Shown here: one piece after another, positions 1-45,269 of the stretch
Numbering within the stretch: the first letter of the stretch is position 1
Layout: every line of letters begins with the position of its first letter
NCBI GenBank assembly: GCA_903994795.1
Contig: CAJEYI010000006.1
Coordinates: 1-45,269, forward strand
Source of the DNA: an uncultured bacterium
GTDB taxonomy: Bacteria > Patescibacteriota > Minisyncoccia > Phycocordibacterales > Phycocordibacteraceae
Reading direction: 5' to 3'
DNA length: 45,269 bases
Made by a program: the position numbers and the translations under genes
Notes under the pieces: model-generated
Told to the model about the DNA's origin: nothing
Seen by the model: the letters and a program-made list of their open reading frames with translations, nothing else
Database searches by the model: none

Positions 1-279
1 TGTGTGCCATATCCGCTATATTAGCGGAGTGGTGCAATTACTTGTTGAACTAACATGTGCTATGGTTTTAGTACGTCTCCACGCACATTCAAAACGAGAC
101 TATCTTGAGGGGAGGCGAACAAGATTGTCGTAGCATCATTTATCGTTGGCTAGGTGTCTGGTATTACAGCCAGAGGTGTATCCGAGATAAGTCCGAGAAA
201 ATCTCTCTTCTAATACAGAGGGTGTTTTGGAGTTGTCTCGGACTTTTCTATTACCCAAAACACCCTCGCATCTAGATCT
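1..279 (+). other. Leader without a clear gene, with an interlocked double stem (possible pseudoknot)
   Basis: No convincing gene is seen. One frame is open from base 2 to about 136 but resembles nothing I know. A 7-bp hairpin lies at 12-28. Two perfect stems interlock upstream of the methylase start: 189-198 pairs with 236-245 (10 bp), and 218-230, inside that loop, pairs with 255-267 (13 bp). The geometry is an H-type pseudoknot or a pair of alternative folds. The first stem is followed by a short T-rich stretch, as in an intrinsic terminator. The second ends 12 nt before the ATG at 280. Pairing is read directly; function is inferred. Confidence 0.6.
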
Positions 280-1620
280 ATGATTGATACTACACTGCAC
301 ATTACGTATGTGCCCATTACAAGCCTCATTGCTTCGAACTACAATCCACGTTCATGGGACGAGACAGCCAAACAACAACTTAAGGAGAGTATTACGCGCT
401 TTGGCGTTGCTGATCCACTCATTGTAAACGGTGCTGAGACAAGAAAGAATATTTTGATTGGTGGGCACTTCCGCTTGGAAGTATTGCGAGAGCTGGGCTA
501 CACAGAAGTTCCTGTCATCTTCCTCGATATTCCAGATATAGAGAAAGAAAAGGAATTAAACATTCGTCTCAATCGAAACCAAGGAGAATTCGATATGGAC
601 TTACTCGCAGAGTTTGATGAAGCATTTCTCACAGACGTTGGATTCACGAGCGAAGAGCTTGATAGCATCTTCCCTATTGAAGAAGGTATAGATGAGGACT
701 TTGATGTTGAGAAAGAGTTAGCTGCGATGAACATAACAGGAGTTGATATACAGCGCGGCAATATTTATGAACTTAATGGCTCTCGTCTGATGTGCGGAAA
801 CAGCACTGTCGAAGAAGACATGCTTGCTCTTATGGGAGGTGAAAAAGTTGACCTTTGCTTTACAGATCCTCCCTACATATTGGCGTACCTTGATCCTAAG
901 AATAAGAACCGTCTGTCGGAAGGATTCGGCGCAAAACAAAATCGACGTTATGTCGGCACTGATATGTTACCTGAGAACTTCACGGAACTCTGGATGGCTA
1001 ATGTTGCGAAAGTAGCGCACAAGAACTTCCACATTATTGTCTATGAGAACTGGAAGAATATACGGACTATCTGGGATGAGATTGAAAAGTATTGGAACGT
1101 AAAGAATATGCTTGTGTGGCATACAACCAATCGAAGTCAGGGGTATCCGTCTAAATATAAGTTTCTCTCAAAACATGACATTGCCATGGTTGGTTCCACT
1201 GAGGAGAAGGAAGAACTCAACATGGATGACGAAGGTGAAATACTTGAAAACGAGTATGAAACCGCTCTTTATGCAATGTCGGGTAAGCCACAGTGGGAAG
1301 GATACGGAGCTGGTAGACGATTTCAGCCTACTGACTTTATTGAGCATCCAGTTGCCAATAAAAAGTCTTCGGGACAGTCTCTTGTTTTTGGCACAAAGCC
1401 ACTTGAGATTCTCATTCCCTATATAAAGGTACTCACGAAACGCGGTGACATCGTATTAGAGCCATTTGGCGGAAGCGGATCAACACTACTCGCTTCCCTA
1501 AAGCTAGAGCGTCGGTGCTTCATCATGGAAAAGAATCCAACCTATGCCCAAGTAATCCTGAAGCGTTGGGAGAATTTCGCTGGAATGCCAGCTACTAAGA
1601 TCTATGATTCGAAGCAATGA
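280..1620 (+). CDS. ParB/Srx-domain DNA methyltransferase fusion (beta-class amino-MTase)
   Basis: Predicted phage-type DNA modification enzyme that methylates an exocyclic amino group (N6-A or N4-C) using AdoMet. Residues 10-80 form a ParB/Srx-like domain with the GGHFR motif at 61-65. The catalytic DPPY is at 196-199 and the AdoMet-binding FGGSGS at 396-401. DPPY preceding the FxGxG motif is the beta-class order. Length (446 aa) matches ParB-MTase fusions common in phages and plasmids. The 3' end overlaps the next gene by 17 bp, so the two are probably co-translated. The interlocked stems upstream may control it. The recognition site cannot be read from sequence. Confidence 0.85.
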   Translation: MIDTTLHITYVPITSLIASNYNPRSWDETAKQQLKESITRFGVADPLIVNGAETRKNILIGGHFRLEVLRELGYTEVPVIFLDIPDIEKEKELNIRLNRNQGEFDMDLLAEFDEAFLTDVGFTSEELDSIFPIEEGIDEDFDVEKELAAMNITGVDIQRGNIYELNGSRLMCGNSTVEEDMLALMGGEKVDLCFTDPPYILAYLDPKNKNRLSEGFGAKQNRRYVGTDMLPENFTELWMANVAKVAHKNFHIIVYENWKNIRTIWDEIEKYWNVKNMLVWHTTNRSQGYPSKYKFLSKHDIAMVGSTEEKEELNMDDEGEILENEYETALYAMSGKPQWEGYGAGRRFQPTDFIEHPVANKKSSGQSLVFGTKPLEILIPYIKVLTKRGDIVLEPFGGSGSTLLASLKLERRCFIMEKNPTYAQVILKRWENFAGMPATKIYDSKQ

Positions 1621-2008
1621 ATGGAAACGATTTATAGAAACACTTACGGAGATGCCGAATGTATCGGTAGTATGTAAGCGAACCAAGATCAGTAAGGCAA
1701 CACTCTATAGGAAAGTTAATTCTGATCCTGAATTTAAGGAGAAGTTTAACGAAGCTATCGAGCAAGGCCGAGACACTATGGGTGACTTAGCCGAGAGCCA
1801 ACTGTTTAAAGCGATCTCTAAAGGAGAGCGCTGGGCAATCATGTCGTATCTTGAGGCTCATGATAGGCGCTATCGAAAGCCGAGAAAAGCAATTGGCGAA
1901 CCACCACGGACTCTCCATACTGTCCAAATTGAAGTCTTGGAGGCTGGACCTAAGGTAGACCTGCGAGCAAGACCAAAGAAGAAGTTATTGGTCTTAGGTA
2001 AGGCTTAA
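1604..2008 (+). CDS. Small terminase subunit-like HTH protein
   Basis: A 134-aa basic, helical protein. Residues 18-40 look like a helix-turn-helix (VCKRTKISKATLYRKV), followed by a helical region and a Lys/Arg-rich tail. This arrangement resembles phage terminase small-subunit or phBC6A51-type HTH proteins, which bind packaging-start DNA. It overlaps the upstream methylase, which supports a phage-derived pair. No large terminase is visible, so packaging in this window is not supported; the protein may instead be a DNA-binding partner of the methylase. The ATG at 1604 is used because the next in-frame ATG would remove the N-terminal helix. Confidence 0.6.
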   Translation: MIRSNEWKRFIETLTEMPNVSVVCKRTKISKATLYRKVNSDPEFKEKFNEAIEQGRDTMGDLAESQLFKAISKGERWAIMSYLEAHDRRYRKPRKAIGEPPRTLHTVQIEVLEAGPKVDLRARPKKKLLVLGKA

Positions 2009-2012
2009 ACAA

Positions 2013-2222
2013 CTATGCAGTACCAGATGATTGAACCACTGGAACATCCTTAGCCACTGACCAGATAAGTGCAATCACCCATCCAATTAGTGTCCAACCA
2101 AGGAATAGATTCAAAACAAATATTGCTCCTGTATTGGATCGCTTTCTTCCAACTGCGATTCCTGTTGGCAAAAGATATCCGAGACTTAATATGCTAATAA
2201 TGACTGCGAAAGTTGTTCTCAT
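2013..2222 (-). CDS. Superinfection immunity protein (Imm-like)
   Basis: A 69-aa protein with two membrane helices separated by a short basic loop (GRKRSNTG) and a tryptophan-rich second helix (FLGWTLIGWVIALIW). This is the pattern of the superinfection-immunity family that includes phage T4 Imm, which blocks injection of DNA by a second phage at the inner membrane. It lies on the minus strand, downstream of the AlbA_2 gene and a multi-hairpin intergenic region, and ends 4 bp from the terminase-like gene (convergent). A TATACT -10-like box lies about 20 nt before the ATG. Family assignment is by recognisable motif; activity is inferred. Confidence 0.75.
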   Translation of the reverse strand: MRTTFAVIISILSLGYLLPTGIAVGRKRSNTGAIFVLNLFLGWTLIGWVIALIWSVAKDVPVVQSSGTA

Positions 2223-2458
2223 GCGTTGTGATTAGTGTGCTCAGTATAAAAAGTAGTGGGTAGCACAAAACCCGCTACCAGGAGTCCCGAAGGACCTATA
2301 TGAGTTTCCCCATATAACGCGATGAACGCCCTGATAACGGGTTTTCTGGATTCATCGCGATTTTGGACCATGCCACTGGAAACCAATGGTTTAGGCCCGC
2401 CAGCCGGAGCTGGTATTTATAGGTTATCTCACTTTAGGTGTTCTGCGAAGGGGGTCGA
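2223..2458 (-). ncRNA. Six-hairpin intergenic region, candidate structured RNA
   Basis: This gap contains a run of perfect short stems: 2400-2404/2409-2413, 2380-2384/2388-2392, 2319-2326/2351-2358 with an inner 2329-2331/2339-2341, 2297-2302/2311-2316, 2284-2287/2292-2295 and 2259-2264/2274-2279. Read on the minus strand two of the loops are UUCG and UCCG, tetraloops typical of stable RNA; on the plus strand they would be CGAA and CGGA. That favours minus-strand transcription, together with the AlbA_2 and immunity genes. It matches no RNA family I can name. Confidence 0.5.
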
Positions 2459-3499
2459 TTATCGCTTTTGATAATACTTACCGAATTCAGTAATAATCTT
2501 TGGCGAGTAAAAATCTTGCTTCGATCCGTTTGCTTTGTGTGGATTCAGTCTTCGTGTAATTGAGAAGTTTTTTCCCATAAGGTCTTTCCGAATCTGGTGG
2601 TATTTAGGGTTAGCCTTAAAATCTTTATAAGTCTTTTTCAATTCAGCGGTGAGTGAAGCAAAATCTAGCGAGAATTCCTTTAACATATCTTCCTCCCCTA
2701 ATCTTACCAATGGAGCACTAGGGTCAGTAGTAATTTGAAATGCCTTACCTCCTTGAGTCTTTTTTGAAGCAATTACAGATACAGGAGTCACTTGACCCAC
2801 CAATTTAAGGGTGGGGTGTCCTCCTTCTTTAAAAGATCCTTCCTTGATGAATTTCAATTTTGGTATTAATTTTTCATCTAAGATAAGTGTTCCACCTTTA
2901 CCTTCTATTGTTCCTTCAGCAACATTCATGATTGCAACATTATCAGATCCAATTTGAGCAATTCTCTCGAACATATTCTTCCAGTATTTTCTTTCCTGAA
3001 TTTGTACGTCTTCTAGCAACGCTCGCATCTCAGGATATTTAACCTTATCGCTTCGAGCTGTATATCTATAATAAATTTCTCCTTCCTTCACGTCCTTACC
3101 GTCATTCTTTATTGCTACCACTGGCTTTCTGTTAGAGGAACGAATAAGAAGCACTCCTATTGTTCGACCTCTTACTCTTCTTATACCTTTCTCAAAATCT
3201 ATTTCTGGTGAAAAGACACTATTAAAATATTCTGTAATCTTTGCTTCATCCAAATTTTCAAAGTTCGTTGATTTTAATCCAACTAGTTCACGAGGAATAT
3301 CCGTTATGCCAAAAATAAAGAATCCTCCTTTTACATTAGAGAACGCTGCCGCAGTTTTTGCGTACTCATCTTTTGATCCCCAATTGAAGGACTCCTTAAG
3401 TTCAAGGGAGGCCCCTTCACGTGAAGAGACCTTAAAACCTGTCTTATTAGGAAATTTAAGTAATTTCTGGAAATCATCTAATTTGGCTCTTGCCTTCAT
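2459..3499 (-). CDS. Schlafen AlbA_2-domain DNA-binding protein
   Basis: A 346-aa protein. Residues about 25-150 match the AlbA_2 (Schlafen-like) domain: ELKESFNW near 32-39, then GGFFIFGITD and a conserved strand before the YRYTARSDK segment. The C-terminal 190 residues are basic and unrecognised. AlbA_2 proteins act as transcriptional regulators or nucleic-acid effectors and are frequent in mobile and defence islands. A TAAAAT box sits 6 nt before the ATG, giving a leaderless start. It is divergent from the serine recombinase (63 bp apart), and the six-hairpin region and immunity gene lie downstream on the same strand, possibly as one transcription unit. Confidence 0.75.
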   Translation of the reverse strand: MKARAKLDDFQKLLKFPNKTGFKVSSREGASLELKESFNWGSKDEYAKTAAAFSNVKGGFFIFGITDIPRELVGLKSTNFENLDEAKITEYFNSVFSPEIDFEKGIRRVRGRTIGVLLIRSSNRKPVVAIKNDGKDVKEGEIYYRYTARSDKVKYPEMRALLEDVQIQERKYWKNMFERIAQIGSDNVAIMNVAEGTIEGKGGTLILDEKLIPKLKFIKEGSFKEGGHPTLKLVGQVTPVSVIASKKTQGGKAFQITTDPSAPLVRLGEEDMLKEFSLDFASLTAELKKTYKDFKANPKYHQIRKDLMGKNFSITRRLNPHKANGSKQDFYSPKIITEFGKYYQKR

Positions 3500-3562
3500 T
3501 GCTATATTTTACCAATATTCCCCCTCCTTGACTCCCCCACCCATTCTGTCATCCATTGATAT

Positions 3563-4891
3563 ATGGATGTGGCCGTAAACGCCCAGATAGGCGCCCGTGT
3601 ATACCCGGATGTAATAAAGCCGAGGTATTGTCTGTACGCTCGCAAATCAACTGAACAGGACGAGAAACAGGCTCTATCTATAGATTCTCAAGTGAAGGAG
3701 ATGCTACAGATAGCAGAACGTGAGGAGCTAGAGATTGTGGATATTCGACGAGAGGCACACTCAGCAAAGGACTCAGGTCAACGACCTGTGTATATGGAGC
3801 TTTTGGAGGACATACGCCGAGGACGATTCAATGCAATTCTCACTTGGGCTCCCGATCGTCTAAGCCGTAACGCTGGCGATCTTGGCTCATTGGTGGATAT
3901 GATGGATCAACAGCTACTACTCGAGATACGTACCTATGGGCAACATTTCAGAAACTCTCCGAATGAAAAATTTTTGCTCATGATTCTCTGTAGTCAGGCG
4001 AAGCTTGAGAACGACAATAAGAGTATTAATGTAAAGCGTGGACTGCGAACGCGCGTTGAGATGGGTCTTTGGCCTTCCGTGGCTCCTACTGGTTATTTAA
4101 ACCAGAAACGAGTTGATCGAAAGGGACAAGTAATTATAGATCCTGAACGCGGTCATATAATTAAGCAGATGTTCGAGAAAGTTGCTTATGAAAAGTGGAG
4201 CGGTCGAAAACTTTATCATTGGCTAAAATTTCAGCTAAATTTTAAAACTTCTTCAGGAAATAAAAATCTTACACTTAGTAACATATACCTGATACTTCAG
4301 AATACTTTCTATTATGGAGTATTTGAGTATCCGCGAAAGAGCGGTAATTGGTATACCGGCGTGCATGATCCAATTATTACCAAGGAGCTATATGACCTCG
4401 TTCAACAACAAATTAGTACCCATGTTGTTAGAGTGCAAGACAAGGAATTCGCATTTACCAAATTAATAACCTGTGGTTTGTGCGAATCAGGTATATGTGC
4501 CGATGAAAAGTTCAAAAAGCAAAAGAATGGAAATGTCCACCGATATGTCTATTACGGATGTACCAAATCCAAGGATAAGAACTGTAAATCTGGTTACATC
4601 CGAGAGGAAGACCTCATAGAACAGCTTGTATCTTATCTAGATAAAATAGAGATAAATGAAATAGAAATTAAAGAAAAATTTAAATCTGAAGTTCAGAGAT
4701 TTAAGAACTTTCAAAGAGGTGTTCTGGGAATTAAGCAGAAGCTGACCGCTACAGATATTGAGCTTAAAGATTACGCAAAATACGTCTTGAGAGAAGGTGC
4801 GAACCCTGAAAAAAGAGAAATTCTTTCTTGTTTTAAAAGTAAGCTTTTCCTTAGTAATAAGACTGTATTTATGACTAATATCGCAAGTTAA
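3563..4891 (+). CDS. Large serine recombinase (integrase/resolvase type)
   Basis: Site-specific recombinase expected to integrate or excise the surrounding element. Residues 21-165 are a resolvase catalytic domain with nucleophile Ser29 in YARKST and the conserved DRLSRN at 98-103. Residues 170-280 match the recombinase DNA-binding domain. A zinc ribbon follows with Cys304, Cys307, Cys333 and Cys341. The tail (370-425) is helical and likely coiled coil. At 442 aa it is at the short end of large serine recombinases. Attachment sites were not identified. The start is uncertain: residues before about 20 are not conserved and no SD is seen. Confidence 0.9.
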   Translation: MDVAVNAQIGARVYPDVIKPRYCLYARKSTEQDEKQALSIDSQVKEMLQIAEREELEIVDIRREAHSAKDSGQRPVYMELLEDIRRGRFNAILTWAPDRLSRNAGDLGSLVDMMDQQLLLEIRTYGQHFRNSPNEKFLLMILCSQAKLENDNKSINVKRGLRTRVEMGLWPSVAPTGYLNQKRVDRKGQVIIDPERGHIIKQMFEKVAYEKWSGRKLYHWLKFQLNFKTSSGNKNLTLSNIYLILQNTFYYGVFEYPRKSGNWYTGVHDPIITKELYDLVQQQISTHVVRVQDKEFAFTKLITCGLCESGICADEKFKKQKNGNVHRYVYYGCTKSKDKNCKSGYIREEDLIEQLVSYLDKIEINEIEIKEKFKSEVQRFKNFQRGVLGIKQKLTATDIELKDYAKYVLREGANPEKREILSCFKSKLFLSNKTVFMTNIAS

Positions 4892-4901
4892 AATTAGAAG
4901 C

Positions 4902-4907
4902 TATAAT
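4902..4907 (+). promoter_or_regulatory. -10 box of the C5-methyltransferase gene
   Basis: A perfect TATAAT ends 9 nt before the ATG at 4917, so the transcript would be leaderless or nearly so. No SD is present. Confidence 0.6.
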
Positions 4908-4916
4908 ATTAATAAC

Positions 4917-6332
4917 ATGAGCCAATTGAGTAAAAAAGTAGATATTCTTAACTCTAAAGGAGAGTGGGTCAGATCTGAGCGAGAAAGAAGGTCTTTAAGT
5001 CAGGCTCGAGTGGCTAAGTCTCTAAGTATTCCACAGTACATTCTATCTGCATGGGAAACAGGCAAAGAACCTATAACAGAAAACGGGCTGAACTCTATTT
5101 CCGAGTTCTTTGTAGATTTTGATATCAAGAATCAAAACGGTGAAATTTCTTTTGCAAAGAGACGAGTGCCTAGATCTTTTACTTATTCAAAAAAAATGGA
5201 TTTAAATAATCATCTTGAATACGTAGCAAATACAGTTATTGAACAAGAAGAGATTGAAGCGAATGATGCTGCACCAAAAGCAATTGCGCTATTTGCAGGA
5301 ATAGGAGGAATGTCACTAGGTCTTAAACAGGCCGGATTTAATGTAGTAGGTCATGTTGAATTTGATAAACCAGTACGAGATATTTATGAAAAGAACTTCA
5401 AGAAAAGTAGGTATTTGGGTTCAGACATAAGGGATGTGTCTAGCAAGGAAGTATCCAAATGGAAGGAAGAATTTGGTGAGATAGAGATTCTTGCGGGAGG
5501 ACCTCCCTGCCAAGGTTTTAGCCTTGCAGGAAAGAGGAATGTTTTTGACCCACGAAATCAACTCTTCAATGAATTTGCTCGTGTAGCAAAAATATTGCAA
5601 CCCAAATTTGTAATACTTGAAAATGTGAGAACCCTTTTATCCATGGAAGCTCCAGATGGATCTTTAATAAAAGATTATCTAATTTCTGCTTTTGATAAAG
5701 CAGGATACGTTTGTCAGTACAGAGCGATTAATGCAGCTGATTATGGAGTTCCTCAGTCCAGAGAAAGAGTAATATTTATTGGAACAAGAAAGACGAAAAA
5801 TGGACTACAGAAATGTCTTTTCCCAGAAGCTACTCATAGCGACAAAGAAACTGGCAGCTTACTAGGAAACCTAAAACCCTATCGGACTTTTAGAGACGCA
5901 ACTAAGGATTTAGAGGGACTCGAATCTGGTGAGAAGTCCGAAAGAGATATGTGGCATTTCGCGGTCTCTCATCCCGATCATGTAATCGAGATGTTGAGGG
6001 ATGTACCCGAGGGAAAGAGTGCTCATGAGAATCCTGATCCAAAACGGAGACCTACAAGTGGCTATAACACCACTTACAAACGCCTCAAATGGGACGAGCC
6101 ATCTTCAACAATAAGTACTAATTTCAGTATGATATCTGGCTCAAGAAATGTGCACCCCTCAAATACTCGAGCACTTACAGTGAGAGAGGCTATGAGATGT
6201 CAGACTTTTCCCGATAGTTTCATATTGCCTGGCAAACTTGGGAATATAAGAAAAGGCATTGGAAACGCAGTTCCGCCTCAGTTAGCAAAAGTATTGGGTG
6301 AATATCTAAAAGAAATCTCGGATTCCTTATAG
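4917..6332 (+). CDS. HTH-fused C5-cytosine DNA methyltransferase
   Basis: Modification half of a probable type II restriction-modification pair. Residues 15-65 form an XRE-type helix-turn-helix. The methyltransferase follows: FAGIGG (126-131) for AdoMet, GGPPCQGFS (194-202) with catalytic Cys198, ENV (235-237), then the QSRERV motif and the C-terminal GNAVPP motif. At 471 aa it is complete. N-terminal HTH fusions of this kind can repress their own promoter, as known for several Dcm-like RM methylases. The stop overlaps the stop region of the convergent gene at 6327-7304 by 6 bp, the typical head-on layout of an RM unit. Confidence 0.93.
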   Translation: MSQLSKKVDILNSKGEWVRSERERRSLSQARVAKSLSIPQYILSAWETGKEPITENGLNSISEFFVDFDIKNQNGEISFAKRRVPRSFTYSKKMDLNNHLEYVANTVIEQEEIEANDAAPKAIALFAGIGGMSLGLKQAGFNVVGHVEFDKPVRDIYEKNFKKSRYLGSDIRDVSSKEVSKWKEEFGEIEILAGGPPCQGFSLAGKRNVFDPRNQLFNEFARVAKILQPKFVILENVRTLLSMEAPDGSLIKDYLISAFDKAGYVCQYRAINAADYGVPQSRERVIFIGTRKTKNGLQKCLFPEATHSDKETGSLLGNLKPYRTFRDATKDLEGLESGEKSERDMWHFAVSHPDHVIEMLRDVPEGKSAHENPDPKRRPTSGYNTTYKRLKWDEPSSTISTNFSMISGSRNVHPSNTRALTVREAMRCQTFPDSFILPGKLGNIRKGIGNAVPPQLAKVLGEYLKEISDSL

Positions 6333-7304
6333 TTTATAGAAATACCCTGCTTGCAGATTAAATTGTAGCTGAGTTGGATGCTGCTTCTGCCCTCCGCGCT
6401 GCATCTGGATAAAACCAAATCGTGGAGCTAAGTGCTCAGAAGGATCATCTTTGTATCGACCCTTTCTGATCTTGTATGGTCTAGTTGAAAATCCACCGAT
6501 AGAACCCGAGTGCTTAATTAATTCATCGATTCTAAAAATAGCCACTTCCATATTCTCAAGACTCTTACTAGCTACCGTCTGGTGAAGAAGAAATTCTGGA
6601 GCGAATGGGTCTGAAAGATATGCCTTCTGTAAAAGGATTTTACTTATCTCCTTTTGCTTTTTTGAAAAAAGACTTTCCCACTCCGTACGACCTGCTTTAG
6701 GTAGTTCCTCCCAAAACCATCGATCTGGATCTGCTAATCTCGTATTTTTATTAAAAGCTTTTGCGTCTAAAGGTCGAAATCCTATGTCACCACAAAACAT
6801 CTTTAACGCTTCTTCTGCCTTTACTGAGACATCAATACCATTGCGGCGTAAGAGACTTGAAAATGCAGAAGCAGTTGTGAAATAAAGTTGATCGTTAGTG
6901 GGAGTACTTTTATTGCAGGTTTTTACTGAAACCCCACTACTTATTACTTCTTTGTTTGCCCACAATTTAAGTAAGATATCACTTTTACTTTTTGTAATTA
7001 AATTTCCTTCCTCGTCTATCAGCTCGTCTCCCATGCCAGAAGTAGCTAGTCCTCCAAGCCACCACGCTTGAACCTTATCGAGCTTCTTTATCTCCAAGGA
7101 ATTAATTACATAACTAAGAAGAAAGAATGCAGGATCTCCATTAAAGATATGCTTTGATTCTTTTGAATAAAGACTCTTATCCTTCAGATCAAGGCTATTA
7201 ATCCTTGAAGTGAGATACTTTTCAAAAGAATGGCCTTTATCTCTGCCAACTGTACCAGCTAAAATCTGGGCACCATGCTTTTTGTCCGTGGGAATCTGTG
7301 CCAT
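6327..7304 (-). CDS. Probable type II restriction endonuclease partner (PD-(D/E)xK-like)
   Basis: A 325-aa protein convergent with the C5 methyltransferase. I do not recognise a named family. A plausible PD-(D/E)xK core is visible: an N-terminal helix with Glu29 (HSFEKYL), then Asp109 in KSDILL, then the GVSVKTC strand with Lys128, in the order and spacing expected for D-x(n)-x-K nucleases. The C-terminal half is rich in Arg/Lys and ends in an RFGFIQMQRGG segment that may bind DNA. Position beside the methylase is the main argument for a restriction enzyme; catalytic assignment is inference. Confidence 0.65.
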   Translation of the reverse strand: MAQIPTDKKHGAQILAGTVGRDKGHSFEKYLTSRINSLDLKDKSLYSKESKHIFNGDPAFFLLSYVINSLEIKKLDKVQAWWLGGLATSGMGDELIDEEGNLITKSKSDILLKLWANKEVISSGVSVKTCNKSTPTNDQLYFTTASAFSSLLRRNGIDVSVKAEEALKMFCGDIGFRPLDAKAFNKNTRLADPDRWFWEELPKAGRTEWESLFSKKQKEISKILLQKAYLSDPFAPEFLLHQTVASKSLENMEVAIFRIDELIKHSGSIGGFSTRPYKIRKGRYKDDPSEHLAPRFGFIQMQRGGQKQHPTQLQFNLQAGYFYKL

Positions 7305-7356
7305 ACGCCGTGTGATTAATACTAGCTTTTTCTCAAGATAAATTCAAAGAAATCAT

Positions 7357-7401
7357 CAATACAAACAAAAGGCGCGATTTCCGCGCCTTTTGTTTGTATT
7401 G
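7357..7401. terminator. Bidirectional terminator, 20-bp perfect stem
   Basis: Arms 7357-7376 and 7382-7401 are perfectly complementary with a 5-nt loop. The GC-rich tip and A/T-rich base work as an intrinsic terminator on either strand. It closes the DUF2188-like gene and separates it from the restriction gene. Confidence 0.85.
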
Positions 7402-7410
7402 CTCCAATTA

Positions 7411-7620
7411 TTATACGGGTCGCCACTGATCTCGACCTCCAACATCGGTATCTTGAACACGCTCGACAAGAATTTGCTCTGAGTCCATTTTCTTTGCCTT
7501 TTCTATCGCAGCTCCTTGAGTGCGAGCACCACCCACTTCCTTTTTCTTAGAACCTTCATAGATCTTGTAAGTCTTAGGACCTTCTCGCTCAATGAAGAGC
7601 TTCTTGTTGTTATTCGCCAT
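7411..7620 (-). CDS. Small DUF2188-like protein
   Basis: A 69-aa hydrophilic protein. The pattern (aromatic/basic strand, GGARTQGAAIEKAKKM helix, ILVERV strand, then D-x-W-R-P at the C-terminus) resembles DUF2188, small proteins of unknown role that are common in accessory regions. The ATG at 7620 is preferred; an upstream TTG at 7653 would put the leader hairpin's T-tract at the start codon. An intrinsic terminator-like hairpin precedes it and a strong one follows, so it is probably monocistronic. Confidence 0.6.
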   Translation of the reverse strand: MANNNKKLFIEREGPKTYKIYEGSKKKEVGGARTQGAAIEKAKKMDSEQILVERVQDTDVGGRDQWRPV

Positions 7621-7650
7621 TGTAAATTTGCTAATTAGTAATTTGAAAAG

Positions 7651-7862
7651 CAAAAACCCGAAGTAACGCTATACGCATCCTCGGGTCTTGGCTCAAACTT
7701 GGTTTGGGTTAAGAAATCGAGGGTGATAAATGGTTACGTGAAATTGGTTGCGTAACCCCCGATGATAGACGTTCGTGTTTCTGCTTTTCTGTGGTCTATT
7801 TTACTCTTCATAATCTGGGGTGCAAGACCTATGCACCTCGGACTACCGAACCTACCTCAACT
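7651..7862 (-). promoter_or_regulatory. Structured leader with terminator between tRNA-Gln and the DUF2188-like gene
   Basis: On the minus strand this interval holds hairpins 7819-7824/7832-7837, 7732-7738/7751-7757, 7694-7698/7702-7706, and a terminator-like hairpin 7656-7661/7681-7686 followed by five Ts. The T-tract ends about 30 nt before the start at 7620. It could end the tRNA-Gln transcript or attenuate the small gene. No ORF of interest is seen here. Confidence 0.5.
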
Positions 7863-7936
7863 TGGCTGGGAGATTAGGGATCGAACCTAAATTCACGGCT
7901 TCAAAGGCCGCTGTCCTACCATTAGACGATCTCCCA
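7863..7936 (-). tRNA. tRNA-Gln (anticodon TTG)
   Basis: Minus-strand cloverleaf: 7-bp acceptor (TGGGAGA with TCTCCCA), D-arm, anticodon loop CTTTGAA, T-loop GTTCGATC, discriminator G and an encoded CCA (7863-7865). Confidence 0.95.
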
Positions 7937-8011
7937 AATTTATTCAGAACGTTGTTCATTTTATCATAGTTGAGGAAATTTTCACTGATACTATCTTGGG
8001 TCTTCTAGTGC

Positions 8012-8869
8012 CTATTTTCGCAGGTTTACGTTCGTTAGAAATCCAGGAAGCTTTAGATTCTGGAATGGATTTAGATTCGTAAACGAGAGAGCACACCTTG
8101 TCTGCAGCTCTGCTTTGTCATCAGTACTCAGACTTAGTGTAGTTGCGGTATTTTCTGGATACATAATTGCGTCTGGATTTGTATTGTGATCGAGGCCAAG
8201 TGAGTGACCGAATTCGTGTGCCATAAGTCTAATAAGTTGCGTGTTGTTTTTGAATTCAAATAAATCAATTCGCGATACTCCAAACTGCTTCACGTAGTCC
8301 CCTTCTTCAAAATCTACTCCTGCTTGCGTATTAAACGCAACAGCATTCGAATTCACTTGATCAATCTGCGCATTTAGCAAACGTACTTGATCCTGGAGCT
8401 GCGCTGCGGAAGCATTCAGAGAATCAACTTCAGAATTTAGCGTTGCAACATCGACTCCGCTTGCTTTGTCATTTTGGTATTTTTGTTTTAGCGCATCGTA
8501 GTTTGATTGAAGAGCTGCAATATTTGCTTTTTCCGCAATGACCTCGTCCTGCTGCTGAGAAATTGTTTTTCCGATATTGGTTTGTATCTGGCGATTATCA
8601 TAAATCAAATTCATTGGCATACTTGCACCTGCGCTGTACTGAAGGACCATATGCCCTGCTTCAGTATTCCAAATATCTGCAGCCTTCTGTGCATCTGCAA
8701 TAAAGTCTGTCTGACTAATTCCAAAACGTGTATCAAACTCACCAACCTTATACTGAATTGGCTGAGCACATGGTCGATTCGTATACACATAGTATGCTGA
8801 TCCACCAAGCAGACACACGAGCACAATAAAGAAAAAGATGTCTGAAAGCGTGTGAGATCTAGGCATCAT
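8012..8869 (-). CDS. Membrane-anchored matrixin-like zinc metalloprotease
   Basis: A 285-aa protein from the ATG at 8869. It has an N-terminal membrane helix (about residues 10-30) and an extracytoplasmic part that begins like a matrixin domain (ADIWNTEAG), is interrupted by a coiled coil of about 80 residues, and resumes with the zincin motif HEFGHSLGLDH near residue 218 and a Met-turn-like IMYP. All three zinc ligands and the catalytic Glu are present. It starts inside the end of dnaX (11-bp overlap), so it is probably translationally coupled to it, though a functional link is not obvious. The coiled-coil insertion in the catalytic domain is unusual. Confidence 0.85.
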   Translation of the reverse strand: MMPRSHTLSDIFFFIVLVCLLGGSAYYVYTNRPCAQPIQYKVGEFDTRFGISQTDFIADAQKAADIWNTEAGHMVLQYSAGASMPMNLIYDNRQIQTNIGKTISQQQDEVIAEKANIAALQSNYDALKQKYQNDKASGVDVATLNSEVDSLNASAAQLQDQVRLLNAQIDQVNSNAVAFNTQAGVDFEEGDYVKQFGVSRIDLFEFKNNTQLIRLMAHEFGHSLGLDHNTNPDAIMYPENTATTLSLSTDDKAELQTRCALSFTNLNPFQNLKLPGFLTNVNLRK

Positions 8870-9938
8870 GTGTAGTGGCGAGCTCAAGTATTGCAAGCTC
8901 AAGTGGTAGCGAAGGGATTGGAGAGAAACGCATTCGTTCCGTAGCATCGAGCAGTACACGAAGCGTCTTGTGTGTGATCTTTGATTCTTTTGGAAGCGCA
9001 ATCTTTTCTACTTCCTCGAATGTGTCGTTACCAAGTTCATCCTTTATCTCTAAGCGAAGCTCAGGAGCATAGCGAACGAGCAGAATAGTGCGGATAAGTT
9101 CGAGAACGAGAGACAAATACAATGCCATATCAACGCTTTCTGCGGCAGTCCTCCGGACTGCCGCAAGAGCTGCATCTGTATTCCCTTCTGACAATGCTAG
9201 TGCGAGTGCGTGTACTAACGCGTGCTTCGGTGCACCTGTTTGTTGCTCGGCGTTTTCAAGCGTGACAACATCCGCCTTCTTACCCGTATCACTTGCGTGA
9301 GTTCCTGCAAGCACTTTCTCTAGTATTGAAAGTGAGTCACGATACGATCCATCACCTAGAAGTGCAACGAGCTCTGCAACTCCTTTTTCGAGCGTAAAGC
9401 CTTCGCGCAGAGCAATCTCTGTGACGTGTTTTGTGAGAAGAGCTCGTGTTGGTTTTTTAAATTCATATACCTGGCAACGTGACTGCACAGTTTCCGGGAC
9501 TTTAGAAAGCTCAGTCGTTGCAAGTATGAAAATTACATATGCAGGTGGTTCTTCAAGAGTTTTTAGAAATGCATTCCACGCACCCTTTGAAAGCATGTGG
9601 GCCTCATCAAGAATGTAGACTTTGTAAGTTGAATCAAATGGGAGCGTGTAGACATTTTCCGCAAGAAGACGAATATCATCCACGCTATTGTTAGAGGCCG
9701 CATCTATTTCATACAAATCTCTGTCACTACACCCAAGTTCACGTGCAAAAATACGTGCAATAGAGGTCTTTCCAAGTCCGCGTGATCCAGCAAAGAGGTA
9801 CGCGTGTCCAATCTTCTGCGAAGCAATCTGTTCTGCGAGCGCATTGGTTATGTGTTCCTGTCCTACAATGTCCTTAAAGCTTGCAGGACGATACGCACGA
9901 TAAAGCGACTGGTGTGAGGAATTGGATGCATGTGCCAT
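8859..9938 (-). CDS. dnaX: DNA polymerase III clamp-loader subunit gamma/tau
   Basis: AAA+ motor of the clamp loader. The chosen ATG (9938) gives 359 aa. Walker A GSRGLGKTS is at 51-59, Walker B is DEAH, followed by the sensor-1 ATTE segment and the SRC motif. The four-cysteine zinc module normally found between Walker A and the EIDAASN motif is missing: only about 11 residues separate the two. No tau C-terminal extension is present. A TATAAT box ends 6 nt before the ATG, so the message is probably leaderless; the upstream TTG start would lie before this promoter. The metalloprotease gene overlaps its 3' end. Confidence 0.93.
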   Translation of the reverse strand: MAHASNSSHQSLYRAYRPASFKDIVGQEHITNALAEQIASQKIGHAYLFAGSRGLGKTSIARIFARELGCSDRDLYEIDAASNNSVDDIRLLAENVYTLPFDSTYKVYILDEAHMLSKGAWNAFLKTLEEPPAYVIFILATTELSKVPETVQSRCQVYEFKKPTRALLTKHVTEIALREGFTLEKGVAELVALLGDGSYRDSLSILEKVLAGTHASDTGKKADVVTLENAEQQTGAPKHALVHALALALSEGNTDAALAAVRRTAAESVDMALYLSLVLELIRTILLVRYAPELRLEIKDELGNDTFEEVEKIALPKESKITHKTLRVLLDATERMRFSPIPSLPLELAILELATTHDA

Positions 9939-9944
9939 GTATGC

Positions 9945-9950
9945 ATTATA
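9945..9950 (-). promoter_or_regulatory. -10 box giving a leaderless dnaX transcript
   Basis: A perfect TATAAT on the minus strand with 6 nt to the ATG at 9938. It lies in the 30-bp gap after dus. Confidence 0.65.
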
Positions 9951-9968
9951 CCAAGCCAAAGCTCGCAA

Positions 9969-10961
9969 TCACAATTTTAGAACACTCCGTATTTCTTTGC
10001 TGTTTTCGCACTCCATAAGCTGCGCACGAAGTTCTGCTGCACCGTCAAATCCGGACACAAATGCTTTTATGTGCTTTTTAAATATGTGAAATGACTTTGC
10101 GGGTTGAATTTCATCAAAGTATTCAGCAAGCTGACCTAGCGTTGAGAGCTTTTCTGAAGTAGACATGTCTTCTGTGGTCTTTCCAGCGAATAGATATGGA
10201 TTTCCGAAAATTGCACGGCCAAGCATGATGCCATCAGCGCCAAAAAGCTCTGCTTTTTGGCGCGCATCTTCCACACTCTTTACATCACCATTTCCAATAA
10301 TTAAAGTACTGGGACTTATTACGTCACGCAATGCGACTACTCGTGGCATCAAATCCCAGTGAGCTGCGACTTTCGACATCTCCTTCCGAGTTCGTAGGTG
10401 CACTGTGAGTGCGGGCAATTTCATTTCTAGCAGTACAGGAATCCATTCATCTATTGTTTCTCTGTTGTACCCAATTCGCGTCTTCACCGAGACCGGCACT
10501 ACGTCATACTCTTTTTTTGAACCCGCAACAAACCCCTTTCGTGCTGCTTCAATTATTTCTTTTGCGAGCGCAGGATTTTTAATCATTGCCGCACCACACC
10601 CTTGTTTCTCGATAGACTTATCGGGACAACCCATATTTATATCAACTCCATCAAATCCTAACTCTGCACAAAGCTTCGTTGCATACTCAATCATTTCGGG
10701 CTTGCTTGAAAACAGCTGTGCAACTATTGGTCGCTCAGCTTCTGTATACAGCAAGTCACGCATAAGAGGGTTTTCAGCATCAGGTAGCTTTTTTAATTCT
10801 CGTGTGTGATACAAGCCATCTGCTGACACAAACTCCGTCCATGTCACATCTGGCTTTCCTATTTCTGCGATAAGCTTTCGATATGCAGCATCAGTCACGT
10901 CCGCCATCGGTGCGAGTACAAAGAAAGGCTTTTTGACTGATTCCCAGAATGATTCCATCAT
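9969..10961 (-). CDS. dus: tRNA-dihydrouridine synthase (DusB-like)
   Basis: FMN enzyme reducing uridine to dihydrouridine in tRNA D-loops. A 330-aa TIM-barrel protein with the N-terminal APMADVTD motif, the INMGCPD motif with catalytic Cys in the QGCGAAM segment, the VKTRIG motif, and GNGDVKS and GADGIMLGR phosphate-binding motifs. It is full length. Two ATGs are adjacent at the start. The subtype (DusB versus other Dus) is a best guess. It lies upstream of dnaX on the same strand and is divergent from the NUDIX gene. Confidence 0.9.
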   Translation of the reverse strand: MMESFWESVKKPFFVLAPMADVTDAAYRKLIAEIGKPDVTWTEFVSADGLYHTRELKKLPDAENPLMRDLLYTEAERPIVAQLFSSKPEMIEYATKLCAELGFDGVDINMGCPDKSIEKQGCGAAMIKNPALAKEIIEAARKGFVAGSKKEYDVVPVSVKTRIGYNRETIDEWIPVLLEMKLPALTVHLRTRKEMSKVAAHWDLMPRVVALRDVISPSTLIIGNGDVKSVEDARQKAELFGADGIMLGRAIFGNPYLFAGKTTEDMSTSEKLSTLGQLAEYFDEIQPAKSFHIFKKHIKAFVSGFDGAAELRAQLMECENSKEIRSVLKL

Positions 10962-10986
10962 CGAATACTACCTGCTTGACTACTGC

Positions 10987-11061
10987 TTGACAATATTTCA
11001 TGAAAAAGTAACAGTGTGTTCAGATGTTCCGTTGTGGGCCATCGTATTCTTGCCAGGGAGG
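10987..11061 (+). promoter_or_regulatory. -35-like TTGACA and strong SD of the NUDIX gene
   Basis: TTGACA lies at 10987-10992 with only a weak -10 downstream. A strong Shine-Dalgarno (AGGGAGG, 11055-11061) is 6 nt before the ATG at 11068 and fixes the start against an upstream TTG reading. Confidence 0.5.
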
Positions 11062-11067
11062 CAGAAA

Positions 11068-11529
11068 ATGACATATGATTGGTCTTCCTATGGCATAATC
11101 GTCTGGGAAAATAAGTTAGTTGGCGTGCGAAAAATTGTTAATGGTATGCCTGGAAAGTGGGGACCACCTGGTGGTAAACGCACGCCGTCAGAAATGACCG
11201 CTCTCCAAACCCTTCTCAGGGAAATTCACGAGGAGACAGGACTTCGAATTCGCGGACCCCAAGCGCGACCGGTCTACAAAACACGTCGTCGTGGAGAAAA
11301 GGGTAATAAATTTCAAGTATTTTACTATATTATCTATCCGACGGAAGTACAAATGACGCTCCTGCATGCCGGGACCAGTTCTGAGGAAGCGAGTCTGATC
11401 ACTCGAACAGAGATGGAAAGGACGACCACTCCACTTGTTCAGCGCGTCATCCGGCAACATCTTCCATCAGGAAGACAGCATCGTCCTCAGCGTAACCAGT
11501 ACGGCGGACCTCGGGGTGGGCAAACATAG
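11068..11529 (+). CDS. NUDIX hydrolase
   Basis: Hydrolyses a nucleoside diphosphate linked to another group; the substrate is not predictable. From the ATG at 11068 the protein has 153 aa. The NUDIX box runs from GGKRTPSEM to REIHEETGL with the REx2EE metal ligands, and the GKWGPPGG strand precedes it. The C-terminal tail is basic and Gln/Gly/Pro-rich. A strong SD and higher GC than the neighbours set it apart from the mostly leaderless core genes. Its stop codon lies in the loop of a terminator hairpin. Confidence 0.85.
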   Translation: MTYDWSSYGIIVWENKLVGVRKIVNGMPGKWGPPGGKRTPSEMTALQTLLREIHEETGLRIRGPQARPVYKTRRRGEKGNKFQVFYYIIYPTEVQMTLLHAGTSSEEASLITRTEMERTTTPLVQRVIRQHLPSGRQHRPQRNQYGGPRGGQT

Positions 11530-11543
11530 TTTGTCCACCCCGA
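11511..11543. terminator. Terminator hairpin between convergent NUDIX and ftsQ-like genes
   Basis: Arms 11511-11525 and 11529-11543 form 15 bp (one G-U pair) with a 3-nt loop. The NUDIX stop codon (11527-11529) is in or next to the loop. It can serve both convergent genes. Confidence 0.75.
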
Positions 11544-11559
11544 ACCCAATTTGCAAAAA

Positions 11560-12612
11560 CTAGATTTTTGGAGTACTACTTGCAGACGTCACTCCTCCAA
11601 CTCCTACTTTTTTAAAATACGCCTTTCCTTCGAAGCGTAAATCTACATACTCAAGTGAACCATCGCTCAAATTCAGTGAGGGAAATGCAGCCTCTGCCAC
11701 TTTCGAGGTAACTTCTTCGTGACCAATCACATACGTAATTCTCGTACCACTCTGTGCATATAAGTCTGCTTCGTCTCCTCGAATTACAAAAGATACAATG
11801 GGAACACCTAGTGATTTGATCACTTTTATAAACTGAAGTGCATTTGGAATTTGTGTAGCGTCAGAAATTATTGACCCAAGTGGAGATGAGCTGTTTGCAT
11901 TTACACCACCAATTGGAGCAAAGATCTTAAGTGTACCTGAGGCTATAGCGTCGGGATTTGGAATTGCTGAAAATATGACACCTTCTGCGTCAGCATTAAA
12001 ACAGCTTGCCGGGGTAGTGCTTGCGATTGCCTGCGTCTTTTCATATGTTTCCCCACACCACGTAAGTGCTGCCTCGCGAGGAATGCTTTGTATTGAAATG
12101 GTACTAAGTGAAGTACGTGAAATAGATACAGCAGAAATCTCAGGATACTGATTTAAGATATCCATTCTGATTTCTTTTCTTGGAAAAAAGAAAATGGAGT
12201 TTCTTGGTACCAGACGGAAATAATTTCCCCGCAACACCTGTACTGCAATTGTGTTCATTTCTTCTGTATCAATACCTAGAGTTCGAATACCTTGAATTCG
12301 AACTCCTTGCCACCAGAAACTGCCAAACAGTCCTGCAATAACTAAAATAGTTCCAATTCCATAACTAAGAATAGCGACTCGACGCTCGCGCTGACGTCGC
12401 ACTTTAAGTGGCTCATTTTCTCGTCCTTTTGGAGTGCGCTTTTGCTTTTTAACTTTTGGAAGCTTAACTTTCTTTACCTGCTTTTGCTGGACATTACTTA
12501 TCAAATTGCTTTGAGTACGACGAACATCTCCCACAATTCTTTGTGCAGGAGGAGCAATTGGAGCTTGCGGTCTCCTATTAGGCTGTATGTCCCAGGATTT
12601 CCTTTCCGACAT
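11560..12612 (-). CDS. ftsQ: FtsQ/DivIB-like cell division protein
   Basis: A 350-aa bitopic membrane protein. It has a long basic cytoplasmic N-terminus (1-75), one membrane helix (about 78-100), then a POTRA-like domain (about 105-175) and a C-terminal beta domain. This is the FtsQ layout, a divisome linker between early and late division proteins. Sequence conservation is low, so the call rests on architecture. The start overlaps the end of serS by 35 bp on the same strand. Confidence 0.65.
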   Translation of the reverse strand: MSERKSWDIQPNRRPQAPIAPPAQRIVGDVRRTQSNLISNVQQKQVKKVKLPKVKKQKRTPKGRENEPLKVRRQRERRVAILSYGIGTILVIAGLFGSFWWQGVRIQGIRTLGIDTEEMNTIAVQVLRGNYFRLVPRNSIFFFPRKEIRMDILNQYPEISAVSISRTSLSTISIQSIPREAALTWCGETYEKTQAIASTTPASCFNADAEGVIFSAIPNPDAIASGTLKIFAPIGGVNANSSSPLGSIISDATQIPNALQFIKVIKSLGVPIVSFVIRGDEADLYAQSGTRITYVIGHEEVTSKVAEAAFPSLNLSDGSLEYVDLRFEGKAYFKKVGVGGVTSASSTPKI

Positions 12613-13849
12613 ATGGGACCAATACTTCTGGTACCTTTATAGTACCATCTGCCTGCTGATAATTTTCTACAAGCACTGCTAGGAAACGTGGCATGGCCAA
12701 CGCAGTGTTGTTGAGAGAGTGCGCGAATTTTAATGAACCATCTGCATCACGATATCGGATATTTAGACGTCGGGTTTGGAAGTCATGAAAGTATGAAGAC
12801 GAGTGCGTCTCTCGATATTTCTGTTCACCAGGCATCCATGCCTCAATGTCATACTTTTTAACTTGACCGAGCCCAAGATCTCCACCGCAGTTTACCACAA
12901 CATGGTATGGGATTTTTAATAACTCAAGAAGCTCTTCAGCATTTCTTGTGAGCTCCTCGTGAATCTCAACAGATGTCGCATGTGAAGCCTCACAAAGAAC
13001 CACTTGCTCAAATTTATAAAACTCATGCACACGCACAAGTCCTTTCGTGTCTTTTCCGTGTGCGCCAATTTCCCTACGGAAGCAAGGCGAGAATGCCAAA
13101 AACTTTATTGGAAAAGTACTTTGTTCCAATACTTCGTCCATATAATACGCCATTGTTGCAACCTCTCCTGTACCTGCTAAATATTCTGCATCTTGTGTCT
13201 TATACAAATCATCCTCACCCTGTGGTAGGTAGCCTGTACCGAGAAATGCATCCCGCCTTACGAGTGATGGCACGACCATCGGAGTGAATCCGCCTTTTTG
13301 TACGAAGTGATTGGTAACAAATTGCATGATAGCAAATTGCAAAAGAGCACCATCGCCTTTGAGAAAATATCCACGAAAACCTGCAACTTTTGTACCACGC
13401 TCAAAGTCTGCCATGTTTGCATTCGTCATGAGCTCTACATGATCTTTAGGTGTGAAATCAAACTGTGGAATTTCTCCCCACACTTTTACTTCCTGATTTT
13501 CCTTATCACTACCTCCATCAGGTACAGTCATGTCAGGAATGTTTGGAATCTCAAGCATAAGTTTTTGCCATTCCTCCATCACCTTTGCATACTTTTCTTC
13601 AACCTCTGCAAGACTGTCTTTTACGAACCGCATGCTTTCGATATGCGCAGTTCGTTCTTCTCCTGAAGCAAGCGCGATGCGATTGCTTGCGCGGTTTTGC
13701 TCTGCGCGCTTATCGTCAATTTCCTGACGAAGTGCCTTACGCTGATCATCAACAGCAAGAAGCCTTTCCACACCTACCTCAATGTGTTTTTTCTGTGCAC
13801 CTGCCTTAATAAGGTCTGCGTTTTCGCGTATAAAATGTATATCGAGCAT
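12578..13849 (-). CDS. serS: Seryl-tRNA synthetase
   Basis: Charges tRNA-Ser with serine. 423 aa, the normal bacterial length. The N-terminal 110 residues form the tRNA-binding coiled coil. The class II core has the TGEVA segment, motif 2 (FRREIGAHGKDTKGL) and motif 3 (NNTALAMPRFLAVLVEN, with Met-Pro-Arg in place of the more usual Ala/Val-x-Arg). TATAAA lies 5 nt before the ATG at 13849, so initiation is probably leaderless. The ftsQ-like gene follows with a 35-bp overlap. Confidence 0.96.
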   Translation of the reverse strand: MLDIHFIRENADLIKAGAQKKHIEVGVERLLAVDDQRKALRQEIDDKRAEQNRASNRIALASGEERTAHIESMRFVKDSLAEVEEKYAKVMEEWQKLMLEIPNIPDMTVPDGGSDKENQEVKVWGEIPQFDFTPKDHVELMTNANMADFERGTKVAGFRGYFLKGDGALLQFAIMQFVTNHFVQKGGFTPMVVPSLVRRDAFLGTGYLPQGEDDLYKTQDAEYLAGTGEVATMAYYMDEVLEQSTFPIKFLAFSPCFRREIGAHGKDTKGLVRVHEFYKFEQVVLCEASHATSVEIHEELTRNAEELLELLKIPYHVVVNCGGDLGLGQVKKYDIEAWMPGEQKYRETHSSSYFHDFQTRRLNIRYRDADGSLKFAHSLNNTALAMPRFLAVLVENYQQADGTIKVPEVLVPYVGKEILGHTA

Positions 13850-13915
13850 ATTTCTTTATACTACGACATACTTGCCTTTGCGGGAAGTATTTTAATTGCT
13901 TACAGGTACAAAATC

Positions 13916-14197
13916 CTACCGTGGGATTCCAGGGGGAATAGAAAATTCTTTTTGAAACGCAGGATTAGAAATGGCAGGAGGAAATGATTCAGTTTTATTA
14001 GTCACAAATAAAACTACTCCAGTTAGGAAGAGTGACACACACATAACAGTAATTAGCAGGTACAGCGCTTCTTGATTTGTTTTCGCAATTCCACTCGATA
14101 TCACAGCATGTGTAATTCCGGAACTTTTTGCAGAGGCAGGCACAGACTGTGCTGGCAGGCTGTACTCATCGTCTTCAAAGACTACTTCATCAGCCAT
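13916..14197 (-). CDS. Small single-pass membrane protein downstream of a pilin
   Basis: 93 aa, not recognised. An acidic N-terminus (first 45 residues), one membrane helix (about 45-66, LYLLITVMCVSLFLTGVVLF) and a short proline-rich exterior tail. It begins 12 bp after the pilin gene on the same strand, so a pilus-associated role is possible but unproven. Confidence 0.6.
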   Translation of the reverse strand: MADEVVFEDDEYSLPAQSVPASAKSSGITHAVISSGIAKTNQEALYLLITVMCVSLFLTGVVLFVTNKTESFPPAISNPAFQKEFSIPPGIPR

Positions 14198-14209
14198 ACT
14201 TATTTGTTT

Positions 14210-14854
14210 TTACCAACACATTGCAGTTGGACTAGACCACACCGCCCACACAGAGTTTGTGTCCCCTCCAGTACCATTACCAAAAATATTACTATAAACA
14301 CTATAACAAGGTGAGCTTGCAGTCGTAACTGAATATGGCTTGTTATAATTTCGTGTTGGATCAATAAGACTTTTAGGTCCTCCAGGATTTGGGCTGTCTT
14401 GTATATTGTAATCCATAATCTTGTAATCAGTACCATTAGAAAAATAAGCCAGGGTATCTACACAACTTACGGAATTAGTAGATGGGTCTTCTGGAAAACT
14501 TGGTATGTAATTCGGTACGAGTCCAGGTATCATACTTGACGCTGGAGTAACTTGAACAGAAGACGCAGTTGTTCCAGAAACACAGTCCCAGTTCCATTTA
14601 TACCAACCACTACCGTTGCTTGTGGATGTGGGGTAGACGCCATCATGATCCACTGCATATAACGCAAGGGCAGTTACTAAATTGTGAAGATTGGACTCTC
14701 GTGCCGCATCTCTACCCTTTGCTCGCGCGACATTAACTGATGAAATTACCACAGAGGAAAGGAGTCCGATAATTGAAATGACAACAAGAAGCTCGATGAG
14801 TGTAAATCCACGCTGTGCAAGCTTATGAGAAAACAAATTTGAGTCAGAACACAT
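14210..14854 (-). CDS. Type IV pilin / pseudopilin
   Basis: A 214-aa prepilin. A 15-residue basic leader is followed by the class III cleavage and methylation motif RGFTLIELLVVISIIG, then a hydrophobic helix and an alpha-beta head domain with paired cysteines. Prepilin peptidase would cut after the Gly before FTLIE. In CPR bacteria such pilins are linked to DNA uptake and surface attachment, and dprA lies 680 bp away. No assembly ATPase, platform protein or peptidase is in the window. Confidence 0.9.
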   Translation of the reverse strand: MCSDSNLFSHKLAQRGFTLIELLVVISIIGLLSSVVISSVNVARAKGRDAARESNLHNLVTALALYAVDHDGVYPTSTSNGSGWYKWNWDCVSGTTASSVQVTPASSMIPGLVPNYIPSFPEDPSTNSVSCVDTLAYFSNGTDYKIMDYNIQDSPNPGGPKSLIDPTRNYNKPYSVTTASSPCYSVYSNIFGNGTGGDTNSVWAVWSSPTAMCW

Positions 14855-14888
14855 ATACCAAGTATGTCCTAGAATCTAACTTTTGCAA

Positions 14889-15446
14889 TCATCTTTGTGT
14901 ATAAATTGAAGATAAGTAGTCACCAACTTTTTTAATTGGTTTTATTTGTAGATATGTTTTGTGATCGTCTTCGCGAGAAAGCTCTGATCGAGGAACTGTG
15001 TACCCTTCAGGTATGAAGATTGGATCGAAGCCACCAAACCCAATAAAGCTAGAAGGCTTTTCTGAAATGGTCCCAGTAAGAACACTTTCAAAAAATTCTT
15101 CTGTAGTTCCATCTGCATAACCGTACATACAACGAACTACAGCGTTCCGCTCTTTACCATCAAGCAATCTACAGACACCCTCTAAAGACAACTCTTCTAT
15201 AAACCACCTTATAAAGGTACCAGGGAGTCGACCTAGAGCTGGCATTTCCAATGATACGTCCTCAACCAATACAGGACGCTGCACTTTTTGATATGCCTGT
15301 CTAACCTTGTGTGTAACGACATCTTTTAAATTAAGTGATTGGATTTCATCAAGATCGAGCTTTATGTGCTCGACAGGATGCCCGAGCAATTCTGCAAGAT
15401 AGTCAGCCTTGCGTTGGCTTCCAGTTACAAATACGACATCTTTCAT
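14889..15446 (-). CDS. Non-canonical purine NTP pyrophosphatase (Ham1/RdgB family)
   Basis: Removes ITP/XTP/dITP from nucleotide pools. A 185-aa protein with the family's N-terminal TGSQRKADYL motif, the VEDVSLEM segment (normally the TxVEDTGL region) and the GFGGFDPIFIPEG segment. The final SHR-type motif is replaced by DDHKTYLQIK, and the ED-containing motif deviates slightly, so specificity may differ. TATAGT lies 6 nt before the ATG: a leaderless start. Confidence 0.8.
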   Translation of the reverse strand: MKDVVFVTGSQRKADYLAELLGHPVEHIKLDLDEIQSLNLKDVVTHKVRQAYQKVQRPVLVEDVSLEMPALGRLPGTFIRWFIEELSLEGVCRLLDGKERNAVVRCMYGYADGTTEEFFESVLTGTISEKPSSFIGFGGFDPIFIPEGYTVPRSELSREDDHKTYLQIKPIKKVGDYLSSIYTQR

Positions 15447-15531
15447 TTGGTAACTATAGCAGGAAAAGTCAAAAACTCAGAAATACTTTAGGCTCGCTTT
15501 ATTATTTCTTCATATCTAATTCGTACAATAA

Positions 15532-16422
15532 ATGGATGGGGACCGGACAAGAAATCACAAAGTTAGCGCCTGCGGAATTTCCGTCACAGTTGCTGGAAGT
15601 GCCTCAAGTCCCCGAAGCCTTTGGCTTCGGGGTAAACTCCCACCGCCTGGTACAAAATCCCTTGCGGTAGTTGGCTCACGTGCACTGTCACGATATGGAC
15701 GCGAATCATGTGAGCTACTTATTAGTGGACTGTCTGGCTACCCAATCTCAATAGTCTCTGGACTTGCTCTTGGTGCTGATGCCTGCGCGCACATAACGGC
15801 ATTAGATGCTGGCCTACATACTATTGCAATTCCAGGTAGCGGTCTCGCCAATGAATCGATTTGCCCAAGATCAAACCTCGATCTCGCACAACGAATTCTC
15901 GACACGGGTGGCGCACTGCTTTCTGAGCATGAACCAGACTACCTTGCACACCCATATGACTTCCCTTCACGAAATAGAATCATGGTTGGAATTGCTGATG
16001 CAGTGCTGATTATCGAGGCAGGACCGAAGTCCGGCACACTTATCACTGCGCGGCTTGCGGGTGAATATGGCAGAGAATTACTCTGCGTACCACACAGGAT
16101 TGGCGATCCGCACGGATTTGGTGCCCACCTTTTTACAAGAATAGGTGCTACCACAGTTACTACTCCGCATCACATCCTTGAAGCACTTCACATAGAGCCG
16201 CTTGTGGATACAGAAGCTAATAAAGTTCAGTATACACATTTGGTAAATACGCTTTCTGGAGTAGAAAGAAAAGTCTATGATCTTCTCGAAGAATCAAAAC
16301 AAAGAGACTTACTCATACGTATAATTGGTATACCCACTCACGAAGCATTAACTGCTCTAATATCCTTAGAATTCAAGGGATTAGTGAAAGAAGAGTTCGG
16401 TGCATGGAGACGTATCCCTTGA
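15532..16422 (+). CDS. dprA: DNA processing protein DprA
   Basis: Loads RecA on incoming single-stranded DNA during transformation. 296 aa. The Rossmann-type core holds AVVGSRALSRYG, the SGLALGADACAH segment, IPGSGL and the SGTLITARLA segment. A C-terminal winged-helix region (about 225-296) follows. The first 45 residues are not conserved, and a TACAAT box 2 nt before the ATG makes the exact start doubtful. A SAM-like N-terminal domain is absent. It is divergent from the ITPase-family gene and 44 bp before topA. Confidence 0.9.
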   Translation: MDGDRTRNHKVSACGISVTVAGSASSPRSLWLRGKLPPPGTKSLAVVGSRALSRYGRESCELLISGLSGYPISIVSGLALGADACAHITALDAGLHTIAIPGSGLANESICPRSNLDLAQRILDTGGALLSEHEPDYLAHPYDFPSRNRIMVGIADAVLIIEAGPKSGTLITARLAGEYGRELLCVPHRIGDPHGFGAHLFTRIGATTVTTPHHILEALHIEPLVDTEANKVQYTHLVNTLSGVERKVYDLLEESKQRDLLIRIIGIPTHEALTALISLEFKGLVKEEFGAWRRIP

Positions 16423-16466
16423 CCATCCTTTATAAGGTAAGGTATGACTAATAAATAGTATCTCGT

Positions 16467-18947
16467 ATGGCAACTACAAAAAGCACAAAAAGAAAACTCC
16501 TTATTGTTGAATCTCCCGCAAAGGCGAGGACTATTCAGCAATACCTTGGTAATGAATACGAAGTGCTTGCATCAGTAGGACACGTGCGTGATCTTCCCAA
16601 GAGCAACAAGGACGCCGTAGATGTCGAGAATGGCTTCAAGCCACGCTATGTAGTCTCGCCAGATAAGCGTGATGTCATCGATAAAATCAAGAAAGCTTCA
16701 ACAAATGCGAGTGAGGTATTCCTCGCAACTGACCCTGACCGCGAAGGAGAAGCTATTGCTTGGCACATAAAGGAGGCGGTAGGTCTCACAAAGCCACAGC
16801 GTGTCGTATTCCATGAAATCACGAAGGCTGCAGTTGAGGAAGCCCTTGCACATCCCCGTACAATTGATGAACACCTGCGGAAAGCACAGGAAGCACGACG
16901 CGTACTAGATCGCATCGTTGGGTATGACCTTTCGGGACTCATCTGGAAAAAGGTCCGGTATGGTCTTTCAGCTGGACGCGTACAGTCCCCAGCTCTTCGC
17001 ATTCTTGCTGAACGAGAACGAGAAATCAAAGCGTTCATTCCTGAGACATATTATGTGCTCGATGCAGAATTCAAATCAAGCGACCGTGCATCCACGGGGA
17101 AAGCCGTATCGCAATTCCCTGCCACATGCTCAGAAAAACCTTCAAGTGCAGAAGAGGCAGAACGAATTGTCACAGTTGGACGAGCGTCTTCGTGGGTTGT
17201 TGCAGAAGTGACTGAACGAGCAGAAGATCGAAATCCTCGACCACCGTTTACAACATCGACTCTTCAACAAGCCGCATCCACACGACTCGGATTCTCACCA
17301 TCACGCACCATGCGTGCAGCACAAAAGCTATATGAGGCAGGACACATTACCTACATGCGTACTGACTCGGTAAATCTTTCTGAAGATGCTGTCACAGCTA
17401 TGCTTGGAGTAATTGAAAAGAAGTTTGGAAAGGAATACGTCTCAAGACGTGCTTATAAAACCAAAAGCAAGAATGCCCAAGAAGCCCACGAAGCAGTGCG
17501 CCCAACTGATGCAAACAAAGCGAGCGCTGGTGCAACTGGGGACGAAACTGCATTGTATGAATTAATTCGCACACGTACCCTTGCAAGCCAAATGAGCGCA
17601 GCAAAAGTGCTTGCGCTACGAGTCCGTACGCAAGCAGTGAATGCAGACAATTCTGATGCAGGCATTCCACTATTCAATGCAAACGGTTCTCGCATTACAT
17701 TCCCGGGTTGGCTTGCACTAGACACACGATCTCGCGGAGAAGATGTTGAACTTCCAAAATTATCTGAAGGTGAAAATCTCACACTACTCTCACTCGGATC
17801 TCTCGAGAAGCAAACCGAACCACCGAATCGTTATACGGAAGCAGGATTAATTAAAGAACTTGAGAAGCGAGGTATCGGTCGTCCGTCCACATACGCATCA
17901 ATCATGAAGACAATCCAAGACCGTGGATATGTAGAAAAAGAAGGCCGCACACTTACGCCAACGGCCACAGGCATGGTAGTGTCTGGCTGGCTTGAAGAGC
18001 ACTTTGCACGATATATTTCTGATGAATTTACTGCAGAAATGGAAGACGAGCTCGATGAAATAGCTCGCGGAGAACGAGGATATGAAAAGACTATGCAGGA
18101 CTTCTATACACCATTTGAGAAAGCTGTGCAGTCAAAAGAATCACTTCCCAAAGCCACTGCACTTGGTCCTGTTCCCGCAGAATTTACCTGTCCTATTTGT
18201 GGCTCACCAATGGAGTTCAAGCTCGGTCGCGGAGGCATTTTTATGAGTTGCACAAAATACCCAGACTGTCTTGGCGCACGCCAAGAAGATGGTCTCGAAC
18301 TCAAGGCTGACGAACCAATTGGAAATCATCCAGATACAGGATTCCCTATCTATGTACGCACTGGCCGCTTCGGTCCGTATGTAGAAATGATTCTCCCAAC
18401 TCCGGTAATTGAAACAGAGAAGACTGTGACCACTCCTGTAGACGAAACCCCGGCACCGAAGAAGCGCGCTAGAAAAACTGCAGCGAAACCTAAAAAAGAA
18501 AAGAAGCCAAAAATTGAGGCGAAGCGTGCCAGTGTTCCTCCAGGCACAGACCTGTCAACTCTCACACTTGCGGATGCAGTAAGATTCCTTTCACTTCCCC
18601 GAGAACTAGGTATTCATCCAATCACTGGAAAACCAGTCGCAGCAAATACTGGAAGATTCGGTCCATACATCATGCATGATGGAGAATTCCGCTCAATCAA
18701 AAAAGCAGACCCCTACACAATTACATTTGAAGAAGCGTTGGCATTACTCGCAATACCTAAGCAGCCACCAAAAGGTGTAGAAGTTGTGCAGGAAATTGGA
18801 AAGCATCCAAAGACCGGCAAAGTGTTAACGCTCTACAAATCTAAACAAGGCTTATTCCTAAAGAAAGGTATGCGTCGCATATACCTACCAGAAGGAACCA
18901 TACCAAGTGAGCTTACTCCCCTTGAGGCAGCTTCCTATCTCGCTTAA
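16467..18947 (+). CDS. topA: DNA topoisomerase I
   Basis: Relaxes negative supercoils (type IA). 826 aa. The N-terminal TOPRIM domain has the catalytic Glu in IVESPAKA and the DPDREGE metal site. The active-site Tyr is near residue 296 in TYMRTDS. One four-cysteine zinc finger (CPICG to YPDC) lies near 574-601. Three C-terminal topoisomerase repeats follow, each with an H-P-x-T-G motif, two of them with TGRFGPY. A Lys/Pro/Ala-rich linker separates the first repeat from the others. TAGTAT lies 5 nt before the ATG. relA/spoT follows 23 bp downstream. Confidence 0.97.
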   Translation: MATTKSTKRKLLIVESPAKARTIQQYLGNEYEVLASVGHVRDLPKSNKDAVDVENGFKPRYVVSPDKRDVIDKIKKASTNASEVFLATDPDREGEAIAWHIKEAVGLTKPQRVVFHEITKAAVEEALAHPRTIDEHLRKAQEARRVLDRIVGYDLSGLIWKKVRYGLSAGRVQSPALRILAEREREIKAFIPETYYVLDAEFKSSDRASTGKAVSQFPATCSEKPSSAEEAERIVTVGRASSWVVAEVTERAEDRNPRPPFTTSTLQQAASTRLGFSPSRTMRAAQKLYEAGHITYMRTDSVNLSEDAVTAMLGVIEKKFGKEYVSRRAYKTKSKNAQEAHEAVRPTDANKASAGATGDETALYELIRTRTLASQMSAAKVLALRVRTQAVNADNSDAGIPLFNANGSRITFPGWLALDTRSRGEDVELPKLSEGENLTLLSLGSLEKQTEPPNRYTEAGLIKELEKRGIGRPSTYASIMKTIQDRGYVEKEGRTLTPTATGMVVSGWLEEHFARYISDEFTAEMEDELDEIARGERGYEKTMQDFYTPFEKAVQSKESLPKATALGPVPAEFTCPICGSPMEFKLGRGGIFMSCTKYPDCLGARQEDGLELKADEPIGNHPDTGFPIYVRTGRFGPYVEMILPTPVIETEKTVTTPVDETPAPKKRARKTAAKPKKEKKPKIEAKRASVPPGTDLSTLTLADAVRFLSLPRELGIHPITGKPVAANTGRFGPYIMHDGEFRSIKKADPYTITFEEALALLAIPKQPPKGVEVVQEIGKHPKTGKVLTLYKSKQGLFLKKGMRRIYLPEGTIPSELTPLEAASYLA

Positions 18948-18970
18948 AAAAGTGCTACACTCTTTTTGAG

Positions 18971-20605
18971 ATGACCACTACCGTAAAAGAAATTCTCGAT
19001 GCAATGCAGGAATACACGCCGGAAGACGAGGCGATGATTCGTAAGGCCTATGACTTTGCACAAAAGGCCCATGAAAATGTAAAGCGCTACTCCGGAGAAC
19101 CATACTTTATTCACCCAGCCGCTGTTTCAAAACACCTGGCGCAACTTGGCATGGATGGAGCCACAGTTACAGCTGGACTTCTTCACGATCTCATCGAGGA
19201 CTCAGATATTAGAGAAGATGAAATAACCAAGGAATTTGGTCCTGAGGTGTGCTTTTTAGTTGAAGGTGTTACAAAGCTCGGAAAGCATAAGTATCGTGGC
19301 GCAGAGCGCCACGCAGAGTCTTTACGACGCCTTTTCGTTGCAACTTCAGCAGATGTTCGTGTGCTTATAATCAAACTCGCAGATAGGTACCACAACATGA
19401 CGACTATCGAGCACGTTCCAGAACACAAACGCGCTCGCATTGCACTAGAAACGCTTGAAATATATGCCCCACTAGCTGACCGACTCGGCATGGGACGTAT
19501 TAAGAAGGAGCTTGAGGATTTATCATTCCCGGCAATTGATCCAGACGCGTACGCACATGCACTCGAGGTACGTAAATTAAAAAGCAAAGAAACTGAGACA
19601 GGTCTTGCCCGTGCGCAGAAAGAAATTCAAAAAGCACTTGTACGTAAAAATATAAAGGATTTCCGCACAGAGATTCGCATGAAAGGATTGTGGAGTCTGC
19701 ACCAAAAACTAAAAAGAAAGAATGACGACATTACGCAAATTCATGATATAGCAGCACTCAGAATTATTGTCCCAAATATCGACGATTGTTATGTGGCATT
19801 AGGTGTAATCCATGCAATGTGGAAACCACTACCTGGTGAATTTAAAGATTACGTTGCATTTCCAAAACCTAATGGGTATCGCTCCTTACACACTACAGTA
19901 CTAACAGCTGAAGCAGGTGTTGTTGAGGTACAAATACGAACAAAAGATATGCATCAAAAGGCACAATATGGTATTGCGTCCCACATGTCATACAAGCAAC
20001 TAGGCAAGTCGGCAAATAAAGGTGCCTTTGAAAAACTTTCATTTCCTTGGATCAGAGACCTTGTGCCTGCACTACTACATATGCCAAAGAAGGCACCAGA
20101 CACACAGAATACAGAACTGCCATCCGGCTCGGTACAAAAGAATACAAAGGATCGTTCCGCACCCTCTTGGCTTGCAGAACTTGCTGAAGCACATGGAGTA
20201 GATGAGGAATCAGAAGAATTTGTTGATGGTCTCAAGCGTGACTTTTTCTCTCACCGAATATTTCTTTTCACCCCACGCGGAGATGTTATAGATATGCCAA
20301 CGCAATCCACTCCCATCGATTTTGCATACGCAATTCACACATATCTCGGAGACCACATGGCTGGTGCAAAAGTAAATAACAAGCTGGTTTCTTTCGACAC
20401 ACAGCTTCGTAATGGCGATATCGTAGAGATATTGGATAAAGTAAGTGCGAAACCGACTCCAAAATGGCTTGATTATGCACGCACTTCAATGGCTCGACGT
20501 CACATTCGTAGCGCGATAGAAGAGCAAGAAAAGAAAGCGGACGCAAACATTGAACCGAAATCAAAAGCTGAACAAAAAGCTCGAAAGAAGAAAATTAAAA
20601 AATAG
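18971..20605 (+). CDS. Bifunctional (p)ppGpp synthetase/hydrolase RelA/SpoT
   Basis: Stringent-response enzyme that makes and degrades (p)ppGpp. 544 aa. The HD hydrolase domain (about 25-180) keeps LLHDLIEDS and KLADRYHNM. The synthetase domain (about 220-345) has DIAALRIIV and the FPKPNGYRSLHT segment. A TGS domain (about 430-495) follows, then a Lys-rich tail. The C-terminal ACT/RRM regions of long RSH enzymes are absent. Both catalytic halves look intact. It is convergent with parB, 9 bp between the stops. Confidence 0.92.
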   Translation: MTTTVKEILDAMQEYTPEDEAMIRKAYDFAQKAHENVKRYSGEPYFIHPAAVSKHLAQLGMDGATVTAGLLHDLIEDSDIREDEITKEFGPEVCFLVEGVTKLGKHKYRGAERHAESLRRLFVATSADVRVLIIKLADRYHNMTTIEHVPEHKRARIALETLEIYAPLADRLGMGRIKKELEDLSFPAIDPDAYAHALEVRKLKSKETETGLARAQKEIQKALVRKNIKDFRTEIRMKGLWSLHQKLKRKNDDITQIHDIAALRIIVPNIDDCYVALGVIHAMWKPLPGEFKDYVAFPKPNGYRSLHTTVLTAEAGVVEVQIRTKDMHQKAQYGIASHMSYKQLGKSANKGAFEKLSFPWIRDLVPALLHMPKKAPDTQNTELPSGSVQKNTKDRSAPSWLAELAEAHGVDEESEEFVDGLKRDFFSHRIFLFTPRGDVIDMPTQSTPIDFAYAIHTYLGDHMAGAKVNNKLVSFDTQLRNGDIVEILDKVSAKPTPKWLDYARTSMARRHIRSAIEEQEKKADANIEPKSKAEQKARKKKIKK

Positions 20606-20614
20606 CAATCGCGC

Positions 20615-21739
20615 TTAAATACTAAAATTCCGAACTGAGTATAGGTTTTCTTCAGGCTTTTCTGCGACAAAAATTTCTGGAGCTTGTTCAGTAGGCATGA
20701 CCACAGTCGCCTCTGCTGTCTCGGCAGGCGTATCTTCTGTAGCCAGCTCTTCGTCACGCATATCTTGCTCACGAGCAGAGTTATCTGCTTCAAGAACTAT
20801 ATTTTCAATAGTAGTTGCAGTATTTACATCACCACCCTCGACAACTTCTCCAACAGTAGACGCTTGGAGCATTTCTAGTGCATGTGACTCTTGCTGTGCA
20901 GCAATCGATGACACAATATTTGAAAGATCTTCTGGTGAGAAGAACTCGATGAGTACACGTCCGCCATTAGGACGATTCTCAATGACAACTCGTGTGCCAA
21001 GAGTTTCAGTAAGACTTTTTTCGAGTTCCATCATTTCAGGTGTTTTGTTATGGACGCGAATCTTATCTTGCGCAATGCGTCGCACGAGCTGCTCGACCAT
21101 GCGAACAGAAGTTTTCTTCAGAACGATTTCCTTAAATAGAGTGTTGAGTTCTTCTGGACGACTTGCAAGCATAAGTAGTGCACGAGCGTGCCCTTCACTG
21201 ATTTCATGATTTACCACAGCCTGCTGCACGTTTTCCGGAAGTGAAAGTAAGCGAATTGAGTTACTTACAAATTCCCTACTACGTCCAACTTTTGCACCAA
21301 TTTCTGGATGAGTGAGACCAAATTCTTGCGAAAGCTGTGCAAGTGCCTTTGCTCGGTCAATAGCATTCAAGTCTTCACGCTGAAGATTCTCGATAATAGC
21401 CAGCTCAAGCTTCATGTGATCAGTTTGTTCACCCACCCGAATAACTACTGGGACTTCACGAAGCCCAATGAGCTTTGACGCACGAAGTCGTCGCTCGCCA
21501 GCAATCAATTCATACACACTCTGAAGACCACCATCAGGTCGCTCAATATCTGTACGAGTTACCACGAGTGGCTGAAGCACGCCATACTGACGAATAGATT
21601 CTGCAAGAGATTTTAATCGAGCCTCATCAAATTCTCTGCGAGGCTGGTATGGGTTCGGCTGAATACGGTCAACTTCAACCCAGAAAACTGAGTCGTATTT
21701 CGTAGGCTCCCCGAACTTTGGCACTTCTCGTTGCTCCAT
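20615..21739 (-). CDS. parB: Chromosome partitioning protein ParB
   Basis: CTP-dependent clamp that binds parS centromeres and works with ParA. 374 aa from the ATG at 21739. It has the N-terminal ParB domain with PNPYQPRR and the GERRLRASK motif, a central helix-turn-helix (about 140-200, with the EVGRS-type KVGRSREFVSNSI segment) and an acidic, Ala/Thr/Glu-rich linker before a short conserved-looking C-terminus. The start is set by TACTAT 7 nt upstream; the upstream in-frame ATGs lie before this promoter. No parA or parS was identified nearby. Confidence 0.92.
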   Translation of the reverse strand: MEQREVPKFGEPTKYDSVFWVEVDRIQPNPYQPRREFDEARLKSLAESIRQYGVLQPLVVTRTDIERPDGGLQSVYELIAGERRLRASKLIGLREVPVVIRVGEQTDHMKLELAIIENLQREDLNAIDRAKALAQLSQEFGLTHPEIGAKVGRSREFVSNSIRLLSLPENVQQAVVNHEISEGHARALLMLASRPEELNTLFKEIVLKKTSVRMVEQLVRRIAQDKIRVHNKTPEMMELEKSLTETLGTRVVIENRPNGGRVLIEFFSPEDLSNIVSSIAAQQESHALEMLQASTVGEVVEGGDVNTATTIENIVLEADNSAREQDMRDEELATEDTPAETAEATVVMPTEQAPEIFVAEKPEENLYSVRNFSI

Positions 21740-21813
21740 TACGTATATAGTATCACACCCTATTCGCATCATCATTGCGAGAGACGCACATTCAGCGTAG
21801 GATTATTCAATAC

Positions 21814-21897
21814 GCCGCGGTGATGAAATTGGTAAACATAGGGGACTCAAAATCCCCTGTCGGTAACGGCTTGTGGGTTCAAGTCCCACCCGCGGCA
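21814..21897 (+). tRNA. tRNA-Leu (anticodon CAA)
   Basis: Class II cloverleaf with acceptor GCCGCGG/CCGCGGC, anticodon loop CTCAAAA, a long variable arm, and T-loop GTTCAAGT. CCA is not encoded. It carries A36-A37-A38, the MiaA target signature, and lies 7 bp upstream of miaA. Confidence 0.97.
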
Positions 21898-21904
21898 CAA
21901 ACTT

Positions 21905-22759
21905 ATGATAGATAGAAAAAAAATAATTGTAGTCGCAGGGCCTACGGCATCTGGCAAGTCTAAAGAAGCCGTAAGACTCGCAAAGGAGCGTGATGGCGAA
22001 GTAATTTCTGTCGATTCACGTCAAATATACAAAGGACTTGATATTGGAACAGAAAAGACGACCAAGGAGGAAATGTCCGGAATTCCGCACCACCTTATAG
22101 ATATACGTGAGCCATCAGAGTCGTACAGCGCGGGAGAATTCGCACAAGATGCAAAGCGATTAATTGATGAAATCATGGCTCGTGGAAAAGTGCCCATACT
22201 TGCAGGTGGTACACATTTCTATTTCGATGCACTGATCTATGGTCTCCCGGAAATTCCACAGGACGCGCTCGTACGAGAAGAAATAGAAAGACTGACTGAC
22301 GATGAAATAATTGAGGAGGTACGTGCAAAAGATCCGGCAAGATTCTCACAACTAGACCCCGCAAACCGTCGCAGACTTATTCGCGCACTTGAAATTATCC
22401 GAACTCAAGGACGTGTGCCTGAACGTCCACGAGATGTATCTGCATCGGAATACGAAGTTGAGTGGGTAATTATCAATCCTGAACGAGATGTGTTGCGTGA
22501 GCGAATTGATACGCGACTCGCACAAGCACTAGAGAATGGACTTGTCGAGGAGGTCGAGCGAGTCCGCGAGCTCGTTGGAGATGAGCGCCTCAATGAACTC
22601 GGACTTGAATATCGAGTGGTTGGAGAATACCTTCGCAGTGAACGAACCGAGGAATCCTTGCTCTCTACTCTTTCTTCAAAACTTTGGCACTACGCACGTC
22701 GCCAAAAAGCATGGCTCCGAAAGCTCGCAGCTACAGCGAACACGCACGATACACTGTAA
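21905..22759 (+). CDS. miaA: tRNA dimethylallyltransferase
   Basis: Adds a dimethylallyl group to A37 of tRNAs reading UNN codons. 284 aa. P-loop AGPTASGKS at 11-19, then the VDSRQIYKGLDIGT segment (DSRQ motif), the GGTHFY motif, and the RRRLIRALEI helix. No SD is present. The ATG follows tRNA-Leu(CAA) after 7 nt, so the gene is probably translated from a processed tRNA-mRNA transcript. The 3' end overlaps the convergent pilin-peptidase gene by 29 bp. Confidence 0.95.
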   Translation: MIDRKKIIVVAGPTASGKSKEAVRLAKERDGEVISVDSRQIYKGLDIGTEKTTKEEMSGIPHHLIDIREPSESYSAGEFAQDAKRLIDEIMARGKVPILAGGTHFYFDALIYGLPEIPQDALVREEIERLTDDEIIEEVRAKDPARFSQLDPANRRRLIRALEIIRTQGRVPERPRDVSASEYEVEWVIINPERDVLRERIDTRLAQALENGLVEEVERVRELVGDERLNELGLEYRVVGEYLRSERTEESLLSTLSSKLWHYARRQKAWLRKLAATANTHDTL

Positions 22760-23744
22760 TATCCCAGTGGTTTAGACTTGCTTCTTGCACATATTGATTA
22801 CCACACTTATCTGTCCAGAATGGATCTGAACTTCCCGGAGTATCTCCAGTTCTTGTTCCTCCATAGGTAAATCCTTTAATGATTGTATCTAGCTTAGTGC
22901 CAAGTCGTATATCAACCTTGTACCCATTTCCATGGCTATATGGTCCCGTAGCATGTCCTGGCTCACTTCCTCCAGATACCACAAGACCACATCCAGCAGG
23001 ACCATTACCGCACTTGTCACTCATATTTATAATTTGTTGAATTGTATCTTGCTGAAGACCGCCAACATTTGTACACCCTGTGCCACTACTACCAGATGCG
23101 CAGGCATCATGATTAATTGACACACTGGCTCCCGCGAGCTGTGCTCGAACCTGTCCCTCATTTCCACTTGCAGTATTGGTTTGCACTGCAGAGACTTGGG
23201 CTGACCCTGTACCCCCGGTACCATTTGCAGGAGTGTTCAAAGCAGCAAATGAACTTGGGGGCTTGCTTGGGGCAATACACTGTGCACCTTGATCTTCTCC
23301 AAGTATAGAGTTCCAGGGACCGAAGGCAGCGTTGCTTGGGTTATAGACAGCCTTCATAAGTGAATCAACGAGAAGAAATGCTCCAAGTGCAATCAGAAGC
23401 CCAATTGCTGCATTCATGATTCTTTTATTTGCAAGACTTCTCCCTTCTGGATTCCCCCTGCTCCAAATATATGAGAAGCCCGCAAGTGCAATTAATAGTG
23501 TCATGAATACAACAGCCAATGATATACCAAGATTCATTGTCCGTTGGAAGGTATTAAGAATACAGCCCCAACCAGGCGCAGAAGTTTGCGCAGTTACACC
23601 ATTTGCATTAATTGGTGTCAGGCAGTTGCATGCTGGAGAGATAATTGGACCAAAAAATGGAGTTGTGGCTGCATGGACTGTTGGTACGGCAAATACAAAC
23701 AGAAGAGCAGTAACTGCTGTGGCTTTTAGTAATAATCCATTCAT
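22731..23744 (-). CDS. Secretion-pilin-like membrane protein fused to an M15/VanY-like peptidase domain
   Basis: 337 aa. Signal peptide (1-26), a short exterior segment with Cys39/Cys41 and APGWGCIL, and two membrane helices (about 72-95 and 110-130) joined by a basic loop (RSLANKRI), the layout of VirB2/TrbC-like T4SS pilins of CPR bacteria. A Gly/Thr/Ala linker leads to a C-terminal domain (about 205-337) with the M15/VanY zinc pattern: His264 and SHGNGYKVD (His271, Asp278), then NHWDIT (His326, Asp328). This suggests a zinc DD- or LD-peptidase that trims peptidoglycan. It starts 1 nt after the stop of the upstream gene, so it is likely coupled. Domain calls are by motif only. Confidence 0.7.
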   Translation of the reverse strand: MNGLLLKATAVTALLFVFAVPTVHAATTPFFGPIISPACNCLTPINANGVTAQTSAPGWGCILNTFQRTMNLGISLAVVFMTLLIALAGFSYIWSRGNPEGRSLANKRIMNAAIGLLIALGAFLLVDSLMKAVYNPSNAAFGPWNSILGEDQGAQCIAPSKPPSSFAALNTPANGTGGTGSAQVSAVQTNTASGNEGQVRAQLAGASVSINHDACASGSSGTGCTNVGGLQQDTIQQIINMSDKCGNGPAGCGLVVSGGSEPGHATGPYSHGNGYKVDIRLGTKLDTIIKGFTYGGTRTGDTPGSSDPFWTDKCGNQYVQEASLNHWDITVYRACSL

Positions 23745-23745
23745 A

Positions 23746-24342
23746 CTATGAAGGAAGCTGGACAGAACCTGGACAGAAACTAAAGCCTAGATTTTTCCCA
23801 CCATATTGAGGATTTACGTATGTGGTAGTAATGACGAGATATTTCAGTGTACACATTTGTTGCTGAGTTATTCCAAGCTGAGTTTGAAGTGCTTTTTCCG
23901 CCTCAAGCCGAGCTGTTCCGAGTGGTTCTGTTGCTAGTCCTAAGATAAAAGTTCCATCTAATTTATTATATACAATATTGTAATCGGTGTTCGATCCTGC
24001 CTTTGGACAATTACCAGAGCTTGTGCATGCTCCACTACTTCCTGCAATATAGTATGAGTTTTTATTTGCTGGGTCTTGAACTGTAACACCATTACGTATA
24101 AAGTTTTTTGTCGCAATTGTTGAGTTTGCGGTCGGTATCATAATTGCATCAGGAGAACTAGTAGTGACCACACCAACCTGAGAGCTTGAGGAAGTACTGT
24201 TTGTCTGAGAAACACCTAAGTTAAAATTTGCTGTCTTATTTTGACCAGAAGTACCGTGAACAAAAAAACTAAAATATATAATTATGCCAATCAAAAGAAA
24301 GGCAACAATTCCTAAAATTATCCAAATGTAGTATTGCTTCAT
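23746..24342 (-). CDS. Membrane-anchored hypothetical protein between the two pilin-hydrolase fusions
   Basis: 198 aa, not recognised. One N-terminal membrane helix (about 5-28), a Ser/Thr/Asn-rich linker, and an exterior domain (about 70-198) with three or four cysteines and no catalytic motif I can name. TATACT lies 7 nt before the ATG (leaderless). It begins 18 bp after the upstream pilin-transglycosylase gene and ends 1 nt before the next one, so the three genes probably act together. Confidence 0.65.
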   Translation of the reverse strand: MKQYYIWIILGIVAFLLIGIIIYFSFFVHGTSGQNKTANFNLGVSQTNSTSSSSQVGVVTTSSPDAIMIPTANSTIATKNFIRNGVTVQDPANKNSYYIAGSSGACTSSGNCPKAGSNTDYNIVYNKLDGTFILGLATEPLGTARLEAEKALQTQLGITQQQMCTLKYLVITTTYVNPQYGGKNLGFSFCPGSVQLPS

Positions 24343-24360
24343 AGAAATAAGTATAACTCA

Positions 24361-25410
24361 CTACCCGCCAGCATTCGCAACACAGGCCTGATGTGCAGCG
24401 GTACTATCTTTATTCCCCGTCCAAGCACTATAACTACCATGATTAGCCTTAATATTGCAGTCCGCCACAACCGCGCTGCAGGTCAGACTTGCTGCTGCTG
24501 TTTGACACTCAGTTAGTAATGCTCCTGGGATTGCATTTCCGTGAACATCAAACGCATTTGCACAATTAAGTGGCCCAGAAACACCGGCGGCCTGGTAACA
24601 AGCGGCGTTATTAAAGCAAGCACTATTTCCTTTTAATGTGATTTGAAATGGTCCCCATGCCGTTGATGGCGGTAGGCTTTTTGCTCCATTCCAGTTGTAG
24701 TTTTGGTCTATAGATCCACAACCACTTTCAGGACCAGCAAAACATGCGAGTACTGCTGCCTCTGTACTCGACATTTGAACTCCACCATCTGCTGCGGCCT
24801 GTTGTACAACCGCAGCATTACATGCTCCAGTAGTTCCGGGAACACTAGCTGCTTGTGTTGCAGGTGAGCCAGACACAGAAGATCCACCAGTACCATTTGC
24901 AGCAGAATTAAGTGCAGGTAGACTACTTGGCAAGGATTTAGGAGCAAGGCAGTCTGATCCGACTGTAGGTCCAAGAATTGAATTCCAAGGACCAAAGAAA
25001 CTGTCAGGGTTATATATAACCTTCATAATCGAATCAACTATAAGCCACGAGCAAAGCACTATAAGTAGCCCGATGACTGCGTTTAGAATTCGCTTATTTG
25101 CAAGCGAGCGCTTTTCAGCACTCCCTCCACTCGTCATATATGTAAACCCAGCCAATGCGATAAAAACCGTAATGATGACTGTTGTGAATCCGACAAGAAA
25201 ATCAATAAGATTTTGAATTGTTGCAAGTATACAACCCCAACCAGGAGCAGAGGCAGGGCTAGCACAGTTACATGCATCGGGAATAATGTGAAAATTAGGA
25301 CTCAACACCGACACGGCCGAAGATGTGGCAGCATGAGCAAATTCAGGTGCAATTACAAGAAAAAGCAGTGCACCTATTGCAATACGGAATGTAGTAAAAG
25401 AAAAACGCAT
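24361..25410 (-). CDS. Secretion-pilin-like membrane protein fused to a lysozyme-like transglycosylase domain
   Basis: 349 aa from the ATG at 25410, which begins a normal signal peptide (1-27); the upstream in-frame ATG at 25524 overlaps the tRNA-Trp gene. The chassis matches the 22731-23744 protein: APGWGCIL, two helices around a RSLANKRILNA loop, and FFGPWNSILG. The C-terminal part (about 195-349) is Cys-rich and looks lysozyme/transglycosylase-like, with a candidate catalytic Glu228 in FAGPESGC and WGPFQI at 252-257, comparable with the G-x-x-Q motif of that fold. It would cut glycan strands, as VirB1 does in T4SS. Hydrolase identity is inferred from short motifs. Confidence 0.65.
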   Translation of the reverse strand: MRFSFTTFRIAIGALLFLVIAPEFAHAATSSAVSVLSPNFHIIPDACNCASPASAPGWGCILATIQNLIDFLVGFTTVIITVFIALAGFTYMTSGGSAEKRSLANKRILNAVIGLLIVLCSWLIVDSIMKVIYNPDSFFGPWNSILGPTVGSDCLAPKSLPSSLPALNSAANGTGGSSVSGSPATQAASVPGTTGACNAAVVQQAAADGGVQMSSTEAAVLACFAGPESGCGSIDQNYNWNGAKSLPPSTAWGPFQITLKGNSACFNNAACYQAAGVSGPLNCANAFDVHGNAIPGALLTECQTAAASLTCSAVVADCNIKANHGSYSAWTGNKDSTAAHQACVANAGG

Positions 25411-25516
25411 ATATAAGCCTTGTGTACATTGTATGTCATCAGATGAACAAATAGCGCTACTTGTCACCAGTCGTGCGTCTGCTATGGTTAGTAGACATTG
25501 CCGCTGTTCGGCGAAT

Positions 25517-25590
25517 GGGTCCATAGTTTAGTGGTAGAACATCGGTCTCCAAAACCGATAGTGTAGGTTCGATTCCTACTGGGCCCGCCA
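25517..25590 (+). tRNA. tRNA-Trp (anticodon CCA)
   Basis: Acceptor GGGTCCA with TGGGCCC (one G-U pair), anticodon loop CTCCAAA, T-loop GTTCGATT, discriminator G and an encoded CCA at 25588-25590. The acceptor 3' strand is also part of a 16-bp downstream inverted repeat. Confidence 0.97.
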
Positions 25591-25630
25591 TGCAATCCGC
25601 CGAAAGGCGGTTTTTTGCATGGCGGGCCCA
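25580..25630 (+). terminator. Terminator hairpin incorporating the tRNA-Trp 3' end
   Basis: An inner stem 25597-25601/25606-25610 with a GAAA loop is followed by six Ts (25611-25616), a normal terminator. Outside it, 25580-25595 and 25615-25630 form a further 16-bp perfect repeat that includes the tRNA acceptor 3' strand and CCA. The outer pairing would compete with tRNA folding unless processing is fast. Confidence 0.75.
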
Positions 25631-25761
25631 AGCGAGCGCGGGGCGCTTGCGTGTAGGAATCGAAAACCTTGTGAGCATGAAGTCAAGCATTCCTATGCGA
25701 GGAGTTCATCCACAAGGTGTACAGTTCCTGTAAGGAAAGGTTTCTACTGGGCCCGCATTTT
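25622..25761 (+). repeat. Copies of the tRNA-Trp 3' end within a second folded region
   Basis: 25744-25756 is a 13-nt direct copy of tRNA-Trp 25576-25588. 25653-25664 is an inverted copy of 25568-25579. The flanks 25622-25630 and 25748-25756 pair (9 bp), 25666-25673 pairs with 25711-25718, and the outer stem is followed by a T-run (25758-25762). This may be a rearranged tRNA remnant, an old attachment site or a structured RNA. Confidence 0.5.
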
Positions 25762-25840
25762 TAAAAGAGGCAGTAAATAAGGCATTTAGATGTTCCGTTA
25801 GTATTAAGTGTTTCCAAGCTATTAAACCATTACGTTGAGC

Positions 25841-25868
25841 CTGACATTTTGTAAAAGTGTGCTATATT
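25841..25868 (+). promoter_or_regulatory. Promoter of the 25931 gene
   Basis: CTGACA (25841-25846), a 16-nt spacer and TATATT (25863-25868). It would give a 5' leader of about 55 nt. Confidence 0.5.
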
Positions 25869-25930
25869 CGAGACGGAAAGGCAGTTTGGTAGATTCGTGC
25901 ATTCCGCACGTTCCGCACTGAATTAAAAGT

Positions 25931-26224
25931 ATGGGAGAACGCTCAGTTGTAATAGTTTCCAACGACAAACGGGAGGTTATCGAAGAAAAACCTTTTCCAA
26001 TAAAAGCGGCCCGGGACATCTATCAACCTGGTCAACCAAAGATACCGGCTGGGACCAAAGGATCCCAGATTCGTAACCACTTCCTGCCAGATGGGCTGTA
26101 TGTCATGGTGCTCTTTGACGGCGAACTGGATCTGACGTGCGTCGATATCATGGGCCAGATGATGGGTATAGATTGCGTATTGCTAAAACTCACTGATGTT
26201 GAGGGCGTGGCACAAGAAAAATAA
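25931..26224 (+). CDS. Small hypothetical protein
   Basis: 97 aa, not recognised. Soluble and probably mostly beta: it has an N-terminal strand (RSVVIVSND), a Pro/Lys-rich middle (IYQPGQPKIPAGTKG) and a C-terminal strand-helix part with several Met and Cys residues. It has its own promoter about 60 bp upstream and a strong terminator 45 bp downstream, so it is monocistronic. No SD is visible. The promoter-terminator bracketing supports a real gene. Confidence 0.6.
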   Translation: MGERSVVIVSNDKREVIEEKPFPIKAARDIYQPGQPKIPAGTKGSQIRNHFLPDGLYVMVLFDGELDLTCVDIMGQMMGIDCVLLKLTDVEGVAQEK

Positions 26225-26265
26225 AATAAGAGCGAGCCCTCCCTCTAGATAGAGCAACATTGCCC

Positions 26266-26320
26266 GAGAAGAAGCCCCGAGGACCCATTCCTGCCTGCTT
26301 CCTCGGGCGGCTTCTTTTTA
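26266..26320 (+). terminator. Intrinsic terminator of the 25931 gene
   Basis: 26271-26276/26309-26314 and 26277-26283/26300-26306 pair with a 2-nt bulge, followed by TTTTT. Confidence 0.8.
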
Positions 26321-26453
26321 TATACTGACATTTCTTTCATTAATAAATATTTCAATTTGAATTAAAATAAGTGTAAATTCTTCATTAGTGTGGTAATTTA
26401 TTTCCAAGGTAAGAGTGCTCTTATCTTAATCTTCAACACGAGGAACTGCTCCT

Positions 26454-26759
26454 ATGGAAGGTTTTAGTGCGGTTATCAGTACTCCCAGCAATGTCCAGTT
26501 CGGACGCAAGGGAGTGGTCGTCGAAGTAATCGGCCACGTGTTCACTGGAGAAAATGGCACGGAACTGCCAATCTCCTCGTACGCCACCCTCAATGAGGCG
26601 TATGGTCTCCATCTCGAAGTCAGGCGCACACCCGACTCCAGGGGAACCATCGTCGTCAGGCGTTTCGTCGCCTGCTCATGGAGGAAAGTCCGACGGGAGG
26701 CCCGCGAGCTCAGCCGGGCCTTCAGTCGACACCTGAACGTCCCTGCAGTCGTGCAGTAG
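26454..26759 (+). CDS. Small basic hypothetical protein
   Basis: 101 aa, not recognised. The N-terminal half is strand-like (FSAVISTP, GVVVEVIGHVFTG) and the C-terminal 30 residues form a very basic helix with repeated Arg, which could bind nucleic acid. An AGGA SD-like sequence lies 9 nt before the ATG. Base composition is clearly more GC-rich than the flanking non-coding DNA and most neighbours, which suggests acquisition. A dyad (26410-26415/26418-26423) sits upstream of the start, and a weak T-rich terminator follows. Confidence 0.6.
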   Translation: MEGFSAVISTPSNVQFGRKGVVVEVIGHVFTGENGTELPISSYATLNEAYGLHLEVRRTPDSRGTIVVRRFVACSWRKVRREARELSRAFSRHLNVPAVVQ

Positions 26760-26995
26760 CGTCGTCGCGTACATTTGCGAGAGGCCGAAACCCATGCGGG
26801 CGTAGGCTTTTCTCTTTTATATAGACACATATAGTGCTGAGCCCTCGGGGGTATTTTTATAATGACGATACTGACGATGTTTCTTAGACCAGTGCAAGCA
26901 ACTCGTTAATTTGTGATATGGTCACATCACAATCCCCCACCTCTTCCCGCCACTTAAAAGTTCGGAAGCTGTCCTGCCAAGCGAGCAAGCACGAG

Positions 26996-27020
26996 CAGCC
27001 AGATACCCTCTGGCTGTTTT
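26996..27020 (+). terminator. Intrinsic terminator
   Basis: 8-bp stem 26996-27003/27009-27016 with a 5-nt loop and TTTT at 27017-27020. It isolates the MFS leader from upstream transcription. Confidence 0.7.
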
Positions 27021-27079
27021 GCGTTTGGGGAGGGTGGGAATTGGATGAGGGTGGTGCAATTGAGAGTTGAATGTACCCT

Positions 27080-27109
27080 TTGAATAGTTTGACATATGCT
27101 ATATATAAT
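27080..27109 (+). promoter_or_regulatory. Promoter of the MFS leader
   Basis: TTGAAT (27080-27085), an 18-nt spacer and TATAAT (27104-27109). An alternative is TTGACA (27089-27094), 17 nt, ATTAAT (27112-27117), which would start the RNA at the leader ORF's ATG (27124). Confidence 0.6.
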
Positions 27110-27123
27110 GCATTAATTAATAC

Positions 27124-27246
27124 ATGGTTCACAAAAATCACGACATGAATACAAGTCCCATTTCCTGCGACATCCAGGCGCTTTTTGCCTATGCCCTTGG
27201 GAATACCAGACTTGTGTCCAGCCGTGATTTTTATAGGGTCTCTTAG
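27124..27246 (+). CDS. Possible 40-aa leader peptide inside the MFS attenuator
   Basis: A 40-codon ORF with an in-frame second ATG at 27145. The peptide resembles nothing I know (it contains SPISCDIQALFAYALGN). Its first codons lie on the 5' arm of a 10-bp stem (27133-27142/27223-27232), and its last codons lie on the 3' arm. A ribosome translating or stalling here would change the RNA fold, as in known leader-peptide attenuators. If the second promoter is used, the ORF would be leaderless. It may equally be incidental to a structured RNA. Confidence 0.4.
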   Translation: MVHKNHDMNTSPISCDIQALFAYALGNTRLVSSRDFYRVS

Positions 27247-27304
27247 ATTAAGAAACCACCTCCTTAGAAAAACCTCGGCTGAATAGAAGGCCGAGGTTTT
27301 TCTA
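27133..27304 (+). promoter_or_regulatory. Transcription attenuator of the MFS gene (structured leader plus terminator)
   Basis: A leader domain closed by 27133-27142/27223-27232 contains inner stems 27151-27157/27209-27215 and 27176-27179/27187-27190. An intrinsic terminator follows (27265-27279/27290-27304, 15 bp with a T-run in its 3' arm). The segment 27220-27232 can instead pair with 27268-27280 (11 of 13 positions), which would break the terminator. Closed stem and antiterminator are mutually exclusive. Confidence 0.6.
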
Positions 27305-27349
27305 TTCAGATCAGTTCTTTGATAACCAATAAACACTTAGGAGAAAAAA

Positions 27350-28519
27350 GTGAAGACCAGTCGAAATATCCTGCTATATCGGATACACGTGCTCTTCAAT
27401 GAGCCGATAATGTGGGGACCAATTCTAATTGTCTCTCTACAAAATCTTGCACACATGTCTCTTGCAAGCATCTATTTCATGGAGTCGGCAATCCTGTGCA
27501 TCAACGCCTGTTCAGATATTCCATTTGGAGCACTGGCAGACAAGATTGGACGGAAGAAGACGATTATTATTGGTCGGGCTCTGTTGTTTGTTAGCGCAGT
27601 CTTCTTCGCGTGCATGACAAACCCATACATGGCGTGGGCTGGAAATATATTCTGGGCAATCGGCTACAGTCTTCAGTCAGGCGCTGATGTCGCCTTACTC
27701 TATGATTCACTTAGGGAACAAGGACGTGAAAGCGAATATAAGCGTATTGAGGGAAATGCAACTGGATCGCGACTCGCCGTTATTGCAGCTTGTGCGTTCG
27801 CATCAGGCTTTATCGCTCACATTAACCTTCGCTGGCCAATGTACATCAGCCTGCCTTTCCTGCTTATACCTTTCATCTCAGCATTCTTCTTTAAGGAAAC
27901 TGTTGAGCCGAAGAAGTTCTCGATGAAAGGCCAATATGAAGCACTTAAGGAAGGAGGTCTGTATCTGCTACAGTCCAAAAAACTGCGTTGGATGATTGCC
28001 TTTGCTGCACTGCTAGCAACAACGTCAAAAGTATGGTTCTTCACGTATAATCCGTACTTTGAGTATGTGCATATACCACTGCAATTATATGGAGTACTTT
28101 TCTTCATGCTCAATATCGTCGCTTGGTTAACCAGTCACTATGCGTATAAAATTGAGCACTACCTCGGCGAGCGTCTATGCATCATCCTGATGGTCATGTG
28201 TCTAGGTGTGCCAATTATACTCATGGCGCGTTTCCCAAGCCAGTTGTTTGCGTGCTTGATTCTGGTACAGAATCTTGTACGAGGATTAATGAAACCATTT
28301 GTAAGTGACTACATGAATCGGAACATTGCGACTGATATGCGCGCAACTGTCTTGTCCATGCAGTCATCATTGGCAAATCTCGTCTCTGTAATTGGTTTGG
28401 CGGTATTCGGCCTCTTCACTGCGAACTTCAACCTGCCAACTTCTTTGATGATTCTGGGAATAATCGCCCTAACACTGGGTACGTGGAGCTATCGCACATA
28501 TGTAAAACAAATAAACTAA
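27350..28519 (+). CDS. Major facilitator superfamily transporter
   Basis: 389 aa with about 12 hydrophobic helices. MFS motif A is clear between helices 2 and 3 (GALADKIGRKKTIIIG). The substrate is unknown; the length and motif fit drug efflux or metabolite exporters of this superfamily. The GTG start is set by a strong SD (TTAGGAG) 6 nt upstream. Expression is probably controlled by the leader attenuator. A UUCG-capped hairpin follows the stop. Confidence 0.88.
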   Translation: MKTSRNILLYRIHVLFNEPIMWGPILIVSLQNLAHMSLASIYFMESAILCINACSDIPFGALADKIGRKKTIIIGRALLFVSAVFFACMTNPYMAWAGNIFWAIGYSLQSGADVALLYDSLREQGRESEYKRIEGNATGSRLAVIAACAFASGFIAHINLRWPMYISLPFLLIPFISAFFFKETVEPKKFSMKGQYEALKEGGLYLLQSKKLRWMIAFAALLATTSKVWFFTYNPYFEYVHIPLQLYGVLFFMLNIVAWLTSHYAYKIEHYLGERLCIILMVMCLGVPIILMARFPSQLFACLILVQNLVRGLMKPFVSDYMNRNIATDMRATVLSMQSSLANLVSVIGLAVFGLFTANFNLPTSLMILGIIALTLGTWSYRTYVKQIN

Positions 28520-28534
28520 AATAGAGTCTTAACT

Positions 28535-28560
28535 GCGCTGGTCTTCGGACCAGTGCTTTC
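28535..28560 (+). terminator. UUCG-capped terminator after the MFS gene
   Basis: 9-bp stem 28535-28543/28548-28556 with a TTCG loop and a modest T-run (CTTTC). Confidence 0.65.
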
Positions 28561-28623
28561 ATATAAACTCATTTAATAGATTTTAAATGAAAAGCGTAAC
28601 TTTAGTTAAAATCTGTAATTTGT

Positions 28624-28629
28624 TATACT
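28624..28629 (+). promoter_or_regulatory. -10 box of the asparaginase-like gene
   Basis: TATACT with 6 nt to the ATG at 28636, giving a leaderless transcript. Confidence 0.6.
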
Positions 28630-28635
28630 GATCAC

Positions 28636-29319
28636 ATGATTGATTTTGCAGAAGCCATAAAAAACTATTCTTTTCCTGAAAGAAAGAGTGGTGGAAATAT
28701 CCACGCAGCTGAAAAGATGATTACAGGAAAGACGAATGAAAATGCGGTTCTGTTAATCGGATACGGCGGTACTATCTCATCTGGATATACCCCAACCAAG
28801 GAAACTATTGTGCCGCTATTTCCTTCTCCTGCTATTAAGCAAATTGAGTACATGAACATATTCGGCACGAGCAATCTTGAATTTGAAAGCATTGATGCAC
28901 TTTCAAAAGATAGTCGAGACATTCTTGTCGAGGATCTTTTTATGCTTCTTGATATTTTGCATCTCGTGCCACACACAAAAGTACTTATTACAACTGGCAC
29001 GTACATGCTTCCAAAAATCTCGCTATTTATACAACAGAACTCAGAAGACATGCCTCATAAGGTAATAGTCCTTACTGGCAGCATATTGCCAGCAGGTTTT
29101 GTTGCAAGTGATGCAGATGCAAATATCTGGTCTGCACTGACTGTGTTAAATTACCGAGCAACAACAATTACTGAGAGCTCTCAAACATTACTTGTATTTC
29201 ATGGACGAGTCTTTGAGACCAAAGCTGAATTTGAATCTTTAAACTTACACCCGGCGCAACTAGAAAACTTAGTTATTCAGTACCCTCTTACATCTGTCCC
29301 GACAGGAGACATACTATAA
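28636..29319 (+). CDS. Asparaginase-like protein, N-terminal domain only
   Basis: 227 aa. The fold of the L-asparaginase N-terminal domain is recognisable: YGGTISSGYTP with the nucleophile-type Thr, the LITTGTYML segment where the family has HGTDTM, and the VLTGSILPAG segment. Relative to the family the second catalytic Thr-Asp pair has become Thr-Tyr, and the C-terminal domain that completes the active site is missing (family length is about 330 aa). It could be a non-catalytic paralogue or act on another substrate. It is convergent with the double Ddl gene, 9 bp between the stops. Confidence 0.7.
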   Translation: MIDFAEAIKNYSFPERKSGGNIHAAEKMITGKTNENAVLLIGYGGTISSGYTPTKETIVPLFPSPAIKQIEYMNIFGTSNLEFESIDALSKDSRDILVEDLFMLLDILHLVPHTKVLITTGTYMLPKISLFIQQNSEDMPHKVIVLTGSILPAGFVASDADANIWSALTVLNYRATTITESSQTLLVFHGRVFETKAEFESLNLHPAQLENLVIQYPLTSVPTGDIL

Positions 29320-29328
29320 GAGCAAATC

Positions 29329-31686
29329 TTAGTACCCTTTATTTTCAATCAGTTTCTCAAGCAATTCTCTCGGGAAGATTGGCTTATTCTCAGCTAGACC
29401 CTGGTGATATAAAACAGTTGACGGAGTCAATCCTGGCAGAGTGTTTACCTCAATAATTACCACACTTCCATCGTGCGTGTTTATAAATGCATCAATACGG
29501 GAATAGCCCTTTATACCAATACCATCAGCCACTGACTTTATAAGCTTCTTTGTACGGGCGAGTGCTGTAGCACTAATAATGCTTTCTGGTGGTGGTGTGA
29601 TATTTATACCTGTTCCACCCTGGAACTTTTCTTCCACTGAAAGTACTTCGCCTTCTGCCACAGTTAAGCTAGGATTCAAGACTTTTAGCTTTCCTTTTTC
29701 TTCGACTACTCCAACTGTTATCTCGAGCAAGCCTGATTTCTGTATATGCTTTAGCGTATTCCCCACCACCTTCACAGTATCTGTCTCAATAAACTTTTCA
29801 AAAAGCAGCTCTTCGATACCTTCGAGTGGCATCTCAATTATATTTGCTTGATTGGCAAACGTTCCTTGTGGGATTCGAGTTATCTTGTTTTTCACAGCCT
29901 TGAGATATTTCTGTAGGTCTGATTCTGAATATAAATGCACAACGCCGGATGAGCACCCATCAGTTCGTGGCTTCACAATAACTGTTTGTGCGTTTAGTTG
30001 ATCTTTCACATCCTCCCAAAGCTGTTTAGTATTTTTTGATTCAATATCTGAAAACTTCATAACTTTTCCAAGTGTTGTAGAGACTCCGGAAATGTGAAGG
30101 CTTTCGATAAAGGTGTTTGTGTTCCACTTATCTGCACATAGTTCAGAAACTTTTGAGTCTGGGCCATTAAATCGTATGCCTTTATCTGCAAGAGTTTTTT
30201 GTAGGACACCGTTCTCGCCTTCTCCTCCATGTAGCGCGATAAACACAAACGGCGCAACTTTGAGGAACTCTGACATCGTAAGCTTTGTGGGCAGTGTGTT
30301 TATCTCGCTCACTTCCTCGGAACTAAGCGCTAGTCGCATTTTCACTTTTTGCTCAAGATATCCTAGTCGCTCGTGTGCCTGCTCAGCATGCTCACAATTT
30401 TCAACTATTTCCTCCACTGTGTGATTCAAACAAAATGCATACGGAAGTTTCCAGACAGCTCCTTGCAAATCAAGCAGATACGGTTGTGGCTCGTACTTTT
30501 TAGACCCGCGAAGTTTTAGCCATACGTTTGTACCGCTCATAAGTGACACTTGTCGTTCTGATGTCTTTCCTCCGAGTAATATTGGCACAGGCTTTCTTGT
30601 AAGCTTTGTGGTGGCTTTTGCACTAGGAAACTTGATGCCGTATCGTTCGCAGGCTCTCGACACTACAAATCGAAGTGTGTCCGCGTGCGTCATCCCAATT
30701 CGTGAAGCCTGCTGGAACAAGAAGCTGTTTTGTTCCATTCCACTAATTGGGTTGAAATCTGAAAACCAGATATTTCCATCGTCGAGTACCCACCCATCGA
30801 AGCGAGCAAAGTCGCGCATACCTAGAAGTGCAAACAACTGCTCGGCCTGTACTTGAATCTTTTCAATCACTTCATTACTAAATCTGGGTGGGCAGTGATA
30901 GGTAACCTGGCGAGTCGGTAGATACTTCTTCCTGAAATCAAAGATCTGGTTTTCCGAATATGCTGTCTCGATTTCAGTAGGAAGTACTGCGACCGGGAGA
31001 CCAAACCGATTTTGTAAAATTATTGTCGTAAACTCTATACCTTTTGCAAAAGGCTCTATGACAACTCTTGTGTCCATCTTCTGTGAGAAAATAATTTCTG
31101 CTTTCTCAAGTGCCTCCTCAACGGTAGTTACTGAAAACACACCGATACTTGAGCCACCACTTGCTGGCTTAACAATAGCTCTTTTTATAGAGTACTCCTT
31201 AAAGAAAGCACTCACAGCTTTCTTGTGATCCTTTGCGTGAATTTTCAAAACTGTAGATGGCAGTGTGTAGAAACCTTTTGATGTAATAAATTGATTCACC
31301 ACATACTTATCAAACGCCTGTCTGCAAGCCACAGAACCGGAGCCAACAAAAGGAATCTTGTGCTTTTCAAGAAATGCCTGAAATTGTCCGTCTTCTCCAT
31401 ATGCACCATGCATGACAGGAAATACAATATCTACACTTTTGAGAAGCGTTATGAGAGCCTTGTCAGTTAGAGGTGTGGCTGTCTGATGGAGTTTGAAGTC
31501 AAAGTCCGAAGGGGTGTTGGAGTACAGTTGAGAATTTGAGATTTTGTACGCATTTTTCTGGTGATCTAAATAAATCGCCACAATCTCAACTTCTGGACTG
31601 CTCAAGTGATCTAGCACTGACCGTGCAGAATTTAAGGAAATTCCGCGCTCAGCTGATGGCCCTCCGCATACTAAACCAACTTTCAT
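29329..31686 (-). CDS. Tandem D-alanine-D-alanine ligase fusion (two Ddl modules)
   Basis: 785 aa containing two complete Ddl-type ATP-grasp modules, about 1-360 and 365-785. Each begins with the GG-x-S-E-R motif (GGPSAER; GGKTSER), has an HG-x-x-GE-x-G motif (HGAYGEDG; HGGEGENG), an ATP-loop (ASGGSSIGV; TDGCSSGVV), a KYLP / KFQGG omega-loop equivalent, and a metal-binding end (DFNPISGM; EVNTLPGL). Single Ddl proteins are about 300-370 aa. The product is D-Ala-D-Ala, or a related dipeptide, for peptidoglycan precursors. The first module has Asp where Glu is usual in the metal motif, so the two modules may differ in role. Confidence 0.9.
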   Translation of the reverse strand: MKVGLVCGGPSAERGISLNSARSVLDHLSSPEVEIVAIYLDHQKNAYKISNSQLYSNTPSDFDFKLHQTATPLTDKALITLLKSVDIVFPVMHGAYGEDGQFQAFLEKHKIPFVGSGSVACRQAFDKYVVNQFITSKGFYTLPSTVLKIHAKDHKKAVSAFFKEYSIKRAIVKPASGGSSIGVFSVTTVEEALEKAEIIFSQKMDTRVVIEPFAKGIEFTTIILQNRFGLPVAVLPTEIETAYSENQIFDFRKKYLPTRQVTYHCPPRFSNEVIEKIQVQAEQLFALLGMRDFARFDGWVLDDGNIWFSDFNPISGMEQNSFLFQQASRIGMTHADTLRFVVSRACERYGIKFPSAKATTKLTRKPVPILLGGKTSERQVSLMSGTNVWLKLRGSKKYEPQPYLLDLQGAVWKLPYAFCLNHTVEEIVENCEHAEQAHERLGYLEQKVKMRLALSSEEVSEINTLPTKLTMSEFLKVAPFVFIALHGGEGENGVLQKTLADKGIRFNGPDSKVSELCADKWNTNTFIESLHISGVSTTLGKVMKFSDIESKNTKQLWEDVKDQLNAQTVIVKPRTDGCSSGVVHLYSESDLQKYLKAVKNKITRIPQGTFANQANIIEMPLEGIEELLFEKFIETDTVKVVGNTLKHIQKSGLLEITVGVVEEKGKLKVLNPSLTVAEGEVLSVEEKFQGGTGINITPPPESIISATALARTKKLIKSVADGIGIKGYSRIDAFINTHDGSVVIIEVNTLPGLTPSTVLYHQGLAENKPIFPRELLEKLIENKGY

Positions 31687-31704
31687 TATGCAGATTCTAC
31701 CATA

Positions 31705-32286
31705 CTAGTAATATTCCATCTCAGGGTTTGCCAAATGCTTTTTGTGTGGTGGTTCGATGCGGGTTTCTTCGTCCATCTCAGTATCAGTGTCCGTCTCCGT
31801 GTCACGTTCGTAGTGGTCGTAGTCATCTGTCCTATCCTCCACATACTCGTGCTCAGGCTTTTCATGTATAAAGTCTTCTGGATTATACGCCTCACCAATC
31901 TTTCCTTGAATCATCGCACGCAGGGTTTTCACGCTAAAATATAGCGCGATGATTAGCAGGATTGCACCCGCTTCCCGAACGGAAAGAAGTATGAACGAGC
32001 TTTTTGCTTGGTACGAAACAGCCGTAAGCTCAAGCATAAACGCACCTAGTGCGGCAACCAGGATATTCAACATCATTACCCCTTTACTTTGTGGACTGGT
32101 AAGTCCAGCAAGGAGTACGAGGAGTAACCCGGCCAGGATTTCGAATATTACACCGAACTCAAGCATGTTCCCCCAGACAGGTATCGCAAAAAACGCTAAT
32201 GCTGCCGTTGAGAGAAACAATATACGCACGTAATCACCGTAGTAATGTGGAATTCCCTCAAACCATTTGTATTCATCGTATGGCAT
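31705..32286 (-). CDS. Membrane protein with acidic C-terminal tail
   Basis: 193 aa, not recognised. Four hydrophobic helices (about 22-40, 46-62, 72-90, 98-118) followed by a cytoplasmic or exterior tail of about 70 residues, very rich in Asp, Glu, Thr and Tyr. The tail's low-complexity acidic run (DTETDTDTEMDEE) is distinctive. It lies 18 bp upstream of the Ddl gene on the same strand. Confidence 0.7.
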   Translation of the reverse strand: MPYDEYKWFEGIPHYYGDYVRILFLSTAALAFFAIPVWGNMLEFGVIFEILAGLLLVLLAGLTSPQSKGVMMLNILVAALGAFMLELTAVSYQAKSSFILLSVREAGAILLIIALYFSVKTLRAMIQGKIGEAYNPEDFIHEKPEHEYVEDRTDDYDHYERDTETDTDTEMDEETRIEPPHKKHLANPEMEYY

Positions 32287-32302
32287 ACCTAGATAATTGT
32301 GT

Positions 32303-32779
32303 CTATGTAATTTTGAATTTCTTCTTTAAAATTGCATCAATACTAAACTCCTTCCAGCACCTTCCAATCCAGAGAGCAAGGAAAAGAAGTGCGTAGATAA
32401 TAGCTGCCCCAACATCAGTTGAGCCGGCCTGGTACGGACCTCCAAAACCTTCAGCAGTAGACCAGATGACGAGCGTCATGGCTATTCCTCCAATGATTGC
32501 GATGCGTGTGAATAGCCCGAAGATAAGACCAATAGCGATTGCCGTTTCAGCAAGCGCTACCAGTATGCCAAACATATGCGGATTTACACTCACCGTCTGA
32601 ATCCATAAATTAACCCAGTCCTGCACAATCTGTGGCTGACCCTGCACACCTTCTAGGAGATACGAAGTGAAGTTATTTAGAAACTCTGGACTCCACTTAA
32701 ATGAGGCATCTATAAGCCAAACGCCACCAAAGATTACTCTTAAGATGGCGAATGACTTGTCTTCTGAGAGTTTTTTCAT
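32303..32779 (-). CDS. DoxX family membrane protein
   Basis: 158 aa from the ATG at 32779. Four membrane helices with the DoxX/SURF4-like pattern: an N-terminal R-x-x-x-G-x-x-W helix, a P-x-x-x-G helix pair, and GLFTRIAIIGG. DoxX proteins are linked to quinone or thiol redox complexes; the role here is unknown. GGAG lies 4 nt before this ATG, and the longer reading would overlap the bL33 gene. Confidence 0.8.
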   Translation of the reverse strand: MKKLSEDKSFAILRVIFGGVWLIDASFKWSPEFLNNFTSYLLEGVQGQPQIVQDWVNLWIQTVSVNPHMFGILVALAETAIAIGLIFGLFTRIAIIGGIAMTLVIWSTAEGFGGPYQAGSTDVGAAIIYALLFLALWIGRCWKEFSIDAILKKKFKIT

Positions 32780-32795
32780 ACTCTCCAAGTATAGA

Positions 32796-32948
32796 CTATT
32801 TCTTGACCTCTTTAAAGAGCTCCCTTGTTCGCGTGTTTTTATCGAATTTCTTGAGCTCAAGCTTTCGCTCCACCTTTTTCTTATTCTTGCGAGTAAAAAT
32901 AGTGTGGCCTGAAGCAGAACGCATTTTCTGGAGTCGATCTTGTGACAT
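32796..32948 (-). CDS. rpmG: 50S ribosomal protein bL33
   Basis: 50 aa from the ATG at 32948. It has the bL33 core: SGHTIFTRKNKKK followed by LELKKFD and a basic C-terminus (RELFKEVKK). The zinc-binding cysteines of C+ paralogues are absent. An extended -10 (TGGTATCTT) lies 6 nt before the ATG, so the message is leaderless. The DoxX gene follows after 16 nt on the same strand. Confidence 0.9.
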   Translation of the reverse strand: MSQDRLQKMRSASGHTIFTRKNKKKVERKLELKKFDKNTRTRELFKEVKK

Positions 32949-32988
32949 ATAGAGAAGATACCAGAATTCGGCGTAGCCTGCAAGCTGC

Positions 32989-35709
32989 CTATACTGTAGC
33001 ACCCGCCTTTACTTTTGGCTTTGCTGTGGACTTGCTGGTTTTAGCTTTTAGGGCTGATTTTCGGACGTCAAATACTGGCTGGCCATTTTTAAGAGTCACA
33101 GTCACAGATCCTCCCTCCATAACTCCCTGATCTACCATAAGTGAGGCAATTGGAGTCAAAATCTTGTCCTGTATGGCACGTTTGAGTGGTCGTGCGCCAT
33201 ACTGAGGGTTATACCCAATTTCAGCAAGCCATGCCCGAACTTCGGGTGCAATGGTAAGTGTGATGCGTTTCGCAGTAAGGCGAGCAAGCACTTCTGTGAT
33301 TTGTCGCTCAACAATACCAGAAAGTGAATCTTTGCTGAGCACATCAAAGATCACAATGTCGTCGAGACGATTCAAGAACTCTGGACGGAAGTGTTCTTTA
33401 AGACTTCCTGTCACACGCTCTTTCACTTCCTCATACTGTGCTGCGACTTCTGCACTACTGTTTCCGAAACCAATGCGTGCCATACGGTCAATGTACTCTG
33501 CGCCAATGTTTGAGGTAAGAATTATAATGGTGTTTTTGAAGTTCACCTTTCTTCCCTTTCCGTCGGTAAGATGACCGCTATCGAGTACCTGGAGCAGGAT
33601 ATTGAAAACTTCTGGATTTGCCTTCTCGATCTCATCGAAGAGCACGACTGCGTACGGTCGGTGACGAATGCGTTCAGTGAGTGAGCCTGCTTCTTCGTAT
33701 CCTACGTAACCCGGAGGTGCTCCAATAAGTTTTGCTACAGAGTGCTTCTCCATAAACTCACTCATATCGATACGAATAAGGGCATCTGTGTCATTGAACA
33801 TAAACTCAGCAAGCTTTCGTGAGAGCTCAGTTTTTCCAACTCCAGTAGGCCCCATGAAGAGGAACGAGCCTATTGGGCGATTTGGATCTGCAATACCTAC
33901 ACGCGAACGCTTCACTGCGTCTGTAATTATCTTCACTGCCTTCTCCTGACCAATGACGGCTGCTTTTAGTTCAGCTTCCATTCGTGCAAGTTTTGATGCT
34001 TCCTCTTCGAGCATGCGTGCCACCGGAATACCAGTCCACCTTGAAACCACCCCAGCAATTTCTTGCTCAGTAACTTCTTCATGAAGAATGCGACGTGACT
34101 TCTGAAGAACCTTGAGACGTTTCAACTTTGACTCAAGTTCCTTTTGAAGAACTGGTATTTTGCCATAACGGATTTCTGCAACCGTACCCAGATCTGCCGA
34201 TGACTCTGCAGCATCTGCTTGCGTACGAAGTTTGTCCAACTCGGTCTTAATGGCTCGAATACCATCAACCACTTCCTTTTCGTTTCTCCATTTGAGCTCG
34301 AGCTCACCTGTCTTCTCACGAAGATCTGCGATTTCTTTCTCAATTACTTTGAGCCGTTCACGAGTCTCTTTTGCGTGCTCTGGAACTTTTCCGGAGATCG
34401 TCTCATCATCTTTCTGAAGTGCCTGCTTTTCGATTTCGAGACGACGAATGCGACGATCAGTCTCTTCAAGCTGTGGTGGTTTGTTTTCTAGCGCAATTCG
34501 TAGACCAGCAGCAGCTTCATCGATAAGGTCGATAGCTTTGTCTGGAAGGAAACGGTCTGTGATGTAGCGTGAAGAAAGCTCAACTGCATTCACGATCGCA
34601 CCATCGGTAATTCGCACACCATGGAAAAGTTCGTATTTGTCACGAAGGCCTCGCAGAATAGCAACGGCATCTTCGATTGAAGGCTCGTTCACAAACACAG
34701 ACTGGAAACGTCGTGTAAGGGCTGCGTCTTTCTCGATGTGCTGTTGGTATTCCTTGAGTGTTGTGGCGCCGATGATGCGCATTTCACCTCGTGCAAGCGA
34801 TGGTTTAAGCATTTCAGATGCGTTCACTGATCCTTCTGCAGCACCTGCACCCACAAGTGTATGAAGCTCGTCGATAAAGAGTATTACTTTCCCTTCTGAC
34901 TTCTCTACTTCTTTCATCACATTTTTCATACGCTCTTCGAACTCTCCGCGATACTTTGTGCCAGCGATCATAAGTCCGAGGTCAAGTGACAAAAGCTCTT
35001 TGCCTTTAAGTGATTGTGGCACATCTCCTTGTGCAATACGCGCAGCAAGACCTTCTGCAATTGCAGTCTTTCCAACTCCTGCTTCACCAATAAGCACAGG
35101 ATTGTTCTTTGTGCGTCGTGAAAGAATTTGAATCACACGGTTAATTTCCTGATCACGCCCAATGACTGGATCAAGATTATTTTCTGAAGCCATTTTTGTG
35201 AGGTTTCGAGTGTACTTAGCTAGTGCACGAAAACGCTTTGGCTCTGCAACCTGTCCATCTTTGCCAGTCTTAAGTTCTTTCAAGATCGCCATGACTGATT
35301 CTTCATCAATTTTAAATCGCGAAATAGTATCCGCAGCTGGACCTGGGTGCTCAAGCACTGCAACAAAGAGATGCTCAGTTCCAATAAAAGGATCATTCAT
35401 TTTTGCAGCAATCTTGCCGACACCCTCAAGTATTTGAGCAAGTTCTGGTGTTAGGTAGAGGTTATATGACGGAGAAAGTGTCGAAGATGCTTCTGGAGTT
35501 TCGAGGAGCTCGAGGAGTGTATCAGAAAGCAGCATGGTATCGATGTCCATGTGATCAAGTACTGAAAAGACCAAGCTTTCTTCCTGGTGTACAAGCGCAG
35601 TGAGAAGATGTAGCGGACTCACGTGGTTTTGCCCACGCTCAATAGCCAGCTCATGCGCCTTTTTTACCGCTTCTTTTGCTTTGGTTGTCCAGTTTTTGAA
35701 TGGTGGCAT
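32989..35709 (-). CDS. clpB: ClpB-type AAA+ disaggregase
   Basis: 906 aa chaperone that works with DnaK to pull apart aggregates. An N-terminal Clp-N domain (1-145), NBD1 with Walker A GEAGVGKT (208-215), a coiled-coil middle domain (about 400-530) and NBD2 with GPTGVGKT and the [11 protein letters not shown] pore loop. The long middle domain identifies ClpB rather than ClpA/ClpC, and no ClpP-binding loop was noticed. A Lys/Ala/Thr-rich tail of about 30 residues follows. TATACA lies 9 nt before the ATG; I see no CIRCE-type operator. Confidence 0.93.
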
Positions 35710-35749
35710 ATATTTAAATGTATACTATATATAACAACCTATACCAATA

Positions 35750-36523
35750 CTACGGTGTAGCAGGGCTAGACGTTGCATTGAGAAGCGTGGTGATTTTATC
35801 AGCGTAGAAGTAGAGCCCAGTTGCACCTGTTGAGATACCAACAATATTTCCTGAAAGATCGACTGCTGAATTCCCAGCTGGAACAGAAGGAAGGTTTGTG
35901 TGTACGCCGGTTTCATCAATTTTTGTAATAATTCCTGCGACCGCACTACCATCAGCAGTTAGCGAAACCACGGTCTGCCCCGCCTTCAAAATTGAATGAT
36001 CTACTATTGTAGGTGAAGATGGTGTGAGGAGTTTTGCAGAATCACTAAATCCGTAGATCGTAATAGTTGCACCTGCACGGGAGATTGATGCTTTTTGAAG
36101 TGTACCTCCAGGAAATAGAACAGCTACACTTGATGGGAGCCCTGCAATAGTAGCTGTTACGACTGCGCGAGCTTTTGGAAGATATGTACCTGTTGCAATA
36201 AGGGGTGTCGAGGTTCCTGCGCCAGCATATATTTCAACAGACCGTGAAGAAGCGGCAGCAATTGCAGGTGGAAGCAGTGTGTCGTTGCTTTCAACCACTG
36301 TCTTTGTGACTGTTGTAGGTGCTGAGATAATCGACGCAAGAGGTGTTCCGGTAGCCACGGTCTCGATAGTGTGATCAACGATACGATTCACTGTTTGAGT
36401 TACCGTTGTGGGGGCCTGGTCGAGCAGTGACACAGTTAATACACCTGTCGCAATAGACGTAATAAAGTTCACGAACAGCATGAGGAGCAAAAGCTGGGAT
36501 TTTGATAGTTCTTCGATATCCAT
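35750..36523 (-). CDS. Membrane-anchored, degenerate HtrA/trypsin-like protein
   Basis: 257 aa from the ATG at 36523, set by TATACT 6 nt upstream. An N-terminal membrane helix (about 12-36) is followed by a Thr/Val/Ser-rich exterior chain. The last 60 residues resemble the end of an HtrA/trypsin protease (PAGNSAVDLSGNIVGISTG), but the GNSGGP nucleophile motif reads GNSAVD, and no clear His or Asp motif was found. It is probably a pseudo-protease or adaptor. It lies upstream of clpB on the same strand. Confidence 0.6.
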   Translation of the reverse strand: MDIEELSKSQLLLLMLFVNFITSIATGVLTVSLLDQAPTTVTQTVNRIVDHTIETVATGTPLASIISAPTTVTKTVVESNDTLLPPAIAAASSRSVEIYAGAGTSTPLIATGTYLPKARAVVTATIAGLPSSVAVLFPGGTLQKASISRAGATITIYGFSDSAKLLTPSSPTIVDHSILKAGQTVVSLTADGSAVAGIITKIDETGVHTNLPSVPAGNSAVDLSGNIVGISTGATGLYFYADKITTLLNATSSPATP

Positions 36524-36598
36524 ATATATAGTATAGCGCAATCAATAACTTATAAGCTAGTCGTACAACGCATATTAAGAAATAGTGACTTCGTTGGC

Positions 36599-36739
36599 AG
36601 AGTCGGTGGGTATGGCCTCGGCGTTACTCACTCCGCGGGTCCTGGCAATTTTTCCTCGTATTTCACCTACTGCTTTCCTGCGCACTTCAAAAATTGCTCA
36701 CCCGCCCATTGCGTTACTCGAGGCATACCCACCGACTCT
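36599..36739. repeat. 141-nt imperfect hairpin element (candidate MITE or structured RNA)
   Basis: Perfect 15-bp termini (36599-36613/36725-36739) continue with 36615-36620/36719-36724 after one bulged base, then 36635-36640/36700-36705 and 36645-36653/36689-36697. The apical loop is 35 nt. The long paired termini fit a miniature inverted-repeat element or a non-coding RNA. A target-site duplication is not evident. Confidence 0.6.
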
Positions 36740-36821
36740 ACTGAAGATTAACTCGCTGCAAACATACTTAACAAACTGCGAGCGAAAATAAATTATAATA
36801 TTGAATATATAATATATAAAA

Positions 36822-36873
36822 GGAAAACCGCCCAGCCCGCAAGGAGCGTGACGGCTCCTCGGGACAGGACGGT
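36822..36873 (-). terminator. Terminator of the exported hypothetical gene
   Basis: 36827-36830/36870-36873, 36836-36839/36860-36863 and 36842-36847/36854-36859 pair, with T-runs following on the minus strand. Confidence 0.65.
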
Positions 36874-36881
36874 GGGAAACC

Positions 36882-37388
36882 CTATGGCTCCAAAGGATCT
36901 GGCTGTACCCCAATGTGAGAAGTAGCCGGCTCTCCCATTCTTCCGCGGACTTTCCCCAGTGTTGAGCAGGACTGATCTTCCCATGGGAGAGAGTCGTCCG
37001 TTCCTTCGCAAGCACCTAGTGCCTTGAGCTGTCGCGAAGGCACGAGAGACAGGGAATTTGCCTTCACCCATTGCCTCTCAGTGAGCTTGTTCGGGTAGAC
37101 GAAGGCGCCGCCGTTCATAACGTCCAGGGAAACTTCCCGCACATTTACATACGCCGGATTGCCACTGGGATTAACGAAGACGACCTTTTTCAGTGTCTGA
37201 GGACCGGCAAACCTCGAATAGCCGTAGCCCATGGCCAGATACCCTCCGACGCATGAGCTTGGCTTGGTATCGCACTGCAGGTCAAAGTGGTTTATGACAA
37301 TCCTGGGTGTGGTAGCAATAATTACCATATCTACGGCAACAATTGCTGCAATACCGATACCGAGCAGTCTGAAAGGGGTGATTTTCAT
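36882..37388 (-). CDS. Exported or membrane-anchored hypothetical protein
   Basis: 168 aa, not recognised. An N-terminal membrane helix or signal anchor (about 7-26) is followed by an exterior domain with four cysteines and a Pro/Gly-rich tail. A classical GGAGG SD lies 9 nt before the ATG. A separate promoter (TTGACA 37450-37455, 16 nt, CATACT) lies at the end of the desulfurase gene. With its own promoter, SD and terminator and a more GC-rich sequence, it looks like an independent accessory gene. Confidence 0.65.
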   Translation of the reverse strand: MKITPFRLLGIGIAAIVAVDMVIIATTPRIVINHFDLQCDTKPSSCVGGYLAMGYGYSRFAGPQTLKKVVFVNPSGNPAYVNVREVSLDVMNGGAFVYPNKLTERQWVKANSLSLVPSRQLKALGACEGTDDSLPWEDQSCSTLGKVRGRMGEPATSHIGVQPDPLEP

Positions 37389-37427
37389 CTTTGTCGTCCT
37401 CCAAGACGGAAAAAAGAGCAGATGTTT

Positions 37428-37455
37428 AGTATGTATTACTACAGTCTTTTGTCAA
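37428..37455 (-). promoter_or_regulatory. Promoter of the exported hypothetical gene
   Basis: Minus strand TTGACA (37455-37450), a 16-nt spacer and CATACT (37433-37428). Confidence 0.5.
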
Positions 37456-38638
37456 GAAATTGCACCTCTTTTATTAGTGCTTTTACAAACTGCTCAAGGC
37501 GTCGCGCCTTAGTTGTGGGACCCCATGAAATGCGAAGCGTTGAAAGTGCAGCGGCTGAATCGTTTGTCATTGTAAGTACCACTCTAGAACCAGTGGCATC
37601 TGTTTCGCATGCGCTTTTCGTGGATACGGCAAAACCTGCCTGGGAAAGGAGCATAACAAGGTAGTCTGTGTCTCGATTCGGAAGTGAGATATTTAGAATG
37701 TGTGAAGCGTGTTCCTTTCCGACGTTTTCTATAAGGTCAGGGAAAGCGGTTTTGAGAGTTGAGAGGAGTGTTGCGCGCGCGCCTGCGGCGCGCGCATTGA
37801 ATTCCTCCTTCCCTGTTTGTACTTCTGTAAGCGCAACCGCGAACGATGCCGCAAGCGCAGGACTTTCAGTCCCAGGTCGAATTCCCTGTTCCTGTCCGCC
37901 ACCTTGTACTAATGGCTTTAGAGATACAAATGCGCTTGTGCGAATAAGTGCACCAATTCCGCGTACTCCACCAATCTTTTGTGCATCTAGTGTAAGCAAG
38001 TCTGCGCCAAGGTGATTGCAATCAATCGACTCAGTAAAAGGTGCCTGACTTGCATCTATGTGTAGTAAGGGCTTCGATTCTGCTCGAAACAACCCTTCCT
38101 TTTGTGCTGCCAGAATAACTCGTCGCACATCTCGTGCATGATATTTCGTACCTGTTTCCCCACAGACCAAATCCATACTCACCAATATTGTCTCAGGACG
38201 AAGTTGCTTTTTTAGTTTCGTGAGATCAATAGTCACTCCCGAACCAGAGTCAATAAGCACGAGTGCCTCAACCTGCGCGCCTGCGGCGCGCAGGTTTTCC
38301 ATCGTTTCAACTACTGACGCATGTGCGGTTGGTAGATAGAGCAGATGTAACGACCGCATCTCTCGTCCAGTTGCCACAAGCACCCTTACGTGACCCTGTA
38401 TCGCAATTGCATTTGCTTCAGTCGCACCTGAAGTAAATATGACACTATCTGATTTCACTCCTGCAATTCGCGCAATAGTCGTACGTGCCTGTTCTAGAGC
38501 ACGATGCGCCATATCACCTTCACTATGTGGCGATGAGGGGTTCCCATACAGTTTACTCGTCTTCACAAAAGCTTTCCAAGCAGACTTGGAGACAGGGGCC
38601 GCAGACGCCCAATCGAGATAAGTGCGAAAGATATTCAT
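37439..38638 (-). CDS. Cysteine desulfurase (NifS/IscS family)
   Basis: PLP enzyme releasing sulfur from cysteine for Fe-S clusters or tRNA thiolation. 399 aa from the ATG at 38638; the longer reading runs into the infB promoter. It has the GNPSSPHSEG start, SGATEANAIAIQG, HIDASQ and the PLP-lysine segment DAQKIGGVRGIGAL (the family usually has His before this Lys; here Gln). The C-terminal RPGTES motif and the Cys loop (STKSACE) are present. No Fe-S scaffold or tRNA thiolase is nearby, so the acceptor is unknown. Confidence 0.88.
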   Translation of the reverse strand: MNIFRTYLDWASAAPVSKSAWKAFVKTSKLYGNPSSPHSEGDMAHRALEQARTTIARIAGVKSDSVIFTSGATEANAIAIQGHVRVLVATGREMRSLHLLYLPTAHASVVETMENLRAAGAQVEALVLIDSGSGVTIDLTKLKKQLRPETILVSMDLVCGETGTKYHARDVRRVILAAQKEGLFRAESKPLLHIDASQAPFTESIDCNHLGADLLTLDAQKIGGVRGIGALIRTSAFVSLKPLVQGGGQEQGIRPGTESPALAASFAVALTEVQTGKEEFNARAAGARATLLSTLKTAFPDLIENVGKEHASHILNISLPNRDTDYLVMLLSQAGFAVSTKSACETDATGSRVVLTMTNDSAAALSTLRISWGPTTKARRLEQFVKALIKEVQFLDKRL

Positions 38639-38716
38639 AGGTATTCTCTGTGTATTTACAGTAGAGCACTTACGTAATAATTGCAAAGTAAGCGATTTTG
38701 TGATGTACTGCACTAT

Positions 38717-40204
38717 ATGACACGCACTCCTCGCCCACCAATTGTCGCCGTCATGGGCCACATCGACCACGGAAAGTCGTCGCTCTTGGACTATATCCGC
38801 AAAGCAAACGTAACCGCTGGCGAAGCAGGCGGCATTACTCAACACGTCTCAGCATATGAAGCCGTACACGAGTACGAGGGAGTAGCTCGCACAATCACCT
38901 TCCTTGACACACCCGGACACGAGGCATTTCGTGCACTTCGCTCACGCGGCGCTCAAGCCGCAGATATTGCAGTGCTTGTAATTGCAGCGGACGAAGGCGT
39001 AAAGCCTCAGACAAAAGAAGCTTTTGATGCAATTGAAGAAGCTGGCATTCCGTTTGTTGTGGCTTTTACAAAAATGGACAAAAACGGTGCAGACATGGAC
39101 CGAGTCAAGAATTCGGTTATCGAAAATGGTATTTATCTAGAAGGACTTGGTGGATCAATTCCATACACTCCCGTATCTTCAAAGACTGGTGAAGGTGTTC
39201 CTGAGCTTCTCGACCTTGTACTACTCACTGCAGACCTCGCAGAACTCACTGCTGATGCATCACTTCCAGCAACCGGTTTCGTACTCGAGTCATCACAGGA
39301 TCCAAAACGTGGAATCAGCGCAACTATCATAATCAAGGACGGAACACTAAAAACCGGCTCAGTTGCAGTTGCGGGTATTGCAACAGCTCCAGTACGTTTT
39401 ATTGAAAACTTCCTTGCTAAGCGTATCGACGTCGGAAATGCATCACAGCCAGTATCGCTTTCCGGATGGACCAGTATTCCTGCTGCAGGCACACCATTTA
39501 CAATGGTTGCAAACAAGAAAGAGGCTGAGCAACTCATAAAAGATAGCGAGCAGGCGCCAGTCGGGCCTCGTAATCGAGAAACTGCCGAGGCAGACCAAGG
39601 AAAGCTTCTTGTGCCCGTCATAATCAAGGCTGACGTCACCGGAAGCATTGAGGCCATCATCCACGAGCTAAAGAAGGTCTCACATGAGCATGTTGCGCTC
39701 AATATAGTTGCTGACGGCGTAGGAACTGTGTCTGAAGGCGACGTAAAGACTGCGCAGGCTGGTGGAGCGATGATAATTGCCTTTCACGTGGGAGTTGATC
39801 AAAGTGCTCGCGAGCTTGCTGAACGAGCAGGAGTGCCAATTGAGGTCTTCTCAATTATTTATGATCTAGAGAATCGAGTAAAGGAAATACTAGCGGAGCG
39901 CGCACCAAAGGTGCGCGCAGAAGAAATCCTTGGTAACGCCAAACTTCTCAAAGTATTCAATGCCAGCGGAGGCAAGCAAGTCATTGGCGCTCGTCTCGAT
40001 ACTGGCTTCGTTAAGCTCGGGGATCTTGTGAAGATTGATCGTCGCGGAGTTCCTCTTGGTATGGGCAAGGTCACAAACCTCCAACAAGCACGTGCAGATG
40101 TAAAGGAGATTCGTACTGAAGGAGAATTTGGAGCTCAGATAGAAACTAAGGTAGACATTGCAAATGGCGACACCTTTACCTTCTATCAAATTAAAGAAGG
40201 CTAA
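38717..40204 (+). CDS. infB: Translation initiation factor IF-2 (short form)
   Basis: GTPase that brings initiator tRNA to the 30S subunit. 495 aa from the ATG at 38717. The G domain begins almost at once: GHIDHGKS at 14-21, DTPGHEAF, and FTKMD. Domains II to IV follow, ending with the QIETKVDIANGD segment. The long N-terminal region of E. coli IF-2 (about 390 aa) is entirely missing. TTGCAA, 17 nt, TGTACT precedes the ATG by 7 nt. rbfA follows after 10 nt, the classical order. Confidence 0.95.
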   Translation: MTRTPRPPIVAVMGHIDHGKSSLLDYIRKANVTAGEAGGITQHVSAYEAVHEYEGVARTITFLDTPGHEAFRALRSRGAQAADIAVLVIAADEGVKPQTKEAFDAIEEAGIPFVVAFTKMDKNGADMDRVKNSVIENGIYLEGLGGSIPYTPVSSKTGEGVPELLDLVLLTADLAELTADASLPATGFVLESSQDPKRGISATIIIKDGTLKTGSVAVAGIATAPVRFIENFLAKRIDVGNASQPVSLSGWTSIPAAGTPFTMVANKKEAEQLIKDSEQAPVGPRNRETAEADQGKLLVPVIIKADVTGSIEAIIHELKKVSHEHVALNIVADGVGTVSEGDVKTAQAGGAMIIAFHVGVDQSARELAERAGVPIEVFSIIYDLENRVKEILAERAPKVRAEEILGNAKLLKVFNASGGKQVIGARLDTGFVKLGDLVKIDRRGVPLGMGKVTNLQQARADVKEIRTEGEFGAQIETKVDIANGDTFTFYQIKEG

Positions 40205-40214
40205 TTACATACCT

Positions 40215-40577
40215 ATGGATAACAATGCAAAAGTCCGCGGAGAAAAGGCCGCCTCAAACCTCCTCCACCTAGCTGCTGCATATATTGCAATTGAGGCAGG
40301 ACGTAACACACTTATCACTCCAACTCGCACAGACATCAGCCCTGACCGAAAGAACGCGACGATTTTCGTAAGTGTATTTCCAGATGCTGAAGCAGAACAC
40401 GCAGTAGCTTTCCTTGCTCGTCACCGTGACAACTTCCGCAAGTACCTAAAGCAGCATGGTCGCTTTGCAATACTCCCATTCATAAAGTTCGAGCTCGACT
40501 ACGGAGAAAAGAACCGCCAGCACCTCGACGAACTTTCAAATCAAATTGCAAACGATACTGTTGAGAGTCCTATATAG
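40215..40577 (+). CDS. rbfA: Ribosome-binding factor A
   Basis: 30S maturation factor with a KH-like fold. 120 aa from the ATG at 40215. The family pattern is visible: an N-terminal helix (RGEKAASNLLHLAAAYI), TDISPDRKNATIFVSVF, and PFIKFELDYGEKN. It is short but of normal length. Linkage to infB supports the assignment. Confidence 0.85.
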   Translation: MDNNAKVRGEKAASNLLHLAAAYIAIEAGRNTLITPTRTDISPDRKNATIFVSVFPDAEAEHAVAFLARHRDNFRKYLKQHGRFAILPFIKFELDYGEKNRQHLDELSNQIANDTVESPI

Positions 40578-40611
40578 CAAAGTCAGCCTCTACAGGTTAT
40601 TATCTATCTAT

Positions 40612-40684
40612 GGCCTGGTGGCGAAGTGGTAACGCGGGAGTCTGCAAAACTCTTATTGCGCGGGTTCAATTCCCGCCCAGGCCT
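40612..40684 (+). tRNA. tRNA-Cys (anticodon GCA)
   Basis: Acceptor GGCCTGG/CCAGGCC, anticodon loop CTGCAAA, T-loop GTTCAATT, discriminator T as usual for Cys. CCA not encoded. Confidence 0.95.
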
Positions 40685-40741
40685 CAATAACTCTGGTGCA
40701 AGTGGTAAATTAGTTCTTAAAGAATTACAATATAAAAGTAC

Positions 40742-40824
40742 GCCGGGATGATGGAATGGTAGACAGCGGGGACTTAAAATCCCCTGGCAGTGATGCCGTG
40801 TGGGTTCGAGTCCCACTCTCGGTA
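40742..40824 (+). tRNA. tRNA-Leu (anticodon TAA)
   Basis: Class II cloverleaf, acceptor GCCGGGA/TCTCGGT with two G-U pairs, anticodon loop CTTAAAA, long variable arm, discriminator A. CCA not encoded. Confidence 0.95.
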
Positions 40825-41021
40825 CTAACACAGGTTGAAAGGTTCTGGTTTATCGTATATGATTTCAGGAAGGTGAAAAACGGGCATTACCGCCTGTATG
40901 ATTACATACAACGGTTCGCTCGGTACAAGTCGTTGAGGTTCACCGCCTGTATTAGGAAATACAGCCGGCTCTCTCGGCGCAAAGGAATACATGCAGACAT
41001 GTATTCCTTTGACCTCGTTCA
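40825..41021 (+). repeat. Repeated tRNA-Lys 5' sequence with hairpins
   Basis: ACCGCCTGTA occurs at 40889-40898, 40942-40951 and 41021-41030, the last being the tRNA-Lys start. The last two copies share 14 nt (40938-40951, 41017-41030). The first two are each followed by a hairpin, and a 13-bp perfect hairpin fills 40981-41010. No gene is seen. Confidence 0.6.
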
Positions 41022-41097
41022 CCGCCTGTAGCTCAGTTGGTAGAGCAACTCCCTCTTAAGGAGATGGTCCCTGGTTCGAATCCAGGCAGGCGGACCA
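41022..41097 (+). tRNA. tRNA-Lys (anticodon CTT)
   Basis: Acceptor CCGCCTG/CAGGCGG (7 Watson-Crick pairs), D-arm GCTC/GAGC, anticodon loop CTCTTAA, T-loop GTTCGAAT, discriminator A and an encoded CCA (41095-41097). Confidence 0.95.
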
Positions 41098-41175
41098 CAC
41101 TACATAAGTGAAGAAGGAGAAGAAGTATTTAAAGGCTTGGACTAAATGACAATAATCTGTAATACTAGGAACTAA

Positions 41176-41257
41176 GCCCAGGTGGTGAAATTGGTATACA
41201 CGCCTGCCTTAGGAGCAGGTCCTTTCGGGGGTGGAGGTTCAAGTCCTCTCCTGGGCA
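41176..41257 (+). tRNA. tRNA-Leu (anticodon TAG)
   Basis: Class II cloverleaf, acceptor GCCCAGG/CCTGGGC, anticodon loop CTTAGGA, variable arm, T-loop GTTCAAGT, discriminator A. CCA not encoded. Confidence 0.96.
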
Positions 41258-41263
41258 CTAGAT

Positions 41264-41302
41264 AAAAAGACCGGCGCTTCCTATGGAAGCGCCGGTCTTT
41301 TT
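41264..41302. terminator. Bidirectional terminator, 18-bp perfect stem
   Basis: Arms 41264-41281 and 41285-41302 with a 3-nt loop and A/T-rich ends. It ends the tRNA cluster and the convergent pilin-like gene. Confidence 0.88.
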
Positions 41303-41337
41303 AGTAGAATACTACCTCCTCAACCCTTCACACCTCT

Positions 41338-41616
41338 CTAATTAATTACTACCAGAATACTCCCCAAGAACGTTATAATCGCCGTAGTTCCAAACATAAT
41401 CATAAGACCTATTAATCCCCAAAGAATGTGATCCTGACCCTTTTTGCGAGCTTCAGCATCATCTGAGCCACGTATGTACTCAATTACTCCCCACAGAAAC
41501 ACAACAAAGGCAGCAATTGCTAGAAGTGTAATCACGGGAATAACTATAAGTGCCGTAACCTTTGCAAGAAAGGCATCAAGAACTGCATTGGCTGGAGGAG
41601 GTGCGTTTGTGGGCAT
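41338..41616 (-). CDS. Two-helix T4SS-pilin-like membrane protein
   Basis: 92 aa. Two membrane helices (about 18-48 and 66-90) joined by the charged loop GSDDAEARKKGQD, the signature shared by the pilin-like proteins of this window and reminiscent of VirB2/TrbC. It has no signal peptide; a short Pro/Ala/Asn-rich N-terminus precedes helix 1. TACTAT lies 6 nt before the ATG. Confidence 0.7.
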   Translation of the reverse strand: MPTNAPPPANAVLDAFLAKVTALIVIPVITLLAIAAFVVFLWGVIEYIRGSDDAEARKKGQDHILWGLIGLMIMFGTTAIITFLGSILVVIN

Positions 41617-41639
41617 ATATATATAGTACCAGCTGATAG

Positions 41640-41671
41640 CAGAAAACCGCGTCCTTTGACACGGTTTTCTG
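41640..41671 (-). terminator. Hairpin terminator after the 41692 gene
   Basis: 14-bp stem 41640-41653/41658-41671 with one G-U pair; the T-run is part of the 3' arm on the minus strand. Confidence 0.6.
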
Positions 41672-41691
41672 TGGAGAGACTGAACTAAAAA

Positions 41692-42045
41692 TTAGTGCTG
41701 ATATAGAGCTTGTGGATAGTTCGGCGCATTTGATTTTAAGCTAACAGATCCGACCAAGATATTTACCAGTCCCCACACTGAGACCATGACAAAGAATCCA
41801 ATAAGTCCGTAAAGCATAAGGCTTTTTCCGCCTTCTCTTTTTTCTTCATCGCCTCCATTTAAGATAAAGGTTTGGAACACTCCCCAGATAAAGACGATAA
41901 ATGCAACTGCAAATAGAACTGGGACTGCAACTTGATTTATTATATTCATAATAAACGTACCGAGGCTTTGCACACTATCAACTGTTTGTGCGAAGGCGAA
42001 AGCTGGTACTGCGAATGCTGCTGCGAGTAATGCTAATTTCTTCAT
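41692..42045 (-). CDS. Secreted two-helix T4SS-pilin-like protein
   Basis: 117 aa. A signal peptide (1-19, ending AFA-Q) is followed by the paired helices (about 30-60 and 73-100) around the loop NGGDEEKREGGKS and a 15-residue tail. The WG motifs on both helices (FIWGV, SVWGLVN) match the paralogues. This is the simplest pilin-like member and the best candidate for a true pilus subunit of the set. Confidence 0.75.
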   Translation of the reverse strand: MKKLALLAAAFAVPAFAFAQTVDSVQSLGTFIMNIINQVAVPVLFAVAFIVFIWGVFQTFILNGGDEEKREGGKSLMLYGLIGFFVMVSVWGLVNILVGSVSLKSNAPNYPQALYQH

Positions 42046-42145
42046 AGAATAAATAGATAATTAAGGTAACGCCGAGTTACTCACTTAAGAATAGCCTGTA
42101 CAGGGCGTACGTCAACGAGTTTGAGGTGGGTAATGTGGAAAAAGA

Positions 42146-43165
42146 CTAGTAACAGTTTCCGTCTACTCCGAGAGTCAATCCTGCAGCATCACACGATGCT
42201 GCTGTTTCGTTACCAGGTGCTGATACATAACCATTATTAGTTGTATCTGTACTACCAACTGTTGAAGCGTCAACACAGTTTCCATATTGATTATTTACTT
42301 GACCATCTGGACATGCACTATATAAACCGCTGTAAGTACCCGTGGTGTCCGTCGCACATGGCACACCAACTGCTTTAGGCGAACCATCTGGACACGTTCC
42401 TTGTGAAGGGTCTGTCCAGTTACCACTTGAATCTTGCACTAAACAAGGAACTCCAATTTCTTTTGGTGACCCGTCTGGACAAGTACCTTGAGACGATGAC
42501 CCTCCACCTGTAAACCAATTATAAATTCCGTTCGCAGCACCACCAATTCCATTAGTAATTCCGCTCAATAAATTATCGGATCCTGCACTTCCAGTTAAGG
42601 TATTGGATCCACCTCCTCCTGAAACGGAGTTTCCCCCATTTCCAGATGCTCCATTAGTTAGTGCATCATATACGCTTTGCTGATTACCACCTGAATTCGA
42701 CGGAACATATGTGCCCCCTTGATTTCCAGAACCATAGCCACCTCCTGACGAAGAATTGGTACTTCCATACGTAGGGAACGTAAAGGACGGAGCGCCCGAC
42801 TGAGAGAATCCAAACGTTGGTATGTCAGGACGAGTAGCATTATCAAAACCAAATGAGTTTACAAGCAAATTAATGAGTCCCCAAATAGAGAACATCACGG
42901 CGAAACCTATAACTCCCCACATCAGAAAGCGCTGACCCTCTTTCACTTTTTCTTCATCACCTCCTCCTGCAATAAAATACTGATATATCTTAAATATGAA
43001 AAGAGCAAATGCAATTGCAAATATGACCGGAACCACTACAAGGTTCAGTATGTTCATCACGTAGTTGAACAATGAAGGAATGTCGTTTACGTTTTGGGCG
43101 AATGTGATGAAAGGAGTAAAAAGTAATACCGACCCGAGCACTAACTGTATACGTAATAGTTTCAT
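42146..43165 (-). CDS. T4SS-pilin-like protein with a long Ser/Gly-rich, Cys-repeat tail
   Basis: 339 aa. Signal peptide (1-23), the two-helix pilin module (about 33-104; loop GGGDEEKVKEGQ) and then about 235 exterior residues: a Ser/Gly/Asn-rich spacer (about 120-230) and Cys repeats of the form CPDGSPK-x-x-GVPC (twice), plus a third shorter CPDGQ unit and further Cys pairs. The tail looks like a surface-exposed adhesive or spacer. TATTCT lies 7 nt before the ATG. Confidence 0.72.
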   Translation of the reverse strand: MKLLRIQLVLGSVLLFTPFITFAQNVNDIPSLFNYVMNILNLVVVPVIFAIAFALFIFKIYQYFIAGGGDEEKVKEGQRFLMWGVIGFAVMFSIWGLINLLVNSFGFDNATRPDIPTFGFSQSGAPSFTFPTYGSTNSSSGGGYGSGNQGGTYVPSNSGGNQQSVYDALTNGASGNGGNSVSGGGGSNTLTGSAGSDNLLSGITNGIGGAANGIYNWFTGGGSSSQGTCPDGSPKEIGVPCLVQDSSGNWTDPSQGTCPDGSPKAVGVPCATDTTGTYSGLYSACPDGQVNNQYGNCVDASTVGSTDTTNNGYVSAPGNETAASCDAAGLTLGVDGNCY

Positions 43166-43221
43166 AAGCTTAAGAATAACAGGGATTTATAAATAGTGAG
43201 GAGGTTATACACTTTTCACGT

Positions 43222-43479
43222 TTAACCATTTCCAACTACAGTGTTTAGTGTATTCAGAAGAATATTAACTAAGCCCCATACACTGAAAAGCACTCCCAGC
43301 CCAATAAGACCAAAAAGAAGTGCCTGCTTCCCTTTCTCTTTTGCCTCTTCCCCGTCCTCGATAAAGAAATATTTAATAATATTTATAAGGAAGAATATAA
43401 ATGCAAGTGTGAAAATAACAGGCACAACAAAGCTATTTACAATATTTACGATATTTACAACGACCTGATCAAATCTCAT
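43222..43479 (-). CDS. Two-helix T4SS-pilin-like membrane protein
   Basis: 85 aa. The helices (about 8-33 and 47-75) flank EDGEEAKEKGKQ; SVWGLVNILLN is shared with paralogues. It has no signal peptide. The start overlaps the stop of the upstream gene by 4 bp (ATGA), so translation is coupled. Confidence 0.72.
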   Translation of the reverse strand: MRFDQVVVNIVNIVNSFVVPVIFTLAFIFFLINIIKYFFIEDGEEAKEKGKQALLFGLIGLGVLFSVWGLVNILLNTLNTVVGNG

Positions 43480-44423
43480 AAGCCTTGTACGGTAGAAGCA
43501 ATGACCATTGCAATCGCTTGCGCCCCAAGCAAGAGAAGTCCTCCAACTGCAGTCCAGAGTAACGAGGAACGTGCGCTTTGCACTTTCTCAGGATTTCCTT
43601 GTGCCATAACAAATTGGAACCCAACAAATACAAGCATGAGTACTAGGAAAATTGATCCAATTTTTACTACGTAGCCCAAAATCTCTGACAAAAGTGTTGC
43701 AAGATCAGGTGCTTGCAATGGATTCCTAAGAATACCTGATCCTGAAGTATTTGTAGTAGGCGAACCGGTTTGTGTTAGTCCTGCACCACTTACTGTCGAG
43801 CTACACGCAGGATAATTAAGTGTATAGTCGTATGTCTGCTTTGTAAGCAAAACACAGTCATCAAGTACCACAGCTCCGGCCGGCAACTGCCCAATTGAAT
43901 CTCTTTGTGCTGCACATGAACCTTGATCCGAAAACACTTGCCCAGTTATGTCTACACATTGCGGATTTGCTGACGTATTTACTACAGCCACTTCGTATGA
44001 ATATTGGTTGACTGCTGAAGCATCAAGGTTTCTAGAATATGTATATGTGCCATTAGTGACTGTATTTGGGCTCGTAGGCGCAAAACTCAAAGCACTAACT
44101 GAAGCTCCGCATACCGGATTATCAAGTGTGTAATCATAATTAAGCTTTGTAATTTGAGTACAATTATCAAGCACAGATGCGCCAGCTGGGAGTTGGTTAT
44201 TTTCTGTCGCTGTGCAGTCGGCTGCTGTTGGGTATACGCGCTCTGAGATTGCATAACATGCGGGACTTTGGGAAGTATCTAAAACTTTTAGTTCATAGGA
44301 ATACTTGTTTAGCACAGATGAATCAAATGATCTGGAGTATGTATACGTATCCGCATGCGCCGGACTATACGCTAAAAGAAAAAGTGCCGTGAGTACGAGC
44401 GTGCTGTAGAAGTTTTTAATCAT
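43476..44423 (-). CDS. T4SS-pilin-like protein with two exterior repeat domains
   Basis: 315 aa. Signal peptide (1-24). Two tandem repeats follow (about 25-115 and 122-212), each opening with TYTYSR and NxYSYE and sharing Cys positions, an LPAG motif and a Y-D-Y-T-L motif. A linker leads to the two-helix pilin module (about 245-312; loop AQGNPEKVQSARS). The 4-bp ATGA overlaps at both ends tie it to the solute-binding gene upstream and the 85-aa pilin downstream. Confidence 0.75.
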   Translation of the reverse strand: MIKNFYSTLVLTALFLLAYSPAHADTYTYSRSFDSSVLNKYSYELKVLDTSQSPACYAISERVYPTAADCTATENNQLPAGASVLDNCTQITKLNYDYTLDNPVCGASVSALSFAPTSPNTVTNGTYTYSRNLDASAVNQYSYEVAVVNTSANPQCVDITGQVFSDQGSCAAQRDSIGQLPAGAVVLDDCVLLTKQTYDYTLNYPACSSTVSGAGLTQTGSPTTNTSGSGILRNPLQAPDLATLLSEILGYVVKIGSIFLVLMLVFVGFQFVMAQGNPEKVQSARSSLLWTAVGGLLLLGAQAIAMVIASTVQGL

Positions 44424-45190
44424 GAAGAAGATTGTAGTGCGGAATCAAGTGCCTGATCAGTAGCATTTACTGCATCTGCTGCATGATATTTGCCTGTGCT
44501 TATATTTGATATCATAGCTGAGAATATACTATCCGTAGTTACAGCGTCTGGGGATAGCCATCCATTAGATATGAGTGCGTCTGGGTAGTACACAGGAGCA
44601 TATAAGTCACCAGGTGGTGGAGCAAGGAGCATGCGATTTGCAGGAGCCATTGAAAGTGCCTGTGCGGCAATTGGGAGATATGAGACTCCTGTAAGTGCAG
44701 TGGCTGTCGAATATGCCCCTGTAGGATTATGTGATGCTTTTGGAATAGCGAATGCGTATGCGAGTCCGTAGTCAGTCTTTATTGTCGATGTCTGGAGTTG
44801 TGGGATTTGCGCCATGTCGAATGAAAGATTTGGGTTCGCTGCCTTTATTTGCGGCTCTTCTGACGCATAGCCGACATAGAATGCCAGCGACCCAGCTAGA
44901 AATGCTTGCTTTGCAGAACTATTTCCAGAGTTCCAGGTATATACAGTACGCGATGGATCTGCAAACTGTGTGTAGAAATTTAACGCAGCTGCGAGTGGAG
45001 ACACGCTACCGTACGATGCGCTTGATGTATTTGATAGTACTGAATGAATTCCTTGATTTACTGACTGCGTGATTGGTGATCCTGCCTGCATGAAAAGCAG
45101 TGAGAGAATACCTCGTGCATTTTCAATATTGTTGTACGTACCAAAGGCAACAGCACTTCGAGATGTGGCATGGTTCCTGTGCTTACACAT
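44420..45190 (-). CDS. Extracellular solute-binding protein, C-terminal part (truncated by contig end)
   Basis: Resembles the C-terminal half of ABC-type sugar or oligosaccharide binding proteins: an AFLAGSLAFYVGYASE segment, a YGLAYAFAIPKAS strand, and a Thr/Ala-rich helical end. The 5' part is missing. In this frame a TAA lies at 45197-45199, inside the artefactual end, so the ATG near 45190 is not a credible start. It is translationally coupled (ATGA) to the repeat-bearing pilin gene. No permease or ATPase is in the window. Confidence 0.65.
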   Translation of the reverse strand: MCKHRNHATSRSAVAFGTYNNIENARGILSLLFMQAGSPITQSVNQGIHSVLSNTSSASYGSVSPLAAALNFYTQFADPSRTVYTWNSGNSSAKQAFLAGSLAFYVGYASEEPQIKAANPNLSFDMAQIPQLQTSTIKTDYGLAYAFAIPKASHNPTGAYSTATALTGVSYLPIAAQALSMAPANRMLLAPPPGDLYAPVYYPDALISNGWLSPDAVTTDSIFSAMISNISTGKYHAADAVNATDQALDSALQSSS

Positions 45191-45269
45191 AACACATTAA
45201 ATCCTGCCACATCTCGAAAGATCGGAAGAGCGTCGTGTAGGGAAAGAGTGTGCACGGACGTGTAGATCT
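45157..45269. other. Sequencing artefact: fold-back followed by Illumina adapter
   Basis: 45157-45170 and 45205-45218 are 14-nt inverted copies. 45219-45251 matches the Illumina TruSeq read-through sequence, 45252-45259 fits an 8-nt i5 index, and 45260-45269 continues the P5 adapter. This is not genomic. Confidence 0.95.

Follow-up and report, generated by a model that had tools for sequence, protein, structure and literature searches.

The window, i.e., the whole analysed stretch of 45,269 nucleotides, contains on its reverse strand two genes for fusion proteins, A (22731..23744, 337 aa) and B (24361..25410, 349 aa). Both proteins comprise a signal peptide and a two-helix pilin-type chassis, followed by a putative M15/LAS-type zinc domain in A and a lysozyme-like domain in B. 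Between them, on the same strand, lies the gene of a 198-aa protein (C198; 23746..24342) with an N-terminal transmembrane helix (residues 3-30) and a confidently modelled extracytoplasmic domain. Since 18 nt separate B from C198 and 1 nt separates C198 from A, the order B-C198-A looks like a tight three-gene run. The reading frame of B is open to 25524, and the start at 25410 yields the signal peptide. The coordinates of A and B had been given correctly in an earlier sequence-only reading of this DNA. Two further genes serve as locus markers: miaA (21905..22759, forward strand), which is convergent to the run and is not considered part of the device, and clpB (32989..35709, reverse strand), which is separated from the fusions by about 7.5 kb of other genes.

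The N-terminal ~196 residues of A and B share 49% identity (E 2e-48), and their C-terminal ~150 residues show no relationship. The signal peptides and motifs which the sequence-only reading had found to be shared do occur at matching positions: APGWGCIL, RSLANKR, FGPWNSILG and ANGTGG are located at residues 56, 102, 141 and 173 in A and at residues 55, 101, 139 and 171 in B. Given such identity and E-value, the N-terminal similarity is not due to chance, and an assembly artefact was rejected as well because the arrangement recurs in many independent genomes. According to the secondary structure predicted with AF2, the chassis of A (residues 1-160; 23265..23744, reverse strand) forms helices 59-94 and 99-134, while RSLANKR falls in the loop joining them. 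The pilin-type character proposed for the N-termini was supported by the HMM search, albeit to a different degree for the two proteins. The chassis of B (residues 1-160; 24931..25410, reverse strand) matches the Pfam model T4SS_pilin (PF18895) over residues 64-126 with E 4.6e-8 and 33.5 bits and thus exceeds the curated cut-off of 26.6, whereas A matches over residues 75-126 with E 3.2e-4 and 21.1 bits and stays below it. Among 51 fusions, 46 match this model at a threshold of E<=0.01. Furthermore, A matches bare pilins encoded in virB4 operons (phmmer 3e-9 and 9e-7). T4SS_pilin is a small two-helix model and may also describe a plain anchor. Searching the literature for the two Pfam accessions did not bring up any relevant paper.

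The tail of B (residues 195-349; 24364..24828, reverse strand) is lysozyme-like, as previously suggested. Its profile hits c-type lysozymes of the PDB with E 6.8e-4 and 1e-4, it aligns with lysozyme C at the A-K-x-E-S segment, and both the helix of the catalytic Glu and the G-x-F-Q-[IV] motif (GPFQI in B) are present. The predicted catalytic Glu228 is invariant in 19 aligned homologues, and comparison with SLT_3-type tails of sibling proteins gave an hhalign value of 96%. No SLT domain was found elsewhere in this genome.

For the tail of A (residues 195-337; 22734..23162, reverse strand) an M15/VanY-like zinc site had been proposed, which holds in part. The putative zinc ligands H271, D278 and H326 form an H-x6-D...H motif that is invariant in 27 diverse homologues, those from Actinobacteria included; hence the candidate catalytic residues of both tails are kept across homologues. 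In the AlphaFold model (domain pLDDT about 92), residues 186-333 resemble the N-domain of Sonic hedgehog, with middling Z-scores of 7.0-7.2 for five entries and an rmsd of 3.5-3.8 over 104-109 residues. This N-domain is a LAS-fold relative of the M15 peptidases. However, none of the Pfam and NCBIfam M15 models matches A, Foldseek returned nothing at E<1e-3 for the model of A, and a profile search of the tail against PDB sequences gave nothing useful. The zinc site is thus a candidate one, identified by motif and modelled fold. The family is absent from Pfam and also occurs in Actinobacteria as a stand-alone, apparently secreted domain. An origin from a phage lysin was considered and rejected, as there was no PHROGs match and the tail of A remained unmatched in 50,697 phage records.

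The confidently modelled domain of C198 had no match above Z 4 in the PDB, which argues neither for nor against a VirB8/NTF2-like identity. Like the M15a-type domain, C198 defines a protein family for which Pfam has no model. Across relatives, the C198 gene specifically accompanies lysozyme-type fusions and is placed after them.

In about 70 genomes of the genus, the fusions are found at one orthologous chromosomal locus, clpB-fusion-miaA, where relatives have one or two fusion genes. Of the 71 loci in the genus, 67 have miaA directly adjacent to the fusion; clpB lies upstream in 45 loci. At least eight tail families, among which the labels M15b and M15c are mostly motif-based, sit on a nearly unchanged chassis. 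Siblings with the same chassis carry the enzyme families SLT (3.5e-15), SLT_3 (2e-6) and VanY (2.8e-14), and there are non-enzyme tails as well (beta-helix-like, dockerin, coiled-coil-like). A chassis tree of 97 genes requires at least 47 tail changes. The module swapping that the sequence-only reading had noticed is therefore far wider than it appeared from A and B, and this locus allows tail exchange to be followed through about 70 species of a single genus. This exchange is new compared to that reading, as are the pairing of tail types, the association of C198 with lysozyme-type fusions and the link to T4SS operons in relatives.

Wherever two fusions stand in tandem, one tail is of a glycan-cutting type and the other of a peptidase type (19 of 19 pairs). 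With shuffled types this pairing has a p of 1.5e-5 over the 19 pairs, which are not phylogenetically independent, and a p of 2e-4 over the 11 distinct combinations. Many relatives possess a glycan-type or a peptidase-type fusion alone, which indicates that both cuts are not always needed.

The sequence-only reading had suggested looking for the same fusion near VirB4/VirB6 in other CPR genomes, and it is present there in other families of the order but not in the present genome. In the former, the gene order PrgI-VirB4-Ig protein-pilin-417 aa-YidC-DnaA is conserved. The pilin in this slot is bare and 106-137 aa long in several genomes (e.g., L120-L122, L135, L250, L261), while in nine other families the virB4-operon pilin, near dnaA, is fused to a hydrolase-type domain: M15a in seven (G138, G118, G114, G093, G103, G105 and G108), an M15c-like tail in G097 and Peptidase_M15_4 (7.7e-13) in G122. 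In a tenth family (G091), an extra slot-type pilin beside the slot carries M23 (3.6e-6). In the genome studied here, no linkage of the cassette to virB4 was found, since the cassette is on contig C6 and virB4 on contig C4, where the slot pilin beside virB4 bears a tail without a recognised hydrolase domain. The window does encode an array of T4SS_pilin-type proteins without hydrolase tails (41338..44423, reverse strand; PF18895 matches), which are possible pilus partners.

Taken together, A and B are probably VirB1-type wall openers on VirB2-type anchors that serve a Patescibacterial T4SS or pilus. Both would be secreted, membrane-anchored peptidoglycan hydrolases on a VirB2/T4SS_pilin-type two-helix hairpin, with signal peptide and hairpin placing the C-terminal domain outside the membrane. 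The lysozyme-like domain of B would cut the glycan strand and the M15/LAS-type zinc domain of A the peptide stem, so that both jointly make a hole in the peptidoglycan. C198 might act as a dedicated membrane-anchored partner of the lysozyme domain, be it as regulator, inhibitor or holder. The chassis would allow the enzyme to associate with the pilins of the T4SS or pilus, the tail being swapped between species. In Gram-positive T4SSs the job of such a pair would be that of a single two-domain VirB1, for which PMC12857230 (section 10) describes glycan and peptide activities combined on one anchor (TraG of pIP501, PrgK of pCF10, Orf14 of Tn916; ALPHA/BETA/DELTA classes). Unlike these proteins with their single transmembrane anchor, A and B are two polypeptides, each on a two-helix pilin chassis, and their enzyme families are swapped from one species to another. 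The VirB2-like pilins of Patescibacteria and their arrays (PF18895) possess the same two-helix domain, but no hydrolase tails are described for them in the cited parts of Quinonero-Coronel 2025 and Wang 2023. A further parallel is found in S. epibionticum, where peptidase and lysozyme homologues just downstream of virB4 form a T4SS-tied glycan and peptide pair; according to a 2025 survey of Patescibacterial T4SSs, they are essential for epibiotic growth (PMC12102498). The same survey concludes that VirB1 is mostly missing in Patescibacteria with VirB2 and argues that biogenesis of the putative VirB2 pilus can do without VirB1 (PMC12102498). The fusions may be candidates for this 'missing' wall opener, fused onto the pilin itself, and they represent direct targets for studying how these epibionts breach walls.

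Other scenarios could be envisioned. The domains might be exchangeable 'drill bits', carried by a pilus on the cell surface or located at the T4SS mouth, that cut the wall of a host or prey and are swapped because wall chemistry differs among hosts. The tail changes, at least 47 at one locus among congeners, are what one would expect of variable modules facing a host; in addition, Patescibacteria are thought to be epibionts, and in S. epibionticum growth on the host requires the T4SS together with its pilins (PMC10633639). However, no observation puts A or B beyond the envelope of their producer, the exchange could be neutral if any muralytic activity suffices for the own wall, and this genome has no known host, which leaves us rather doubtful about such a role. 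One might tentatively speculate that the hypervariable locus with its pilin-mounted, exchangeable heads enables an epibiont to adapt its secretion machine or its pilus to the walls of different hosts while the chassis is kept.

Alternatively, A and B could be T4SS-independent, anchored hydrolases for growth, division or scavenging, whose hairpin was recruited from pilins as a mere anchor. The position of the genus cassette at clpB/miaA, away from virB4, and the non-enzyme tails on this chassis type fit such an explanation. We nevertheless consider it unlikely, as nine families bear a hydrolase-type domain on the virB4-operon pilin and a tenth has an extra adjoining one, and as tail exchange leaves the chassis nearly constant, a conservation for which a plain anchor would have no need. 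Highly improbable, in our opinion, are inactive tails with a wall-binding or structural function. Hedgehog does have the LAS fold without known peptidase activity, and E321, the candidate general base of A, is 5 and not 3 residues ahead of H326. Yet the zinc-ligand triad and the lysozyme Glu are invariant across deep divergence, and sibling tails belong to well-scored enzyme families (SLT, 3.5e-15; VanY, 2.8e-14; M15_4, 7.7e-13).

Three genes on the minus strand lie exactly where the sequence-only reading had placed them, in the order B (25410-24361), a 198-aa protein termed C198 (24342-23746) and A (23744-22731), with gaps of 18 nt between B and C198 and 1 nt between C198 and A. All four motifs named as common to A and B were found at matching positions. 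Their N-terminal 196 aa, which include the chassis, are 49% identical (E 2e-48), while the C-terminal ~150 aa, the tails, are unrelated. Each chassis combines a signal peptide with two long helices (residues 59-94 and 99-134 in the AlphaFold model of A), joined by the basic loop RSLANKR. According to the positive-inside rule this loop would be cytoplasmic, placing the C-terminal domain outside. Against Pfam T4SS_pilin, B scores above the curated cut-off and A below it.

The tail of B was proposed to carry a lysozyme-like Glu, and this holds: searched against the PDB, its family profile picked up c-type lysozymes (E 6.8e-4 and 1e-4) with the catalytic Glu aligned, and E228 is invariant among the aligned homologues. 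Furthermore, hhalign relates the tail (96%) to the SLT_3-type tails that sibling proteins bear. For A, an M15/VanY-like zinc site was suggested. H271, D278 and H326 are indeed invariant among 27 homologues from Patescibacteria and Actinobacteria and fit the H-x6-D...H pattern of LAS/M15 enzymes, and neither Pfam nor NCBIfam holds a family matching this tail. Its AlphaFold model (pLDDT about 92) resembles the Sonic hedgehog N-domain, a LAS-fold relative of M15, in five entries (Z 7.0-7.2, rmsd 3.5-3.8, 104-109 residues). Since these scores are middling, Foldseek alone returned nothing at E<1e-3, and the candidate general base E321 precedes H326 by 5 rather than 3 residues, the tail of A is likely, though not proven, to be a LAS/M15-type domain. 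The M15a domain is not confined to pilins. Actinobacteria (Herbidospora, Streptomyces, Nonomuraea and others; L164-L186) encode it as a stand-alone, apparently secreted domain without a Pfam family, and in other parts of the Patescibacteria (L270, L271, L273, L167; e.g. Doudnabacteria) it is borne by proteins that have one TM segment and a charged N-terminus.

Across 148 related genomes and fetched neighbourhoods, the same chassis is joined to eight or more tail families: LysB, Lys2, Lys3 and SLT of glycan type, and M15a, M15b, M15c and VanY of peptidase type. Pfam backs the SLT, SLT_3 and VanY tails, while the label M15b relies on a weak hedgehog-profile match (E 0.29) and M15c on a conserved H/D/H motif. 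A single CHAP tail stays below the cut-off (Pfam E 1e-3), and bare chassis occur as well. A 934-aa frame (L151:3084-5888 and L215) joins the chassis to a domain of M15b type plus a long stretch of extra sequence. Within the genus, miaA adjoins the fusion on the opposite strand in 67 of 71 fusion-bearing loci; of the remainder, L187 and L220 are cut by a contig end, and L103 and L192 lack miaA in the stretch read, L103 nevertheless having clpB upstream. In 45 loci clpB was found upstream; parB and relA follow. Because this neighbourhood is kept, the 14 different tail compositions all belong to a single orthologous locus. Chassis bearing different tails share up to 78% identity, and a tree of 97 chassis requires at least 47 tail-type changes (minimum 7; shuffled labels 57), in agreement with the module swapping proposed earlier. 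In this tree the chassis of A and B are each other's closest relatives (support 100/93). Taken with the tail changes, this suggests that chassis were duplicated or converted and tails replaced as well.

Where two fusions stand in tandem (19 genomes), one tail is of glycan and the other of peptidase type in 19/19 cases, in 11 family combinations. The corresponding p values (1.5e-5 for type shuffling, 2e-4 for random draw of combinations) overstate the evidence, since the pairs partly share descent. In Gram-positive VirB1 proteins, as described in section 10 of PMC12857230, both cuts are likewise combined, there on one chain and here on two fusions. C198 was detected in 34 of 59 genus genomes and at the same threshold in 0 of 40 others of the order, with outside relatives found later (L088, L276, L279, L281, L283). 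Its gene directly follows LysB, Lys2 and Lys3 fusions, L099 being the one clear exception, and does not occur next to peptidase-only, SLT and VanY fusions; in L229 it precedes a peptidase fusion, but the contig begins right there. In L279 and L281 it still adjoins a Lys2-type domain set in a larger, different frame. Thus, C198 appears to be a partner of the lysozyme domain. Its model is confident (mostly above pLDDT 90) and has no PDB match above Z 4.

The most likely reading of the fusions is that of VirB1-type wall openers on VirB2-type hairpin anchors, which would serve a T4SS or its pilus. In this genome virB4 is found on another contig than A and B, within an operon near dnaA (PrgI-VirB4-TM-Ig protein-pilin (443 aa)-417 aa-YidC-DnaA), whose pilin tail contains no recognised hydrolase domain; the order is the same in most other genomes inspected. 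Since the genus fusion locus is not at virB4, an anchored hydrolase independent of the T4SS is possible. In relatives, however, the expected proximity to virB4 was found. The pilin at this operon position is bare (106-137 aa) in several genomes (e.g. G095, G115, G128, G107, G099, G123), yet bears an M15a tail in G138, G118, G114, G093, G103, G105 and G108; in G097 its tail is M15c-like and in G122 it is Peptidase_M15_4, while G091 has M23 on an extra pilin of this type. Five genomes with such fusions were picked by their match to A; G105, G108, G122 and G091 came from virB4 neighbourhoods fetched irrespective of tails. Thus, in relatives the fusion is a physical part of the T4SS operon. A B-C-A-like cassette occurs in a further family (G132). 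A search of this genome revealed no SLT domain, and a 2025 survey describes VirB1 as rare in Patescibacteria and pilus biogenesis as not needing it (PMC12102498). The sole experimental T4SS study reports that growth on the host requires both the machine and its pilins (PMC10633639). The openers may act on the producer's own wall or on that of a host; fast tail exchange leans toward the host, but is also accounted for by neutral replacement among equivalent enzymes.

The separate parts (pilins, lysozyme, M15, VirB1) are already known, while no description of their pilin-mounted, split and exchangeable arrangement was found in the open-licence literature searched. Judging from the adjacent accessions PF18895 and PF18896, Pfam curators may have been aware of the T4SS_pilin/SLT_3 combination.

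Further pilin-type proteins form an array at 41338-44423 (minus strand), including a 315-aa protein with a duplicated ~90-aa 'TYTYSRSxD' repeat ahead of the pilin domain and a 339-aa protein with a Gly/Ser-rich tail. In L133:3840-5885 (minus strand) the pilin of the T4SS operon (681 aa) has a long tail without Pfam match whose sequence resembles a right-handed parallel beta-helix, which suggests polysaccharide binding or cleavage, and L128:8838-12656 (minus strand) encodes a VirB4 frame of 1272 aa, double the usual length. Elsewhere in the window, a LOOT RNA (RF03000; 2283-2397, minus strand, 75.1 bits) lies in a region (280-7304) close to tRNA-Gln. This region has the look of an integrated island and encodes a ParB_N/N6-N4 methylase, an SLFN_AlbA_2 protein, a serine recombinase, a DNA methyltransferase and a possible restriction enzyme. 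A matrixin-type metalloprotease (Peptidase_M10; 8012-9001, minus strand) carries a TM segment and a coiled coil, and a 785-aa fused double Ddl (29329-31686, minus strand) consists of tandem D-Ala-D-Ala ligase units, the Pfam N- and C-terminal models matching twice each.
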